Both the position numbers and the translations under genes were made by a program. 64,000 bases of DNA from contig FN648366.1 of the NCBI GenBank assembly GCA_000310025.1, positions 1,974 to 65,973 of the forward strand, read 5' to 3'. Shown here piece by piece: positions 1-64,000 of this stretch; within the stretch, counting starts at the first letter, position 1; the number at the start of each line of letters is the position of its first letter. The DNA comes from Ectocarpus siliculosus. Lineage: Eukaryota; Sar; Phaeophyceae; Ectocarpales; Ectocarpaceae. The notes beneath the pieces were generated by a model that ran no database searches, was not told the origin of the DNA, and saw nothing but the letters and a program-made list of their open reading frames with translations.

Positions 1-89
1 GTGGAAACAAGTAAAACGTTTCTGGGAAGTCCAATGTCGAACACAGCCAAGGCTCATTGTCGGCATCTCTCAACCAAGTTGGCGGCACT

Positions 90-330
90 GGAATATTTCT
101 TGAACGCCCATGACATGTTTCATAAACTTCCATGATGAAATATTTCTTGGACTCCCATGGACTTCCATGGACATGGTGTCATGGAGTTCCATGGACTTCC
201 ATGAAACTTTTCATTTTTTCCATGGAAGTCCATGGAATATTATTTCATGGAAGTCCATGGAAGTCCATGGACTGGTTTCATGGAAGTCCATGGAAGCCCA
301 TGGGACTTCCATGAAATATTTCACTAAAAT
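90..330. repeat. Palindromic CCATGGA-rich foldback repeat
   Basis: The 8-to-16-base words TCCATGGACTTCCATGG and CATGGAAGTCCATGG alternate many times, and the outer ends (tgaaatatttcttggac near 138 and cttccatgaaatatttcac near 305) are inverted copies of one another. The block can fold on itself as a long imperfect hairpin. It looks like a degenerate foldback or MITE-type element. Short open frames across it encode only the repeat. Confidence 0.6.
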
Positions 331-3300
331 ATACTATAATGTAGATGACTGAGAAGGGAGGTAGGGTAGTGGATGGAGGAGTGGAAATAGAGAGGATACG
401 AGAACGAAAGAACGGAGTCTTTCAGATGATGCACGACAGTCCTTTGACCTACAAAAACCGCCAAATACCATCCATATGCATGCATGGTTGTTGGTAGGCA
501 CGATCTATTGTACCGCTCCACCGCGGAAGGGTGTATCGACGTGCCTCGGTCAATGCTTTCAAATATACTGTAGGTAGCGTTCGATTGAATGCGGTTCACC
601 CGTATGTGACTCAGGTACGATAGCAGCACGATGACTTTGTGTGCTGAAAGATCGCCGGCGTGCCTCGCCGAAGACAAAAAAACATGCGCCGTAAAGACCG
701 GCAGAGAGGCCAAGAGGCAGCCCACGACAGAAGCACGCCCATTAGCAACGTGCACACGGCGGGAGACTTTACGCAGCACTGTGCAACGGTATTTGTACAG
801 TTTGTACAGCACAATATTTGTGGTGTGGGGAAGATATGCCCCTTCCTTGCAGATCTAATCTACTGCCTATACTTCTGGAAGACCCAAACGGAAAATACCA
901 CCGGAGGGTACATACAGCACCCTCAGCAGTGATCAACCGGTCCCACGTAGAGCAGAGGCAACGCAAACCAGAGCCGATGCCAATGTACTGCCTCTGTGCC
1001 TGATGTTACCATGACTGCGGTGTGGTTCCAGAATACTGGGAGTGAAAGGAGGCTTGTTTGTTGTGTGCAATTTTCGCTCAAGAGAAAGATTTTTCACGAC
1101 TACATAGTCTACATGCAACAATTGCTTGCATGCACGCACAACCCCACAACAATTGCTTGCATGCACGCACAACCCATCTCTACTGTATCTTTCGTACACA
1201 CAGAATTGTATGATTTACCGTGATTTGTTGATTTTTATCCCTTTTGTGCAACATAGACTACATATGTATATATAGTCATACCGTGGAGCGATTTGGTGAG
1301 TGAGCCGAACAATAAATTCAAGACAAACCAACCCAGTCATCATGCAAGGGCCACCGTCTGATGTACACCAGGCGGTTGAGGCCATATTGCAGTGACGGAT
1401 AGTGGCAAATCCCCAAGACGGCGCCGCTTTCGCGCTCTACGATCAATTACTGTTGTATCATGAGGGGACCCAGCCCGGAGCGAAAATGTAAACAAATAGA
1501 CAAATAGACGATGAGAGTTCGAGATGACGAGCTCGTCTGCCGATCGGTACTCTGTAGCCTATAGTGCTACTTCTTGATGCTGAGCGGTCCATCGTCCACC
1601 ACAGCAGTCTTCTCTACATAGACAAGGCCTCGCCCATATGTGCATCGATCGCTACACTCCCCCCACTCTCCCTCTCCCTCCTGATGATAGACATTCCCGT
1701 ATTGTATCACTTGTCCGTTTTATCGTTTCCTCGTTTCCGCCCAAAGTGACCGTGTCTTCGGCCGTTTTTTTCGGGGACGCGGCGTTGGTAACCCCGTTTT
1801 CCTGCAGCAGGCGCGCAGCCTTTTGACAGGACAGTAGTACCAGGCAAACGGCAGCGGTCCACGAACCATCTATCTATACATGGTAGCTGGTCGGACTCCA
1901 GGGCACCATCACTGCTGTAGTTAATGTATACTCTCCCAGGGAGGGAGAGGGAGAGAAATATAGTAAGTAGAGAGGGGCGAGTGAGGGAGAAAAAAAAGAG
2001 ATATGAGAGAGACAGAGAGATGTGCGTTGAGCACGTATTGATCACACAAATCTCCTCCGTTTCCTCGGCCGGGCAGGAAGAATCAAAAAAGGGTCACACG
2101 AACGATTTCCGCCTCGACAGCCCGACAGCCTCCAGAAACTCTCGGAGCGACCATTCATTATAGGCTCGAGACCTCAGGTCAGCAGTAGGCTGGCGCACGA
2201 GGCCTTTCCCTATGCGCATCAATATTCTTTCTCTTTCGGTGTCAGAGGGACCTTGTCAGAGGAGTACGTAGCACCTATCCGAACGAGGCGTGCGTTACAT
2301 ACTCCGTAGATGTTTGGTTTGCTCCTCAAAATCGACAAACGAGCGCGGGGAAAATGCAGGTACAGCAGGTGCGTTATTTGTACGTGCTTCTTCTGCCCGA
2401 CTCCTTTATTATGTTTGTTCTAACAAATTGGTCCGTGTCGGTTTCACGGTCGAGGGGGCGGCGCCATCGACCAAGACGGTCCAAGGTCAACCGAGCGATC
2501 CCGACCCAATCCTCTACGGCCAAAGCGACGGTTTGTTCTATGGAGTGGCACGGCGTGCGAACGTGCTGTGTTCATTCCATTTCCCCCGGTGGGGACCGTC
2601 GGAGAAGTTGGAGTTTTAAGTTTTGGAGACCTCAGGGAGCGGACCGAATCGATCACCACGCACGTTGTGCTTTCGTTCGGTCACTCAAACTACACTGAAG
2701 TACTTGTTTCATCCACACCACCACATCAATCGCTATCCGTATCTCGACTTGCGCGCACAGCTGCCATCCAGTCCAGCACATAGCTCTCGTTCTGGTTCTT
2801 CCTCAGCACGCACACGCACACGGTAAGATTTTGGGCCATTGAGCATTGATTGTAGCAAACGGGCGAGTAAATGTTCGATGATTTTTTCATTTCGTGTCGT
2901 TTTCTGATCTTTCTGAAACAACGGCGGCGAGCGTCTCGTTGTTGTTTCAGCCCAGCTATTAACGTGTATGTATAAATTCCTCGTTGTTCCTGGTATGAAT
3001 ATGTTCATAGAGGATGATCCGGCGAGCTGCGGCACATGCGGGCGTGTGTGCGTTCGTCGCATCAATTCTGGGCGTCAGTCTAGACCTCTCCGATTGTAGT
3101 ACGTAAATGGATACACGTGTGACGCACCAGAAAAGAACAGTTTCAATCCTCTTCCCCCCCTCCCTCTGCGGTGCTTTCGCGTCACTGCGAAGACGGGGTG
3201 CACTGATCATCATCAGGACCAGTTCCTTCCCTCGTTGCGGCGTGTCTGACGCCGCTGAGATTGGCGAACGAACCCGCAAACTAGACTAGACCTTTGCCGC

Positions 3301-3424
3301 TTTCTGCCATCCATCTGTCTTCCTGCGACTTTTTTTTTTTTGTGGGTACAAATACAGATGTTGCCCAAAGCTTTCAGATTCTCAGTTTTGAACAATGAAA
3401 TCATGTTATACATGTTATATATAT
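331..3424. other. Gene-free stretch, no supported coding region
   Basis: Only short, unconserved open frames occur on either strand. I see no domain motif, no convincing exon with paired splice sites and no RNA gene. Local features are purine/pyrimidine-rich tracts (1,660-1,700 and 1,930-2,000) and a direct repeat of caacaattgcttgcatgca near 1,117 and 1,147. Nothing functional can be supported. Confidence 0.5.
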
Positions 3425-3465
3425 ACCCACAGGATGGTCGTCGTGACGTGATACATTTCTTGTTA
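3425..3465 (+). repeat. Copy 1 of a 41-48 bp dispersed direct repeat
   Basis: First of three near-identical copies of a sequence beginning acycacaggatggtcgtcg and ending in ttcttgtta. The other copies are at 3,736 and 4,984. Function unknown. Confidence 0.75.
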
Positions 3466-3469
3466 CAGT

Positions 3470-3640
3470 ACTGGGCCCTGTTTAGTGCCGGTTGAATAGT
3501 GCCAAGTGCCCGGTTTAGTGCCGGTAAAATCTCTGGACACAGGCACTGCCCTCAATAGTGCCAAACCGGCACTATTGAGGGCATGCCCGGTTTAGTGCCG
3601 GTTCGGCGCCGCTGTCACCCCCAATAGTCCCGGTTACCCC
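3470..3640. repeat. MITE-like element with perfect 15-bp inverted repeat
   Basis: At 3,548-3,582 there is a perfect palindrome with 15-bp arms (gccctcaatagtgcc and its complement) around a 5-bp loop. It is embedded in several copies of cccggtttagtgccggtt. This is a small hairpin repeat without coding capacity. Confidence 0.6.
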
Positions 3641-3735
3641 GCGCGAACACACACACACACTATAGATCGTGTACTGGGGAGTCACGATCGAGCAGACTGC
3701 GGCACAGGCAAACTTTGTGGTGCAGGTGCATTGTT

Positions 3736-3783
3736 ACCCACAGGATGGTCGTCGTGACGTGATACATTTCTTGTTATTAGTAT
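3736..3783 (+). repeat. Copy 2 of the 41-48 bp direct repeat
   Basis: Near-identical to the copies at 3,425 and 4,984; this copy and the third extend further to ttattagtat. Copies 2 and 3 bracket the downstream LTR of the minus-strand retroelement, with copy 3 lying between that LTR and the internal region. Confidence 0.75.
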
Positions 3784-4080
3784 GGGAAAAAAAAAAAAGA
3801 TGGCTCGATTTTTGTATTTCTACAGCAGTATGGACCAGACGCCGACTGTACATGGAAGTCGTACGAGTGTCGACTCAGTTGTGCTGTCACAACATCTTCC
3901 ACGCACTTCTGCCAGTGCTGGTTTGTTGATTGGAGTCTTGTAGGTCGAGATACAGCAGTGCGATTCTCGGGTTGTGGAGGCAGAAGTGAACCAGAGCAAA
4001 AAAATTCATGCATAGCTCGATTACTACAGAGTATCCCGCCCAGTTTTTTTTTTTTTTGCGACATGTGGTGGCATATTTCT

Positions 4081-4973
4081 TTGCCACTGCCGAAAAAACC
4101 GCTGGATCTTTACCCAGTCCACCTTTCGCATTTATTTATCATTTTACACCGAACGACGCAGGACGGATCGACCTTCATCATTGTTGTTGTTGTTGTTGTT
4201 GTTGTCTTCACATGAAAAACCGTTCCGATCTCTCTCAACCCAGTAACGTCATATGTCCGTACTTGTGGATTACCTGTTGGAAATTGCGGGAATCCCTTCT
4301 TTCCGAGAGAGCCACAGGTCGGCATCCGGCCTTTTCTTCCTGTGAAGTTTTGACGTTGCGCTTGCCATCGTCGCTGAAGTGTTTGTGGCTTCAAACCTTG
4401 TCAGCCGGCCTTCAAACTTCTTGTTGATAAGTCTCCGTGGTAACTTCTTCGCGCACGAGTCATAATATGCAGTTATGACCTGCGCTTTGACTTTCACGAT
4501 GGGTATATTTTACCTCTTTGTCTTGCATTGGTGAGTACCTACCTGCGTTATACGGAAGGATCGTTCCACGACGCAAACGTCGACGTCTCCGTTTTTTTTT
4601 TTGTTCCCTCTGCACTCCTTCCTTGCGGCGGTTTTCACACCGACTTCGAACGTGGGGTGCAACTTCCTCTCTTCGTAACTTCATCGTCGGCCTTCTCCAT
4701 CGTTATGTACCTCGATTTTTCGGCTTTTCGATTCCGATAGAGACAAGACCACGGACTGATATTTCCCTTTCACCCACGACGGGACCGCGAGCTCGTCGAG
4801 TGCCGAAATTCTTCACCACTTCCTTGCCTCTCCCAACACCGTCCCTTCTTCCCGCCCCAACAAATCTTCTCCCCTTCTTCTTCTTTCCTTCCTCCCGGAC
4901 ACTCACCACCATCCGTCCTGGATGTTGGCCCCCAGCCCCATTGGGGGGCGGGGGGCCAATCCTTAGCCCTAGT
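4081..4973 (-). repeat. Downstream (3') LTR of the minus-strand retroelement
   Basis: Shares with 9,972-10,938 the ordered words ttgccactgccgaaaaa, a GTT microsatellite, aaccgttccgatctctct, cgttccacgacgcaaacg and the terminal ggccaatccttarccctagt. The middle (about 4,262-4,557) does not match the other LTR and has been replaced or has diverged. Confidence 0.7.
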
Positions 4974-4983
4974 CATGTTATAT

Positions 4984-5031
4984 ACTCACAGGATGGTCGT
5001 CGTGACGTGATACATTTCTTGTTATTAGTAT
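4984..5031 (+). repeat. Copy 3 of the 41-48 bp direct repeat
   Basis: Third copy of the repeat seen at 3,425 and 3,736. It abuts the inner edge of the downstream LTR. Confidence 0.75.
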
Positions 5032-5189
5032 AGCGTATCCACTATGGATTGACGCGGAATTTTGACCTTTGAGGATTGACGCCAACATAAAGTAACGGTT
5101 GAGGGTTTTGACGGGAAAAAAATTCGCACCGCGTGTGCCTGTTGGCACGTGGGAGGGAAAAAATAAAATGGTGATGTAGAGTTGACGCG

Positions 5190-6042
5190 TTAAACGCCGG
5201 TCATGTGTTCACGACCCCGGGGTGGTTCGGGATGCCACCCAGGGTCGACATGCTGAAGCGAAAACTCACACTCCCAGGCTCCCAGGAGACTAGGTGTACC
5301 CCTCCGCCTCATCCCGCCGACCTTCCCTCTTTTTTGCCGCGGCGACTTCCCAGGCCTGTCTCTCGAGCCCCCGCATCTGTTCACCCACGATGCCGCCGAT
5401 ATATTGTCTCCCCTCATCATGATAGCTTGTCCGTGTTGCGTCGGCTTTTCTCCCACGACCATTTGGACCACCCAGCATGTAATTATCATTCCGAGCAATT
5501 CTAGCGTGTTGATCGTGATTGCGCTGGTTTCTTTGGCTCCTGCTTTCCTTTTCAGCTCCGCGGTAAACGCGGGTTTAAATCGATACCGCCAGAACACTTT
5601 CAGTTCGGGACAGTGTCCGCCGACTGCGTCGAAGCTAGCATCCGATAGGTAGTGACGGAAAGGCGTGCGTTGGACGTGGTTAAAGAAACACGCGCTAAGT
5701 GACCTTCCTTTCTCCGCCAGTTTAACTTCCAGCGCCCATCTCCAGAAGTCTAGGTCTCCGTGGAACTCCCATCCGAGACGTACCTGCCTCTTCTCTCTCG
5801 ACTGTCTGTTAATCTTGTCGTGTAGGCCGGTGAGGCGTACGAGATGCCATATGAAATATTTCCCCGCCCTCATGACATATGTCAGGTTCCAGAGTTTTCC
5901 AGCTATACTCAGGACTTCTTGCACACTGGCGAATTCTCTGGGCGAATTCTCTGGTCTGTGGCCAATCATTCTCTAGCGCGGTCCTTATCGCGTCGATTTT
6001 CTCACGTGTTGTTGCGATCGTCATTTCATGGGTGTCCAACAA
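5190..6042 (-). pseudogene. Retroelement RNase H and RT C-terminus, frameshifted
   Basis: Minus-strand reading gives the C-terminal part of a reverse transcriptase followed by a ribonuclease H. RNase H landmarks are SDASFDAVGG (first acidic site), INTLELLGM (Glu site) and MRGDNISAASW (third Asp), then an HVDPGWHPE segment like the HxPGxxN motif near the end of such enzymes. In the element this enzyme would remove RNA from the RNA/DNA hybrid during copying. The frame shifts near 6,030, and near 5,940 a short tandem duplication (gaattctctgggc repeated) breaks the frame again. Lineage between DIRS-like and Ty3-like is unresolved. Confidence 0.7.
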
Positions 6043-6709
6043 AGTCCACTTTCGTGTTCCAGTCTGTGCTTTGTGTGGGCGTTTGGTCCGCCTCTGCTGG
6101 CCCGAAGAGTCTCACACAGTCAGACGCTAATGACGCGGAGGCTACCAGCGCTGAAGCGTCGTCTGGCGCATGTTGTACTTTCAGTAAAGCGAAATTGTCT
6201 ACGTACACCCCGCACGAGAAATCGTCATGTGGTCCGCCTCCGTCATGCGGTTTCACATTGGCGTCTCGGGGCACTCGGGCGGGTGGTCCGTCTTCCCACG
6301 GCTCGACTATTTTTACATGTGACATCATTTCGATCCCTCCGTCTACTAGTTGTACGTTGTGTACGTTGGTGTTGCGGTGTGAGTGTTTAGCAGCGGACGC
6401 CATGACTCCCCAAAAACCGGGCGAACCTGCCCATCCAAACGTCAGTCTAAAGTCGGCGACTAGTACGTCTCCTATCACATAGCAGAATTTTTGTGCATCG
6501 TCTGGCGCAACTTTCACGTTTCGGTAAGCGTTGTTCACGTCCGCCGTGGACACTAGTATCCTCTTGTCCGGCCATTTTACTCTCAAGCGCGTTATTTCAG
6601 CAAGGAAAGCTAGTATAATAGAGTCTCTCCGCACAAACAGTCGGGTACTTCTTCTGTTACCGTATCCACGTTGACTCCTCCCTTCTGTCCGCGCAGTAGT
6701 TTGGGGTCA
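6026..6709 (-). pseudogene. Retroelement reverse transcriptase core, broken
   Basis: The minus strand encodes RT landmarks in order: a STADVNNAYRNVKV segment (first catalytic Asp), DFRLTFGWAGSPGFW (the palm FGW..SPG region) and VYVDNF where active enzymes have YVDD. The second Asp of that box is therefore Asn, which by family knowledge should abolish or cripple polymerisation. The frame is interrupted by TGA at about 6,707, just after the upstream IINDFSF motif, and the segment 6,640-6,700 reads better in a second frame, so at least two frameshifts are present. Confidence 0.75.
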
Positions 6710-7912
6710 AAAAGAAAAATCGTTGATGATTCTGATTTTTTTTCCTACCACAGCTCCTAGCGGCGATGCGCGAACGCCCTTCATGCGAGCCGCGTCCGCT
6801 ACGTCGAATACGAGGCATCTGTTCTGTTCGACGTCGTCTATCAGCTTCTTCCACACCAGTTCCGTGTGGGCGTCTATCGTACTGTGATTTCCGTATCGAA
6901 GAGCACTCTCGAGGTTGGGCGGGCTGTCGTGCGTTTTTCTTGGCACACCGTTGTCTACGATGTCTATGAGATTCGCTAAGTCTGGGAAGTGTTTTTTGGT
7001 CCCGAAGTGTTGTTCAAGGTCGCTCAGGTTCAGCGGCGGTGACACCAAGGTGCCGCCGATTTCCCTCGCGACGTGTCCCAACTTTCCGTCGTTCATTTTT
7101 AGAAGCATGCTACCAGTCTTCGCAAGTTCGTGAATGATTTCCTGTTTTTCGTCAAGTCGTGTACCACGTGCTAGGCATTCCTTTTGTTTCTCTCCACATT
7201 TCAGCCAGTAGCTTCCCATAAGGAGGTGGCAAGGCTGCCGACCCGTCACTATCCGAGTCCCTCTTGCCGTAGGGGTCATTGTCTCCAATAAACGTATTGG
7301 GTCTAGCACTCTTGCGATCTTCTCCCTGGTGCGAGGGGTCTTTTTCTCCCCGGTAACGGGGGTCTTCTTCTAGTGTTCACACTAGGTCTTTCTCTGTCTT
7401 TGTCTCCGATACACGTATTGGGTCTAGCACTCTTGCGATCTTCTCCCTGGTGCGAGGGGTCTTTTTCTCCCCGGTAACGGGGGTCTTCTCCAGCGTTCAC
7501 GCCGGGTCTTTTACTTTCTCCTGTGTTACGGGGATCTTTTTCTCTCACTTGTTCAAGTCTAGCACACGGTTGTTCATCTTCTTGATTAGATGGGTCCATT
7601 GGCGCTGGTTCTGCAGCAATTTCATGTTCCATCACTATTGGTGCGTGGTTTACGTTGGCTGGTACTTCTACGAGTACACGGTTGTTCTACTCCTTGGTGA
7701 GAGGGGTCTATCAGCTCTGGTTCTGCAGTAATTTCATGTTCCTCACTATTGGTACTTGATTTACTCGGGCGGGTACTTCTTCTCTCACCGTAGAACACGT
7801 TCGGTGCCACCAACCCGGGAAAAAGCACTTCAGCTAGCGCCACGGTCCTGCTCCTGTCTACAAAAGCTGCTATCTTGGGGTCATCCGCCCTCCTCGCCCG
7901 CGTTGGCCCCAC
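6710..7912 (-). pseudogene. Retroelement pol N-terminal region and charged linker, broken
   Basis: Minus-strand frames encode a region upstream of the RT fingers (with FDVADAARMKGVRASPLG and IRIINDFSF at the RT start) preceded by a Lys/Arg/Glu/Pro-rich linker. The linker is built from duplicated DNA: acgtattgggtctagc recurs at 7,292 and 7,413 (unit 121 bp), and ggttctgcag(c/t)aatttcatg recurs near 7,606 and 7,719. A stop separates 7,303-7,635 from the following frame. No protease motif (DTG/DSG) was seen. Confidence 0.55.
7276..7500 (-). repeat. 121-bp tandem duplication in retroelement linker
   Basis: Two adjacent copies starting near 7,280 and 7,400 share cactcttgcgatcttctccc and the following ~70 bases almost perfectly. 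On the minus strand they encode charged repeats of the type GEKDPSHQGE. Confidence 0.7.
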
Positions 7913-8200
7913 CTCTGGATGAGGCCTGTATTGTCAGGAGTTGGCACCTGCTGCTCCGTGTGGCCTGTAGTTGTGGCTGTAACGGGCGACTACGGGGCGT
8001 GATGCGGCGGGGGCGGGGGCGGGGGCAGGGGCAAGGGCGGTCGCGGGTGCGGGGGCCCGGACTGGCGCTGTGGGCGGCGGACCGGGCGGCGGACCGGGGG
8101 GGGCGACGCTGGGGTGAACCTGTACGTGGTTGAGGGCGCAATGCGGGCGGGTGCACTTTTGCCCTTTCCAGTGGGAGTGACACGCGCGGTGGGGGGTTCC

Positions 8201-9705
8201 CTACGTGAGGAGGTCCTGCTGGAACGGGGACAGCGTCGCCACCGCGTGTTGGTTGGCGACGGGTGCTGCGGTTATCCGCGGGAGGGATGCTGTATGTCTG
8301 CTCGTGGCGCTGCTCGCTGACGCTTTCCTCTTCTGTGGCTGCGGGAGCCCGGCCAGGCCGTTGTTCAACTTTCCGACGATGGCGTTGGCGTTGCCTTCCG
8401 CAGTGAGGCCGCACAGCCGCGAAAACGCGGGGGGGGAGACGGGTTGCACGTCGTCAGCCGCCGGCAGGGAGATGTCGTGGTCGGCGCGGGTCGCGGCGCC
8501 AAGGTCTGAGATGTTCCCGAGATACTCGTTGATGTCGGTGTTGGTGTCGGTGATCAGGCTCGTCTTCACCGCTGCTTCTTGACCCATGATTTCCGCCGAA
8601 TGAAGGCTGAGGTAGTCCCGGGCGTTGGACACAATGCGGCTGATCTCGGCTTTCAACTGTTGCCTGCGGCCGGTCGATAGTTCGCCTACGGCGTGTGTAC
8701 CATGGTCCAACACGGCGAAGAACGCTTTCGCGAAAGTCTCTAGGTGAACGATGAAGTCGCGTCGCTACGGGGTCCACCCGGTAGGGAGGGGTGGGGAGAA
8801 CTTGGCGATATCGACGTTGGCGAGGGTCATCAACGAATCGATCATTTCGGCGTCGGGATAGGCCACTTTGCGGAGCAGCTGGGCAATTGCGTTCTTTGAC
8901 AGCGTGGTGCTAACGAACCACGCGCCGCGCAGCAGAAGCAGCGTCGCCGCGGGCTCGTCTTCCCATGCCTTCGTGTCTCGGCGAAACCTCTCCTTCTGTA
9001 CCTGGGTGTCAGGGCCCTGGTTTAACACGTTAACATTTGGGCCCAGAGCCTGTGCTTGCTGGGGCTGTAGCACGAGCTGGCCGCCTAACGGGAGATTAAT
9101 AGGCTGGGGCTGGCCTTGCTGCTGGAGGCCGGAAGGGGGGAGGTGGCCATGCTGCTGTTGCTGCTGCTGATGCTGCTGCTGGTGGTACTGCGGGTGCTGC
9201 TGCTGCTGCTGTTGGTACTGCGGGTGCTGCTGCTGCTGCTGCTGCATCCTGAGCTCCAGGTTGCCGAGTCGTACGCTTTGCTCTTTTAGGAGTGCAGACA
9301 TCTGCAGCAGTAGCTGGACTGGGTTGATGGGGGGAGGTGGGCCTCCCAGCCTGGCTGGCGCGGCTCCTCCCGCGTTCTGGTCTCCTCCTGCTGCGGGGGG
9401 CGCGTTGTTGGTTCCTGCCGCCTGTTGGTTTCCCGCCGCCCCTGCTGGCTGGTTTCCTGCTGCTACTGCCTGTCCGCCACCATGTGGAGCTGCCGCTGCT
9501 GCTCCTCCTCCGCCGCCGCTGCTCCGCCGCCGGTGCTCTGTTGTTGGTTAGCTGCGGGCGGTGGTCCGTCGGGAGGCGGCGGTGGTGGCGGTGGAGGTGG
9601 CGCTGGCTGCGCTGGCTGCAGCTGCTGCGGGGGGCCCTGACCCTGCTGCTGCAGGTTGTTGCCATTGTTCATCACTCTGGCGTGTCTAGGACAAGAGTCG
9701 ATCAA
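8201..9705 (-). pseudogene. Retroelement gag-like protein, Gln/Pro-rich, interrupted
   Basis: Minus-strand frames encode a Pro- and Gln-rich N-terminus (PPPPPPPPPPDGPPP, then long Q runs with HPQY repeats at about 9,150-9,260) and a folded-looking segment with KFSPPLPTGWTP and later FAKAFFAVLDHGTHAVGE. The second half contains SNARDYLSLHSAEIMGQEA. An in-frame TAG at 8,765 separates two parts that share one reading frame, and the N-terminal part needs one frame change near 9,470. No CCHC knuckle was found. Position next to the upstream LTR and before pol supports a gag role (structural protein of the particle), but sequence similarity alone would not prove it. Confidence 0.5.
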
Positions 9706-9971
9706 ATTCGATCAAGTCCCAAACGAAAACTCTTTTCTCTCGCCGCTGCTTTGCTGCACTGCCTTTGCGGGCGATGCAACGTGTTTCCCTTCGAGGTCCT
9801 CGGCTTCCCAAGGATCTCAAAGGCTTCTGCCAACCTCTCTCTATTCTCTGTACCCTGTACAAAGCTATATCCCCGTGTACCCTTTTTTGTCTCTCGCCGC
9901 TCTTCCACGAAATTTCCGGAACGCTTCCACAAACCACGGATTCACGGTTATACCGAATCCTTTGTATTTGT

Positions 9972-10938
9972 TTGCCACTGCCGAAAAAGACCGCTGGAAC
10001 TTTACGCAGTCCATCTTTCGCATTTACACCGAATGACGCAGGACGGGTCTACTTTCATCATGGTTGTTGTTGTTGTTGTCTTCCCAATAAAAACCGTTCC
10101 GATCTCTCTCTATCCAGTACCTTCATATGTCCGTACTGATCCAACTCTTGACGCGGTCGATTCCCGTGGTCACAGGCTAACTTACCCTATAAAGGTACGC
10201 TCAAACAAACTGGCCCCGAGGGGTCCGCAAGTCAAAAGAAACCAACAACAGATATTCTGGAGTCCCCCTCTCCCTCTGCACGCTATGCGAGGTAACAACT
10301 GAGGCTAGAATTCAGCATCACGGGCCAGAGAGAAAGAGGTACACCCCCTTGGTTCAATCTTGGTGCTTCACACGCAAGCAGAGACAAGGCCATCTGACCC
10401 ATAAAAAGAGAGAAAAAAGAGCGACAAAGAGAAAAAAGAGAAAAAGAGAAAAGAATACAAGGAAACAGGAAGAAAAGAGAATCGTTCCACGACGCAAACG
10501 TAGACGTCTCCGTTTTTTTTTTTGTTTCCTTCGCACTCCTTCCTTGCGGAGGTTTTCACACCGAGTTCGAACGTGGGGTGCAATTGCCTCTCTTCGTACC
10601 TTCCTCGTCGGCCTTCTCCATCTTTATGTACATGATGTATACCTCGATTTTTCGGCTTTTCGATTCCGATAGACTAGACTACGGACTGCCTTGTCCCTTT
10701 CACCCCCGACGGGACCGCGCGCTCGTTGAGTGCCGAAATTCTTCATCACTTCCTTGCCTCTCCCGACACAGTCCCTTCTTCCCGTCCCTACAAATCCTCT
10801 CCCCGTAGTAAGATCATAGAGGGATCCGGAGAACCCTTCTTCTTCCCCTTTCCTTCCTCCCGGACACTCACCACCATCCGTCCGGGATGTTGGCCCCCAG
10901 CCCCATTGAGGGGCAGGGGGCCAATCCTTAACCCTAGT
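9972..10938 (-). repeat. Upstream (5') LTR of the minus-strand retroelement
   Basis: Direct repeat partner of 4,081-4,973. It has an A/G-rich insert (10,400-10,480, gagaaaaaagag type) and an unmatched middle section. A fragment of the same LTR family, without a partner, lies at 37,150-37,225. Confidence 0.7.
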
Positions 10939-12099
10939 ATACTGTAATACCTTGGTATGCAACACTCGATTCTTTTACTTTCTGCGTTCAATTATTTTTC
11001 TTACAGCAAAACAATGAATCCAATCTTCCAATGACAATATTCATCCCTTCTTTCGGCCGTAACGACTTCGGTGAAGAAAATATGTAATAGTCGGAGAGAT
11101 GGCACCGGGGTGCGCGAAAAACATTCAAGAACGGCATGATTTAATTCGATTTACGCACCGGGTCTGTGAGATCGCACCGGGTGCGATCTCACCGACCCCC
11201 AATCCAAGATTGGACTCCTTTCAGGTGCCAGACTGAGGTACATGTGCGTACCTTTTGCACGTGGGGACGGTGTCAACGGAGCGCCACTCTTGTCCAGTAT
11301 GTACGTATGCATGGGCGCGGTTCACGCGGGATGCAAGTTGCCAACCTTACGCTCAACCAACACACAACGTACAAGCCGCACCCTACCCCACCTTACACAA
11401 CACGAAACTATTGTGCTGTTGCGTACGTACTGGTATCCGTAGGACGACCGAAACAAAAGCGGAAGACAGCCTGACACCTTATGTACGGGTGCCTCAGATG
11501 GACACCACATCGTTTGTTGTCCTTGTCACGCCATAGTCAAGATCGCCTTCAAACACAAGACGCTGTGCATGGAAAACTCTCACGTACCAGCCTACGTTGC
11601 CGTTACCGGTGCGCTTCCAACCAGCAACAACGGTGATGGCACCGGGGTGCGTGCATCCAGCACCTGTGTGTATATTATTGGGGATGGAACAGGTCGGAGA
11701 GATCGCACCGGCGTGCCTTGAAAAAACCAACAAAATGATTTAATTGCATTTCCGCACCATTTCCGCACCGGGGTTGGAGAGATGGCACCGGGGTGCGATA
11801 AAAAACCCGAGGATAAAACATTCAAAATAACGATCCCACCTGGTGCCATCTCTCCGACTATTACGTCGTTCGACCCGTCGGTCTTGGGCAAAACCAAGTC
11901 AACCAGACAACGTCAACATATTATTCAACACGAATTTAGGCACTAGTGATCGCTGCAGTTTCTCTACGCCTTTGCGGGGAGCGTTTGTTGTTCTTTCGAC
12001 CTACCTGCCGCGCCATATCTACAATAACAATGTTTCCGTCTACCCGTTACGCTGTGCTGCATACCAGGGAGACAGATATACAGCGTCGTCTATCGGAAG
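10939..12099. repeat. GCACCGGGGTGCGA foldback repeat cluster
   Basis: The words gagagatggcaccggggtgcg and gcaccgggtgcgatctcacc occur in both orientations near 11,098, 11,174, 11,637, 11,697, 11,777 and 11,838, often spaced by atgatttaattcgattt. The pairs at 11,775-11,796 and 11,838-11,858 face each other like terminal inverted repeats. A relative sits at 19,019-19,110. This suggests several copies, partly nested, of a small non-autonomous DNA element. I see no gene in this stretch. Confidence 0.6.
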
Positions 12100-14021
12100 A
12101 TGCTGCCTCTCTTCCCTGAGGCCACACAATACGATTTCGCCGTGGTGGCCCAAGTGTCATCCCTGGTATTTCTTCTTGGCTACTGGGTTGCGTCCGTTGT
12201 CTTGGCGCGAGTTCTGGAGGCTCGGAGCAGAAGGTTCCGCGATATGGACATCCGACATAGGAGGAACGTCGTAACGTACGTCCTGCAGCTCGTCTCGACC
12301 ACAATCGCTCTCGTCACCCTGACCGCGATTCTCCCCCGCATCATCACCGTCACCAGGGTGCAGGACCCGTTCGACAGGACGGACATGTGGGTGTTGCCAA
12401 GAGCTCTGCTTCGAACCTGATACGACCGCCGACGAAAGCCCCCGCACGACGATACAAAGCTGGTAGACTTGGCTTGCTCTACGACACCTATTGGGAACGA
12501 AGTTTGTCCCTAAACGCAGTGATGTAACGATGATATTGAAATTTAGATTGCTGCATGTGTTTTTCCCCGTCTCACCCAAAGCTATGAATAAGGTCGTTCA
12601 TTGACTTTGCCACGTGCCGGAGCCCAATATAAGTATACACGTCGCGCAACGAGCCCTGGCCATACACAACAACCATAAGCTCCCGTCGTTCATGTAGACA
12701 TCCTGCCACAACCGACGCCAAAACATTGCGTGGCTCATCGACCCGTTGGTCGCCTGCTGGCGGTGTCGACACCCGCAGGCTTGTTTCGGCCACGGCCAGT
12801 TCGGCGATCATCTACCTGTACATATTCGAGCTGATTTACAAGACGTCCATCAATGCGGAGCTGGCGATACACCACGCTTTGACAATCTTCGTTATCGCAA
12901 GGTAAGCGTGTGCGCTGTGTACACGCTGCGTACACGGTGTGCTTCTCGATTTGGGGCCATTCGAATGAGGATTCTCCTATAGCGGAGGGGGCTACGTTGT
13001 TCATTCATCATGCCGTCCAGAGGGCCACAGGCATCGCGCACGTGCGTGCGGCGATACGAAGAGTTCCAGGCCGTTGCGCCTTCGCAGGAAGGTCAGGTTA
13101 GTCGCCGCCCGCCAGCACCGAAGCGCGCGGCGCGAGCAACCCCGATATCCGACAATTTCATCATGCACGACACGGGGTGAACAGCTACCTACCTCCGGGG
13201 CTTCCGAGAGACGGCGAGGGAGACCACCCGAACATGTTGAACGGTCTCAATGTAGGGGGAGAGCTTGAGAAATCACAACTGAATGCCTTAGCGAGGCCGA
13301 GGGTAGCCCAACCAAGATTGCCACGTACCTACTCATCCCATACCAATACCTAAAAAAAACACAGCAGAGGTATGTTTCTTCCGGTTCTGCTCGTCACACT
13401 ACTGCATCTCGTAGAGTCGTGACGATCACTGCGACTTCCCGTCTTGTATGCTGTCACCCCAGGCCCTCTTTACACCGCCTGTTCTCCCCGCCCTGCCACC
13501 GTTGCTGCTGTGTCTTGTACTGCCGGCTCTTTGGCCGACACCTTGTGGTCCCAATGAGAAGCGTTTCGATGATGTTCCATGACACCTACAATCCGGCGGC
13601 AGCCTACCCAGCGATCATGTTGTACAGCGCCATCACAGAACAGCCGGTGTTTGTTGCCCTGCTGAGGCACAGGTTTGGGCTCCCCTGCTGCCTCTGGTTC
13701 AGGATATCGGCCGTTGGCGGCGTGCTGACCAAGACCGTGGTATTCGTGTTGACGTGGGTGGTGCTAAAGAAAGCACTAGTCGACGTCGAAATCACCAACA
13801 TTAGCGGCAACGGCTTCCCTTGGAAGCGGGCCATGATATGCATCGTTTCCATCGTGAACGTCGGCCTGTTCGTCGTTCAGTTGGTTAGTGTCCGCATATA
13901 CATCATCTTGGCAAACAAGGCGAAAATAAGTCTTGCCCCAAAGGCAGGTCTGCCAACGGATCTGGAACTGGATCACGAGAGGATGGAACACACGTCTGGT
14001 TGTATCGCCGAGAATTGCTAA
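12100..14021 (+). CDS. TLC-domain-like multi-pass membrane protein, multi-exon
   Basis: Exons I can support are 12,100 to about 12,388 (start MLPLFPEATQYDF, then hydrophobic segments LVFLLGYWVASVVL and VTYVLQLVSTTIALVTL), an exon ending at a clean donor at 12,901 and encoding AIIYLYIFELIYKTSINAE then LAIHHALTIFVIA, a short exon ending 13,091 (YEEFQAVAPSQE), and a last exon ending at the stop 14,021 with three membrane helices (LTKTVVFVLTWVVL, MICIVSIVNVGLFVVQL). The His-His-x-x-Thr box after an Asn/Glu-rich loop, and the late AITEQPVFVALL, resemble TLC-domain (TRAM/LAG1/CLN8-type) proteins, which act in ER or plasma-membrane lipid handling. Exon 1-2 junction is uncertain. An inverted, broken copy ends the window (62,835-64,000). 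Confidence 0.5.
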
Positions 14022-15860
14022 AGGGACGAGACTTCCAGCTTCCAGGCAGGGTTGTACGCAGTGGCATTCTAGAACACATAGCTTGTTGACGTGGTTCGAT
14101 AACAATAGCAGCAACGGTTGTTGACGTGATACACAACAAACAAGCCCAAAGCACAAAACATTGAGTGCACAGTGCCGATCGCTTCGGGAGACATCGTACC
14201 AAGGGCGGCGGCAGCAGGGGTTCTTGGGGCAGAGTCCTTTGGGTTGCAGTAGGTGCCTCACGACGGTGACGTATGACGGTCAGTGTCTGTGGTTCGCGCT
14301 TGGGCTTTGTCCGATGGCTTCTTGCCGCCCACCGCCGCTGTCCTGGTCTTGTGAGGTGTGCTTGATAAAAAAAATGAAATCCTACCATATGGCACTGTTC
14401 GGTGGTTCGCACCGGCATGGGTTGTCCACAATTTGCTAACTTTGGTTGGAAGCGGTCGAGGTTCACGGGTAGTCAGAAGGTCGAATCCACCATCCGTCAT
14501 TACACTCCTGCCAGTCTTTGGGTTGCCCCTCGAAATTCAGACATTTCCTCCCCTTCGTTTGTCTCAGACCCTTCGGGGTCGCGATACATGTTTGACATAT
14601 TTTCGAGAGGTTATACGTTGAGGGCGCACTTTCTTGTGTCACGATGACCAACCAGCAGAATGCAGGGCTAGGGTGCCCGTTTTTACCTCCTCGCTGCGCG
14701 GGCGGCGGTCTTGATGTCAGAAAGTGTTCGACGTCCCATAGAGAGAAGGGGGTGATGTGTTGCTACAGTAGTCATTTACTACAACGGGCGAGAGTGCGGC
14801 CTGGTGGGAATCGGCGAGTAGGAAATAGATGCGTGATTCTATGGGAATATCGCACTGGAGACTCGGGTTAGGGGTAAGGACATGCAACCAGGCTTTTTGG
14901 TGCTGTTTGATCTCGATGAGGATGTCATTGTGCGTGTCCGACAGTGTGGCTGTGCAATGTGGAAGGTCATTTGGGGTGAAATTTATGTGGTGTGAAGCAG
15001 GCGGCGATAGCCTGCGCGACTGACAAAATAAGTGGTTTAGGTTGTTACAACAGTTAGCAGATCCATCCGTGTGTCTTTTGTTTTAGGATGGGTGCGTCAT
15101 ACGCATCGTCGACTTGCTGTGGGATAGAGAAGACAGGTGTGGCCAGTCTGGGAGTTACCAAAATCAGATGATCGCCGTGAAGAAGTTTGTTGGGCAGCTA
15201 CAGTTCGGCAGTTGCGAGATACTTGGCGTGATATTATCAGAGGCATGTAATGAGAGAGCTTGTGAAAACGATCTACACGCAAACCTTTGTGGAAGGGTTA
15301 ACAGCAGAGCGCAGAGTAGAGTGAATAACAAGTGAGCCGTTCCCAGTTGGTGTGTGATGATTTCCAACGTTACCGACACTGAGGATCGAGATGACGTCCC
15401 TTCTCGTGGGGTCAGTGCTGCAAAGTTCTCGATGTGATTGGCAACACAAACACGGCCGAACAGGTTCAAGGGGCTTAACCACAAACTTCTACATTATGCA
15501 CGGGATTGTTCCTCCTCTAGAATGGCGCACGTGAAGGAGCGACTAGTTTCATCAAGAAACGTGCGGACTTGTAGGGCGAAATGAATGGAAACTGCGTTTC
15601 AAACGGAGTCGTGAAATGGTTTCAGCATGAAAGCCCGCAAGGCCAATCAAACACATCACCGTGCCCAATATGAGGCTAGCCAAACAGCCACGAAACGTTC
15701 GGGGACGCTTGTCTGCACCAAACCGATGGCTTGAGGGTGTAGTTCTCCTCTATGCTTAGGTACGCGTAGGTAATGACTGCTTTCACTCGCAGGTAATGAC
15801 TGCCTTCACTCGCAGGTAATGGCTTCTTTCTCTCGCAGATAATGACTGCCTTCACCCGCA
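12855..15860 (+). repeat. Inverted duplication, left arm, outer block
   Basis: Matches 60,020-64,000 in reverse complement, including exons of the TLC-like gene, the downstream cggtggttcgcaccggcatg region (14,401), tttgttgggcagctacagtt (15,186) and the minisatellite at its inner end. The arms differ by many substitutions and indels, so the duplication is not recent. Between 14,022 and 15,760 I see no gene. Confidence 0.85.
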
Positions 15861-15865
15861 GTGAA
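15761..15865 (+). repeat. Minisatellite, unit about 27 bp
   Basis: About four units of taatgactgccttcactcgc(ag), imperfect. The inverted counterpart is at 60,003-60,130. It sits where homology between the two arms stops and the two different effector exons begin. 15,866-16,511 shows no gene. Confidence 0.75.
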
Positions 15866-16511
15866 TGTAATGAGGCGTTGCTTGCCTCACACCAACATTC
15901 TCACTGATCGTGACGAGTGGCAGCCCCACACACAGAAAAGGGAACACAGGTTTGACTTCAGTCGCTACGACAACACCTATCATGTTTTACGCAGGGTAGG
16001 CCTCGGGAACCGCCCGCTAGGCCACAGTACTCGGGCCGCTGCTGGTGCCACAACGTAGTATACTCGGTCGACTTTTCCGAGCAATCGTGGGCCAAATCTC
16101 TACGCGAAAAATGCAACAATGGGTCCCAGAAACGCAGAACTTCGTCGCGCCCGCAGAAAACAACCAATAACATCAGGCGCACGCTCATCCACAACCCGAT
16201 CACATGTAAGCCCACTGGTCACCGTTGTGTCCCTGGACACCCCCCGTTGCTGCATTCGTCGCCAGAGCAAGACGGTCGGTAGAATGGATGGACGACGCAT
16301 GCGTGACCGGTGGCAGATGCATCCCTTCCGATCGCGCCCCATCAGAAAGCAGTGCATTCTCTTCGTCACTGTCGAGTTCCCCCTCAACCGTTTCGGAGAC
16401 TCCAGCAGCAAGTGCACCCGTCAACGGGGTTCCAGAACGTCATTCTAGCTCGTCAACCTTGCCCTCATCCATCTCCATCATTCTCGCCATTGCAATACAA
16501 CTCCGGCATTG

Positions 16512-17752
16512 CTATACAGCTCCGTCATCGACATCGCTATCCGTTTCACCCGGGCTACTGAGTGCCGAACCGTTGCTGCTTTCAACAACTGCGCTGCCAA
16601 AAATGCCGGGGCCATCTTCGTCAGCGCGGAGTGGGAAAATCGCCAACGCGGCTAGGCACAGCTTGCCAACCATGCAACAAATTTCCACCACAGTTAGCAC
16701 CAGCCGCACGTTCGTGGGTAGATCATCATGGTTGTACAAGTGGTAAATGACCACGCACACGATGAACTCCACGAGGGTCACCACCAGTCCGAGCCCAAAC
16801 GCCACCGTCCCGTCCATGACGGAGTCCAAGAAGGGCATGGCAACCAGTTTTACCCGTACTCGTTCCGTAACAGATTTAAGAGGTCTGGCCCTGTCTGTTT
16901 CTCTCGTCGACTTCCTAGTCCAGGCCGCCGCCATCCTTCTCACGAAGTACCGGGTCAACCACAGATACGGCAGCACCAAGAAAAACCACTTCCGCATCAC
17001 CAATGCCAACATGGCCAGGGGGACGAAGCGGCTAACAATCTCCAGGATGTGGTACAGTAAGCAGAGCCACACATGAGTGCGAGGGTGCACGTTGCCCCAT
17101 CCGTTCAACCTCGAGCCACCTTCCTCCGGCACGCGGCTGAACGGTAGCCCGGTTAGCCACGAACAGCAAGCGCAAATACCGTCTCCGCGTGGATCACCGA
17201 AGCTCTCAAGCCTCTTTGCGCTGAAAATATCGGTTGCGTTATACGCTAGACTACCCGCCGAGATGCACACCGAACCCAAACGCAGAACATTTCGCTGACG
17301 AGACGACCAAAGCAGCAGCGCCGCGTACAACTGCAGCAGCAACTGGGGCACCGACTCGAAGAGTGCCTCGATGAGGCGTACAAGTTCTAGGATTGGTGTG
17401 AATCTCCGTTTTACGACGTTCCTCCAGGCTTCCCCTAGCAAGCTCAGCTGGGTCGCTACGAAGAGACGACGTATCCACGGAACCCTTACCTGAACCATGG
17501 TGGGGGTGAGAAAAAACACGGATGCGATGATGCCCGGCCCAAGGGCAAAAACAAGCACAAGCGCAAACCAAAACAAGTCGCCTGACTCGTAGTAGGAAAC
17601 CGCAGCGGTGAGGTCCGAGATCAAGTCCAAATATCCGAAGAAAACCTGTAAGAGCACCGTCCCGGTAGGGAGAGGCGAGGATTCGGCATCCAGAACCCCC
17701 GTGTTGAAATTGTCAAAGTTCCTGAGGTTCACCACCTCCGTCGGAATCGGCC
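16512..17752 (-). CDS. Last exon: half LRR fused in frame to XK-related (XKR) domain
   Basis: The exon follows a ttttacag acceptor and opens GPIPTEVVNLRNFDNF, the start of an LRR, then continues without break. There is no ATG near the domain start; the frame runs from the LRR. XKR landmarks in order: LLQVFFGYLDLISDLTAAV (helix 1), GDLFWFALVLVFALGPGI (helix 2), then about residue 127 ESVPQLLLQLYAAL, the Glu-x-x-Pro-Gln signature of the family, then further helices (LVMRKWFFLVLPYLWL, VTLVEFIVCVVIYHL, VVEICCMVGKLCLAALAIF). The acidic Ser-rich tail ends DSDVDDGAV and TAG at 16,512. Length of about 400 residues equals animal XKR proteins. No caspase-type site can be claimed. Confidence 0.85.
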
Positions 17753-20700
17753 CTGTAAAACAGAACCGACGGGGTCACTGATTAGCACTGGCGCCTCGGG
17801 AACTTCACCCCCAACTGGTTATGACAAAATTCTTAATCCCCTGGAGGACTCTCTCGGTTTAGCGTGACAGAGCCATGACCTCAGCGGCGAGTCTACTGCG
17901 ACACTTGAGATTCTCACGACATCACAACAGAAACTAATCCCGCCCATAGACGCATTTCCTATCAAAGTGAAACAGATCATGTTACGCTGGTCAACCTCCC
18001 CGACTCGCCATCTAACTTGTTCCCGATGAGGTCGAGCCTCTCCAAGCGGCGAAGGCGTCCTAGCTGCCGTGGTATGGTTCCTGCAGATACATGGGGTATC
18101 GTTGGGATTCCGACGAAAAAAAAACGCCCGGGTGAGTAGGCCATGTTCCAGAGTCCTGGAATCCATAATGACGATTCCTCGCTATTTCGGTTTTGCTCTT
18201 CCGCTTGCAGGCTCCATTCTGCCGGAGCTGGGAGCTCTCAGCAAGCTGCAGCTGCTACATCTTCCATGGACGAGCTCAAAGGTACCGTAGCTCAAACATA
18301 TTTGCGCTTCTTTTAGACTACTCTCAATTCGATTCCATAGATGAATCCCGCCGATGTAGTGGTAGATACTCTAGAGTCTCAATGTTTCAGACAATTAACC
18401 AAAAGGATAATGCGGTCATTTTTTCTTCTCGTCATGTTTGATGGGTTCCAGAATTGGTTCGCCTGGCTTTGTCTGCGCGGAACGCATCCCCGGGGAATAG
18501 AGCCAGTTTCTGTGACTTCGACGGCCAACTACAGTACACGCCCCACTGACGCCGGCCGAGTTCCGCGCATGAGTGTTCATGTACCGACGACCCTCCTGCG
18601 TGCCTATGAAAAGGAAGCGCGAGAAAAAAATCGCTGGCGCGAGAGAAAGAAATGGCGAAGCATAATATTTGACCAAATCGTACACGTACATTATCATCCA
18701 CAACCATCTCACAGGCACTTTTATGGTCGGCTTAGGTTGTTCTAAAACAAATTCAGTGGACGAATCCCGCCGATGACTGCGCGGGATGAACCGCACACTT
18801 TGTACAGCGTGACCCACCAGTCAGGTGGTTGCTCGTAAGGTCGAGGCTCTCCAGTGCTGCGAGCTTTCCCAGCTCTGGCGGGATGGGACCTGCACGCGGA
18901 ATGGCAAATATGAGGTATACGCGATGCCGCCGTAGGCACTGCAGCACCTTTCATGATGAAACCGCGAGGTACTCGTCTGGCGCTTGGAGTGCCCTGGAAC
19001 TATTCGGGGCACTCGATGTCGGTGATATCGCACCCCTGTGCCATGTCACCGATCCCCGTGCGATAATCGGAACATAGTATTTTTATCGCACGGGGGTGCG
19101 ATATCAGCGATTTCACCGAACCGTGCATTCTCTCGCATCCGTACGGGATACGGTTTTGCTCGCTGCATAGGCTGCACACCGGACAACCGGTATTCAGCCC
19201 GAAATATCAATAACAGACGCGATGGCGCAAGCTTTGCAGAAGCACCGTGAGTAAAGATTCATTGTGACCAAGTTCATCTGGCGAGTTGTCGTTGGTAGCG
19301 AGAAACCTGTACGAAACATGCATGCGGGCCAATTTCCCTCTCTGTCGTTATTGACGGGTGTCAGAATTGTTTCGCCTGGCTTTGTTTGCGCGTAACGCGT
19401 CCCCGGGCTATAGAGCCACTTTGTGCGACACTGACCGTCAACTACACGCCCGACGGACGCCTGCCGAGCTCCGCGCATGAGCGTTACTGTACCGACGAGG
19501 ATCCTGCGTGCCTATGCAAAGGAAGCGCGAGAACAAAAACACTGCCGCGAGAGAAAGAAGTGGCGACGCCCAATAAATGGCCAAATCGTATCAGCTACGA
19601 CCATCTCACAGATACTTTTATTGGTCGTCTCAGGTTGTTCTCAAGTTGGTTCCATCGATGAATCCCGCTGATGCATGGGCGAGACACAAGTTCTAGACGA
19701 TTCGGACTGAAACGATGTACTTCTTGATCGTTTTACATGCTCATTGTTCTGCTGCTTATGCAGAACACACCCCCAAGGAGCTATGTAGCAGCTCCAACAA
19801 ACCCTGGAGAAATGTTGGCTGCAATGACATCAGCTCAACGGTGACGGACCGCGTCATACGAAGAGTAATTGAAATGTACCCATTGTTTCTGCTTTTCTAG
19901 ACCATTGGTCCTGCCAAGACGCGCAGCCGGTGGATGTTCTAGAAAAGGCGGGAGGCACACTCAGTTGATGTGGCCCGATCTTCCGTCTTTGCCCATTTGC
20001 TGCAGGCCCGATCCCGCCGGAGCTGGGAATACTTGCAGCACTGCAGGAACTCTACGTTTCGAGCAACCAGCTACCAGGTGAGTCTGTCGGTTCTCCCCCC
20101 ATCACGGTCAGCGTGAATCCCGCCCATGCGTTGGCGCGACAGCATCTACGGAGACCGTCTTGTCCTTGAAAAACAGGCGTGTTCAGTCATTCTCGCTATG
20201 TTCTCACCTGTCAGCTCATTGGTGCCCAGGTGAAGCGTTCTCAGGGCACCAAGGTTCCCTAGCTCAGGGGGAATGGGACCTGCAGCGCACGCAAACGTCA
20301 AACGTTAGAGAGTTGAGAATGTGCGTCCCGCGGCTCGTTGAACATGTACGAGATCGGTCTCGGTAGATCGGATCCTGCCCACGCGTATGCGGGATGCATC
20401 TTCTCAGAAACAGCAGCAACTTGGCGATGAACATACACCTTCGTCTCTCCACACCTGCAAGCTGGTTGAAGCTCAACCAAAGCTCCTTCAGCTCGGAAAG
20501 GTTGCCCAGCTCCTTGGGTATTGGCCCTGCACGAAGCAGCACGGCGACAAAACAAAATGAGATTATCGTGTGATTGTGGCGTCAAGAACAACGGTCCTGC
20601 CAATGTCGGAGGAAAAATCAAAATGTTGTTCCAGCAGGGTTCATCTGAATTTGATTTGGGGGAAAGCGTGGGCGTGACATATACATGTGTTGCAGAAATG

Positions 20701-23700
20701 AAAAAACACGATTCTGTAGCTTGTTGAGCGCGTCGAGTGGAGCGGGGATCGTACCTGCGTAGCCAGCGAAGGAGAGAAAGCTGCGGTCCCGTGTTTCCGG
20801 TTCCAGAACGTTCGTCCCGCCTACGCCCCGCCCACCCGTGGGGAGGACAAGATCTTCTATGGAAATCGATGCTCTGGAAAATAGAAAGCCGAGTCATTGC
20901 TTTTCTAATTCCTCGCTACGTTCGTATTGCTCTCCTGCTTATTCTTGCACGCCCAATCCCGTTGGAGCTGGGAAACCTCGCAGCACTACAGAACCTCCTC
21001 CTTCAGGACAACCAGCTCAGCGGTGAGTTACTCTCCATAGGTAATGTGCGCTTTTGGATTAGATTTTCGGTTAATCCTGCCGATGCGTTGGTGGGACAAG
21101 GTTACGGAGAGCGATGCTCTAGATTAAATACATGTACCACCTACGAACCAAACCCCCCGTCCCATCCCCCAAATACCAAATGCCATGAAATATCGGCGTC
21201 GCTAGGACAGTTCGGCAAGCGGGAAACCCTCTACCTCCACCGAAACAAACTCAGCGGTGAGTGTCTCCGACATATTCGGCGTGTGTGTACACGTCACATC
21301 GGATTGCATGAATCCCGCCTTGGTGTGGGCGGGACGAGATGTACGGAGATCGAACATCCAAATCTCAAATAAACCTCCTGCCCATTCCCTATCGCTATGC
21401 AGGCGAAATCCCTGCGTCTCTAGGACAGCTCAGCGAACTGTAAACGCTTAGCCTCTGGCAAAACGGCTTAAGCGGTAAGCGTCCCCGATAAGTTGGCCAT
21501 GGAGAAGTGACACGATGATTTTTTAGATGTTCAATCTCCGTAGAATCTGTCCCGCCAATGCATCAACGGGATTCAATCCGGAAATCGCGTAGAATGTCTC
21601 TCACCAGTAATTTGGATGTTCCAAAGGCTGAGCCACTGCAGTGCTGCTAGCTTACCCAGCCTCGGCGGGATGAATCCTGCACGCACACAAGAGCAGACCA
21701 AGTGAGCGGGAGCGTTTTCCATTTTTCCCGGGTGTCTTTTCTCTATGTCATCGATCACCGTAGATCCTGTCCCGCCAACTCGTGGGTGAGATTCAACATT
21801 TCCACGCGGAAACGAAAGACTTCAGATCAACACATATACCTTCCAGGTTGTTGCAGCTGAGCTGCATGGTCGTCAGAGCTGTGAGGTTCCCCAGGTCCTC
21901 CGGAATTGGACCTGTTTTAGCACGCGAGAGGAACAAGGAGTGATCAACCGCACACAATGCAACTCAATTACGTTGACGCGGCCCGTTGCTAGAACATATT
22001 GTCTTGTTCTGTAGAAATAAAGAGAGTCAAATGCTGCCCTATTCGTTCTCACCTGTTAGCTCATTGATCTCTAGGTGGAGCGTTTTCAGGGCACCAAGGT
22101 TCCCCAGCTCAGGAGGAATGGGACCTGCAGCGCACGCAAAAACATACTTTAGAGAGTTCAGAACGTGTGTCCCCGGCCTCCAGAATATGTACAGGATCGA
22201 TCTCCGTCGATCGTGCCCCGCCCACGCGTTACGCGTTGGCCGGACCGTTGTAAGCTTCATCTCAAGATATCCTTGTTTTTTTCGCCGCCGTGCTGCTTTG
22301 TGCAGAGCTAAAGGGCCATTTCTTATCAGACCGCTATCAGACCGCGTTTTGGGGATACTTTTCCCACCAAAGGGACAGTCCAAAAACGGATCTACAAAGG
22401 ATATCACCCGCTTCTTAAGGTGCTGGTCGATCGTTTTTCTAATCCGAGTCATCCACCAAAACAAAGAGAGTCTGTGCAACGACCGCTCGTCACACATACA
22501 TACGTGTACCTTCCTACCGCTCGCTTTGGGTTTTCGGTGATATCTCCGCACAGAGTGAAGCAGCAGCAGCTGTAAAGCTATCGCCCGCGAGCTGTGTGTA
22601 TGGTCCGTGTTGTGTGGCGGTTGATAGAGACCACAGGGCGATAGGATTCACGGAATCTGAGGTGGCGAGAGTCAACAGCATGCTGGAAAAAAGCCCACCG
22701 CGCCAGCAACCAGTTTGTTTTGTCTTTTGTCCGTGTCGCAACATTGGATTACACCGGTGATCCGTCGCCACCCACTGAAGCAACAGCGATGACAAAGGTA
22801 TCTGCCACGAGCTGTGTGAATGGTCCGTCTTGTATGGTGGTTGATACAGCCCAGGAGGCTGAAGGGCGTTCAGGATTGCGAGCGCCAGAGTCATGGACAA
22901 GGGGGAAGAATCACCCCCCGCGTCTTCAAGCAGATTTTTTTCTCTTCTTTTGCCCGTGTCTCAATTTCGTTCACCGATGATCCCTCGCCATCCACTGAAG
23001 CAACAGCGATGACAAAGATATCCGCCACGAGCTGTGTGTATGGTCCATCTTGTATGTATGGTGGTTGACACAGATCAGGAGGCTGAAGGGCGTTCGGACG
23101 TTGGGTTCGAAAAAAGTGAAAAGTTCACGAAAAATGACCCACCGCTGCTGCCTCGTCCCGGCTCTCTCGGCTCGTTAGCCGCTTGTTTCCCGTCCACATC
23201 GGGATGTCCACCTGGTCCAGCCGAATGAAAGAAGCAAAGGCTACCCATCGATGCTACCGACTCTGTACCAGCCACATGACACAACTCGTTCGACCACCGT
23301 TGGAGTTTGCGGGGATCAGCTGTCGAGAGATTCAAGTTTGTGCTTGAGAGTCATGGGATTGTGACCAAAAGTTGTCGTGTGACTTCGTTTCTTGGCAGCC
23401 CCAATCTGTCCAATAGTTGCCCGAAAAAACACAGAATGGCGTGTCCAAAAAGGCTTGTTGTTTGTGGTACTTGGATATGAGTCCGATCTGTGCATCCTAT
23501 GTCGGGGATACGCGTATGGGAAGTATGAGTGTGATGGGTACTTATGCGGTTGGGGTCCAAGTGCGCCCCCCCCGCGTGAGCACACGGCGGTGTGCTCCCG
23601 GCACTTGCCTGAGGGGCTTGCGTGACGGTAATATATAATACATGGTCCTTTTTCATCTGCTGTTCCTGGGACAACATAGTCCCCAGTCTCAACACCACAG

Positions 23701-26700
23701 ACCGCTGAGGGCGGCAGTGCACTAACACGATATCGAGTGGAGCCTAGCTAGGCCAGGTGTTGGTTCAGCGGTGAGGGATAGAGCGAGAGAGTTGGAAGAA
23801 GAAGCGAAGAAAACGGCAGCCGAGAATGCGGAGTTACGAAGGAGGGTGGGTGAAGTAGAGGAGAGGAGTTCAGCGGAGGAAGCCGCGAGAGGGAGAGTGG
23901 GCGATGCCGGATATGCGGCTGGTTTTTATGGGGGTGGCGAGAGTAGCCCGCCCCCACGACTTGTTTTTTTCGGAGAGAGAGGGAAAGACACCCGCGTGTA
24001 CGGCGGATACCAGCAACATGTGACGAGCGGTGTGCAGCCGAGCAGCTGCCACGACCACGTCCTGAGAGGGCACTGCCAGTACCAGCATCAGCAGCAGCTG
24101 GTGACCAACGCACGCCCTCCCGCTGCTCCTCCTCCAGCTGCGCAGCCGTAGCAGCAGCGTATCACAGTTGCTGCAGCACGTTGCCAGTACACCCCCCATT
24201 GGCAGCAGGAGCAGTGCGTGCAGCAGAGGAACATGCCACCGCAACCGGTCCAGCAGCACCCCGTGCCCCAGCAGCGTCGCCAATAGCCTCTACCGCAGCA
24301 ACCTCGTCAACAACAGCAACCTATACAGTCCTGCAATGGCGCTCCGGGTACTACAGCTCCAGCTTTCGCCCGAGGACCACTTCAGCAGCAGCGGAGGACC
24401 GACGGGGACAACGGTGATGGCGGTGGTGACAGCAGCGGTGGCGGTATCGGAGGAAGCAGCGCCGGCATCCGCAAGGCGATCTCCACGACGACGCCCTCCA
24501 CGGTCTCACGACCTCTTCAGCGCCTCTTCGCCGACCTCATGGGCCCGCTTCCGCCATCCGCCTGTGGTAACACCTACTGCCTCGTCTTGGTCGATGATTA
24601 CAGCAACTACGGCATCATCAAATAGGACAAGCACGCCAGCACCGTGACGAAAGCACTTCGCGAGGTACTCGTTTCGCTCCACCCTCTGCGGGCTGCCCAC
24701 GGCGACTTTCAGTTCCTTCGGACGGAATGGGTGGTCAACGCGTGGTGAGCGACTTGTTTCTGGAGTTCGGCATCACTCGCGAGCTGACATCCCCGGACGG
24801 AGGGCAGACGCGTAACTGCAGGGTGGAGCGTTGGATTGGGCTCGTGAGGGAGGGCGGCAGGGCGGCGTTCACGGAGGCTTTCTTGCTCTTCCCCGACTTT
24901 CAGTTTCCTTGGCCGGCCTGCGACTACAACCGCATATGGCCGGAGGCATGGAGCTGGATGTCGGCCTGCATAAACACACAGCCGCGACTCGACAAGAAGG
25001 CCGACATGCTGTGCCCGTACGAGATGCTCCACGGGAAGCGCCTTCTATGTCATCCTCTGCCCTTCCTCATGCCGGGTATCGACTACGCGCGTGTCTCCGC
25101 CAAGATCGCGCCGAAGGGCGCTCGGTGTTTTCACCTCAACTCTGGTGACTTCCTTTCCCACGACTGCTACAAGGTCATTTTCCCCTCCGGCGCCGCGGGG
25201 TACACCACGGACGTTGTTTGGGGTTACCGCCGCCAACCGTTCGTCGGCTTCGTGCCCACGTACAACAGGGGCGCCGTTTCTGCGCCGGCAGCGGCAGCGG
25301 CGGCGGCGACGGCGGCGGCGGCGGCGACAGCGGCACCGGCGCCTTCGACCCTCGCGGCATCGGCAGAAGTCAGAGCACCGGCAGCGGCGACGACGACAGC
25401 TGCAGGAGCGCCGGCGGAAGTGCGGACGGCTTCGGCCAGAACCCCGTCGACGGCAGCAACGCCACCGGAAGCAGTGGCGGCGGCGGCGGTATCGATGACG
25501 GGGGGAACGGCAGCAGCGGCAGCAGCAGCGTCGTCCCCGGTCGCCGCGCTGGCATCGGAAGGAGCGGCGGTGGCACGGATGGTTTCGGCCAGAGCGCCGT
25601 CCCCGACAGCAGCGGCGGCGGCGTCGACATCGGTGACGGCAGTAACGGCAGCGGCGACAGCAGCAGCGGCGTCCCCGGTCGCCGCGTTGGCGTCGGGTAT
25701 CCAGGCGGCCGCACGGGCGGCGGCGGCGGCACCGGTGACGGAGGTATGTGACGAAGAGTTGGAGGAAGCGGTTGGTGCGACAACCATGCCATTGCCAGTC
25801 CTAGAGGAGCTTGATAGCCAATGTGCTGCGGGGGACGTGAGCGGCGATGGGGGCGGGGACGAGGGGTTGGATGAAATCTGGAGTGGAGCCCCAACGCACC
25901 CTTTCGACCCCGGGAAGGCTAAGGGGGACGTGAGCAGCAGCGGCCGCAGCGGCGGCGGTAGCGACATCGGTGACGGGGGGAACGGCAGCGGCAGAGGCAG
26001 CAGCGGCGTCCCCGGTCGCCGCGTTGGCGTTGGGTGTCCAGACGGCCGCAAGGGCGGCGACGACGGGTTGGATGAAATCTGGAGTGGAGCCCCGACGCAC
26101 TCCTTCGACCCCGGGAAGGCTGAGGGGGACGTGAGCAGCAGCAGCAGCAGCGGCAGCTGTAGCAACAGCGGCGAGGACGGTGGCGGCGATGGGGGCGGGG
26201 ACGAGGGGTTGCATGAAACCTGGAGTGGAGCCCCGACGCACCCTTTTGATCCCGGGAAGACTGAGGAAGAAGTGAGCTGCAGCAGCAGCAGCAGCGAGGA
26301 AAGCGGCGGTGATGGGAGCGGGGATAAGGCGTTGGATGAAACCTGGAGTGGAGCCCCGACGCACCCCTTCGACTCCGGTAAGACATGCGCGAGGAGACGG
26401 GGGGCGGTACCAGCGGTGGCGTACCCCTTCGATAGGGGCAGGAACGGGAGTGGCAGCTCCCGCGGCGGCAACGGCGGCAGCCGCAGCAGCCACGGGATTG
26501 GCGGCTTCGGCCAGAGCTCCGGCGGTGACACCGGCGGCAGCAGGAGCAGCGACGGGAGTGGTGGCTTCGGCCAGAGCTCCGACCGCAGCAGAAGACGGCA
26601 GCGGCGGCTTTGGCCAGAGCCCCGTCGGCGCAGCGGCGACAACGGCGGCGGTGGTAGAGGCGGCAGCAGCGACGTCACCGGCAGCCGTGTTGGCGCTGGA

Positions 26701-28799
26701 ACTTATGACGGTCGTGGCGGCGAGCGAACGGTAACGGCGGCAATGGCGGCGGCGGCAGCAGCGGTGGCGCCCTCGAGTCGACCGAGAACGGGGAGGGCAC
26801 GGTGATAGCGACGACCTCACCTTGTTACAGCCAAGTGGGAGAACATGTGAAACGTTTATGACTTTGTTCGATTTTGTGAGCAGGCATGGACGTTTTGGCT
26901 TCGCCATTTGGCTTCGCGTTTATGTTTTTGTTCTGTTTTTCCCTTGCTAGCGCACCGTGCACTTTGATGCAGAAAACACGTGTGTGCCACGGCATGTGCG
27001 CAATTTGTTTATTTTTTTTACTTGGTTTCGTGATAATAATTGTACGCTGTGACCAGATAAGCATTGCCACAACCTGTGGAATAGGAAGCAGCATGTGGGT
27101 ATTTTCGTTTCATTGGTTCTTCGTACAATTTCAGTCGCGTTCTACCTTGCAGCTGAATGCTTCATATTATTTCCGTATTCTTTGGAGGGAGTACGTTCAG
27201 TCGCGTTCTTTTAATACGCATGTTTTGCTGCTCTTGCATCGAAAATCATGGGGGGGGATGTCATGTATGACCATGATTCTAGAGGGCATGAGCAGCATTC
27301 GAATTGGTTCGTTTTCTGGTCTTGTCTATTTGTGTGTTACGTATACGGCAAAGCAGGGGGGACTGTTGGCATCGAGATATTAGCTCGGGGTGAATTTTGG
27401 GAGCTGACACCAGGGGGGCTGTTTGCGTGGATGCTTGATTATATTTTCTATCGTTGCTTGGACAACAGCGACGGTAGGTACCGATTAGCGGGTGCACGCT
27501 GTTTAGGATTTGGTCCTTGGACACTATATTGGAGGAAGGGTTTGACATGTTTTGACGATTTATGGCCGGGGCCATTGTGCTTTCCGAATTCTCGTTTTGA
27601 TTGGTCAAGAAGTTGAGTTTTTGTTTTGTTTGAGGATGGATTTGGTGCCAACTCTTTTGAAATTGTTTTTTCCAGAAATGTCCGTTTTCGTGCTGACGCT
27701 TTTCTGATGTAGTACAAATGATTGTTCGGTACTTTTCTGAGAATAATTTTTTTTGTGTCATCAACGGTTTGAGATTATTTCCAGAGACGAACGCGTTGGA
27801 TTCGTGAATAAACTGATGGAGACTCTTTGTGTTGAATGCGTAGCCAGTTTTGTTGAATAAGTTTTATTCTCAAGGGGTGTTTTTCTGTGTTGGCTGATTG
27901 CGCGTGAAGGGTTGCAAGATCGTACATCGTATCAAGTAGGGGGGCTGTTTGTGGTACTTGGATATGAGTCCGATCTGTGCATCCTCTGTGGGGGATACGC
28001 GTATGGGAAGTATGAGTGTGATGGGTACGTATGTACGCGGTTGGGGTCCAAGTGTGCCCCCCCCGCTTGAGCACACGGTGGTGTGCTCCCGGCACTAGCC
28101 TGAGGGGCTTGCGTGACGGATATATATAATACATGGTCTTTTTCATCTGCTGTTCCTGGGATAACATAGTCCCCAGTCTCAATGCCACAGACTGCTGAGG
28201 GCGGCAGTGCACGAACACTTGTCTTTGTTTCCCGGTCTTTAAAACACCTCGTGAGAAGGGCTTCTTTGGCCAGTTGTCTTTCTTTTGTGATGGAAAAAAG
28301 AAAAATATCACCGAAAAGAGGCGACAGAAAGAAATGGTCACTTGCCCCAAAGAGCTGGGAGCGCTACAATATCCAAGCTGAGCGAAAACCGGCTTACAGG
28401 TGTGTGTGTGTGAGGGAGAAGATGCTTGTGTTCATGGCCGAAGGTACTGCTGCTTCTCGAACATGTACCCCGCCGACGCCGTAGAGGGAGGACCCGTGTT
28501 CTAGAACCTAGGCATGGATCAAGTCCACGACATTCATTCGTGACTGAATTCGAAACGATGGTCGAGCACATTTATCCATCTCTAGAGAAAAGCACGTGCA
28601 AGCAGCAATTACCGAGTAACTAACCTTGGAGGTTGTTCATCGCCAGATTAAGCCTGACCACTCGGCCCCGGTCGTTGACTTCGACTCCATCCCATGTCGC
28701 TAGGGCAGCATCTGTGTCCCAGTTGCCTCTTCGCCTCCATCCAGCCCCGCCGGTCCAACGAAACAGGGCAATCAGTGCTTCGCGGTCCGTCGAAGCCAT
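16512..28799 (-). CDS. LRR-XKR fusion gene: N-cap, seven LRRs, XK-related membrane domain
   Basis: Inferred join on the minus strand: cap exon 28,799-28,625; LRR exons 22,124-22,053, 21,911-21,840, 21,676-21,605, 20,526-20,455, 20,279-20,208, 18,889-18,818, 18,080-18,009; last exon 17,752-16,512. Every internal exon is 72 nt and every junction is phase 1, so the frame holds throughout. The product would be roughly 640 residues: cytosolic-looking cap with no signal peptide, LRR fan, then an XKR domain with several membrane helices. By family knowledge XKR proteins are phospholipid scramblases; an LRR sensor joined to one suggests ligand-controlled membrane change, which is inference. The first intron would be 6.5 kb and holds a Copia element, so transcription across it is unproven. 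Confidence 0.55.
18009..18080 (-). CDS. Sense LRR exon (last before XKR), GC donor
   Basis: 72-nt phase-1 exon; starts after ctgcag and ends g|gcgag, so the donor is GC instead of GT. Variable strand LERLDLIGNKLDG. GC-AG introns are a known minor class, but here it could also be a damaging T-to-C change. Confidence 0.7.
18211..18281 (+). pseudogene. Antisense LRR cassette, frameshifted (71 nt)
   Basis: Follows cttgcag and ends before gtacc, but is 71 nt long: a base is missing near the LxL codons (LQLLHLPW...). Encodes SILPELGALSKLQLL before the break. It is on the strand opposite to the LRR-XKR gene. Confidence 0.7.
18430..18775 (+). repeat. ~340-bp direct repeat, copy 1
   Basis: Shares with 19,345-19,680 long runs such as gaattggttcgcctggcttt, ctcctgcgtgcctatg and the ending gaatcccgcygatg. 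A shorter relative is at 39,170-39,250. It lies inside an LRR intron and has no convincing coding role. Confidence 0.7.
18818..18889 (-). CDS. Sense LRR exon
   Basis: Intact 72-nt phase-1 exon with cag acceptor and gtggg donor. Framework PIPPELGKLAA, variable strand LESLDLTSNHLTG. Part of the LRR-XKR gene. Confidence 0.85.
19019..19110. repeat. Foldback repeat in LRR intron
   Basis: The words gtgatatcgcacccctgtgc and gcacgggggtgcgatatcag form inverted repeats around a short loop. It is related to the GCACCGGGGTGCGA family at 11,095-11,858 and is probably a small MITE. Confidence 0.65.
19345..19680 (+). repeat. ~340-bp direct repeat, copy 2
   Basis: Second copy of the repeat at 18,430-18,775, same orientation, with scattered differences. 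Confidence 0.7.
19764..19840 (+). pseudogene. Antisense LRR cassette, highly degenerate
   Basis: Follows cttatgcag and ends before gtgacg. Traces of an LRR remain (TPKELC near the start, an Asn/Asp-Ile-Ser end), but the length is 77 nt and the leucines are lost. Confidence 0.45.
20006..20077 (+). CDS. Antisense LRR cassette, intact
   Basis: 72 nt, phase 1, gctgcag acceptor and gtgag donor. Encodes PIPPELGILAALQELYVSSN then QLPG. It is the only undamaged cassette on the strand opposite the LRR-XKR gene; whether it is transcribed is unknown. Confidence 0.65.
20208..20279 (-). CDS. Sense LRR exon
   Basis: Intact 72-nt phase-1 exon, tgcag acceptor and gtgag donor; variable strand LRTLHLGTNELTG. 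Exon and upstream intron are a direct duplicate of the exon at 22,053-22,124, differing at R/K, G/E and T/I. Confidence 0.85.
20455..20526 (-). CDS. Sense LRR exon
   Basis: Intact 72-nt phase-1 exon, tgcag acceptor and gtgtg donor. Encodes PIPKELGNLSELKELWLSFN then QLAG. Confidence 0.85.
20951..21022 (+). pseudogene. Antisense LRR cassette with lost acceptor
   Basis: 72 nt with an open LRR frame (variable strand LQNLLLQDNQLSG) and a gtgag donor, but the preceding bases are cttgcac, so the acceptor AG has become AC. Confidence 0.7.
21185..21256 (+). pseudogene. Antisense LRR cassette with lost acceptor
   Basis: Open frame with variable strand RETLYLHRNKLSG and a gtgag donor, but the expected cag|gt is replaced (tgcc|at), so splicing into it should fail. 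Confidence 0.6.
21403..21474 (+). pseudogene. Antisense LRR cassette with in-frame stop
   Basis: 72 nt, tgcag acceptor, gtaag donor. Encodes EIPASLGQLSEL then TAA then TLSLWQNGLSG; the stop is one change from CAA (Gln). Confidence 0.75.
21605..21676 (-). CDS. Sense LRR exon
   Basis: Intact 72-nt phase-1 exon, tgcag acceptor and gtgag donor. Encodes FIPPRLGKLAA, variable strand LQWLSLWNIQITG. Confidence 0.85.
21840..21911 (-). CDS. Sense LRR exon
   Basis: Intact 72-nt phase-1 exon, aaacag acceptor and gtata donor. Encodes PIPEDLGNLTA, variable strand LTTMQLSCNNLEG. Confidence 0.85.
22053..22124 (-). CDS. Sense LRR exon (first after the cap exon)
   Basis: Intact 72-nt phase-1 exon, tgcag acceptor and gtgag donor; variable strand LKTLHLEINELTG. 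The next upstream sense exon recognised is the cap at 28,625. Confidence 0.8.
22536..23105 (+). repeat. Three tandem ~220-bp units with a Cys-containing reading frame
   Basis: Units start near 22,545, 22,758 and 22,977. Each contains (c)gatgacaaagrtatcygcc or its diverged form, then gagctgtgtg(t/a)atggtccgt and a ggttgayacag segment. Translation gives SPASCVYGPCCVAVDRD, SATSCVNGPSCMVVDTA and SATSCVYGPSCMYGG. They could be duplicated exons or a satellite. No family was recognised. Confidence 0.6.
23454..23458 (+). repeat. Target-site duplication CTTGT (left)
   Basis: Directly precedes the 5' LTR and is repeated as CTTGT at 28,218-28,222 directly after the 3' LTR. Five bases is the usual length for Copia-type integration. 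Confidence 0.8.
23459..23727 (+). repeat. 5' LTR of the Copia-type element
   Basis: Begins tgtttgtggtacttggatat and ends gcagtgcactaaca. It differs from the 3' LTR at roughly a dozen positions plus small indels, so the insertion is not very young. Confidence 0.85.
23771..24150 (+). pseudogene. Copia element gag-like N-terminal region
   Basis: Frame starting MRDRARELEEEAKKTAAEN is a charged coiled-coil-like helix followed by a His/Gln-rich stretch. No zinc knuckle. Its place just after the 5' LTR suggests gag, but similarity is not recognisable. Confidence 0.4.
24490..26805 (+). pseudogene. Copia-type integrase with stop, plus low-complexity extension
   Basis: From 24,510 the frame reads LFADLMGPLPPSACGNTYCL then VLVDDYSNYGIIK, the start of a Copia integrase core, then TAG near 24,624. 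Further on (24,727) are TSPDGGQTRNCRVERWIG (the SPxxxxxN...VER region with the catalytic Glu) and CPYEMLHGKR (the PYE motif). The expected second Asp box (DNGGEF type) is degenerate, and there is no RT downstream. From 25,270 to 26,800 the frame is a run of Ala/Ser/Thr with repeated GLDEIWSGAPTHPFDPGK units. The enzyme would join element DNA to the chromosome; this copy looks dead. Confidence 0.7.
25840..26400 (+). repeat. Four imperfect repeats encoding LDEIWSGAPTHPFDPGK
   Basis: The stretch ttggatgaaa(t/c)ctggagtgg followed by agccc(c/g)aacgcacycyttcg recurs near 25,866, 26,068, 26,208 and 26,331, spaced by Gly/Ser-rich codons. It is an internal expansion of the Copia element ORF. Confidence 0.7.
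26806..27945 (+). other. Non-coding 3' part of the Copia element
   Basis: No domain or credible reading frame on either strand; ends in the polypurine tract at 27,934-27,944. Includes the dispersed word cagtcgcgttct twice (27,131 and 27,199). Confidence 0.6.
27946..28217 (+). repeat. 3' LTR of the Copia-type element
   Basis: Begins tgtttgtggtacttggatat and ends gcagtgcacgaaca; followed by the CTTGT target duplication at 28,218. Confidence 0.85.
28341..28399 (+). pseudogene. Antisense LRR cassette remnant
   Basis: Reads CPKELGALQYPS then stop in the LRR frame and ends cttacag|gtgtg, like a truncated LRR exon with deleted centre. It lies between the Copia element and the cap exon. Confidence 0.45.
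28625..28799 (-). CDS. N-terminal cap exon of the LRR-XKR gene
   Basis: ATG at 28,799 gives MASTDREALIALFRWTGGAG, then a W-rich stretch (GNWDTDAALATWDGVEVND), then RGRVVRLNLAMNNLQG, ending at a gttagt donor in phase 1. This is the classic N-cap of plant-type LRR proteins (ALxALxxxTGG..W....W........W.GV....GRVvxLxL). No signal peptide precedes it, so an intracellular start is likely. The paralogous exon at 51,620-51,794 has exactly the same 175-nt length and the same start, which supports this ATG. The shared word ccctgagcaatgg spans the start in both. Confidence 0.85.
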
Positions 28800-31559
28800 T
28801 GCTCAGGGAACCTGCACGGGGTTGATTTTGAAGACACGGCTACTCCTGTAGTTTCAACGCCGGAAGCACCCCGTCAACCTGCGTACGATTTGGAGTCAAT
28901 TCACCTCCCAACCACACACACAACTGCTTGCGATTATAGGAGTCAAGTCCCCTCCCGATCACAATTGAATGCGGGAGAATCGAGAACCCCGGCAAACCCA
29001 GCTTTTATTTGCCGAACTTGCAAAATACGCCCCTGCTACAGCCGTCTGAAGGCTGTGCACTGCTGTGCACAGTGCGCAATAGACGGCGTTGTTGGGATTT
29101 CGATGAACTACTACGTGAGAGAAGCTCTCGTTCGGAATAGGAAGACCGTCCTACAGCATGCGCTTCCCGCGTTCCCGCGGACCGCGAACACACGAACACA
29201 CACACGTACGTGGATGTTACACAGGATATTTTGTTCTGGTTTGCACATTTGGAAACAGCTGGACATCGACAGCGTATTTTGTAAAGGCTCACACAGAGCG
29301 CTTGTCGGTATTTGGAAGGGAGAATGCGTGGAACAGCTGACCGTGACATTCTTTCCAGATGGAATGAGCAGGAAGCGTACCACGAATACCATGTGCACGG
29401 TGCAACTGCAGGAAACCACAACTCGGGATCTCACCGACGAAAGGAATAAAACGGGTCGCAGAAGGGGGCGAGTGTGGTGTATCCTGTATCCCGCTTGCAG
29501 TATCACGCTCAAAGCCACCTCTCAAAGACTCTGGACCCAAAGCTCCGGCAACTCCTCCCCTTGTTTTGTTGTCTGGGTTAAAAACTTGGTAGTTGGCTTT
29601 GGTAGTGAGTCCACGAGACACCACATGGCAAAACAACCCCTTTGCCTTTGGAACCAACTGCAACTGGCGGGCTGGCGGGTTGCAGATGCGTGCCATCTGC
29701 GAGCCCCCTCAGAGGGGCCCTTTCAGCCCTCTTCATCAAACACGCTTTCCCAGCCGGTCTTTCCCACCCTGTCCTCGCTGCAAGGTGCGCGCGTGTGCGT
29801 GTGACGACAGGTAGAAGGGTTGGGCTGGTTTGCTCGCACCGCGTGGCTGAGTTACAGTAGTTCACTTTAGGTGCTAATCCCCCCGCATCAATCGTGGGTC
29901 AATCCACCATGGTGCGACCCTGCGATGTGCGATGTGCGACCTCTGTAACCAGCCGTGCTTGCTGTGCGATCCCAGCAGCAGTGCATCCGAAGCCATGACA
30001 GACAGCTTCGGGAACCTGGGTGGTTTCTGTGGCATGCATGGTGGGCCGAATGGCTGTGGCTGGGGGACGTGTCGATATTAGCTCAACCATGCTCTTCCGT
30101 GGGTCATGATGAATACGAGCGACAGCAGGGCGATTGGACAGAGGTGAGTACGATGTTGTAGCCCGGTGCATAAGTCATCAAACCCATTTACATATCCCTT
30201 GTCCACTACTGTACTGCAGTCGTAGGCCCTCAATAAGGCGGGTATGCGCCAGGCCGATTCACCCGCCCTATTGTACGGGGCACCCGCCAAAATGTGTAGA
30301 ACAACTTGATTGTAGTACGTCTGTGCCAGCCAATTTTACCCGCCATATTTAACCCGCCTTATACTGCTGTAGGGGCCTACGGTTGCTGTACTGCTGTGTG
30401 TATATCAAGTGCTGGGGATGCTACACTGATCGCCGATGGATGATACCCCCGCTTGCACAGCTTTGCTGTATTATAGCTGCTGCCCGGGGAGGGGAGGAGC
30501 CTGGTACAACGTTGTCGCAACCCAACGAACTGCTGTCCAGGGCTGTAGACTAAAGTTCAAGTTCAAGTTCAAGCTTTAGATGGAATTTGCCACCCGCTTT
30601 GAGCTGCAATCCCAAGCAACTCGACTCGTAGAAAACGGACCGAGTATGTATGTCACGTTGCGTATGTACAGTTCAAGGGAGACGAATTGGAGTAAGGGTT
30701 CGACAAAATCTAAAAAATTTGCGATCTGCGTATGCAGGTTCCACCGTTCCACCCTAAAAGCGTATGCATATGTTAGACCACGTGTGGCTCCTGTTCGGAG
30801 AAACAACAAGAGACGTTGGAAAAACTCCACCAATCCGACCTTGAAGTGTTACGACTACATATGCATACAACAAACCGGCGGGTTGCGCTGGTTCACCACC
30901 ACGCGGCTCTTTCCGAGGGACTGAAACCGTTGGAAGACCCTGGTTTTGCCGCTGCTGTTGCGGTGGAACAAGCGCGATGCTTGTCCCGCTCGCCCCACCA
31001 ACCCGTCCCCTATTGTTGTTGTTCGTGTTTCGCGCTTCCACCTGCTTCGAACAGGCCTCTCCTTGTCTTCGACGAGCAATAGTAGTTGTGGTCTGCTATT
31101 GTCCACCGCGTCGTAGGGTGTTGCTGCTGCAGTGACGCCCACGTCCCACGCGTGTTTCTAGTCTTGTCAGTCAAAGTTTGGCCCCAAGAATTGGAGGATG
31201 ACAGATTGGAAAGGAAACAGAACATGTTCTTGCGTCTCTTGGTGGGTTAATTCGTCAGGTTGGCACTTTGGCGCGCAAGAAGCAAGGTACAGCGGCGCAC
31301 AAACGAGGACCTCCTTCAAATGATCCACAACAACACTAATTCGCGCTGCAACGAGAATTATACTCTGTTTTACCTTCAGTACAGTATTGCTTGTTCTTGA
31401 ATCAGGAACTCAATAATGGAGCACCTGAGAAACACATGAAATTCATGCCAAGCACATGCATGTCACAAGTGTAATGAGTTTTTTCTCGTGCGCAAGTACA
31501 GACAGCCGATGTCGCGCCTCTCCAATACCAATGGTGCGAGATACTGTCAACTCTACATG
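28800..31559. other. Intergenic region upstream of the left LRR gene
   Basis: It separates two divergent genes (LRR on the minus strand, SPX-like copy on the plus strand) and should hold both promoters. A long open frame on the plus strand (28,890-29,804) is not kept open in the other arm and has no domain, so I do not call it. A GTTCAA triplet repeat lies at 30,553. Confidence 0.5.
30211..30405. repeat. MITE with inverted ends around ATAAGGCGGGT
   Basis: Ends cgtaggccctcaataaggcg (30,221) and cgccttatactgctgtaggg (30,354) are inverted copies, with further inverted gtaggccc/ggggcctac outside. The inner part carries two extra copies of acccgcc. The right arm has the related element at 50,027-50,190, so it predates the duplication. 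Confidence 0.65.
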
Positions 31560-33540
31560 AGTAACCCCGACCGCCATGGTGATGCCCCCCCCCCCGACCC
31601 CCCCGCGCCAATACAGGAGCAGGAGCGGATGTGGGCCTTCCATCGGAACGAGAGTGGCAAGTGCGCCTCCAAGCTCTCCGGCCCTCCACGACGCTTCCAC
31701 GACACAACGACACCAGCTCCACCGGAAGCGGGGCGGGATGGGGGGGGGTGCACCCGAAGACCTTTCTTCCACGGCGGCGGGCGGCACCGGCGTTAGTCTT
31801 GGTCGTCAGGGCGGCGATGGCGGCAACAAGAGCAGCAGCAGTGGTGGCGGCGACGGTCCTGGCGTTACCACGAGGACGACGACGACGACTCTCCCGGATG
31901 ACCCAGGCCTGCAGTACAGGAGCCCGGCCGTTTCCACTAACGGCGTGCTGCGTCCTACCCCTCAGGTGGGATAGGGCTATAGCCTGTGTGTTAGAGATGT
32001 CTTGTTTTGAGGAGATTGAACGATAATAGGGTACAGCCTCCACGTGATGACGGGTGTGCCTGCGAAAAGGAGGTACAACATGTACTGCTGTGTGTGTGTT
32101 TTTTTTCTTGCTTATTCAACACACAATCGCGTCTACACGCGGACCGACCGTGTTTGCCTATCCCCTCCGTCTTCCCCGGTCCACACTTCAGCGTCTGCCC
32201 TACAATGGCGTGGGTACCCCCCCTACTCGCGCGCGCTCGTGTCAACGAATAATTTCCTGTGCGCACTGCCGTCGACCAGCTGGTCATTTTGGACCGTTTC
32301 GCCACACCACCGGCGACTCAAGCTATGAGCACACTCGCTGAACGACCGCAAACCAGGAACACTTTGTCGTGGATGGAAGAGGCGGCGGCAACAGCAGCAG
32401 CAGCAGCGGGGCCACGAGAATCCGCGGGTGCAGGTCAGCCTCGAGCGCGATGGCGGGCATGACATCATCTTCACAGCAGGGCGAGGACGGGAACGGCGGG
32501 GGGCACCGGCTGGGGTCCGTCCTCCTCGACACCCCTGGCCATTCCCTGCAGCAGGGGAGCGGTGGTGGTGGTGGCGGCGTGGACGGCGGCATGGGCTTGA
32601 TGGGCAACAGCAGCGGCGACGAAAAGTTGACCACCGAAGACCAATACGTGATGGCGTCCCTCAAGAGATCCATCGTCGAGCTGTCGGACACCTGCCACCG
32701 GCTTCTGTCTTTCAAGGTGGGCGAAGCCGGGGTTGCTTGTTGCTGCTTGCTCTCAAGTTGGTGCACGATCGACGGCGCGTTATACTTGTCGAGGACGTTT
32801 GAGGTTCCAAACCGTGAGAGGCCCGCCTCAAACGCCTGGGCGACGGTTATTTTTCCCCCGCGTTGGGGGGGTACTATTTTGTGTTGGAACACGCTTGTCG
32901 TACGGTACGTTTTCAAGCATATTCTTTGAGTGCGTTTCAGCTTCCCCTAAGGGTGCGTACATGAATGACGTTATCTGACGGCCCGTTCCGTTCAGATTGC
33001 CTCGAAGAGTGTTTTGGGAGGGGGGGGGGTGCTGGGCAGCTCCCCCCTGGTTTGGGAACTGGCCTGAGACTGATGTAGTACGCTGCCGTGTTGCTCCATC
33101 TACTGTAATATCTTGTGTGAAGCGCTCTGGTCGCATTGCAACACACTCCAGAGAGTATTGTTTTTCACATGCTTGTTTTGCTGATATACTGCTGCCGCAT
33201 CTGCATTGCGACACTGTGTTCTTCTCTTCTTCCTCCCCCCCCCCCCCCCGCTAAAACACAAAACGACATGCCTGAAGATGCTCAACCACGACGCCTTTGT
33301 GAGGGTGATGGGAACTGGAAGTGCACTGCCGTCGTGCCGGAGCAGCGGGGATATGTAACCGGTGCTCCTCTAGAGACCGAGACCGAGACCGTCTTCGTCG
33401 GCCGCCAAGATGACGAGGGTCGGTGGTGGCGGCGGCGGCGGTGGTGTTGAGGATCATCCAGGGCGGGAAGGACGGGGGCGTTGTCGAAGGAGAAGACGAT
33501 GAAGGTCTGGCCGCTGGAGCAGCCCCTGTTCTTAGCCCAC
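31560..33540 (+). pseudogene. SPX-like gene copy, left arm, frameshifted
   Basis: The plus strand carries the same exons as the right-arm gene: MWAFHRNESGKCASKLSG (31,630), DQLVILDRFATPP (32,279), and EDQYVMASLKRSIVELSDTC then HRLLSF ending at a gtggg donor (32,716), then an exon starting MLNHDAFVRVM at 33,278. In that exon an extra G after ATGGGAAC shifts the frame to a stop at about 33,350, where the right copy stays open. The final exon has been moved 5.8 kb away by an insert. This copy should not make the full protein. Confidence 0.6.
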
Positions 33541-33559
33541 GACTTCAACGTGTATGTAT

Positions 33560-33850
33560 GTACGTCTGTTTTCTATATAGGGCAAGCATGATATTTTCCG
33601 CGGTTTTCCAGTTCGGCCGGCCTTACAGTAGTCGGTGGTTTTTTTTGTATCGCATTCTAAAACCCAGTTACAATACATGGGTATATAGGGTCAAGTATGG
33701 CCATACTATATCCTATAGGGCATAGTGTCCCATTCTAACACCCATATAATACGTGGGTGTATTGGGTTGAGAATAGGCCATGCTAAATCCTATACAACAA
33801 AATGTGCTCCGATTCTAAGGTTTAGGATACCCATACAATAGACCCCGCCC
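33560..33850. repeat. Imperfect tandem repeat with ccatactatatcctat words
   Basis: A unit of about 80 bp with attctaaaacccagttacaa, gggtgtattgggttgag and tatcctata recurs two to three times with heavy divergence. A trace occurs at 46,780-46,815. Possibly a decayed satellite. Confidence 0.45.
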
Positions 33851-34041
33851 CCCCCCCCTCTCGCGACCAAGATTGACGCCCATCTGGGGGAGCGTTCCAC
33901 TGGAATGGCCCGTTGTGCTCTCACAGCACGCCGCTTGTCCCCCACAAAGCCACCGGGGGCGGGAAACCGGTGTGGTGTAACCGCTTTTGCAGCGTCTAAT
34001 GATCCCCATCCGTGCGCCCACCTACCCTCTACCCAGCTACG

Positions 34042-34287
34042 ATTGCGTGACACCCGTCATCTCAACCGCCTTTCTCATTCCCTCGTGTGCGAATATGCGG
34101 CTCCATGATGACACGCCACCCAGCACCCTAGCGATCGCGCAGCTCCTGTACGCGTCGCTGTTCTGCAACGGCGACGTAGACGTGGACACGGACGGCCCTG
34201 ACCTTGAAAGCGTCCAGCTCTCTCTCCGGGGAAACGGGCGCTTGGACTTGGGTTTCCGCGTCGGTGCTGCCACGGTGATCCTGGCAA
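34042..34287 (+). CDS. Possible orphan exon, unknown protein
   Basis: After tctacccag the frame reads CVTPVISTAFLIPSCAN, then MRLHDDTPPSTLAIAQLLYA, then SLFCNGDVDVDTDGPDLES and VQLSLRGNGRLDLGF, ending near a caa|gtaagt donor. Codon use looks coding and the exon has both splice signals, but no family was recognised and no neighbouring exon was found. Confidence 0.35.
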
Positions 34288-34599
34288 GTAAGTACACTAG
34301 ACACGTGCCGGTTGGTGATTTGGTGCAGCGTCACCTGCGGCGGCCTCCGGCCGACCGTTGTATAGAGACGCCGGTATTTTGTGCTCACGGTGTGTTCTTT
34401 GGCGTGTGACAAGTCAATAAGTCGTTTCCGTTTGCCGAGCCAGCCTGCGGTCCCCCTGCTCCTTGAGGGCGGTTTGTTTCATAACGAAATAATCGCGCCA
34501 GCAGATCGACTGCCTGGTTCGGTCTTGCGGACGATTTGAATTTGAGGGGGGTACTCGTCTCTACCGCGTTTTTGGAGGGCGGACACAGCGGAGAGGTTT

Positions 34600-34900
34600 T
34601 GCAATACGGCGATGGTTTTCCGCGGTAAACGGTTTTTCGGTTTTCAGCGGTACCGCCTTCGGCGGTCCCGGAAAAATCAAGAATACGCGGGGAAAGATTT
34701 CGGTGGTACAACGGAATATGGCGGTACCGCGTTCAGCGATCCCGGTAAACACCAAAATCTAGCGGTAAACCGCCTTCGGTATTGGATTCATGGCGGTACC
34801 GCGTTCGGCGGTCCCGGCAACATATGAACTTTTGGCGGTAAACCGCCGGCGGTATTGCAATATGGCGGTAATGTTCTGGTGGTGAGCGGTTCTTGTTTTC
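34600..34900. repeat. GGCGGTACCGCC palindromic repeat cluster 1
   Basis: Many copies of gcggtaccgcsttcggcggt and ggcggtaaaccgcc, each self-complementary at its core. A second cluster lies at 35,440-35,620, bracketing 0.5 kb. Confidence 0.65.
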
Positions 34901-35439
34901 CTGGCGGTAACGTAAGGCAACATGTTTTCCGACCGTGTGAACCTTGCACATACAGTGATGCATGCACTGCTGTACCTCTCAGAATGCAATGTTCGTGATT
35001 TCACCCACAAATTAGTACTGAAAAGACCACCAGCATTCAAAACGTGAACCTGTGGTCACCATGCACTTCATGGATGGACCAAGATACTCCATTCAAAATG
35101 CTCAGACCAATACACTAGGCAATCCATTCTATTACGTTTATCGAAAAAATAGTGTAGAACGGCAATCCACAGACCAGACCATACCATGCCGATTTGTGAT
35201 GGCGTCAAGAAGTAAAAAGATCTTCGACTTTTTCGACCTCTCCTCCTGCGTAGCCCGGATTGCTGTGTACTCTGACTACCCTAGTCTACTGGCGAACGCC
35301 AACCGACAGGTTCGACCGCTTTTCCTGTGCAGCCACGGGTTGCTGTTCGCTCTTGGCGGCCATAGCTCGTGCCCGAACAGGAACTCAATGGAACCACGCA
35401 ACAAAGAGTAAAAATACAACAGAACAGGGGAAAAATGGG

Positions 35440-35620
35440 TCTGGCGGTACTCTTTCGGTGGTGTGGCAATTGTGGCGGTACTGACTTTCGGCGGATTTGC
35501 AATGTGGCGGTATTGTTTCGGCGTTAAGGGGTTTTTCGTTTTTCGGCAGTACCGCCTTCGTCGGTCCCGGTAAATATACGGCAAAATACGGCGGTAATTT
35601 CCGCCAATGCCCGGACTGCC
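35440..35620. repeat. GGCGGTACCGCC palindromic repeat cluster 2
   Basis: Same word family as 34,600-34,900 (ggcggtac, cagtaccgccttcgtcggtc, cccggtaaa). The two clusters could be the ends of one foldback element. Confidence 0.6.
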
Positions 35621-36849
35621 CACCAAGGTGGGGAAAAAACGTCGGGAAAATTCCATCGAGCACCCCTACTTTGAGGCCACCTTTCTTTCTATTTGTTGAG
35701 CACACGCACACCACACTGCAATTGACGAACGGAGCAAACATCATGCCAATCGTTTCAGACGGTGAGACATCGATGTTCCTGGATGAGCAGGCGAACAGAC
35801 GCGATTTCTAGAGCACCTTTGCTTGGGAAATGTTGGTGTCCGGCTCTTGCTTTGCTGGGTGCACTCAAAGCACTGGACGTCAACAACAAAAGGAGAACTC
35901 ACATGATATACATTTTTTGTTTCGAGCATGAACAAATTGACAAACCATGGCAAGCGTGGGCGATGATGGACTGCATCACGGACGACTCTTTGGCTCAGTG
36001 TTCCAGACACGCTTATATCTCTCTTTCAACGGGGATAGTTACCTCTCACCTGTAACAGGTAATATTGGGGGGCCGTCAAATCGTACTTTCACCCCCCGCA
36101 CACCGTACCTGTGGGAGATCGATCATGCCGAACAATGAAGCAGTGGTACGACTTCAAGCGGGCGGTCGGCGACGCCCAACAGCAGTCATATGGTTCCTAA
36201 CAAGCTCAATAGTCAGCGTATCAGGTTCAGCACTCACAAGGGGCTGGCGCTTGGTCAGGCACAAAGGCAAGGTTATGGTTCAGTTCTCTCGCGTGATCGG
36301 CGGTGGTAACTAACCACCTGGTGTTTTGGGAAGGAAAGCACGCCGAGGGAGGTGGTACAATCATGGGATTCAGGGGACATCTGTCCTGAACCCTCCGAAC
36401 AGGCTGGACCGGGGGAACATTATAGGTTGTTCGATTCCCCGGTGATGACAGCCCACGCCCTCCGGATGCGTCGCGACCATGCCGAAGTTTCCATCATCGT
36501 ATTAAGAACCGGTTGGGACGTCCGGCCGGAACACCCCCCCCAGCATCGACCGTGATAAACGGCTACGCTACAAAAGAGGACGGGCGACCCAGTTCCCAAA
36601 CACCGTTCGACTCTCCACTTCCTAGTTAGTCAGCAAAGAAGTCCCGATGTTGGACCACGAAACGATGATGTTAGATCTCTTCATCCCATTCTCCACCAAT
36701 CGGTACGATGAGCGGTGCATTAAATTCGCGTATAAACCTTCAGGCTTTGCTCCACTGCCGTCACACACACCCAGACTGTCAGACAGACAGTCGGTAGGCT
36801 CAAGGCAGTGGTATACACAAGGTCAAACCTCAAGCAGAAAATAAAGGAC

Positions 36850-37013
36850 GGGCAGCAATGCCGACGCCTGCATCCACTTCGCGCTTGGTAGTTGGCAGTT
36901 ATTTCCTCCCAGTCGGACGCCCCGTTGTTCTTGTCGGAGGTCACCTTAATGTCTCGGATGTCCATCTCGAGGAACTCCCACGGCTGAAGTAGTCGGGTCG
37001 GCATCATGAACAA
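36850..37013 (-). pseudogene. Retroelement integrase-like fragment
   Basis: Minus-strand frame MMPTRLLQPWEFLEMDIRDI then KVTSDKNNGASDWEE resembles the start of an LTR-element integrase core (P.E.L.MDI with the first Asp). It ends after about 50 residues. The LTR fragment at 37,150-37,225 is adjacent. Confidence 0.35.
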
Positions 37014-37149
37014 TTGTTTGCTCCACGCGCGCTTCCGCCGACGGCACTTGCAGGATAGGACGCAGGCGCGGACATCTTTCTTGAGCGCTCCTCATCTCCA
37101 AACGCGTGTGATATTCTTAGTCGACACGCTGAAGGAATTGTTGATGTTG

Positions 37150-37225
37150 TCTTCGCATTACCAACCGTTCCGATATCTCTACCCAGTACCTCTATCTGTC
37201 CGTGCTGATCAAACACTTGACAGAA
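37150..37225 (-). repeat. LTR fragment related to the 4,081-10,938 element
   Basis: aaccgttccgatatctct, acccagtacctctatctgtc and gtgctgatcaaacacttgac match 10,097-10,152 of the upstream LTR with a few differences. Confidence 0.6.
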
Positions 37226-37952
37226 CGAACATAGTACCGATTTTTTGTCTGACTTCGTTTTCCAATCGTTTCGTCGTTTTCCCAGCTTTGGAGGCGTTTC
37301 GGCATCGATCATGAGAGGTGTCTTCTCTGGATCCTGAGGGTCCGCTGGTTGACCCTTGCGAGCAGGTGACAAAAAAGTGTCTGAAACTGTTGTTGTGGTA
37401 CGCGACGGACGTATCCAAACACACGAAGAAGAATATACCAGCCGTGCATCACGCTGCCCCTCCGATCGTGGAACTGAAAGAGACAGACAGATGGACATAT
37501 GACAGCTAGAGAGGGGGAGAGAGAGAAAGACGTTACAGACAGGAAGACATGAGAGAGGGTTTTCTTAAGGCAACGTAGTAGTACTATGGTAGTAGTAGAG
37601 TGCCATGCCATGTCTCTGCGGTATCTAGGCGATCCCAACTCCTACCGCTTTTGTCTGTCGTCTTCTTCCCATGCGGTGAAAGCTTGTATGTGCCGCAGTA
37701 GACTCAGAGATTCAGACAGTGATACTCGAGGTGGTTTGACAGAGACTCGTGCCTCCGTCCTTCCGTTATATCGGAGAGATGTGGACGGGCTCTTGAACTC
37801 TCGCGATTTTTCTGTCTGCTTCTACTAGAGCCTAAAGGGTGAATGGATGCCTAAACGCACTTTGCGCAGTACCCCCCTCTCCCCAATTCCCATCATCTGA
37901 TAACCCCCCTTTCCCCCCGTTGCCTCTTGCACTTTGTTTTGTGCCAAACAAG

Positions 37953-38120
37953 GTGTTGAACACCGGGTGCAACCTGACCATCGCCTCCCTTGTGCCGTTC
38001 ATCTCCTTCTGCAAGTTCCTCAGGGGGGCCCTACTCAACCCCACTTGGGTGCCGATACAGTTCGAGCACACCTTCCCGCTGCTGCTGCTGCTGCTGCTCT
38101 ACATGCTGTTTTGCTTCTTG
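37953..38120 (+). CDS. Orphan exon encoding a membrane helix
   Basis: 168 nt, phase 0 at both ends, acceptor aacaag and donor gtgagc. Encodes VLNTGCNLTIASLVPFISF, then CKFLRGALLNPTWVPIQFE and a Leu-rich helix FPLLLLLLLYMLFCFL. Clean splice sites and open frame favour a real exon of a multi-pass protein. No flanking exon or family was recognised. Confidence 0.4.
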
Positions 38121-39169
38121 GTGAGCGTGAGAGAGCGCGACAAGCCTCAGCCTACCCGTCACCGCTCCCTTTCTACTACCCCCCCCTCACTCTTTCTCCC
38201 CTCGCTATTGCGACACGCGTTCAAGAGGATGCCACGAAAGTATGTACTGTATACGACGAGATAAAGAACCCCCCCTGGATCAATTCCGAAGCTCGATTTA
38301 TCAACAGCACGAAGAGTCGCAGCGCCGAAAGCAGCGGCATTGAAGCCGTCTGGTGGAGAGCTCTCCGAAAACACATCGTTTCGTTTATGCATCCTCTTCG
38401 TGGAGTAATCGAGCTTTGAAAATCGGTCCAGGGGGTGTGCAATCTTGGGAGTATACAGTAGTAGATAAGCGCGTTGTTTGTGTCCCACGAACGGGCATGT
38501 CAAGGATCCGTCGCCTTCTCGAGGGGCCTCTCTCCCCCGCACAAGTCTTGTGCAGAACGTGGCGTGAAAAACACCCGGGCGTTAGCGGCATCCCTGTAAG
38601 GGGCAGAAACGACACGTGGGGTCGATTCTGAAAGTGATGCGTAGTGGCCTGTAGAGTCAGTTGGACATTGGACAGAAAGAGTTTGTGGAGGACGCTTCCC
38701 TCCCCCTCCAACCAACTACGTAACGCCTGTTTTGTCGCACGTGAACCTTTGCCTTTCATCAGACGCCTCGGCGTGATCGGGAGGGGCTGCTGCGAGTCCT
38801 GTGGACGACGATAACCTCGCCGTTCGGAAAGGTCCGATTCCTTGAGGGCTACGCATACGTCGGCGATATCCTCACCAGGTACGGCGGAAGATGGAGTTTG
38901 TTTGCCACGGTGGTGTACTGCTCGTATCATACCGAAACGTAGACGATAGTGGCGATATGGACTGCACGCTATGTAGCGAGAAGAATCGAAGACGCTCTAG
39001 GTGTGTCCACGATCGTTATCTCAAGGACGAGTGCTTGCTAATGGCGTGATGTTTTATTCTTCGAAGTATTGAATACAAGGCCTCCCTTCGGGGCGTCGGT
39101 GTGACGCCTCCCGTGGGTGCCGCAAGACCACACGGTCGAAAATTGTGCATGCGGACCGTTTTTCCTTTC

Positions 39170-39250
39170 TGTCGTTTACATGGGTTTTGGTATTGGTTCG
39201 CCATGCTTTCCCGTCGCGGAACGCATCCATGGGGTATTTGGCGACAAGAA
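39170..39250 (+). repeat. Fragment of the 340-bp repeat family
   Basis: ggttcgccatgctttcccgtcgcggaacgcatcc resembles 18,457-18,490 (ggttcgcctggctttgtctg, gcggaacgcatcc). Confidence 0.55.
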
Positions 39251-39431
39251 GGACGAGGACGCTCCCCTTCCTTCCCCGCCCACCCCTCCCGTCTTGCTGC
39301 CACAGCAGCAGAGGGCGACGAAAGCGAGGAGGATGCTCCCGTGCTGCTTGGCCCCCCAAATCAAGAGGGGGAGGTGGTGGCGAAAGGACGTTCTCCGGAG
39401 CATTCTTCCTTGTCCGCCGAGAAGGCAACAT

Positions 39432-39720
39432 AAGTGGACCGACTGTTCCGAGCGCAGCTTTCGTCCTCAGCACGGTTGGATTCACTCGTAACGGAGAGGC
39501 CTGGAGCTCTGGAGGGCATCAAACGGGTCGTTGAAGCGCTAGTCCCTGGAAGCGGTTCTCCCGACAATGACCTCAGTGACACGTAGAGTCGCCGGCAGCT
39601 TGGCACGTTGGTTTCAATGGCAAAGGCTCTAGGCGAGGTTGTGGCAAGTCCTGTGCAATAAAATTGTACGATTCCCGCGTTATGCAGTAGCAACGATGAA
39701 GAGAGCGCTGCGATAACCAA
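39432..39720 (+). pseudogene. Last exon of the SPX-like gene copy, left arm, stopped
   Basis: Frame SARLDSLVTERPGALEGIKR then VVEALVPGSGSPDNDLSD is interrupted by TAG where the right copy has ATG TAC (LSDMYSRRKLG), then continues RRQLGTLVSMAKALGEVV. A second stop follows at ccgtgcaataa-type sequence. Broken relative to 46,468-46,754. Confidence 0.55.
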
Positions 39721-39839
39721 TTGATGTCCAACTTGGAACGTGGTAAGTCGGCTGATCTCCAATCATGCAATGCTGCCCGCGCGCTGGCAGCGAGGTACGC
39801 ATGGCATAGGCCGGTTCTGACGGCGGTGTAGTATTCTTT

Positions 39840-40260
39840 GGAGAACGGCGGCAAGGCTAGCTCCCTCCGCTGTACACCCATGTCCTCGCAAACACCGATG
39901 ACATGGATGTACAGCGAAGGAGCCAGCCTTACCCCCCTCTCGAAAGCATACTACGCCGCCGTCAGAACCGATCTATGCCACGAGTACCTCGCTACTAGCG
40001 TCACCGGCAGTGATGCGATGGCATGGATGTACAGCAGAAGCAGCTAGCCTTGTCCCCCTTTTAGAAGGCATACTACGCCGCCGTCAGAACCGATCTATGC
40101 CACGCGTAGCGTCATCGACAGTGATGCGATGACATGGATGTACAGCAGATGGAGCTAGCCTTACCCCCCTTTCCGAAAGGACACTGCACGGCCATCAGGA
40201 CCTGTTATGCAATGCGAACCTCGCTGCCATCGTCATCGACAGTGACTGGGTGTCCACGAG
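39840..40260 (+). repeat. Tandem repeat, unit about 120 bp
   Basis: Each unit contains atggatgtacagc, a gctagccttrcccccc stretch, catactacgccgccgtcaga and accgatctatgccac. About four units, each damaged differently. Inverted counterpart at 45,940-46,410. Confidence 0.75.
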
Positions 40261-41175
40261 GACGACCGGTGGCATGGACAAGGTAGGTTCCACGTTATGA
40301 CGGGAGTGTGGCTTGCGGGATCTGCGCTGTCTGTATGTTCAGTCGACATGCGTGCTTGCTCTCTCCCAGCCAATCGAAGCCCCGATGTTTTCTTTGCTAT
40401 ATTTCAGGCCGGAGCGGCCTTCTTTGTGTATAGCGCCGTTCCTGTCTGGAGAGCAACCATGCTTTGAACGTCCACCGCGCATCTGTGCGATCGCCCACGA
40501 GCTTCGCACTACTATTTTACCGTACTGGTGAAGAAATGTTTGATGAGGCTAACAGTTCAAGTGCATCAGTACGTTCAACTTCCTGCCGTGCGATACGGCG
40601 AGTCACGTGTTCCGAAAATCACCCGCAAATTCGTAGCAGCTTCCGCATGCACCATGCCCCCTTGCCGTGTCCTTCGCTATTGTAGACGGCAACCGTGGAG
40701 AAGCGAGTGCCAGAGGTGACTCCGAGCCAGGCGAAAGATCGAATTCTCCGAGCCAGGCGAAAGATCGAATTCCGGTGAGCGCAGTCGTCTCGTGGACCAA
40801 AACCTGTTTCTTGCGAATGAACGTGGCTAGAATATCTACTTTTTCCCGCTGGCCCGGTCATGGGGTAGTTTTCGCAGCGCGTTCTCATGTGATTTCGTCC
40901 GAGGGGTTGCTTGAGATTTCGTTCTATTCGGGCCCACAACCTTGTTTAATCGAACGCAAGGGGTCGAGAAGCCTGGCCTTGGGCGATTACGAAACATTTA
41001 TGATACCTCCCTTGCCATGCAGCTGCTGTCGGATTTCGGCCAACTCGACCGACTGCGACGAAGAGTTGGTGTTTGCGGGCTAACTTTGTGCAAGAAGGCC
41101 ACACCGGGCGCTTAAGACTCCGGCCACACACCCCTGTCCCCTCGCCTTCACAACCGCCTCTTTGTCCCCGCCGGT

Positions 41176-41799
41176 GGGTACGTTCGCTCTGCAGCTATGT
41201 CCGCTGTTTCCTCACGAACAGGACATGCCCGACTGCCTTCTCTCGCCCGCGGCTGTGATGTCCTTCAAGGTCAAGGACAGCATGAAGAACGTGGAGGTGA
41301 ACAGGCACAACATCAGGCCTCCTGAGGCGCCCAGCATCGCCGGCATCTGTGTGTATGTCGCGCAAACGGGAGGAACTGAATGGTGCTATTGGAGGAGATG
41401 AAGGGACGCAATTTTTTGGAAGAAACGTGGCCTGTAGCAATTTTCTGCTTTCACCATCTGCGTTGTGTGGAGGTGGACGGGTTTGGCTGTACCTCATAAG
41501 ATTGCCTGAGAAACTCGCGTTTGACTGGGTGTTGGTTCTTTCGTGAAGCATGCCGATGCTATTGTGGAAAGTGCTTTGCAGATATTTCAACGGACATTAC
41601 AGTAACAAAAATATGACGTCCTTGTCGCGTGGCCGGGCAGGTTTTGAACCCCACGTACGCCTACATCCCACCGAAACTCGTCGATCTCTACATCACCAAC
41701 ATTGGGGGCTTGCAGCCGTCGTACATCCACCGGATTTTGTAGGAGTTCTACCACATGGACGACCTCATAACCCCCATTTCAGACGAGCAGGCCAGCTGA
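41176..41799 (+). pseudogene. eIF2B beta-subunit, two C-terminal exons, in-frame TAG
   Basis: Exon A (about 41,176-41,296) encodes CPLFPHEQD and SPAAVMSFKVKDSMKNVE, ending at a phase-0 gtgaac donor. Exon B starts after gggcag at 41,641 with VLNPTYAYIPPKL, then VDLYITNIGGLQPSYIHRI. The joined NVEVLNP...YIPP.LVDLYITNIGG...SYI is the conserved C-terminus of the beta subunit of translation factor eIF2B, the guanine-nucleotide exchange factor for eIF2. TAG at 41,740 interrupts RIL-EFYHMDD where a Gln or Ser codon is expected; a second stop is TGA at 41,797. No upstream exons were found nearby, so this looks like a stranded, decayed gene end. Confidence 0.7.
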
Positions 41800-44700
41800 A
41801 GGTTATGGTACCAATTCCTGGGTCGTCGGTGTGAGTTGAGTAGTTTGTTGGGGGTTTGGGGATTCGTTCACTGCTGTAGCAGCGGAAGGGGCTAGACAAT
41901 GTGGTGTCGTGTGATGATCACGCCGGCCTGCAGCATTCCGACTTCCGTTTGAACGTGTTCCGGTATGTGGCTGCGCACGTACACGTCATGGAATTCCATT
42001 AACCTGGTTGGAGACGTAGGGGTTGCGAAGTGCCGGTCTTGAGGTGTACATGTACCCGCTCCCTTGTCGTAGGCTGTGTTGCGTTGGAACCCAGTTGTGA
42101 CGGATTCTATGTGGTAGACTATACACCAGCAATGGTATTTGACTGTGGCGAATGAACCGTGCGACTATGTTCGTTCGATTGTTGGGCGGGCGCACGACAG
42201 CAGTGGCCTCGCAGGATTTGTGCAGAGAGAAACCGTGAACGTTCCCTGCGCAAGAATATTTGGAACTGAGTTTTTGCAGAGATGGAAGCGTAGAGTTCAA
42301 GCTTGACGGCCTGAGTGAAGTTGCCATGGCGACAACAGCCTTTAACGACAAGATAGGAATGAAGGTCCTGTTGACCGGCTTCTCGCAACGTACCGAGCAG
42401 AGAGTGACGTGCTTCGATTGCGACAAACTCGAGTGCCACATGCCGACATGGCCTAGGTTTGACGTCCAACGATATCGCTTTCCATGTCCGTGTAGATGTG
42501 TGTGAAAATTGAGCTCAACGGAACGTCCGCTTAGCATGGTACCCCCGACGGAAGTGGGTACTGCGACGTCCAAGTATTCACTTCCGACGTTTCGTTTTGT
42601 ATTCTTTCCGGGTGGAGAAATCATCGTTCAACGACTAATTGATGGGATTGAGCGATACACGGCCTTGTGATGAAAACGGGGCAGAACGTGATGCGGGGTT
42701 TGCGAGAGGAAGGGGGCTGAAAACCCAGACCCCCGGTAAATTATTGGTGACGGCATAACCAAATGTGGTCACGTTGGCGCCAATGAAACGGTCCTAACAT
42801 CGCCTCCTCTCTAGCCACAAACGCACCACAGACACGAAAGCACCCTCCAATAGACGGCGAGTTCACTCTTCCACGAGCCCAAGCTTATGTACCCCACATC
42901 AATGTACTGCATTAATACAAATATATGGCCTCCCTCTCAACGTTCGAGTGCAAGGGATGCTGACGTGACGATATTGCCATCGTCTAGGATCCAAAGACAG
43001 AGTGAATGTCGAGTCTTTGCTCGGAACTCGTTTTCGTTTGCTTTGAGGTAACTTGACGTCTCAGGCCGAATCGAGAACATTCAGCAAAAACGTACGCACC
43101 AATCGAAATATTGGATAATTTCCCCATTCACGCAATAGTCGGTCTTGGCTTGATTGGCAAACGCAGAGCCCAACATTAATTTGACCGGGGTGCAATGCAA
43201 GCGCCTCGCCACTCGCGATCTCTCCAACAGTCCCGAGGGGGGGTGATGCGTGGTACTGCTGCAGATGCATTCAACGGATAAGAGAAAAACGATGCCGACG
43301 TTACGCTACCTTCTCATACGCCTACAGAAGGCGCCACCGTTGCAGAACCTCTAATTCACCCCAAGGGTCGCATCTCACTGACTTTCTAGGGAAACTATGC
43401 ATTAGGTTCCAGAACAGGATGCTTCCCTTACCACATGTTCTTACGATCAAGCCATGGGCCGGAATCACCTAACTCCTAGGTTCATAAACAAGGTGTTCTG
43501 TAGCATTCGCGAAATGCTTCTTTGATGAGGCCATCTACCTTCATTCCGTTGATCGCGTTACGTTCACCCGGTATTGCACGTCGAGGTTGGTATCGCATTG
43601 GAATATCATAAGGGAAGGCCTTGGACCACCGTATTTCACAATGCCATGCCCTCGACCGACCCTTCCATCCACATTATCGAGAGGTATAAACAATCATACA
43701 GACCTACTCCATGCGCGCGTGACACAAGACCCCTAAGTGAAGTGTCTCTCCTCCTCTGTGTCTGTGAAACCGACTCATTACAGGGGGTGACCAACGTCGA
43801 AGGGCCCCGTTCGCCGCAACTCTTCGTCAGGCCAAGCTTCCGTAGTTGTCGAATCACGTCAGCGATGGTGGCACCCGCGTAGTGCGATTTTTTCCCTGCG
43901 AACGGCCGATAACGAAGACAGTTTTAGGGCATATCGAGCTTGACGATAGTGTCATTGTGTGGTGTGCAGTTGCGAAAGAGCGTGCGGCTGGTGCTCTCAG
44001 CGCAAACATCGTGTTGTGGTGACGACCTGCGCACGCGTGCCGGCTTACCGTTGAGTAAGGGAAGCAAGTCGTGCCTCGATAACGTCCACCCGATTGTCGA
44101 CACCGTCCACACGATTTACCTGACCACTAGCGGAGGCTGAGGAAAACGGGCAATATGAGAGGGGTGTACTCAAAGTCGTGTGTGCCGTAGTCGGTTGACC
44201 GTTGACCTCGCATAGCACGATCAGAGGCGGCAGGAGAAATCAGCGCCATTCTCATGAACGTCTAGCATTCCATGCGGTGCACCGACGGGCAGTGACATAA
44301 AATCATGTGGCCATGCCTGTTCGATAGGCCCGAACCCGAGCACGAGGCACGATGAGGTGCTGCATGACAAAATAAACCGCATGCGATGTGCTCGCAAACG
44401 ACCCTGTTCCAGAGGACCCCATTGGGGGGAACCCTGCTTGTTTGATGACCTTCTCCTGACCTACACTGAGCATTCGTGTGTTGCAAGAAATAACAACAAA
44501 ATTGGGTATCCTTCGAGATAAAGACAACCGCCAAGACCGAATGGGTACCAAGACCCATCCACAGCTCCTCTCTCGCTGTGGTTCAGGTAGTTCTACACGC
44601 GGTTCAACGAAGCACCCAGCTACAATAGCAGGTACGGACCTGCGTCCCTCTCGCTGCCAAAACATCTCCAGGTTCCCCTTCATCTCGAGTTTCTGCTGGA

Positions 44701-45446
44701 GAAACTGTCCTCCTCCTTCAAACCGTGGTTATCCACCAAGTACGGCGCGGGAAAAACAATGTTCGAAGGACGTGTCGAATGATTCCCAGGAAGAAAGGAC
44801 CTCATACCACATCTGGCTTCTCCAACACTCCTTCGAAATATTGGAATTACACACGCGGTTTGGAAGCAAACTGAGCTGACCAATAACCAGACAAACAAGC
44901 CGATTGTTTGGTGAGCCCGACAACCTGGTTGCCGCTTTTTTGTTTGGCCTTTGCTTTTTTTTGCGGTTAACATGGTGGTGGTCAAGTCGACAATGTTGTG
45001 CGGGGTCGAGAACCCTCACCCCGCGCAAAAGCGATGATCGCACCACGTTGTGTTAAATTGGCCAACCACCCTCGCGGCAGTGACACCGTGTTAGTAACTG
45101 TCTCTGGACGTGAAAGCACCAGAAAAAAAATAAAATCACCGCACCTGTCATCCGTATGCGAGGAACTAAAGCACAAAAATGCCAAACACCCTCAGCAGGA
45201 TGCACCGCACCCTCCGCGAGACTCGTCGAATACCTCACAGAGCTTCGCGCTTGGCGAGTGAAAGCTAACCCCGCTGTGTCCCGGCTTTGTAGGGATCTGA
45301 AGTCAATGAAATAAGGACTACGACTATAGGTACGGCATGCACGACTATGAGTACACCCCCCCCTGCTTCTCGGAAAATTCGTGGGGTTCGTCGTGTGAAA
45401 CTGGCACCATGTCACAACCGCGCTTACCGGCATTCACTATTTTCCT
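41800..45446. other. Unpaired spacer of the palindrome, no gene seen
   Basis: This is the centre of the inverted duplication. I find no domain, repeat family or credible exon on either strand. A gene-sized open frame on the minus strand (41,986-42,624) has no recognisable content. Polypyrimidine and simple stretches are absent. Confidence 0.5.
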
Positions 45447-46755
45447 GGCTCCGAGCCACCTCTGGCACTTGCTTCTCCAGGGTTGCCATCTACAATAGCG
45501 AAGGACACGGCAAGGGAGCATGGTGCATGCGGAAGTTGCTACGAAGTTGGGGGTGATTTTCGAGACACGTGACTCGTCAAATCGCACGGTAAGAAGTTTG
45601 CAACGTGCTGATGCACTTGAACTGTTAGCCTCAGAACGTAGTTTTTCACGAGCGGTAACTAGACTGCAAAATTCGTGGGCGAAGGCATAGATAAACGTGG
45701 AGTTTCAAAGCGTGGTTGCTCTTCACGAGATCTTAACACAGGAACGGCGCAAAATAGAACCTTCAAGGCCGCTCCGGCCTGAGATATAGCAAAGAACACG
45801 TTGGGGCTTCGATTGGCTGGCAGAGAGCAAGCACGCATGTCGACTGAACATACCGACAGCGCAGGTCCCGCAGCCAAGACCCTAGTCAAAACTTGGCACT
45901 TGCCTTGTCCATGCCACCCGTCTTCCTCGTGGACACCCAGTCACTGTCGATGACGCTGGCAGCGAGGTACGCATGCATAACAGGTCCTGATGGCCGTGCA
46001 GTGTCCTTTCGAAAAGGGGGGTAAGGCTAGCTCCATCTGCTGTACATCCATGTCATCGCATCACTGTCGACGACGCTACGCGTGGCATAGATCGGTTCTG
46101 ACGGCGGTGTAGTATGCCTTCCAAAAGGGGGACAAGGCTAGCTGCTTCTGCTGTACATCCATGTCATCGCATCACTGCCGGTGACGCTGGTAGCGAGGTA
46201 CTCGTGGCATAGATCGGTTCTGACGGCGGCGTAGTATGCTTTCGAGAGGGGGGTAAAGCTAGCTCCTTCGCTGTACATCCATGCATCGGTGTTTGCGAGG
46301 GCATGGGTGTACAGCGGAGGGAGCTAGCCTTGCCGCCGTTCTCCAAAGAATACCACACCTCCGTCAGAACCGGCCTATGCCATGCGTACCTCGCTGCCAG
46401 CGCGCGGGCAGCAGTGCATGATTGGAGATCAGCCGACCTACCACATTCCATATTCGACATCAATTTGTTATCGCAGCGCTCTCTTCATCGTTGCTACTGC
46501 ATAACGCGGGAATCGTACAATTTTATGTTGCACAGGACTTGCCACAACCTCGCCTAGAGCCTTTGCCATTGAAACCAACGTGCCAAGCTTCCGGCGACTG
46601 TACATGTCACTGAGCTCATCATCGGGAGAACCGCTTCCCGCGACTGGCGCTGCAATGACCCGTTGGATGTCCTCCAGAGCTCCAGGGCTCTCCGTTATGA
46701 GTGAATCCAACCGTGCTGAGGACAAAAGCTGCGCTCGGCACGGTCGGTCCACTTC
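45447..46755 (-). repeat. Inverted duplication, right arm, inner block
   Basis: Reverse complement of 39,432-40,735. Directly followed (46,796) by the middle block, with no counterpart of the 5.8 kb left-arm insert. Confidence 0.85.
45940..46410 (-). repeat. Tandem repeat, unit about 120 bp (right-arm copy)
   Basis: Same units as 39,840-40,260 in reverse: gtggcatagatcggttctga, acggcggygtagtatgc and gctgtacatccatg. Confidence 0.75.
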
Positions 46756-48887
46756 TGCAATCGATACAAGTACAACCTATATACTCACGTGTGGTATTGA
46801 GTATGGGTTGTAGAAGGCGATACAGAAACACCACCGACTACTGTAAGGCCCGCCAAACTGAAAAACCGTTGAAACTATCATGCCTGCCCATACGAAACAG
46901 GCGTACGTACATATCCGTTGAGGCCGCGGGCCGAGAAAAGAGGCTCCTCGAGCAGCCGGGCCGAGAAAAGAGGCTCCTCGAGCAGCCAGACCTTCATCGC
47001 CTTCTCCTTCGACAGCGCCCCCGGCCTTCCCTCCGTGACGGTCTCCAGCACCACCGCCGTCGCGGCCGCCACACCCACCGACCCCCGGTCATCTTGGCGG
47101 CCGACCATGGCGGTCTCGGTCTCGGTCTCTGGAGGAGCGCCGACTATCCCGGCTGCCCCGACACAACGGAGGTGCAGTTCCAGTTCCATCATCCGCACAA
47201 AGGCGTCGTAGTTGAGCATCTGCAAGAATATTGTTATTCGTTTTTGCCGGGGGGGGGATGGGGGGGGGAGAAGAGAAGGACACCGTGTTGAAATACAGAT
47301 GCAGCAGCAGGGTATCAGCAAAGCAAACATACTGGACTACGCAAAACAATATTCTCTGGTGTGTGTTGCAGCGTGACACGAGCGCTGCACACAAGAGATG
47401 GTACAGTAGATGGAGCAACATGGCATCGTATTGTGTCAGTGTGAGGCATGTTCCCAACCCCGGGGAGTCTGCCCAGCACCACCACCCCCCAGAACTTTTG
47501 TCGGGGCAATGTGAATGGAACTGCCCGTAACACAACGTCATTCATTTACGCGCCCCAGGGGGAGCTAAAACGCACTCACACAAAATCCTGGAAGACGTAC
47601 CGTACGACAGGGATGTTCCAACACTACCTACCCCCTCAATGAGCGGGAAAAATAACCAACACCCAGGCGTTTGAGGCGGGCCTCTCACGGTTTGGAGCCT
47701 CATACCGCCTCGACAAGTATAACGCGCCGTCGATCGTGCAGCAACGAAAAAAGCAGCAACAACCAAACCCGGCTTCGCCCACCTCAAACGACAGAAGCCG
47801 GTGGCAGGTGTCGTACAGCTCGACGATGGCCCTCTTGAGGGACGCCAGCACGTACGGGTCTTCGGTGGTCAGGCTTTCGTCGCCGCTAGTCTTGCCCATC
47901 AAGCCCATGCCGCCGTCAACGTCGCCATCACCACCACCGCTCCGCTGTTGCAGAGATGGGCCAGGGGTGTCGAGGAGGACGGACCCCAGTTGGAGCCCAC
48001 CTCCCCATTCCTGTTCCCCGCTGTGAAAATGACGTCATGCCCGCCATCGCGCTCGAGGCTGACCTGCGCACGCGGATTCTCGTGGCCCCGCTGCTGCTGC
48101 TGCTGTTGCCGCCGCCGCTGCCGCCGCCACTTCAACCCACGACAAATTGTTCCTGATATGCGGTCGTTCAACACCTTGAGTCGACGGTGGTGTGGCGAAA
48201 CGGTCCAAAATGACCAGCTGGTTGACAGCAGTGCGCACAGGAAATTATTCGTTGACAGGATCGCGCGAGAGGATGGGCGGGGGGGGTACCCACGCCAATG
48301 TAGATGCTGACGTCGGGGCCGGGGAGGGCGGAGGGACTAGGCAATTACGGTCGGTCCGCGTGTAGACGCGATTGTGTGTGGAACAAGCAATAAAACACGC
48401 ACGCACCATGACAATCGACGGTCTGCTTTGTATAGTACTGCAGAGTCGTGTCGGTGCCGATTGCATACCTCCTTTCGCAGGCTGTACCCTATTACCGTCC
48501 AAATCTTCTCAAAAGAAGACATCCAACTCAAAACCCAACCCAATCCCACCTGAGGGGTCGGACGCAGCACCCCGACAGTGGAAACGACCGGACTGCTACA
48601 CTGCAGGTCTGGGTCATCCAGGAGAGTCGTCGTCGTCGTCCTCGTGGAAACGCCAGGGCCGTCAACGCCACCACCACTGCTGCTGTTCTTGTTGCCGCCA
48701 CCGCCGCCCTGATGACCACCGCCGGTTCCGTCCGCCGCGGTGGAAGAAATGTCTTCAGGTGCGCCCCTCGCCCCGTCCAGCTTCCGGTGGAGCCGCCGTC
48801 AAAGTGTCGTGGAGAGCCGGAAAGCTTGGAGGCGCACTTGCCACTCTCGTTCCGATAGAAGGCCCACATCCTATCCTGCTCCTGCAT
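46468..48887 (-). CDS. SPX-like multi-exon gene, right arm, readable copy
   Basis: Minus-strand exons: a 5' part with MWAFYRNESGKCASKLSG (about 48,850) and NQLVILDRFATPP; an exon ending 47,782 with EDPYVLASLKRAIVELYDTC then HRLLSFE and a gtggg donor; an exon from 47,219 after ttcttgcag starting MLNYDAFVRMMELELHLR and containing KVWLLEEPLFSAR; a last exon from 46,754 after gattgcag with SARLDSLITESPGALEDIQR, ending 46,468. Joining the second and third gives a helix-turn-helix like SPX domains (inositol-pyrophosphate sensors of phosphate status), but the Lys cluster (KILKKYDK) is not kept, so the call is tentative. It diverges from the LRR-ZU5 gene. Splicing of the 5' part is uncertain. Confidence 0.4.
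46924..46988 (-). repeat. 32-bp perfect tandem duplication inside the SPX-like gene
   Basis: cgggccgagaaaagaggctc followed by ctcgagcagc occurs twice in a row. On the minus strand it duplicates the peptide LLEEPLFSAR and keeps the frame only if the following codons are read on, because 32 is not a multiple of three. Confidence 0.75.
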
Positions 48888-51619
48888 TGGCGCGGGGGGG
48901 GGCAGGGGGGGGGGACATCATTATGGCGGTCGGGGTTACTAACGTGGAGGTCACAGTATATCGCATCATTGCTGTTGGAGAGGCGCGACGCCGGCTGTCT
49001 GCACTTCCGCAGGAGAAAAGAATAAACGTTTGTGACATGCGTGTGCTTGGCATGAGCTCACGTGTTCTCAGGTGCTCTATTGAGGTCCTGTCAAGAACAA
49101 GCAACACTAATACTGCTGTACTGAAGCATGTCATTTTCGTTGTCACCGCCAACTTTGCTGCGGATCAATCGAAGGAGGTTATGTTTAGTGCGCCGTTGTG
49201 CCTTGCTTGTTGTACGCCACAGTGCCAACCTGACGAATTCACCCATGAAGGGACGCAAGAACATGTTATGTTTCCTTTCCATCCGCCATCCTCCCTTGGG
49301 ACCAACTTTGACTGACAAGACTAGATGCATACGTAGGAGCAGACGTGGGTGTCGCTACAGCAGCAACACGTTACGATGTGGCATAGGAAGCGTTTGAAGC
49401 GTTTCGGCGTCGACAATAAATAATAGAGCATGCCAACTGTCGTTGGTCAAATATAAGGAGACGCCGGTTCGAAGCAGGCGGAAGCGCGAAACGCGAACAT
49501 CTACATACAATAGGTGACAGGCTCGTGGGGCGGGCTCGTTTCACCGCAACAGCAGCTGCAAAAGCAACGTCCTCAAAAGGTTTTAGTCCCACGGAAAGAG
49601 CCGCCTGGTGGTGAACCCGCAAAACTCGCCCGTTTGTTCCGGCTATACCCATGTAACTCAACGTCAAGTGTGCGAACCCTTGCACATGGTTGGATTGGGG
49701 GAGTTTTCCAACGTCTCGTTGTTTTTCCGAACGGCAGCTACACGTAGGCTAACGTACATGTGCTGTAATGCATACCGTACGCTTTTGGGGGTGGGACCAT
49801 GCGGAGGACAGGAGTAGTTTCATTCTTTCGTCGAGCCCTTAGACTACCCTTTCCACTTCCACAAATCCTTGTCCCTCAAACTGTACGCAACGTGACATAT
49901 TCTTAAACTTGAAGCCCTGCACAACAGCTCGTTGGGTTACGACAACGTTGACCCAGGTTCCTCCTCTCTCCGGGCGGTAGCTACAGCAGTAGCGAGCGGG
50001 TGTATCATGCGGGTATCCATCTGCAGTACTTACTACTGTAGCATCCTCTACAATCAGGCGGGTAAAATTGGCTGGCACAGACGGAATAATCGAGTTGTTT
50101 TACACATTGAATGCGGCGGGTGCCGTGTTAGGGCGGGTGAATCGGTCTGGGCACATACCCGCCTTGGAGGGCCTACGACTGCTGCAGTGGGAAGCGGTAA
50201 ATCGACGGTGCGATAATCATGCACCTACAGTACTCTATCATGTACAGCAGTCAATACTCACCTCTGTCGCCCTGCTGTCGCTCATCATCATCGCCACAAT
50301 TGACACGTCCCCCAGGTAGTATACACTATCCGGCCCACCATGCATGCCACAGAGACCACCGAGGCTCCCGAAGCTCTCTGTCTATGGCTTCGGATGCACT
50401 GCTGTTGCGATCATGACAGCAAGCACGGCTACGTACAGGAAGTCGCACATCGCACATCGCAGGTGGTGGATCGACTCCGAGAGATGCGGGGGGATTCAGC
50501 ATCCAGCACCTATAAAGTGAACTCCTTAACCTCAACCACGCGGCATGAGGGACCAGCCCACCCTACTGCCTGCCGCCACAGGCACACGTGCACAGCGCAC
50601 ACCTTGAAGCGAGCACAGCAGGCGGGAAAGAGGCCTGGTGTGATAGGTGCATATTCTATGACACTGCTGCAAGTCAACAAGTCTCTGAGGGGGCTCGCAG
50701 ATGGCATCCTGCATCCCGCCAGTGGGTACGGCGGTGGGTGTCTCATTTCTCCGCACACCAGTAGCGGTCACCCACGTCTCAGCTCTGCCCCAAGCTCCTT
50801 CACATAACCCACACAACAAACAAAGGGGAGGACTTACCGGAGCTCTGGTCCACAGACTTTGAGTGGTGGCATCGAAAACGAGAGGAGCTTGGTACTGCAA
50901 GCGGGATACCACACTCGCCCGACCCCGCTTTTATTCCCTTCGTCGGTGAGTCCCGATTTTGTACTTCTGGGCCCGCTCTTGTTCTGTGCACACTTCGGGG
51001 CTTCCATGCGTTGCGTTCAAAATGTTACAAGTCCTTTTTTGGACGAGGCGTGGTCAGGTGTTCATTCCATCTGGAAAGAATGCCGCGGCCAGCTGTACTA
51101 CGTATTTCCCCTTCCAATTACCGACAAGCGCTCAATGCGTTAGCGTTCACAAACTCGCTGTCCGTGTCCCCGCTGCTGTCTATTCCAATCAAGTTTGCGA
51201 GCAGAACAAAACCAAACAAACAGCATAAATACATGCATCATCCACGTGCGTACGTATCCGCGGGAACGCGGGAAGCGCATTCTAAAAAGACGCATGGACG
51301 GTCTACCACGGGAAGCGCGTGCTACTACTCCGAACGAGAGCTTATTCTCACGCAGTTCATCGAAATCCCAGCAACGCCGTCTACCGCACCGTGCGCAGCA
51401 GCGCACAGCCCGTTGTAGCAGGCATCCTTTTGCACGTTCGGTACATCTCTGGTTGGCACCGGTTTCTCAATTCTCCCGCATCCCTCTTGATGTAGTCCTG
51501 GTAATCGGGAGATGACTTGTACTTGACTCCACATCGCAGGCAAGTTGGCGGGGGTGTTTTCGGGGTTGAAACTTCTGTAGCGGTGTCGCCAAATCAACTC
51601 CGTGCAGGTCCCCTGAGCA
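48888..51619. other. Intergenic region upstream of the right LRR gene
   Basis: Counterpart of 28,800-31,559 in the left arm, with the shared MITE. It lies between two divergent genes and should hold both promoters. No conserved gene. The arms are alignable here, so conserved short blocks would be promoter candidates. Confidence 0.5.
50027..50190. repeat. MITE, right-arm copy
   Basis: Contains caggcgggtaaaattggctg and cgggtgaatcggtctgg, then ccgccttggagggcctacga, inverted relative to 30,211-30,405. Confidence 0.6.
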
Positions 51620-51794
51620 ATGGCTTCCACGGACCGTGAAGCACTGAGTGCCGTGTTTCGTTTGACTGGCGGGGCTGGATGGAGGCGAAGACGCAACTGG
51701 GACACAGATGCTGCCCTAGAGACGTGGGAAGGAGTCAAAGTCAACAACCAGGGCCGAGTGGTCACGCTTGACCTGCCCGGTAACAACCTCCAAG
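51620..51794 (+). CDS. N-terminal cap exon of the LRR-ZU5 gene
   Basis: MASTDREALSAVFRLTGGAG, then RNWDTDAALETWEGVKVNN and QGRVVTLDLPGNNLQG, ending at a phase-1 gttagt donor. Same length and start as the cap at 28,625-28,799, from which it differs at scattered residues. Confidence 0.88.
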
Positions 51795-54700
51795 GTTAGT
51801 CCTTCGGCATTTGCTGCTTGTGCTTTCCTCTAGAGATGGACAAACGTGCTTGACCGTACTTACGAATTCGTGGAGTAACATGCTTGATCCAGCTTGCAGC
51901 TTCTAGAACGTGTCCTCCCTACGGCGTGGGCGTCCATATGGGAATCTATGGAAGTCGAAAGGGATTCATGATCAATTTTTCAAGGCTTCTAAACTTGAGA
52001 GGGGTAGTACCAGATATTTCTGGGCCCAAATATTGCCTCACCGCTGAGCTGGTTACTCCAAAGGGATTCATCCACGGAACCAGTTTGGTAAACATTGAAC
52101 AACCCCCAAAAAAGTTTCGAAAGTTGGTACCTGTCAGCTTGTTGTTGTTCAGGGCCAGCGCCCGCAGCTCGCTGAGAGCTCCCAGCTCCGGCGGGACGCG
52201 CCCTCCAAGCCAAACGGGGGGATAGCGGAGTTAGTAAGCGGGGGGAAACACAAATCCCCCGACTTGTAGAACACCTACTCACCCAAGCCGGGCGATTTAT
52301 TTTTTTATTGCCCGTTAAATTCGTGTGGCATGCATTGTGCGCCATGCCACAGGAACGATACCGGTGGAGCTAGGGAAGCTGACTGCGCTGGAGGCGCTTA
52401 TTCTGGGCAGAAACAACCTCTCAGGTGACATTACCCGAAAGTTCGTTTTGCATGTTACTAGATGTGTCGCCCCCCCGCATCGGCGGGATTCATCCTGGAC
52501 ACTGGAACAAAATTACGTACCAGTTAGCTCGTTCCCCCCAAGGCTGAGGTACTCCAGTACGGCGAGCCGTCCAAGCTCCACAGGGATGGGACCTGCAATC
52601 GAAGGAGAAAAAGCGACAACACAGTACCCATAATGTAGCGGGAAGAACCAAAGCTAAATGCCCCGGCTTCTAGAAACACCTACTCTAACGCAACTCGTAG
52701 CAAACGATGTCCTGCGAGTTCCGAAATTGCGGAATTTCGTACTCACCCACGCGTTGGCGTCCACTCACTGGTCTAGAAGCCGGGGCATTATTTTTGTTTT
52801 GACCCGCAACCATCACTCCGTTTTCCTTCTTTCACTTACAGGTCCCATTCCGCCGGCTCTGGGAAAGCTCGCAGCGCTTCAAACTCTGTACCTCGAAGGG
52901 AACCAGCTAAGCGGTGAGACACTGTTTAGAGTTGTTGAAAAAGTATCCCATGAATTTTCAACATGAATCCCGTGTATGCATGGGTGAGTAGGTGTTCTAG
53001 AAGTCGGGGGATTTTTGTGTTTTCCCCCGCTTACTATCTCCGCTATCCCCCCTTTGGCTTGCAGGGCGCATCCCGCCGGAGCTGGGAGCTCTCAGCGAGC
53101 TGCAGGTGCTGGCCCTCCACAACAACAAGCTGACAGGTACCAACTTTTGCAACTTTTTTGGGGTTGTTGAATGTTTACCAAACTTGTTCCGTGCATGAAT
53201 CCCGTGTATGCGTGGGCGGGACCGATGTTCTGGAAGTTCAGAAGTCGAAAGAACAAATGTTTTTTATCATCTACTCAACTCACCCTCTAGCTTGTTGTAG
53301 CTGAGGTCGAGGGTCTTGAGGGCGCCAAGATCTCCTAGCTGCCGCGGGATGTGGCCTGTAGATGAACGAGTCAAAGCAGGGCAGTTTAACGGGATAAAAG
53401 CAAAAGATACCTCCCGCTTTCTAGAAGATCCGTCCCGCCAACTAAAGAAAAATCCCCGCGCTTTCCGTACAAAAGTTTCGTGGACGCCAACGCATGGGTG
53501 AGTAGGTGTTCTAGAAGTCGGGGGATTTTTGTGTTTTCCCCCGCTTACTATCTCCGCTATCCCCCCTTTGGCTTGCAGGGCGCATCCCGCCGGAGCTGGG
53601 AGCTCTCAGCGAGCTGCAGGTGCTGGCCCTCATCAACAACAAGCTGACAGGTACCAACTTTTGCAACTTTTTTGGGGTTGTTGAATGTTTGCCAAACTTG
53701 TTCCGTGCATGAATCCCGTGTATGCGTCGGCGTCCATGCACGTTTCTCTAGAAGAAGTGAGAATTGGCCTTTGCTATTCGCCCCTTAAAATTGTTTTTGA
53801 ACGTTCGACTGACTGCAGGCCCCATCCCGCCGGAGTTGGGGAAGCTTGCAGCACTGGCGACGCTCAACCTTCAAAATAACCAACTAACTGGTGAGTATTT
53901 TGCACGGGTTTCACAATGAATCCCGCCGATGCGTACGCGTCCATGGATCTACGGAGATTGAACATAAAATAATGAGGATCAATCTAGTTTGCTTGTCTGC
54001 TTACAGGGCCTATCCCGCCGGAGCTGGGCAAGCTAACAGCGCTGGTGCAGCTCCGACTGTGGAACAACCAGCTATCCGGTGAGGCTGAAGTTGAGCATGA
54101 ATGCGTATGCGTGGGTGAGTACGAAATTTCGCAATTTCGGAACTCGCGGGACATCTTTTGCTACGCATTGGGGATTGATTTTTTTTCCCGCTAAGTTTGT
54201 TTTTGCTCATCTGCTTGCAGGCCGTATCCCACCGGAGCTCGGAAACCTTGGAGCACTGACGGCGCTCGACCTAGACGCCAACAAGCTAAGCGGTGAGAAG
54301 CAAAACATCGAAAATTGCTTTCCACTAATGATTTTGCACAAGAATATCATGAGTCCTGTGCACGCATCGGCGAGATTTAGTTGGCGTCCACTCACTGGTC
54401 TAGAAGCCGGGGCATTATTTTTGTTGCGACCCGCAACCATCTCTCCGTTTTTCTTCTTCCACTTACAGGTCCCATTCCGCCGGCGCTGGGAAAGCTCGCA
54501 GCGCTTCAAGATCTGTCCCTCTACAGAAACCAGCTAAGCGGTGAGACACTGTTTTAATGTGTTGAAAAAATTTCCCATGAATTTTCAAGATGAATCCCGT
54601 GTATGCATCGGCGGGATTCATTCATTTTTTCCGTGGGGTGAAAAGGATTCATGCCGATGCTTGCAGGAATGACTCACCGCTCAGCTGGTTGCTGTAAAGG

Positions 54701-57700
54701 TAGAGCTGCTTCAGTGCTGAAAGGTGCCCAAGCTCCGATGGGATGGGGCCTGCAAGCGGACGGACGGAAGGGAGTAGCTCAGCGGGACAAAATAAAACAA
54801 CCCCCCGCTTTCTAGAACATTGGCCCCGTACAAAAGTTTCGTGGACACCTACGCGTACGCGTCCACGAAACTTCAGAACTAGCGGGATAACAATTATGAC
54901 GCCAAGTGCGTGGGTGAGCACGGAACTCGCAGGACATCGTTTGCTACGAGTTGCGTTATTGAGTAGGTGTTTCTAGAAGCCGGGGCATTTAGCTTTGATT
55001 CTTCCGCTACATTATGGGTACTGTGTTCTCGTTTTTTCTCCTTCGATTGCAGGTCCCATCCCTGTGGAGCTTGGACGGCTCGCCGTACTGGAGTACCTCA
55101 GCCTTGGGGGGAACGAGCTAACTGGTAAGTAATTTTGTTCCAGTGTCCAAGATGAATCCCGCCGATGCAGTACGCGTCCACGAAACTTCAGAACTAGCGG
55201 GATAACTTTTATGCCGCCAATACGCGGCATTCATGCTCAATTTCATGACTCACCGGACAGCTGGTTGTTCGACAGGTCGAGAATGACGAGCGCTGTGAGC
55301 TTGCCCAGCTCCGACGAGATAGGCCCTGCAAACAGAGAAGCAAAACAAATACTCCATTATTTGGGGGGGGACTACCAAAAAGTTTATGTTCGATCTCCGT
55401 AGATCTATGGACGCGGACGCATACGCGGCATTCATGCTCAACTTCAGCCTCACCGGATAGCTGGTTGTTCCACAGTCGGAGCTGCACCAGCGCTGTTAGC
55501 TTGCCCAGCTCCGGCGGGATAGGCCCTGTAAGCAGACAAGCAAACTATATACATTGATCCTCAATATTTTATGTTCGATCTCCGTAGATCCATGGACGCG
55601 TACGTAATTGGCGTCACAAAAGTTACCCCGCTAGTTCTGAAGTTTCGTGGACGCGTACGCGTGCGCGGGACTCATGCGTTCAGAAGTCGAAAGAAAAAAT
55701 ATAATTTTTTACTACTCAACTCACCATCTAGCTTGTTGTAGCCGAGGTTGAGGGTCTCGAGGGCGCCAAGATCTCCTAGCTGCCGCGGGATGTGGCCTGT
55801 AGACAAACGAGTCAAAGCCGGGCAATTCAGCGGGGTAAAGTAAAATATATCACCCGCTTTCTAGAACATCGGTCCCGCCGCGTTGGCGTCCACGAAACTT
55901 CAGAAATAGCGGGTACGAAATTTCACAATTTCGGAACTCGCGGGACATCTTTTCCTACGCATTTTTTTCTACAACTGTCCTTGCTGATATTTTCTCCCTG
56001 CTGCATTCTTGTGCAGGACCCATCCCCAAGGAGCTGGGAGCACTTAGTAGGCTGGAGACGCTTTGGCTCCACCACAACAACCTCACAGGTGAGAGAATCG
56101 AAGAAGAGTTGAAAGTTTTCTTGTTCACGAAATAAGAATCCTGCCGACGCATACGCGGGATTCATTCATTTTCAGAAATCGAAAGAAAACAAAACTCTTT
56201 TTGGTCTTTTTAACTCACCATCTAACTTGTTCATGGAGAGGTTGAGGACCTTCAGGGCGCCAAGCTGTCCGAGCTGAGGCGGGATATGGCCTGTAGATGA
56301 ACGAGTCAACGCAGGGCAGTTTGGCAAGGTACAGAAAAGTTTATCCCGCGAGTTTTGAAATTTCGTACCCGCCCACTACATCGGCGAGATTCATCCATGG
56401 ATTAATGCTAGAAAAAAACTAAACCGACCATCAAAATAAAATACGTACCTGTGAGGTGGTTGTTGCTGAGCCACAGCCTCTGCAGCTGTCGGAGATCTCT
56501 TAGCTCTGGCGGGATGTTGCCTGCCAGAGGAACGGAAAATAAGAAGTTGGCGGGAGAAAACAAACTTAATCCCCCGGCGTCTAGAAAAACGGTCCTGCCA
56601 ACGCAGTGGGCGGTACAAGCTCTACGGAAATCGATGATATTAAAAAAAATCCCGTTGTAACTGCCTCCGCTGTATCTTTTGTGCAGGCCCCGACAAGTTT
56701 TCACGTAGTTCGAAGTAGAATAATTTGGTACCTGTAAGGTTGTTGGCGTTGAGGTAGAGAACCTTCAGCTCCCTGAGAGCTCCCAGCTCCGGCGGGATGT
56801 GGCCTGCGATGGGCAGAGGGAACACGGAGTTTGGGTCACGGGACGAAACAAATATATTCCCCCGGCTTCTAGAAAACACCTCCTCACCTACTGCCCAGCT
56901 CCGGCGGGATGTGGCCTGCGACCGCCAGAGAGAATACGGAGTTCGGGTTGCGAGACAAAATAAACATATTCCCCCGGCTTCTAGAACACACTACTCACCT
57001 ACTACAACGGCAGGATTCACCCTGCAGGTAGCTCGTTTTGACCAAGTTTGGGATCCTTTCATGCTCGAGCTCCGACGGGATGGGACCTGCGCACGGAAGA
57101 ACTCAGACAATATGGGAAATAGGCAGAAGTGGGTGTGTCCCTACCCAATTCATTTATCGCAACATGAAACATAAACTCGTGGCATGTGCCTCCCCCTCTC
57201 ACATTGTTGTTGACGAGACAGCAAGTCCAAAACGACGTCATGTGACTGTGATGCGTGAGATGATTCCACCATGCGTGACTCCATATGATGCGAATCATCT
57301 GTACGCGCAGGGGCCGTGCCAGCATGCCTCGTCAAGCTCGGCGAACTTTTCTCTTTGGGCCTCGGCGACAACCAGCTCAGTGGTGAGGGTTTCGGAGATT
57401 TGTCTCTTGCAAGTGGTCGTACCATCTACCATCTAGATTACGGGGCATTAAATGGGCTAAATTAGCTGCAACGGCAAAAAAAAATCAATGCATTCTTTTC
57501 AAAAACATTATTTTGACGTACAGTCCAAAAAGATTTAATTCTTAGTGAAAATCTTTCAACAGTTTCTCAGTTATGTGCCCCCAACAATTTGGTGTTGAAC
57601 GTAGCCACATCCGCAACTCTTTTTGCTTGCCCCATGTGCGTGAGCCACAGGTCCGGTGCCCTCACTTCAGCAGCTCAAAGATCTTCGCGACGCTCTGGTC

Positions 57701-59493
57701 TCCCCAGGCTACAGACACAGAGGTGTGTGGTGTCAATTTCTCGAGTACTCGGAAAATTATGCTAGTCTTGCCTGGCGCCGTGAGAACGTCGCGGACGTGG
57801 AAAATGGTAGACAGTCGAGAAAACCATCCCTGAAATCTGCGCGACCTTGCTCCGTCACAGCAGAGGACGCGCGAATCGGCATGGCGAAGCTGACTCTCGA
57901 TGGGGAGATGAGGGGGACACCGATGAAGGCGTTCCAAAGGGGGAAGATCGACACGGACAAAATCTTCTCGGATGAGGATGTCGAAGGCGGAACGAGCACC
58001 ACCATAAGCGGCACGTCTTTTCCTGGCAAAGGTATTTGAAACGTTCTGCGAGTTTGTGGTCGCTTGGTTCTTGGGGTGGCGATGTGTACGTTCAACACTT
58101 CCGTCTTGCCCTCGAACCGAGGAAGGTTCACGCACCCTACAGCAGTGATTGTGACACCCTGCCTTCGGGAACTAAATGGGTGGCAGCGGGCGTAGCAGCT
58201 GGCGTGTACAATTGATGTATTGCTCCAAGACTTGGGGGAGCTTTCCAACGCAATGTGCACCCCGGCCGATCACCGCAATAGCAGGAGAGGCTGAAAAATT
58301 CAGCATGGTCAAGCCACGCAACGCAAGACCCGTAGCAACGAAGACGAGAGACGTTCGGGATACTACCGTCGACGGAGGCATGGCAGAAATCTCAGGTATG
58401 TCGTGCGCGATACGCGACAGGCGCCATCGCCGAGTTTCATAGGAAGTGTATGTGGACGTGGCCTATTTCTGCTCCGAGCTGACATTCCCTTGTGCTATGG
58501 ACAGGCTTCGACGGGTACGTCATGGCATGGTCTTTTGGACAACATCCGGCGGTGCTCCGTAGCAATGGTTTTGAGTTTGAACTCGAGGTACCCCGCCTGG
58601 GAAGAAACGTACCGGCCCTGATCGGCCTGCGATCCAGCTCAGCTGAAGTAGTAGACGGAGAAAAATGTCTGCTGCATCCCGTAGTGACGTGTCTCGCACG
58701 CAGTGGCGAGGTGTTCGACCCCCCTCTCTGTCTGCGGTTTCCCGTGGGAGATGTAAACTCTATGGAATCGGGTTCTGATTGCGGCAGTGATGACGCCGAG
58801 GTGACGTACCGTGCTTACCTTGAGTCCACTTTTTCGACGTTGACTCGAAAGCACGCTAGTTCAGAGTGGGTTCCTGTGGATGGGACTATCGAGCAAACGG
58901 ACGAGGGCATTTTCGTTTTGGAGGTGCAAGTGTCTCACTTCTGCGATTTCGCCCTCAAGCAAGCCATCAAGGTGGATTCCGGTGGTGTGGAGCTCGTCAA
59001 ACTACCACAGCTAAAGCACAAAAGTAGGCGGTCGCACTACCACTTTGTGAATCTAGGCACGGAGAACCTCGTGGTCCACTGCTGGGGTGTTACTCGGAAG
59101 CGGGGTTTCCTTGAGAGTTTCAGGCTGAAGCTAGGATTTGGACTCAATGGTGGGGACGCTGAGGTGGAAGCAACGCGAACGCTCGTAGATGCGCCTGGCA
59201 CGGGGGTATATAAGGTGGACGTACCTGGTGGGCCCGTCGACGACCCTAGGAATGAGGCTTGCCTGGTGGTCAATGGCTTCGAATCGCTGACAGTGGCGTA
59301 TACAACGCAGAAAACTGTTCGTGCTGGTACTCTGTTCGGTAGCACTCACGAGCTGGTTCAAGTATGGGGTACGAGGCACATGCAGCACAAACACGCAATG
59401 ATATTCGGCATCTTGCCGGAATCGGCTTTGGTGCCTAATTTGAAAGTAGAAGATGGTGTCAACGTGGGTGAACTCGTGAGATCAAAAGTTTGA
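51620..59493 (+). CDS. LRR-ZU5 gene: N-cap, eleven LRRs, ZU5-like C-terminus
   Basis: Inferred join on the plus strand: cap 51,620-51,794; LRR exons 52,353, 52,842, 53,065, 53,579, 53,819, 54,007, 54,221, 54,469, 55,053, 56,017 and 57,311 (72 nt each); then 57,651-58,031, about 58,282-58,395, and 58,505-59,493. All junctions are phase 1, so any subset of LRR exons keeps the frame. No signal peptide and no membrane helix, so a cytosolic receptor is likely. In animals LRR plus ZU5 occurs in PIDD, a death-signalling scaffold; that is an architectural parallel, not proof of function. Ten intact antisense cassettes lie in its introns. How many LRR exons enter one mRNA is unknown. Confidence 0.6.
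52131..52202 (-). CDS. Antisense LRR cassette, intact
   Basis: 72 nt, phase 1; acceptor ttggag, donor gtacc; variable strand LRALALNNNKLTG. Inverted relative of the sense cassettes at 53,065 and 53,579, with matching introns. Confidence 0.8.
52353..52424 (+). CDS. Sense LRR exon
   Basis: 72 nt, phase 1; ccacag acceptor, gtgac donor. TIPVELGKLTA, variable strand LEALILGRNNLSG. Confidence 0.85.
52521..52592 (-). CDS. Antisense LRR cassette, identical to sense exon 55,053
   Basis: 72 nt, phase 1; tgcag acceptor, gtacg donor. PIPVELGRLAV, variable strand LEYLSLGGNELTG. All 72 bases equal those of 55,053-55,124 on the other strand, and about 100 bp on both sides also match. Confidence 0.85.
52842..52913 (+). 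CDS. Sense LRR exon
   Basis: 72 nt, phase 1; cttacag acceptor, gtgag donor. PIPPALGKLAA, variable strand LQTLYLEGNQLSG. Duplicate of 54,469-54,540 with changes at the exposed codons. Confidence 0.88.
53065..53136 (+). CDS. Sense LRR exon
   Basis: 72 nt, phase 1; cttgcag acceptor, gtacc donor. RIPPELGALSE, variable strand LQVLALHNNKLTG. Confidence 0.88.
53284..53355 (-). CDS. Antisense LRR cassette, intact
   Basis: 72 nt, phase 1; ctacag acceptor, gtgag donor. HIPRQLGDLGA, variable strand LKTLDLSYNKLEG. Near copy of 55,725-55,796. Confidence 0.82.
53579..53650 (+). CDS. Sense LRR exon, tandem duplicate of 53,065
   Basis: 72 nt, phase 1; cttgcag acceptor, gtacc donor; variable strand LQVLALINNKLTG. 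About 230 bp of flanking intron is almost identical to the copy at 53,065; within the exon only the codon CAC/ATC differs. Confidence 0.88.
53819..53890 (+). CDS. Sense LRR exon
   Basis: 72 nt, phase 1; ctgcag acceptor, gtgag donor. PIPPELGKLAA, variable strand LATLNLQNNQLTG. Confidence 0.88.
54007..54078 (+). CDS. Sense LRR exon, identical to antisense cassette 55,454
   Basis: 72 nt, phase 1; ttacag acceptor, gtgag donor. PIPPELGKLTA, variable strand LVQLRLWNNQLSG. Confidence 0.88.
54221..54292 (+). CDS. Sense LRR exon
   Basis: 72 nt, phase 1; cttgcag acceptor, gtgag donor. RIPPELGNLGA, variable strand LTALDLDANKLSG. Confidence 0.88.
54469..54540 (+). CDS. Sense LRR exon
   Basis: 72 nt, phase 1; cttacag acceptor, gtgag donor. 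PIPPALGKLAA, variable strand LQDLSLYRNQLSG. Duplicate of 52,842-52,913. Confidence 0.88.
54678..54749 (-). CDS. Antisense LRR cassette, intact
   Basis: 72 nt, phase 1; cttgcag acceptor, gtgag donor. PIPSELGHLSA, variable strand LKQLYLYSNQLSG. Confidence 0.82.
54832..54871. repeat. Intron palindrome AAGTTTCGTGGAC ... GTCCACGAAACTT
   Basis: Perfect 13-bp inverted arms around acctacgcgtacgc. Half-copies (gcgtccacgaaacttcagaa or its complement) recur near 53,470, 55,165, 55,640 and 55,885 in other LRR introns, in both orientations. Confidence 0.8.
55053..55124 (+). CDS. Sense LRR exon, identical to antisense cassette 52,521
   Basis: 72 nt, phase 1; ttgcag acceptor, gtaag donor. PIPVELGRLAV, variable strand LEYLSLGGNELTG. 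Confidence 0.88.
55254..55325 (-). CDS. Antisense LRR cassette, intact
   Basis: 72 nt, phase 1; tttgcag acceptor, gtgag donor. PISSELGKLTA, variable strand LVILDLSNNQLSG. Confidence 0.82.
55454..55525 (-). CDS. Antisense LRR cassette, identical to sense exon 54,007
   Basis: 72 nt, phase 1; cttacag acceptor, gtgag donor; variable strand LVQLRLWNNQLSG. Flanking introns match those of 54,007-54,078 with only a few differences. Confidence 0.85.
55725..55796 (-). CDS. Antisense LRR cassette, intact
   Basis: 72 nt, phase 1; ctacag acceptor, gtgag donor. HIPRQLGDLGA, variable strand LETLNLGYNKLDG. Confidence 0.82.
56017..56088 (+). CDS. Sense LRR exon
   Basis: 72 nt, phase 1; gtgcag acceptor, gtgag donor. 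PIPKELGALSR, variable strand LETLWLHHNNLTG. Confidence 0.86.
56219..56290 (-). CDS. Antisense LRR cassette, intact
   Basis: 72 nt, phase 1; ctacag acceptor, gtgag donor. HIPPQLGQLGA, variable strand LKVLNLSMNKLDG. Confidence 0.82.
56449..56520 (-). CDS. Antisense LRR cassette, intact
   Basis: 72 nt, phase 1; tggcag acceptor, gtacg donor. NIPPELRDLRQ, variable strand LQRLWLSNNHLTG. Confidence 0.82.
56687..56697 (+). pseudogene. Sense LRR cassette cut off at a rearrangement junction
   Basis: A good acceptor (tatcttttgtgcag) is followed by only about 6-10 bases of LRR start (gccccga), then the sequence becomes the reverse-strand intron of the 56,732 cassette. It marks a breakpoint. Confidence 0.55.
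56732..56803 (-). CDS. Antisense LRR cassette, intact
   Basis: 72 nt, phase 1; atcgcag-type acceptor (tgcgatg on plus), gtacc donor. HIPPELGALRE, variable strand LKVLYLNANNLTG. Confidence 0.82.
56890..56915 (-). pseudogene. Antisense LRR cassette truncated to about 26 nt
   Basis: Acceptor and HIPPELG are present, then the sequence jumps into intron (ctactcacc type). It arose by duplication of 56,785-56,885 with one end inside the exon. Confidence 0.7.
57022..57086 (-). pseudogene. Antisense LRR cassette, 65 nt and degenerate
   Basis: Begins PIPSELEHE after tgcgcag and ends before a gtgaat donor, but is 65 nt long, so the phase is lost; leucines of the centre are gone. Confidence 0.55.
57311..57382 (+). 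CDS. Sense LRR exon (last typical one)
   Basis: 72 nt, phase 1; gcgcag acceptor, gtgag donor. AVPACLVKLGE, variable strand LFSLGLGDNQLSG. More diverged framework than the others, as expected for a terminal repeat. Confidence 0.75.
57651..58031 (+). CDS. Linker exon: half LRR start plus charged segment
   Basis: After gccacag the exon opens GPVPSLQQLKDLRDALVSPG, an LRR-type start, and stays open to a phase-1 donor at 58,031 (381 nt). An alternative donor at 57,723 would make a 72-nt exon. The rest (EDARIGMAKLTLDGEMRGTP, FSDEDVEGGTSTTISGTSF) is polar and unrecognised; it may be the start of the ZU5-like fold. Like the XKR exon of the other gene, the effector exon begins as an LRR. Confidence 0.6.
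58282..58395 (+). CDS. Possible short exon before the ZU5 exon
   Basis: Open frame AGEAEKFSMVKPRNARPVAT then KTRDVRDTTVDGGMAEIS with a phase-1 gtatgt donor at 58,396. The acceptor (caatag) is weak, so the start is uncertain; the donor phase fits the next exon. Confidence 0.4.
58505..59493 (+). CDS. C-terminal exon: ZU5-like domain and unknown tail
   Basis: Starts after atggacag in phase 1 and ends TGA at 59,491. Residues about 25-85 read GFEFELEVPRLGRNVPALIG, then EKCLLHPVVTCLARSGEVF and DPPLCLRFPVGD, matching the ZU5 pattern (hydrophobic strand with Pro, then LxPVV...G..F..Pl.L.fP). At about 150 comes FVLEVQVSHFCDFAL, like the closing HF strand. The last ~170 residues (HYHFVNLGTENLVVHCWG, KLGFGLNGGDAEVEATRTL, ACLVVNGFESLTVAYTT) are beta-rich and unrecognised. 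ZU5 domains are protein-interaction modules in UNC5, ankyrin and PIDD. No death domain, GTPase or NB-ARC was found. Confidence 0.65.
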
Positions 59494-60002
59494 TGAACGA
59501 GGGCTTGTTTTGTCGGCAATGATTCGTTTGTGTCATGGTGCGAGGGGCATTGTGTGTTGTGACTCTTAGGATAAGAAGTTCTTTGCCGTACGCCTTCCGG
59601 AGACGAATTTATTTTGTAAATAGTTGGAATGTTCTGATAATTATGTGCTTTGCAGTAGCCACGCTCCCGAAGAACTTGATTCTTTGATTCGACGAAAAAT
59701 GGGGAGGCGGAGAGATTGTGTCCGTTGCGGGTGTCTGCTGTGTTACCAAGACTACGGCAACTGAACAGGGTGTTGTCATCGTAGCTCATGGATCCTCGCA
59801 CTTCAGGTTCTTTGGGTTGCGCACGTCCTCCCTCCCAGTCGAAACCAGATCCTCTCGCAAAACGTTTTGTCCGAGGCTTTTTGACCCGGAGTGACTTCAT
59901 AGGCGTCAGTACGTTCTTTTTTTTTTTTTTTTTCGTCCCATCTATTTTGGCGACAGTGCCTCCGATCAAGACACGAGCAACACAACGCGTATAAATATTT
60001 AC
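59494..60002. other. Downstream region of the LRR-ZU5 gene
   Basis: No gene. A run of 20 T lies near 59,918-59,935. This stretch has no counterpart in the left arm, where the XKR exon's downstream region takes its place. Confidence 0.5.
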
Positions 60003-60130
60003 TGCGAGTGAAGGCAGTCATGAACTGTTGAAGGCAGTCGTTACCTACGAGTATAGGCAGCCATTTCCTGGGGGTGAAGGCAGTCGTAAACTGCGGGTGA
60101 AGGCATTCATTACCTGCGAGCGAAGGCAGA
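60003..60130 (-). repeat. Minisatellite, right-arm copy
   Basis: About five imperfect units of gygagtgaaggcagtcrttac, the reverse complement of the units at 15,761-15,865. Confidence 0.75.
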
Positions 60131-60349
60131 ATAGGGGAGGGATACACCCTCAACGCACCGGCTTGGTGCAGACAAGCGGCCCCGAACGTTTGGTGGCTGT
60201 TTGGCCACAGCGATGGCTTTGGTGGGCCTTGCCGACTTCATGCTGAGCCTAATCCTGTATGAAACGCAAATCTCCATTCATTTCGCGCTACAAATACGCA
60301 TATCTTGATGGAACCAGGCGCTGCCTTCCAGTACGCCATTTTCGTGGAG

Positions 60350-61650
60350 GAACGGTCCCGTGCAATACATTCCTCTAGGAGACCGTTACGGTCTCGAGAG
60401 GTGTAAAATATATGTGGATGAATGAATGACCACGTTCACCCCGAAGCTCCGAACCACGCAGTTTTCTGACCTGAAAACCCGAGGCGCGAGGAATCAGACC
60501 ATCGGCCGTCCTACGCTACTTTGGAAGCCCTCAGCAAGTTTCAGCTTGATTGGCGCCTCCTGTGTAAATGTTTGGCTGTGTCGGTGATCGGCCTTCTCGA
60601 GCACGAAACACGAGCATGCAGCAGGTGCTTCCAGCACCAACACCGGTGGCCACTCGGCTAACCTTGGGGACCCCTTGGCAAGGTGGTCAACCCTGTAGGC
60701 ACCCTGTGGAGGGGTTGCACAGGGTGCATAGCGACTACAAGGTACCGGAAAGGACCTTGGTAAGGTCTTCGAGGTTGTGGGGGGTCGAGGTCCATCATCC
60801 CATTCTACCTTGCACCTTACGACACCCTGGGGTAGGTTCTCGTCCATACCCTGTTAGGGTCGGGGTGTTAGCAAGGTGGGGGGCTCGGGTCTCGGCAAGG
60901 TGCTGCGCCGTGCTAGGGTTGCCAGTCATGAACCTGCTACACATCACCACCCCCTGTACGGGTTGGGTCATGGGGCCTTGTCAGGGTTGCGCCTCCTACA
61001 AGGTAGTATGGGTTACACAGGGTTGACAATCAAGACCTTGGCCTACCCCCCCCCCCCTCTCCCCCCGGGGCTCCCCCCCCTGTACGGTGATTTTGAGGGT
61101 TAGGGGTTCGATAACGACCGATCGATGAAGTTGGGGCCCTCTCTACCTAGTATGTATGCGTAGATGCGGGGAGAGGCGAGGAGGCAGCACGTCACACAGA
61201 GGCGAAATTGCTGCCCCACTCGTAGTAACTGGTGCATGATGTAAGTGTGCTCTCGAACGAGAGTATATATATATATATTATAGCGCGCGGCCCCGGTGCT
61301 ATCATCAGCATCATCGTTGCTTCATATATATATATAATACATCCATCCATAGGATAGATCTTTCCAACATTGTAGTTCCACGAACTGTGTTAAGTTCGAC
61401 AAAGAAGGTAACGCAAACAATACAAATCCAGCTATGCACTGAGCGTTCTCCAAGCCCTACAATAGGCTTTTTTTATGATCCCTTAGATTTTTGGGTCACT
61501 CAGACACCTACGATAACACGACAAGGAGCTTTCTCGCATAGGGACGAAAAATAACGAAATAGGTGTGCACGCAACGCCAACAACGATGATGATGATGGTG
61601 CTTAGCTACTCGTGCAAATACGGCCTCTCTCACAATATTCCTCTGGTAAC
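60350..61650. repeat. Right-arm insert with ACCCTGT/AAGGT words and AT microsatellites
   Basis: From 60,640 to 61,030 short words (accctgt, caaggt, acaagg, ggggttgcacagggt) recur irregularly on both strands, giving a low-complexity block. (TA)n runs lie at 61,264 and 61,326. No gene. Confidence 0.55.
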
Positions 61651-62834
61651 ATTATTGGACCAATCTGCAACTGCTGAGCTGTAGCTGCCCAACAAACATC
61701 GTCACCGGGATCATCTCATGTTGGTCACTCCCAAACTGGCCAAACCTGTCCCCTCTTTCCCACAGCAAATCAATGATCTCTATGACGGGCGGATCCTCAG
61801 TAGACACGCGCATGGATCTGCCAACCATTGCAACAATCCTAAACCACTTCTTCGTCAGTTGTGCAAGCTATGCCCGTACCACCTGCGTCACACTACAGCA
61901 ACGTCACACTAAGACACCTTCGACATTCCACATCCACACCGCTGGACACGCACAATATCGTCCTCACGAAGATCAAACAGCACCAAAAGCCTGGTTATCT
62001 GCATGCCCCTCACCCGACCATGGAGCGCGGTGTTCCTATAGAACCAAGCATCTATTTCCTACACACCGAATCCTATCACGCCGCAATCTTGTCCATCGTA
62101 CTACGGTAGGTGACGAGTATGCATATTTCCACGCAACACATCACCCTCTTCTCTCTGTGGGGTGTCCAACATTGTCTGACATCATGCGCGCCGGCAGGAA
62201 ACCAACCCTAACTGCATGCTGCTGGTTGGTCATCACAAATGCCCCGCTCCACATTAAACTCTCGAATCCTCGTGAAACATTTCTGAACAAACGAAGGGAG
62301 GAAATAATTGAATTTCGAGTGGCAACCCAACACTGGCAGGAGTGAAAAAACGGATGGTGCTTTCAACATTCTGACTACCCGAGCTCCCCGACCGCTTCCA
62401 ACGAAAGTAATCGATTTGTGGACAACCCATACCGGTGCGAACCACCGAACAGTTGATATGTGGTAGCATGTTGAAGGTTTTTGATCAAGCACACCTTCAA
62501 CGACCAGGACAGCGGCAGTAGGGGGCAAGATGCGATGCACACGGTCAAAGCACGAACCACAGACACTGACCGCCATGTACCTCCAAATACCCTCTTGAGG
62601 AACCCAACTCCAATATCCCTACCCCAAAAAAACCTTTCGCCGCGGCCACCGTGGGTACGATGTCTCCTGAAAAGATCGGCACTGTGCAAGCAATGTTCTT
62701 TGTTGCTTTGGTCTTGTTTGTTGTCTATCTCGTGCCCTATTGAGTTCGCGAACCACGTCAACAAGCTATGTGTCCTAGACGCCCTCCGCACAACCCTGCC
62801 TGGAACCTGGAAGCTGGAATTCTCGTCCCTTTAG

Positions 62835-64000
62835 CAATTCTCGGCGATGCATACAGACGTGTAGTCCACCCTCTCTTGATCCGGCTCCAGATCAGTTGGC
62901 AGACCTGCCTTTTTGGGGAAAGGACTCTTGTCGTTTTGTTTGCGAAGATGACGTATATGCGGACACTAGTCTACTGAACAACGAACGGGCCGACATTCAC
63001 GATGGAAACGACACATATCATGGCCGACTTGCACCGGAACCCCTTCCCACTAACAACTGTGATTTCCACGTCGATTGGGCTTTCTATAGCAGCACCCGCG
63101 TCAATGCAAAAATCACTGATCGTGTTGGTCAACACGTCGCCAACGGACGATATCCTGAATCAGAGGCAGCAGGGGAGCCCAAACCTGAACCTCAGCAGGG
63201 CGACAAACGCCGGCTGCTCGGTGATGGTGCTGTACGACACCATCGCTGGATAGGCTGCCGCCGGATCGCACGTGTCATGGAACGTCATCAATGCGCTTCA
63301 CATGGGGACCACAAGGTGTCCGTCAAAGAGCCGGATGGACAGAGCAGTGACGGCGGTAGGGCGGGGAGAACAGGCGGCGTAAAGGGTCCAGCAAGGACGG
63401 CATACAAGGCGGGAGGTCGCAGTGATCGTCACGGCTCTACGCGGTATAGTAGTGCAATGAGCAGAGCCGAACGAATCAAATACTGCTGCTGCGGTAGCAC
63501 CGTTTTACCACGGAAAAAACATGGGATGGGCGGTTACGTGACAATCTTGGTTGGGTTACCCTCGACCTCGCTACGGCATTCAGTGACGATTTTCTCAAAC
63601 TTTCCCCCTACAACGAGGCGGTTCAACATGTTCGGGTGGTCTCCCTTCTCGTCTCTTGGAAACCTCTGAGGTATGTAGCTGTTCACCCTGTGTCGTGCAT
63701 GACAAAAAATGTCGGATATCGGGGGTGCCCGCGCCGCGACGTCGGTGTTGGCGGGCTGCGACTACGCTGACCTGCCTGCGAAGGCGCCACAGCCTGAAAC
63801 TTGTCATATCGCCGCACGTATGTGCTTGATGCCTGTGGCCCTCTACACCTCATGACGAATCACCAGCGGAGCCCCCTCCGCTGTGGGAGAATCGCCATTC
63901 GAATCTCCCCAAACAGATCAGCACATCATGCATGTAGCCAGCGCCCACGCTTACCTGGCGATGACAAAGATTGTCAAGGCGTGGCGCATCGCCACCTCCG
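62835..64000 (-). pseudogene. TLC-like membrane gene, broken right-arm copy, truncated by the window
   Basis: Minus-strand reading follows the gene at 12,100-14,021: the His-His exon at the window edge (donor at 63,954), YDKFQAVAPSQAG near 63,790, then PAAAYPAMVSYSTITEQPAF near 63,260. The codon TGG of LPCCLWFRIS has become TGA, a shift precedes VLTNTISDF, and VVQL is followed by TAG. Several independent lesions make it a pseudogene. Residues kept in both copies mark what was constrained before the duplication decayed. Confidence 0.75.

What the first reader, a model, noticed from the sequence alone, without database searches (positions are those of the whole stretch)
16512..28799. LRR sensor fused to an XK-related scramblase-type domain
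The XKR exon has no start codon of its own. It opens with GPIPTEV, a phase-1 LRR start behind a good acceptor, and runs in frame into FGYLDLISD... and ESVPQLLLQLY. Seven intact upstream sense LRR exons and a cap exon all share the phase. XKR proteins in animals expose phosphatidylserine when activated; an LRR-XKR receptor would be a new way to couple recognition to membrane change. I know of no described LRR-XKR family.
Basis: partly seen in the sequence, partly recalled or inferred. Interest (0 to 1): 0.92.

Follow-up and report, generated by a model that had tools for sequence, protein, structure and literature searches.

The report
Brown-algal LRR–XKR scramblase fusion gene
A brown seaweed gene joins a modular leucine-rich-repeat recognition domain to a membrane protein of the family that, in animals, exposes phosphatidylserine on dying cells; some relatives in the same genome and in related seaweeds show the same joined layout.

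Summary
On the minus strand a nine-exon model runs from 28799 to 16512: cap exon, seven 72-nt LRR exons and a 1241-nt XKR exon, all in one phase, 639 aa. One weak point not mentioned in the finding: the last LRR exon has a GC donor, not GT.

The fusion is a family. Three more XKR loci of this genome lie behind LRR arrays, and 8 of 37 database relatives carry LRR and XKR Pfam domains in one protein. An in-silico splice of one paralog matches an independently annotated 878-aa Ectocarpus protein at 839 of 866 aligned residues.

The LRR is most likely cytosolic, so this looks like an intracellular sensor on a scramblase-type domain, not a surface receptor. Scrambling, ligand and transcription are untested. 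Ten literature searches of an open-access library showed no report of it.

The parts
28625..28799 (-). Exon 1: start codon and N-terminal LRR cap (MASTDREALIALFRWTGGAGW...NNLQG), 175 nt, donor GT(TAGT)
   Evidence: 63 matches to this cap in the genome, itself included
22053..22124 (-). LRR exon 1, 72 nt (GPIPPELGNLGALKTLHLEINELTG)
   Evidence: AG acceptor, GT donor
21840..21911 (-). LRR exon 2, 72 nt
21605..21676 (-). LRR exon 3, 72 nt
20455..20526 (-). LRR exon 4, 72 nt
20208..20279 (-). LRR exon 5, 72 nt; with flanks (96 nt in all) 91% identical to LRR exon 1 (exon duplication)
18818..18889 (-). LRR exon 6, 72 nt; best copies elsewhere in the genome at 93% and 83% identity
18009..18080 (-). 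LRR exon 7, 72 nt; non-canonical GC donor (G|GCGAGT)
16512..17752 (-). Last exon: LRR half-repeat lead (GPIPTEVVNL), XK-related membrane domain, acidic tail, stop TAG; 1241 nt
20005..20079 (+). Antisense LRR exon copy, intact
20950..21024 (+). Antisense LRR copy, acceptor lost
21184..21258 (+). Antisense LRR copy, acceptor lost, diverged
21402..21476 (+). Antisense LRR copy with an internal stop
18210..18284 (+). Antisense LRR copy, donor lost, diverged
23459..28218 (+). Stretch in intron 1 bounded by a 93% identical direct repeat pair (23459-23728, 27946-28218), probably an LTR-retrotransposon insertion
   Evidence: element class judged by eye, no Pfam hit

Best explanation
A brown-algal gene of a small multigene family makes one protein: an N-terminal cap, a stack of 24-residue LRRs each encoded by its own interchangeable exon, and a C-terminal XK-related domain. 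Supported by sequence and prediction: the gene layout, its recurrence at other loci and in relatives, and the XKR fold. Inferred: the LRR sits in the cytosol, fused to the N-terminus of membrane helix 1; it recognises a ligand or a modified host protein; this shifts the membrane domain from closed to open; phospholipids then scramble along the polar path lined by D43, D47, R126, E129 and E133; loss of lipid asymmetry is the output, as a death or alarm signal. In animal XKR8 and XKR9 a C-terminal tail is the lock; here I propose that the fused LRR took over the role of switch. My odds: one fused gene 0.9, XKR fold 0.97, scrambling activity 0.6, LRR-gated output in defence or cell death 0.4.
Against: GC donor at the last LRR-XKR junction. 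No transcript data in these tools. hXkr8 R183, needed there for scrambling of PS and NBD-SM, is Ser in 32 of 32 (the equivalence rests on an ungapped extension of the alignment). hXkr8 D129, a structural salt-bridge residue, corresponds by ungapped count to position 121, which is acidic in 0 of 32; D295 and R98 were not placed. 29 of 37 database relatives are annotated without an LRR Pfam domain, though 20 of the 24 proteins with 30 or more residues before helix 1 open with the LRR half-repeat. One C30 XKR locus and a 43-residue match at C476:197300 have no LRR exon in the stretch fetched. The cytosolic LRR rests on hydropathy and on animal topology. The first 30 residues and the tail of the XKR-only model have low confidence, and no lock was identified.
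Confidence: 0.6

Rival explanations
1. The fusion is real, but the domain is not a scramblase: it works as a channel, transporter or a membrane anchor that docks a partner (as XK docks the lipid-transfer protein VPS13A).
For: [quoted passage not shown] The R183 equivalent is Ser in 32/32 and the D129 equivalent acidic in 0/32. VPS13A binds a cytosolic loop of XK; replacing residues 94-115 of its hairpin was tested there (PMC9436381, passages).
Against: Five of six residues needed for Xkr8 scrambling are kept. The alga has 144 residues where the Pfam profile has 174 positions and the XKR8 chain shows inserted residues in that stretch, so the VPS13A-binding hairpin is probably missing (inference).
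Confidence: 0.25
2. The window copy is a decaying or silent member: the family is fused and working, this copy is not.
For: GC donor at LRR exon 7; a 4.8-kb stretch bounded by LTR-type repeats in intron 1; no expression data.
Against: All nine exons are open; the XKR frame is open for 413 codons; the close Ectocarpus sp. 8 protein P0004 joins the same last two LRRs to the same XKR start (45/48 and 302/320 identical).
Confidence: 0.12
3. LRR exons and XKR exon are separate genes that merely lie in line; the LRR array is a reservoir of exons.
For: PMC11378527 (section 15) reports 15 non-ROCO sequences with shuffling LRR exons in Saccharina japonica, most with only LRR motifs. Mixed-orientation arrays exist at 51.6-57.4 kb and in L031.
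Against: The XKR exon opens with half an LRR and has no Met before residue 86; fused annotations in relatives; exon order shared by the C8 locus and P0034; sense copies intact, antisense copies mostly not.
Confidence: 0.05

Closest known systems
Animal XK-related scramblases (XKR8, XKR9, XKR4; CED-8 from a passage of PMC8298096)
   Different: N-terminal LRR array fused on; 16-18% identity in the structural alignments; R183 equivalent is Ser, D129 equivalent not acidic; no C-terminal lock recognised
Brown-algal LRR-ROCO genes with shuffled 72-bp LRR exons (PMC11378527)
   Same: Same exon length and codon split (passage); same cap module (9 of 63 cap matches precede a ROC domain, 3 precede XKR); an LRR exon shared at 83% with a locus between a cap and a ROC domain
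   Different: Membrane XKR domain in place of the ROC-COR GTPase
Plant LRR receptor kinases (HAESA, FLS2, PEPR1)
   Different: No signal-peptide-like stretch; no kinase family among Pfam hits of five relatives; XKR output domain; LRR probably cytosolic
NLR-type immune receptors (recalled)
   Same: Proposed cytosolic LRR recognition coupled to a membrane event
   Different: No nucleotide-binding family among Pfam hits of five relatives; sensor and membrane effector are one polypeptide

Membership tests
XK-related (PF09815) | Profile score above the curated cut-off | tested here: met
   57.9 bits against 24.8
XK-related (PF09815) | XKR fold with eight membrane helices in two repeats | tested here: met
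XK-related (PF09815) | PQL kink and acidic cluster (D26, D30, E137, E141 of hXkr8) | tested here: met
   D 27/27, D 26/27, E 29/32, E 31/32, P 32/32, Q 29/32
XK-related (PF09815) | Conserved salt-bridge pairs R214-D295 and D129-R98 | tested here: inconclusive
   R214 position is R in 32/32; D129 position acidic in 0/32 (ungapped count); D295 and R98 not placed
XKR scramblases | Basic residue at R183 (needed in Xkr8) | tested here: not met
   Ser in 32 of 32; equivalence by ungapped extension of the alignment
XKR scramblases | Lipid scrambling activity | not testable with these tools
   needs an assay
XKR scramblases | C-terminal tail lock released by protease or kinase | tested here: inconclusive
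   Tail 381-413 has pLDDT below 50; no site search made
Brown-algal shuffled LRR exon class | 72-bp exons, nucleotides 3-71 encoding 23 residues (PMC11378527) | tested here: met
   7 of 7
LRR-ROCO | ROC-COR domain behind the LRRs | tested here: not met
   No ROC or COR match on the window's contig C477; the search is exon by exon and scores only the best candidates
Plant-type LRR receptor kinase | Signal peptide and extracellular LRR | tested here: inconclusive
   Highest 19-residue hydropathy in the first 100 aa is 0.36, against it; crude test, no predictor run
NLR | NB-ARC or NACHT module | not tested
   The 639-aa fusion was not itself scanned; five relatives gave only LRR and XKR families at E<=0.01

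The most novel reading that the evidence does not exclude
A family of intracellular receptors in which recognition and membrane execution sit in one polypeptide: a cytosolic LRR, kept diverse by copying of single exons between loci in either orientation, directly gates a lipid scramblase. It would be a route to cell-death or alarm signalling by lipid exposure that needs no caspase and no nucleotide-binding module.
Probability: 0.35. Interest if true: 0.92.

Novelty: new variant of a known kind. Interest (0 to 1): 0.76.

Why it matters
The XKR scramblases described in the papers I saw are animal proteins, unlocked by proteolysis or phosphorylation. A brown-algal branch with an LRR fused to the first helix would mean that lipid scrambling was wired directly to recognition in a separately evolved multicellular lineage. 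It gives a defined, testable candidate for how seaweeds couple recognition to cell fate, and it shows that the shuffled LRR exons reported for ROCO genes also stand before a membrane effector.

Tried and rejected
Rejected: XKR as a stand-alone gene (no Met before residue 86). Rejected: chance similarity. Not supported: a viral source; one scan of viral contigs with the family alignment found 55 pattern matches and no relative. Left open: VPS13-type docking. No tRNA by a bacterial-code scan and no Rfam match at gathering thresholds in the window. The 50 rows shown by Foldseek for the whole fusion were plant LRR proteins, so the XKR exon was folded alone. Literature: ten searches, judged from the listed titles and abstract starts (one search listed 8 of 78), showed no LRR-XKR or brown-algal XKR report; most subscription papers are outside the library. 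Pfam and PDB searches of the 336-aa ORF at 58483-59493 gave nothing significant; my notebook's impression of a ZU5-like domain there is by eye and unsupported. The third protein search was not used.

Weak points of my counts: the LRR scoring matrix was built from 18 repeats of the window itself, so it is circular for the window but not for C8 and C476. The intactness test accepts GC donors; without that it is 22 of 23 against 3 of 19. The regex (20 of 24) misses P0002, which starts one residue late, and P0029, a slight variant; P0008 and P0011 start inside the lead. One search used 32 of 38 family proteins; P0004, P0030, P0033, P0035, P0037 and P0038 were not in that alignment. Both protein searches scored only the 7996 candidates sharing most words, so relative counts are lower bounds. 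In one search rows that reflect overlapping windows of neighbouring exons were not used. The side-and-strand control was run for ROC and XKR, not for the 336-aa ORF.

Full report
1. What is there. The window is from a brown alga: 17 of the 37 relatives of the XKR exon bear names, 15 Ectocarpus and 2 Scytosiphon, and the host genome held here has 189 Mb in 492 contigs. On the minus strand, 28799-16512, a nine-exon model is open throughout: a 175-nt cap exon with the ATG, seven LRR exons of exactly 72 nt, and a 1241-nt last exon. Every junction splits a codon after its first base. Eight of eight acceptors are AG. Seven of eight donors are GT; the donor of LRR exon 7, the one that joins the XKR exon, is GC. 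The product is 639 aa. The XKR exon's first Met is residue 86, behind two predicted membrane helices; a script listed eight alternative first exons between 18008 and 17753, all from two ATGs and none convincing.

3. Is the fusion real? (a) The XKR exon carries half an LRR in front of helix 1. Of 38 family proteins, the window's own included, 29 matched a helix-1 pattern, 24 of these have at least 30 residues before it, and 20 of the 24 show the LRR half-repeat. (b) 8 of 37 relatives carry LRR and XKR Pfam domains in one annotated protein, from Ectocarpus fasciculatus, four other Ectocarpus and Scytosiphon promiscuus; 29 do not. (c) In this genome nine XKR matches fall at seven places. LRR-like exons stand in line upstream at five: the window 7, C8 12, C476 4, C16 8 (6 intact by my test) and one C30 locus with a single one that lacks an AG acceptor; the other C30 locus and a 43-residue match at C476:197300 had none in the stretches fetched. 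Both C30 loci show stops inside the match, which may be introns or decay. The C16 copy is only 31-37% identical and still opens with GGIPLSLRNH, with a cap-like frame upstream that is not among the 63 cap matches; so the fusion looks old. (d) The C8 exons, spliced in silico, give 867 aa that match the Ectocarpus sp. 6 protein P0034 at 337/346 residues in the LRR part and 502/520 in the XKR part. (e) P0004 of Ectocarpus sp. 8 joins the window's last two LRRs to the same XKR start, 45/48 and 302/320 identical.

4. Selection. At the window, C8 and C476 loci 23 of 23 sense LRR exons are free of stops and keep splice sites, against 3 of 19 antisense copies lying among them (Fisher p=5.8e-9; 22 of 23 and p=8.8e-8 if GC donors do not count). 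At C16, 6 of 8 sense exons pass. The three XKR exons differ with pN/pS 0.43-0.54; dS is 0.88-1.32, so this is a family-level statement.

5. Where the LRRs come from. The genome has 63 matches to the cap (a lower bound; five contain stops). Within 25 kb downstream on the same strand, 9 of the 63 have a ROC domain, 3 have XKR, 3 have the 336-aa ORF family (one cap is shared with ROC); wrong-side or wrong-strand controls are 1 for ROC and 0 for XKR. LRR exon 6 with its flanks is 93% identical to an exon behind a cap on C9 and 83% to one between a cap and a ROC domain on C483. LRR exon 1 has copies at 80-91%, some antisense to the nearest cap. LRR exons 1 and 5 of the gene are 91% identical over 96 nt. 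So single exons with roughly 10-130 nt of flank are copied within and between loci, in either orientation; that sense copies are kept and antisense copies decay in XKR genes is my reading. The ROCO paper (PMC11378527; passages and section 15 read) describes the 72-bp exon class and shuffling in ROCO genes; the words XK-related and scramblase do not occur in its main text.

6. How it probably works. The first 100 residues hold no hydrophobic segment (best 19-residue hydropathy 0.36), so nothing suggests export of the LRR. XKR9 has eight membrane helices with longer loops inside and an intracellular C-terminus (PMC8298096, passages), which by an even count puts the N-terminus inside too. The LRR therefore most likely hangs in the cytosol from helix 1. 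In Xkr8, D26, D30, K/R134, E137, E141 and R183 are needed for scrambling (PMC8500837, passages). The alga keeps the first five (27/27, 26/27, 31/32, 29/32, 31/32) and has Ser for the sixth in 32/32; R214, the residue changed in McLeod-type mutants, is R in 32/32 (positions equated). The salt-bridge residue D129 has an acidic counterpart in 0 of 32. Human XKR8 is held shut by its C-terminal tail (PMC10938166, abstract and outline). The algal tail is predicted with very low confidence, as if disordered, so I propose that the fused LRR is the switch. Steps supported: gene layout, family, fold. Steps inferred: cytosolic LRR, scrambling, ligand gating, role in defence.

7. Novelty. Searches for LRR with XK-related, brown algae with scramblase, Ectocarpus with XK-related or XKR, stramenopile with XKR and scramblase, and LRR with XKR, fusion and scramblase listed no such report in the held open-access library. 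Where a source gives a name, the database relatives are called unnamed protein products. Both halves are known, their union is not described as far as I could see: a new variant of a known kind.

Noticed in passing
51620-57384: A second cap-LRR cluster (cap on +, 51620-51793) with intact LRR exons on both strands, 11 of 11 plus and 10 of 10 minus. Four exon-centred pairs of 188-249 nt recur in opposite orientation at 91-97% identity, further pairs are shorter or more diverged.
   Followed up: partly
58483-59493: 336-aa open frame downstream of that cluster on +, no significant Pfam or PDB match; four further matches in the genome at 52-57% identity, two of them downstream of a cap. A possible further output domain for cap-LRR genes.
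   Followed up: partly
23459-28218: LTR-type element in intron 1 of the LRR-XKR gene: 93% identical direct terminal repeats; internal plus-strand frame looks like a retroelement polyprotein by eye, no Pfam hit.
   Followed up: partly
18009: GC splice donor at the only junction that joins LRR to XKR, where the other seven donors of the gene are GT.
   Followed up: no
L031: Another cap locus (C16:1133454) whose LRR exons lie on both strands: 10 on the cap's strand, 4 opposite, by regex.
   Followed up: no
L010 and L011 (C8 locus): Twelve intact sense LRR exons are interleaved with fourteen antisense copies, twelve of them broken, as if single exons were pasted in without regard to orientation.
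   Followed up: partly
L014 to L016 (C16) and L017, L018 (C30): Diverged XKR paralogs at 31-37% identity; the C30 matches contain stops.
   Followed up: partly

Follow-up and report, generated by a model that had tools for sequence, protein, structure and literature searches.

A shared palindromic site separates most LRR exon cassettes in two-stranded receptor arrays of Ectocarpus siliculosus

Introduction

How do the exons of a receptor gene come to lie on both strands, and by what route could they pass from one gene to another? The question is raised by contig FN648366.1 of Ectocarpus siliculosus, of which a stretch of 64,000 nt (the window) was analysed together with arrays elsewhere in the genome; all data come from one assembly (GCA_000310025.1). 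Brown algal LRR-ROCO genes are described as containing shuffled 72-bp exons, each of which encodes one 23-residue LRR (Teng et al. 2024, PMC11378527). The same source describes diversifying selection at concave LRR positions, exon shuffling and alternative splicing, and suggests that loci consisting mostly of LRR motifs act as a reservoir. It also cites a proposal that receptor exons of brown algae recombine somatically (Zambounis et al. 2012), and by its account neither a site-specific recombinase nor a somatically recombinant locus had been reported by then. The terms antisense, opposite strand, inverted, orientation, transpos and palindrom do not occur in its main text (PMC11378527). A literature search returned no description of site-bounded LRR exon cassettes, and a prior mention in Zambounis et al. 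(2012) is possible.

The exon array of the window gene

The receptor gene begins with a coding exon that encodes, by translation, an N-terminal cap and ends in phase 1 (51620-51794, plus strand; exact end placed by eye), and it closes with a C-terminal region (57652-59493, plus strand; exon limits set by eye). Between them, a consensus scan that covered both strands of the whole window found 21 intact LRR exons, of which 11 are sense and 10 antisense. Each is 72 nt long, open, in phase 1-1, preceded by AG and followed by GT, and all 21 fit the brown algal single-LRR type (72 nt, one 23-aa LRR, constant phase); the LRR consensus is matched at 9/9 positions in 20 of them. The exon count, phase and GT-AG borders given in the first-pass annotation were thereby confirmed, as was its point that the cassettes are frame-neutral in either direction (72 nt, phase 1-1 throughout). 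Its range of 52131-57086 holds for ten sense and ten antisense exons, but the eleventh sense exon lies outside it; likewise, the exons are interleaved on both strands but do not strictly alternate, their order being ASASSASSSSSASAAASAAAaS, where "a" is a broken antisense copy. The only other scan matches in the window that have both splice borders (AG, and GT or GC) come from another array with exons on both strands, at 18.0-22.1 kb, and the matches thus exceed what chance would give.

The array starts with an antisense exon, RVPPELGALSELRALALNNNKLT (52131-52202, minus strand), and a sense exon, TIPVELGKLTALEALILGRNNLS (52353-52424, plus strand), both located by the consensus scan. Cassettes that run from one palindrome centre to the next then follow. 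The cassette at 52478-52751 (minus strand; antisense exon 52521-52592) scores 1.0 against the C11 cassette L006:2662-2936, also antisense. After a sense cassette at 52752-52978 (plus strand; exon 52842-52913) comes the one at 52979-53210 (plus strand; sense exon 53065-53136), which scores 0.99 against the C4 copy L003:6131-6363, also sense. An antisense cassette at 53211-53492 (minus strand; exon 53284-53355) precedes the sense cassette at 53493-53724 (plus strand; exon 53579-53650), a near copy of 52979-53210. Further sense cassettes occupy 53725-53931 (exon 53819-53890), 53932-54109 (exon 54007-54078), 54110-54364 (exon 54221-54292) and 54365-54605 (exon 54469-54540), all on the plus strand, and an antisense one occupies 54606-54853 (minus strand; exon 54678-54749).

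Downstream, a sense exon (55053-55124, plus strand) belongs to a 165-nt stretch that repeats, in inverted orientation, the region around 52521, and an antisense exon (55254-55325, minus strand) matches the consensus at 8/9 positions. In the site-to-site cassette at 55420-55659 (minus strand), the antisense exon (55454-55525) is identical to the sense exon 54007-54078. The scan placed further antisense exons on the minus strand at 55725-55796, 56219-56290, 56449-56520 and 56732-56803, and a sense exon at 56017-56088 (plus strand). The last sense exon (57311-57382, plus strand) is unlike the shuffled ones, and the nearest exon among 23 loci differs from it at 22 of 72 nt. Inverted pairs within the array are formed by 52477-52641 and 55004-55168 (165 nt, 98% identity) and by 53982-54104 and 55428-55550 (123 nt, 99% identity).

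Sites between cassettes

The cassettes have a median length of 241 nt. Most of them have between them an imperfect palindrome, TCCCGCCnAYGCRTnGGCGGGA, a shared recombination-like site that is an addition to the first-pass annotation. It occurs in 203 copies in 22 stretches compared with five in the same sequences reversed, as counted with a site matrix built on these very sequences. Of the gaps between neighbouring exons, 265 measure 60-330 nt; one site is present in 177 of these, two in three and none in 85, i.e., inverted-repeat sites, a feature of shufflons and serine invertases, lie between cassettes in 180 of the gaps; two of the 203 sites fall in exons. The window array has 14 site centres, after positions 52477, 52751, 52978, 53210, 53492, 53724, 53931, 54109, 54364, 54605, 54853, 55419, 55659 and 56149. 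For example, the palindrome at 53195-53226, centred between 53210 and 53211, reads ATGAATCCCGTGTATG and CGTGGGCGGGACCGAT on either side of its centre, and the junction at 54590-54621 (centre after 54605), at which two 3′ cassette ends face each other, reads ATGAATCCCGTGTATG and CATCGGCGGGATTCAT.

Junctions of the 3′-3′, 3′-5′ and 5′-5′ types occur in proportions of 50:88:43, which fit 1:2:1 (p 0.71; the count omits the 22 of 203 sites that lack a neighbour), and neighbouring exons are oriented ++ in 66 cases, -- in 64, +- in 66 and -+ in 69. Of the genome sites with no more than two mismatches, 48 were listed, and every one falls in a stretch that has an LRR exon (a broken one in L019). A viral source of the site was rejected, as viral contigs contain no exact match to it.

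The cassette borders coincide with these sites. Of 1988 ends of similar segments, 46.3% lie no more than 15 nt from a site, compared with a mean of 7.9% and a maximum of 13.1% in shifted controls (n = 200). Near-identical cassettes form 46 pairs, not all independent, 40 of them between loci, and four pairs score 1.0 over 225-274 nt. In the 46 pairs, identity is 0.91-1.00 over the 14 bases inside the border and 0.98 and 1.00 at the first base outside the centre (background 0.67 and 0.92). At the second base it is 0.50 and 0.55 (background 0.55 and 0.56), at the fourth 0.20 and 0.20 (0.26 and 0.26), and farther out it scatters above and below background, with the largest excess (0.77 vs. 0.58) at 3′ base 5. 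The homology of shared cassettes is about at background from the second base past the palindrome centre.

The two halves of a junction covary at position 1 only (MI 0.426 vs. a shuffle maximum of 0.169), and the MI values of positions 2-14 stay under their respective shuffle maxima; taken by itself, position 2 carries little weight, as G/A variation there could be later CpG decay. The central dinucleotide is GC at 165 junctions, TA at 24 (with 24 different arm pairs), mixed C/A at four, where 45 would be expected, and something else at ten. When sites were called blind to their centres, mixed junctions numbered 8 vs. 46 expected (threshold 9) and 35 vs. 73 (loosest threshold). The central dinucleotide is matched, as at the crossover of serine invertases, but of the 95 similar cassette pairs 12 have central bases that differ at one end (11 GC/TA, one GC/AC). 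These deviating pairs trace to few cassettes; strict dinucleotide identity between partners is therefore not kept. Covariation is confined to the central 2 bp, and the identical core of 6-8 bp between inverted arms that characterizes tyrosine recombinases was not seen. Taken from the sequence, this pattern of borders and dinucleotides is the trace that would be expected of a staggered two-base cut followed by rejoining in either orientation.

Arrays at other loci

The first-pass annotation had treated the array as belonging to one receptor gene, and in this respect it was too narrow: arrays of this class occur at many loci, 17 of which have an assigned gene strand, although the first 20 stretches were picked by motif and are not an unbiased survey. 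These 17 arrays contain 151 sense and 130 antisense exons, a count made after four nearly one-stranded loci (L021, L024, L025 and L026) had been set aside and seven loci without an assigned strand (61 exon matches) left out, and in which the gene strand of W1, L004, L005, L008 and L012 is based on flanking matches (with L012 depending in part on a GTPase-like reading made by eye). When the nearly one-stranded loci are included, sense exons outnumber antisense exons (179 vs. 137, p 0.02); in those four, 28/28 sense and 1/7 antisense exons are intact, and three of them have four or five sites each.

Cassettes do change orientation, as had been proposed: 35 of the 75 closest exon pairs, not all independent, are of the sense/antisense kind, and of the 92 intact antisense exons 11 have an exact sense counterpart at one locus or another. 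Inversion in place does not suffice, because 8 of the 10 antisense exons in the window lie within 4 nt of some sense exon, mostly on other contigs, so that movement and duplication occurred as well. The idea of a maintained silent store is not supported either, since 39 of 130 antisense exons are broken compared with 11 of 151 sense exons (p 6.8e-7); by this measure, the antisense exons look untranslated but recent. At variable positions, pN/pS is 1.0 in antisense pairs (n = 15) vs. 2.47 in sense pairs (n = 25), a comparison in which scaffold conservation is inflated because exon detection needs LRR positions.

Across 23 loci, site density is weakly correlated with antisense fraction (Spearman 0.37, p 0.085), which lends no significant backing to a division into two classes of arrays; L008 and W1 have the most sites per exon, yet one intact antisense exon each. 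Among additional arrays that were sought as held-out cases, L036-L038 contain no intact LRR exons and L040, one third of which is N, contains one exon. L039 and L041, which were selected through homology of the gene instead of the motif, carry six intact sense exons each, no intact antisense exon, and one weak site each. It was also considered whether TPR arrays share the same device. In three NB-ARC/TPR stretches, taken from 27 NB-ARC matches, they do not: self-matches are 120 direct and 0 inverted, with two weak site matches.

How cassettes may move

It appears probable (roughly three chances in four) that the cassettes are cut by a sequence-specific activity at the palindrome centre, rejoined either way round and shuffled between receptor loci. 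The LRR exon would then be a discrete DNA cassette (5′ arm, AG, 72-nt exon, GT, 3′ arm) with the same half-site at both ends, two abutting half-sites making up the imperfect palindrome. The putative activity would cut the two strands at the centre with a stagger of two bases; the simplest candidates are an enzyme of the serine-recombinase kind and an endonuclease whose cuts are then sealed by end joining. The free ends would rejoin irrespective of side, and cassettes could therefore be inverted, deleted, duplicated or exchanged between receptor loci. The products would splice in frame because every exon brings its own splice signals and spans 24 codons in phase 1-1; a sense cassette would add one repeat and an antisense cassette would be skipped, through which the process may contribute to receptor diversification. 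Several points count against this model: the 85 of 265 gaps without a detected site, the 12 cassette pairs with differing central bases, the weak correlation of site density with antisense fraction and the single intact antisense exons of L008 and W1, the sense excess once the nearly one-stranded loci are counted, the enzyme searches described below, which gave no recombinase, and the overall pN/pS of antisense pairs, which is 0.78 and not 1.

The half-site common to both cassette ends and the presence of cassette families at many loci would also suit non-autonomous terminal-inverted-repeat (TIR) transposons that carry an exon and that a transposase places at two-base targets inside junctions already present, and four cassettes indeed have TA on both sides. 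However, target duplication predicts equal flanking dinucleotides, whereas 19 of the 126 cassettes that have GC or TA at each end are mixed GC/TA; where similar copies differ in the dinucleotide, they do so at one end (11 and 1 of 95 pairs) and never at both (0/95), albeit in few independent cases, and genome site searches gave neither a free copy nor an autonomous element. Such transposition is thus quite unlikely. Conserved intron elements might also be exchanged by ordinary homologous or microhomology-driven recombination. Such exchange needs no dedicated cutter and could draw on the sites as short homologies present in most gaps and on a near-palindrome able to pair either way round. Nonetheless, its crossovers would spread over the palindrome, whereas identity is about at background from base 2 past the centre and covariation ends after position 1; moreover, the three TPR stretches, with repeats of up to 812 nt, have direct duplications only. 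This explanation is considered very unlikely.

That the antisense exons form an overlapping second gene on the opposite strand would accord with their being mostly intact with splice signals (91/130), but tblastn of the N- and C-terminal exons against window positions 49001-60000 gave plus-strand matches only, and both the excess of broken antisense exons and their lower pN/pS speak against it, making it most improbable. An assembly or library artefact (misassembled repeats, some cores being equal to restriction sites) is scarcely credible. The arrays are repetitive, and the cores ACGCGT, ACTAGT and ATGCAT are known restriction sites, but in 70 of the 203 sites the core is ACGCAT or ATGCGT, for which no common restriction enzyme is known to us. 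Arm conservation extends well past the core, junctions recur in arrays on many contigs, mostly megabase-sized, and inverted repeats are absent from the TPR stretches.

It is rather doubtful that cutting and rejoining at the palindrome amount to programmed, enzyme-driven shuffling that diversifies receptors within the organism's lifetime, with an antisense store inverted or exchanged into the reading direction. If this were true, a multicellular alga would possess an adaptive-like repertoire that relies on palindromic sites with an overlap of two bases. Movement and flipping with borders at the site centre would give a eukaryote a physical route to receptor reshuffling and a candidate mechanism for exon shuffling itself, to which the TPR arrays of this genome provide an internal contrast. 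The defined site and base-level borders make the idea of somatic recombination testable, by counting junctions in reads and isolating whatever factor binds or cuts the palindrome.

Searches of the genome with a resolvase model gave one partial match, beside a TnpB-like ORF, the PF07508 profile gave none, and a tyrosine integrase model gave four weak partial matches; intron-split genes can be missed in all three. An autonomous element with the same ends was rejected as a candidate: the 3′ end motif has 65 matches, of which 60 belong to the window or to stretches containing LRR exons, and near the five isolated ones no LRR exon is convincing and there is no more than one site-like match (score 8.2).

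Relation to known systems

To our knowledge, no eukaryotic system has single coding exons as cassettes bounded by a shared recombination-like site. In bacterial shufflons, coding cassettes are flanked by short inverted-repeat sites and occur in both orientations, and serine invertases (Hin/hix) resemble the present arrays in the same way. The arrays differ in consisting of eukaryotic exons with introns, in exchange between loci, in mostly self-complementary centres and in that no recombinase was found. Integrons, too, combine modular gene cassettes with site-bounded exchange, but here the units are exons and not genes, both orientations are common, and neither an integrase nor a promoter-proximal insertion point was seen. 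As in TIR transposons and MITEs, terminal sequences are shared and inverted; unlike in these, the dinucleotides on the two sides are not always equal, and the sites were found at LRR exons only. The single-LRR 72-bp exons of the window array are shuffled as in LRR-ROCO genes.

Serine integrases are described as producing 2-nt overhangs and requiring complementary central dinucleotides (PMC4111918), and hixL is given as 26 bp (PMC4817059). Lamprey variable lymphocyte receptors (VLRs) likewise draw on a large stock of LRR cassettes for an LRR-module receptor, and their donors are described as templates copied via short similarity and not themselves rearranged (PMC3308329). In Ectocarpus, by contrast, whole cassettes have common borders at one conserved palindromic site; near-identical copies end at the palindrome centre, which does not resemble the mosaic repeats that VLR-like donor copying by short homology would leave.

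Ends of the receptor gene

A homologue of the N-terminal exon is present in 16 of 28 stretches, the window one counted. For a comparison of haplotypes, a near-identical copy of the flanks was sought for the window gene and L012 and not found, the best other long matches reaching 69% and 84%, and 91% over 340 nt. In the C-terminal region, the open exon 58483-59490 has no Pfam match and lacks the ROC-COR domain that follows the LRRs in the ROCO subset (the single COR-A match in the genome is at C17), and the predicted structure of the C-terminal exon has a mean pLDDT of 34 and was set aside. Relatives of this exon occur at four further places in the genome, with 52-57% identity, and one of them lies beside the two-stranded array L008.

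Distribution and strand balance of the arrays

The window array with a fixed first exon at 51620-51794 and a C-terminal region reaching to about 59493 contains, as the first-pass annotation described, eleven sense and ten antisense intact 72-nt single-LRR exons, all with AG/GT borders and in phase 1. PMC11378527 gives the same length for brown algal LRR exons, which, together with the NB-ARC genes described below, suggests that the genome is brown-alga-like. The two-stranded array had also been presented as a feature of one receptor gene, which is contradicted by 17 strand-assigned loci carrying both sense and antisense exons. In the assembly (189.5 Mb, 492 contigs), the 3' cassette-end motif TGAATCCCGNNNAYGCR has 65 exact matches and the pattern read backwards has none; 60 of the 65 lie inside window arrays or analysed stretches with LRR exons (in one, L019, the exon is broken), and the five isolated matches are apparently due to chance. 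At a loose threshold, LRR exons occupy both strands in 21 of 22 stretches (20 chosen by motif, plus the two arrays of the window), and the larger arrays among them carry many intact exons on either strand.

With the gene strand taken from the N-terminal exon, or at five loci from neighbouring parts of the gene, and with four nearly one-stranded loci left out, 151 sense and 130 antisense exons were counted at 17 loci, and equality is not rejected (p 0.23); once the four set-aside loci are added, the ratio becomes 179 to 137 (p 0.02). Neighbouring exons in the 22 stretches are oriented ++ 66, -- 64, +- 66, and -+ 69 times. Long N runs inside or after the arrays, either gaps or withheld sequence, mask downstream parts of three loci (L001 from about 4593, L006 from about 5029, and L020 from 3078), being seen directly in L020 and inferred in the other two from frames open in both strands.

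A palindromic site delimits the cassettes

The gaps between exons contain an imperfect palindrome (consensus AGnATnnnTCCCGCCnACGCGTnGGCGGGAnnnATnCT), and the same half-site stands at both ends of cassettes. A position matrix, derived from the same 22 stretches on which it was run, finds 203 sites in them versus 5 in the same sequences reversed; a single site occurs in 177 of the 265 gaps measuring 60-330 nt and two sites in 3, and 85 lack any. Genome-wide, TCCCGCCNAYGCRTNGGCGGGA with at most three mismatches was located 117 times and its reversed pattern 22 times. Every one of the 48 listed places with at most two mismatches shares its stretch with one or more LRR exons (a broken one in L019). 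Both neighbours are known for 181 of the 203 junctions, which divide into 50 3'-3', 88 3'-5', and 43 5'-5' types, in keeping with the 1:2:1 ratio that randomly joined ends would give (p 0.71).

Segments of 90-600 nt that resemble each other at 88% identity or more have 1988 ends, of which 46.3% lie no further than 15 nt from a site, versus a mean of 7.9% with shifted sites. Among 140 cassettes, each with one exon and a site on either side, 46 pairs are near-identical, 40 of them spanning different loci. Four pairs reach the full identity score over 225-274 nt; for example, L006:4179-4429 equals L007:5592-5842 on a different contig, and L002:5515-5786 equals the inverted copy L002:7450-7721. 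Once sides whose neighbour is shared were removed (leaving 44 ends per side), identity in the near-identical pairs is 0.91-1.00 over the first 14 bases inside the border. Outside, it is 0.98 and 1.00 at base 1 (background 0.67 and 0.92), 0.50 and 0.55 at base 2 (0.55 and 0.56), and 0.20 on either side at base 4 (0.26), and beyond base 4 it scatters above and below background. With identity high inside and near background from base 2 outwards, the border of a cassette coincides, give or take one base, with the centre of the palindrome; some of the pairs depend on one another. It can be read directly from the sequence that near-identical cassettes lie at different positions, either way round, and are bounded by the centres of palindromes.

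Two loci, L001 (3324-3931) and L006 (3315-3911), have cassette families 1 and 3 in common, between which lies family 2 antisense in the former and family 22 sense in the latter, a natural replacement. At L011 (4012-5031), the family order -10 -9 66 9 10 is an inverted duplication around one cassette. Between cassettes of the window, exon-less, mini-cassette-like short repeated modules of the type GCGTCCACGAAACTTCAGAACTAGCGGGATAAC lie at 54855-54905, 55170-55220, and 55618-55659.

The central two bases

The two halves of a junction share mutual information at position 1 only (0.426 versus a maximum of 0.169 in 200 within-locus shuffles), positions 2 to 14 remaining under the shuffle maxima. The centre is GC in 165 of the 203 junctions, TA in 24 (24 distinct arm pairs), mixed C/A in 4 (45 expected), and other in 10. 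When sites were called with the central six columns ignored, threshold 9 gave 229 sites, comprising 159 GC, 23 TA, 8 mixed (46 expected), and 39 other, and the mixed count at position 2 was 84 (80 expected); the loosest threshold gave 35 mixed versus 73 expected (405 sites; reversed control 169). Among 95 similar cassette pairs, the centre differs at one end in 12, tracing to few cassettes, and at both ends in none, a pattern that speaks for single-end joining rather than for target duplication on both sides. In such joining, the junction centre would either come from one partner or be restored later.

Possible mechanisms

As a whole explanation, we consider it probable (roughly 0.77) that exon cassettes are cut at the palindrome centre and their ends rejoined either way round. 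Ordinary homologous or microhomology exchange between conserved intron elements, without a dedicated cutter, appears improbable by comparison, although some positions outside the border do exceed background, most of all 3' bases 5, 6, and 8 (0.77, 0.91, and 0.82 versus 0.58, 0.74, and 0.65). These excesses, together with the shift in strand ratio brought by the set-aside loci, slightly weaken cutting and rejoining and slightly raise homology exchange. The best inference is that an enzyme makes the cut, with a stagger of two bases, and a somatic, programmed role of the shuffling is possible. Serine integrases, according to PMC4111918, make 2-nt overhangs and depend on central dinucleotides that are complementary; the cores used by tyrosine recombinases measure 6-8 bp. 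The two-base central unit resembles that of the serine integrases; however, the strict dinucleotide match is not kept here, as the pairs differing at one end demonstrate.

Searches for an enzyme gave, for the Pfam Resolvase profile, one partial match in the genome (L027, contig C16, 5.12 Mb), adjoining a TnpB-like ORF with a Cas12f1-like TNB domain, a pair that we take to resemble an IS607-type relic. PF00589 gave four weak partial matches and PF07508 none in the genome, enzyme genes split into exons being able to escape detection; no link was found between the Resolvase or PF00589 matches and the palindromic sites.

NB-ARC genes are also present, and the three that were read all have tandem repeats and TPR-like exons; their stretches show 120 direct self-matches, no inverted one, and two weak matches to the site. 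Two LRR genes picked without the motif have intact exons in sense only and one weak site apiece. Across 23 loci, the correlation of site density with antisense fraction is not significant (0.37, p 0.085): L008 and W1, one of the two window arrays, have the most sites per exon, yet one intact antisense exon apiece, and the set-aside loci L024 and L025 have sites and 0 intact antisense exons.

Fate of antisense exons

At the 17 loci, 140 of 151 sense exons are intact versus 91 of 130 antisense ones (Fisher p 6.8e-7), and at the four set-aside loci 28 of 28 versus 1 of 7. Closest non-overlapping exon pairs from 12 loci (25 sense, 35 mixed, 15 antisense) gave pN/pS of 2.47, 1.99, and 1.0, respectively, at the four variable positions, 0.18, 0.28, and 0.34 in the scaffold, and 1.19, 0.75, and 0.78 over all positions, values based on small numbers and on exon detection biased towards intact scaffolds. 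Antisense exons look less constrained, yet not plainly neutral. Sense/antisense partners make up 35 of the 75 closest pairs; of the 92 intact antisense exons, 11 match a sense exon exactly. Most simply, antisense cassettes would go untranslated, degenerate, and be replenished through exchange.

The second window array

A second two-stranded LRR array lies on the - strand at 16515-22124; all 7 of its sense exons and 1 of its 5 antisense exons are intact. Its gene carries an XK-related domain at the end (PF09815, E 1.3e-15), a scramblase-like domain that the LRR gene of the set-aside locus L026 has as well; receptors combining LRRs with it may form a separate class. At 28471-30073 on the - strand stands one more copy of the gene's 5' part with its N-terminal exon (69% identity), where the gene of this array probably begins.
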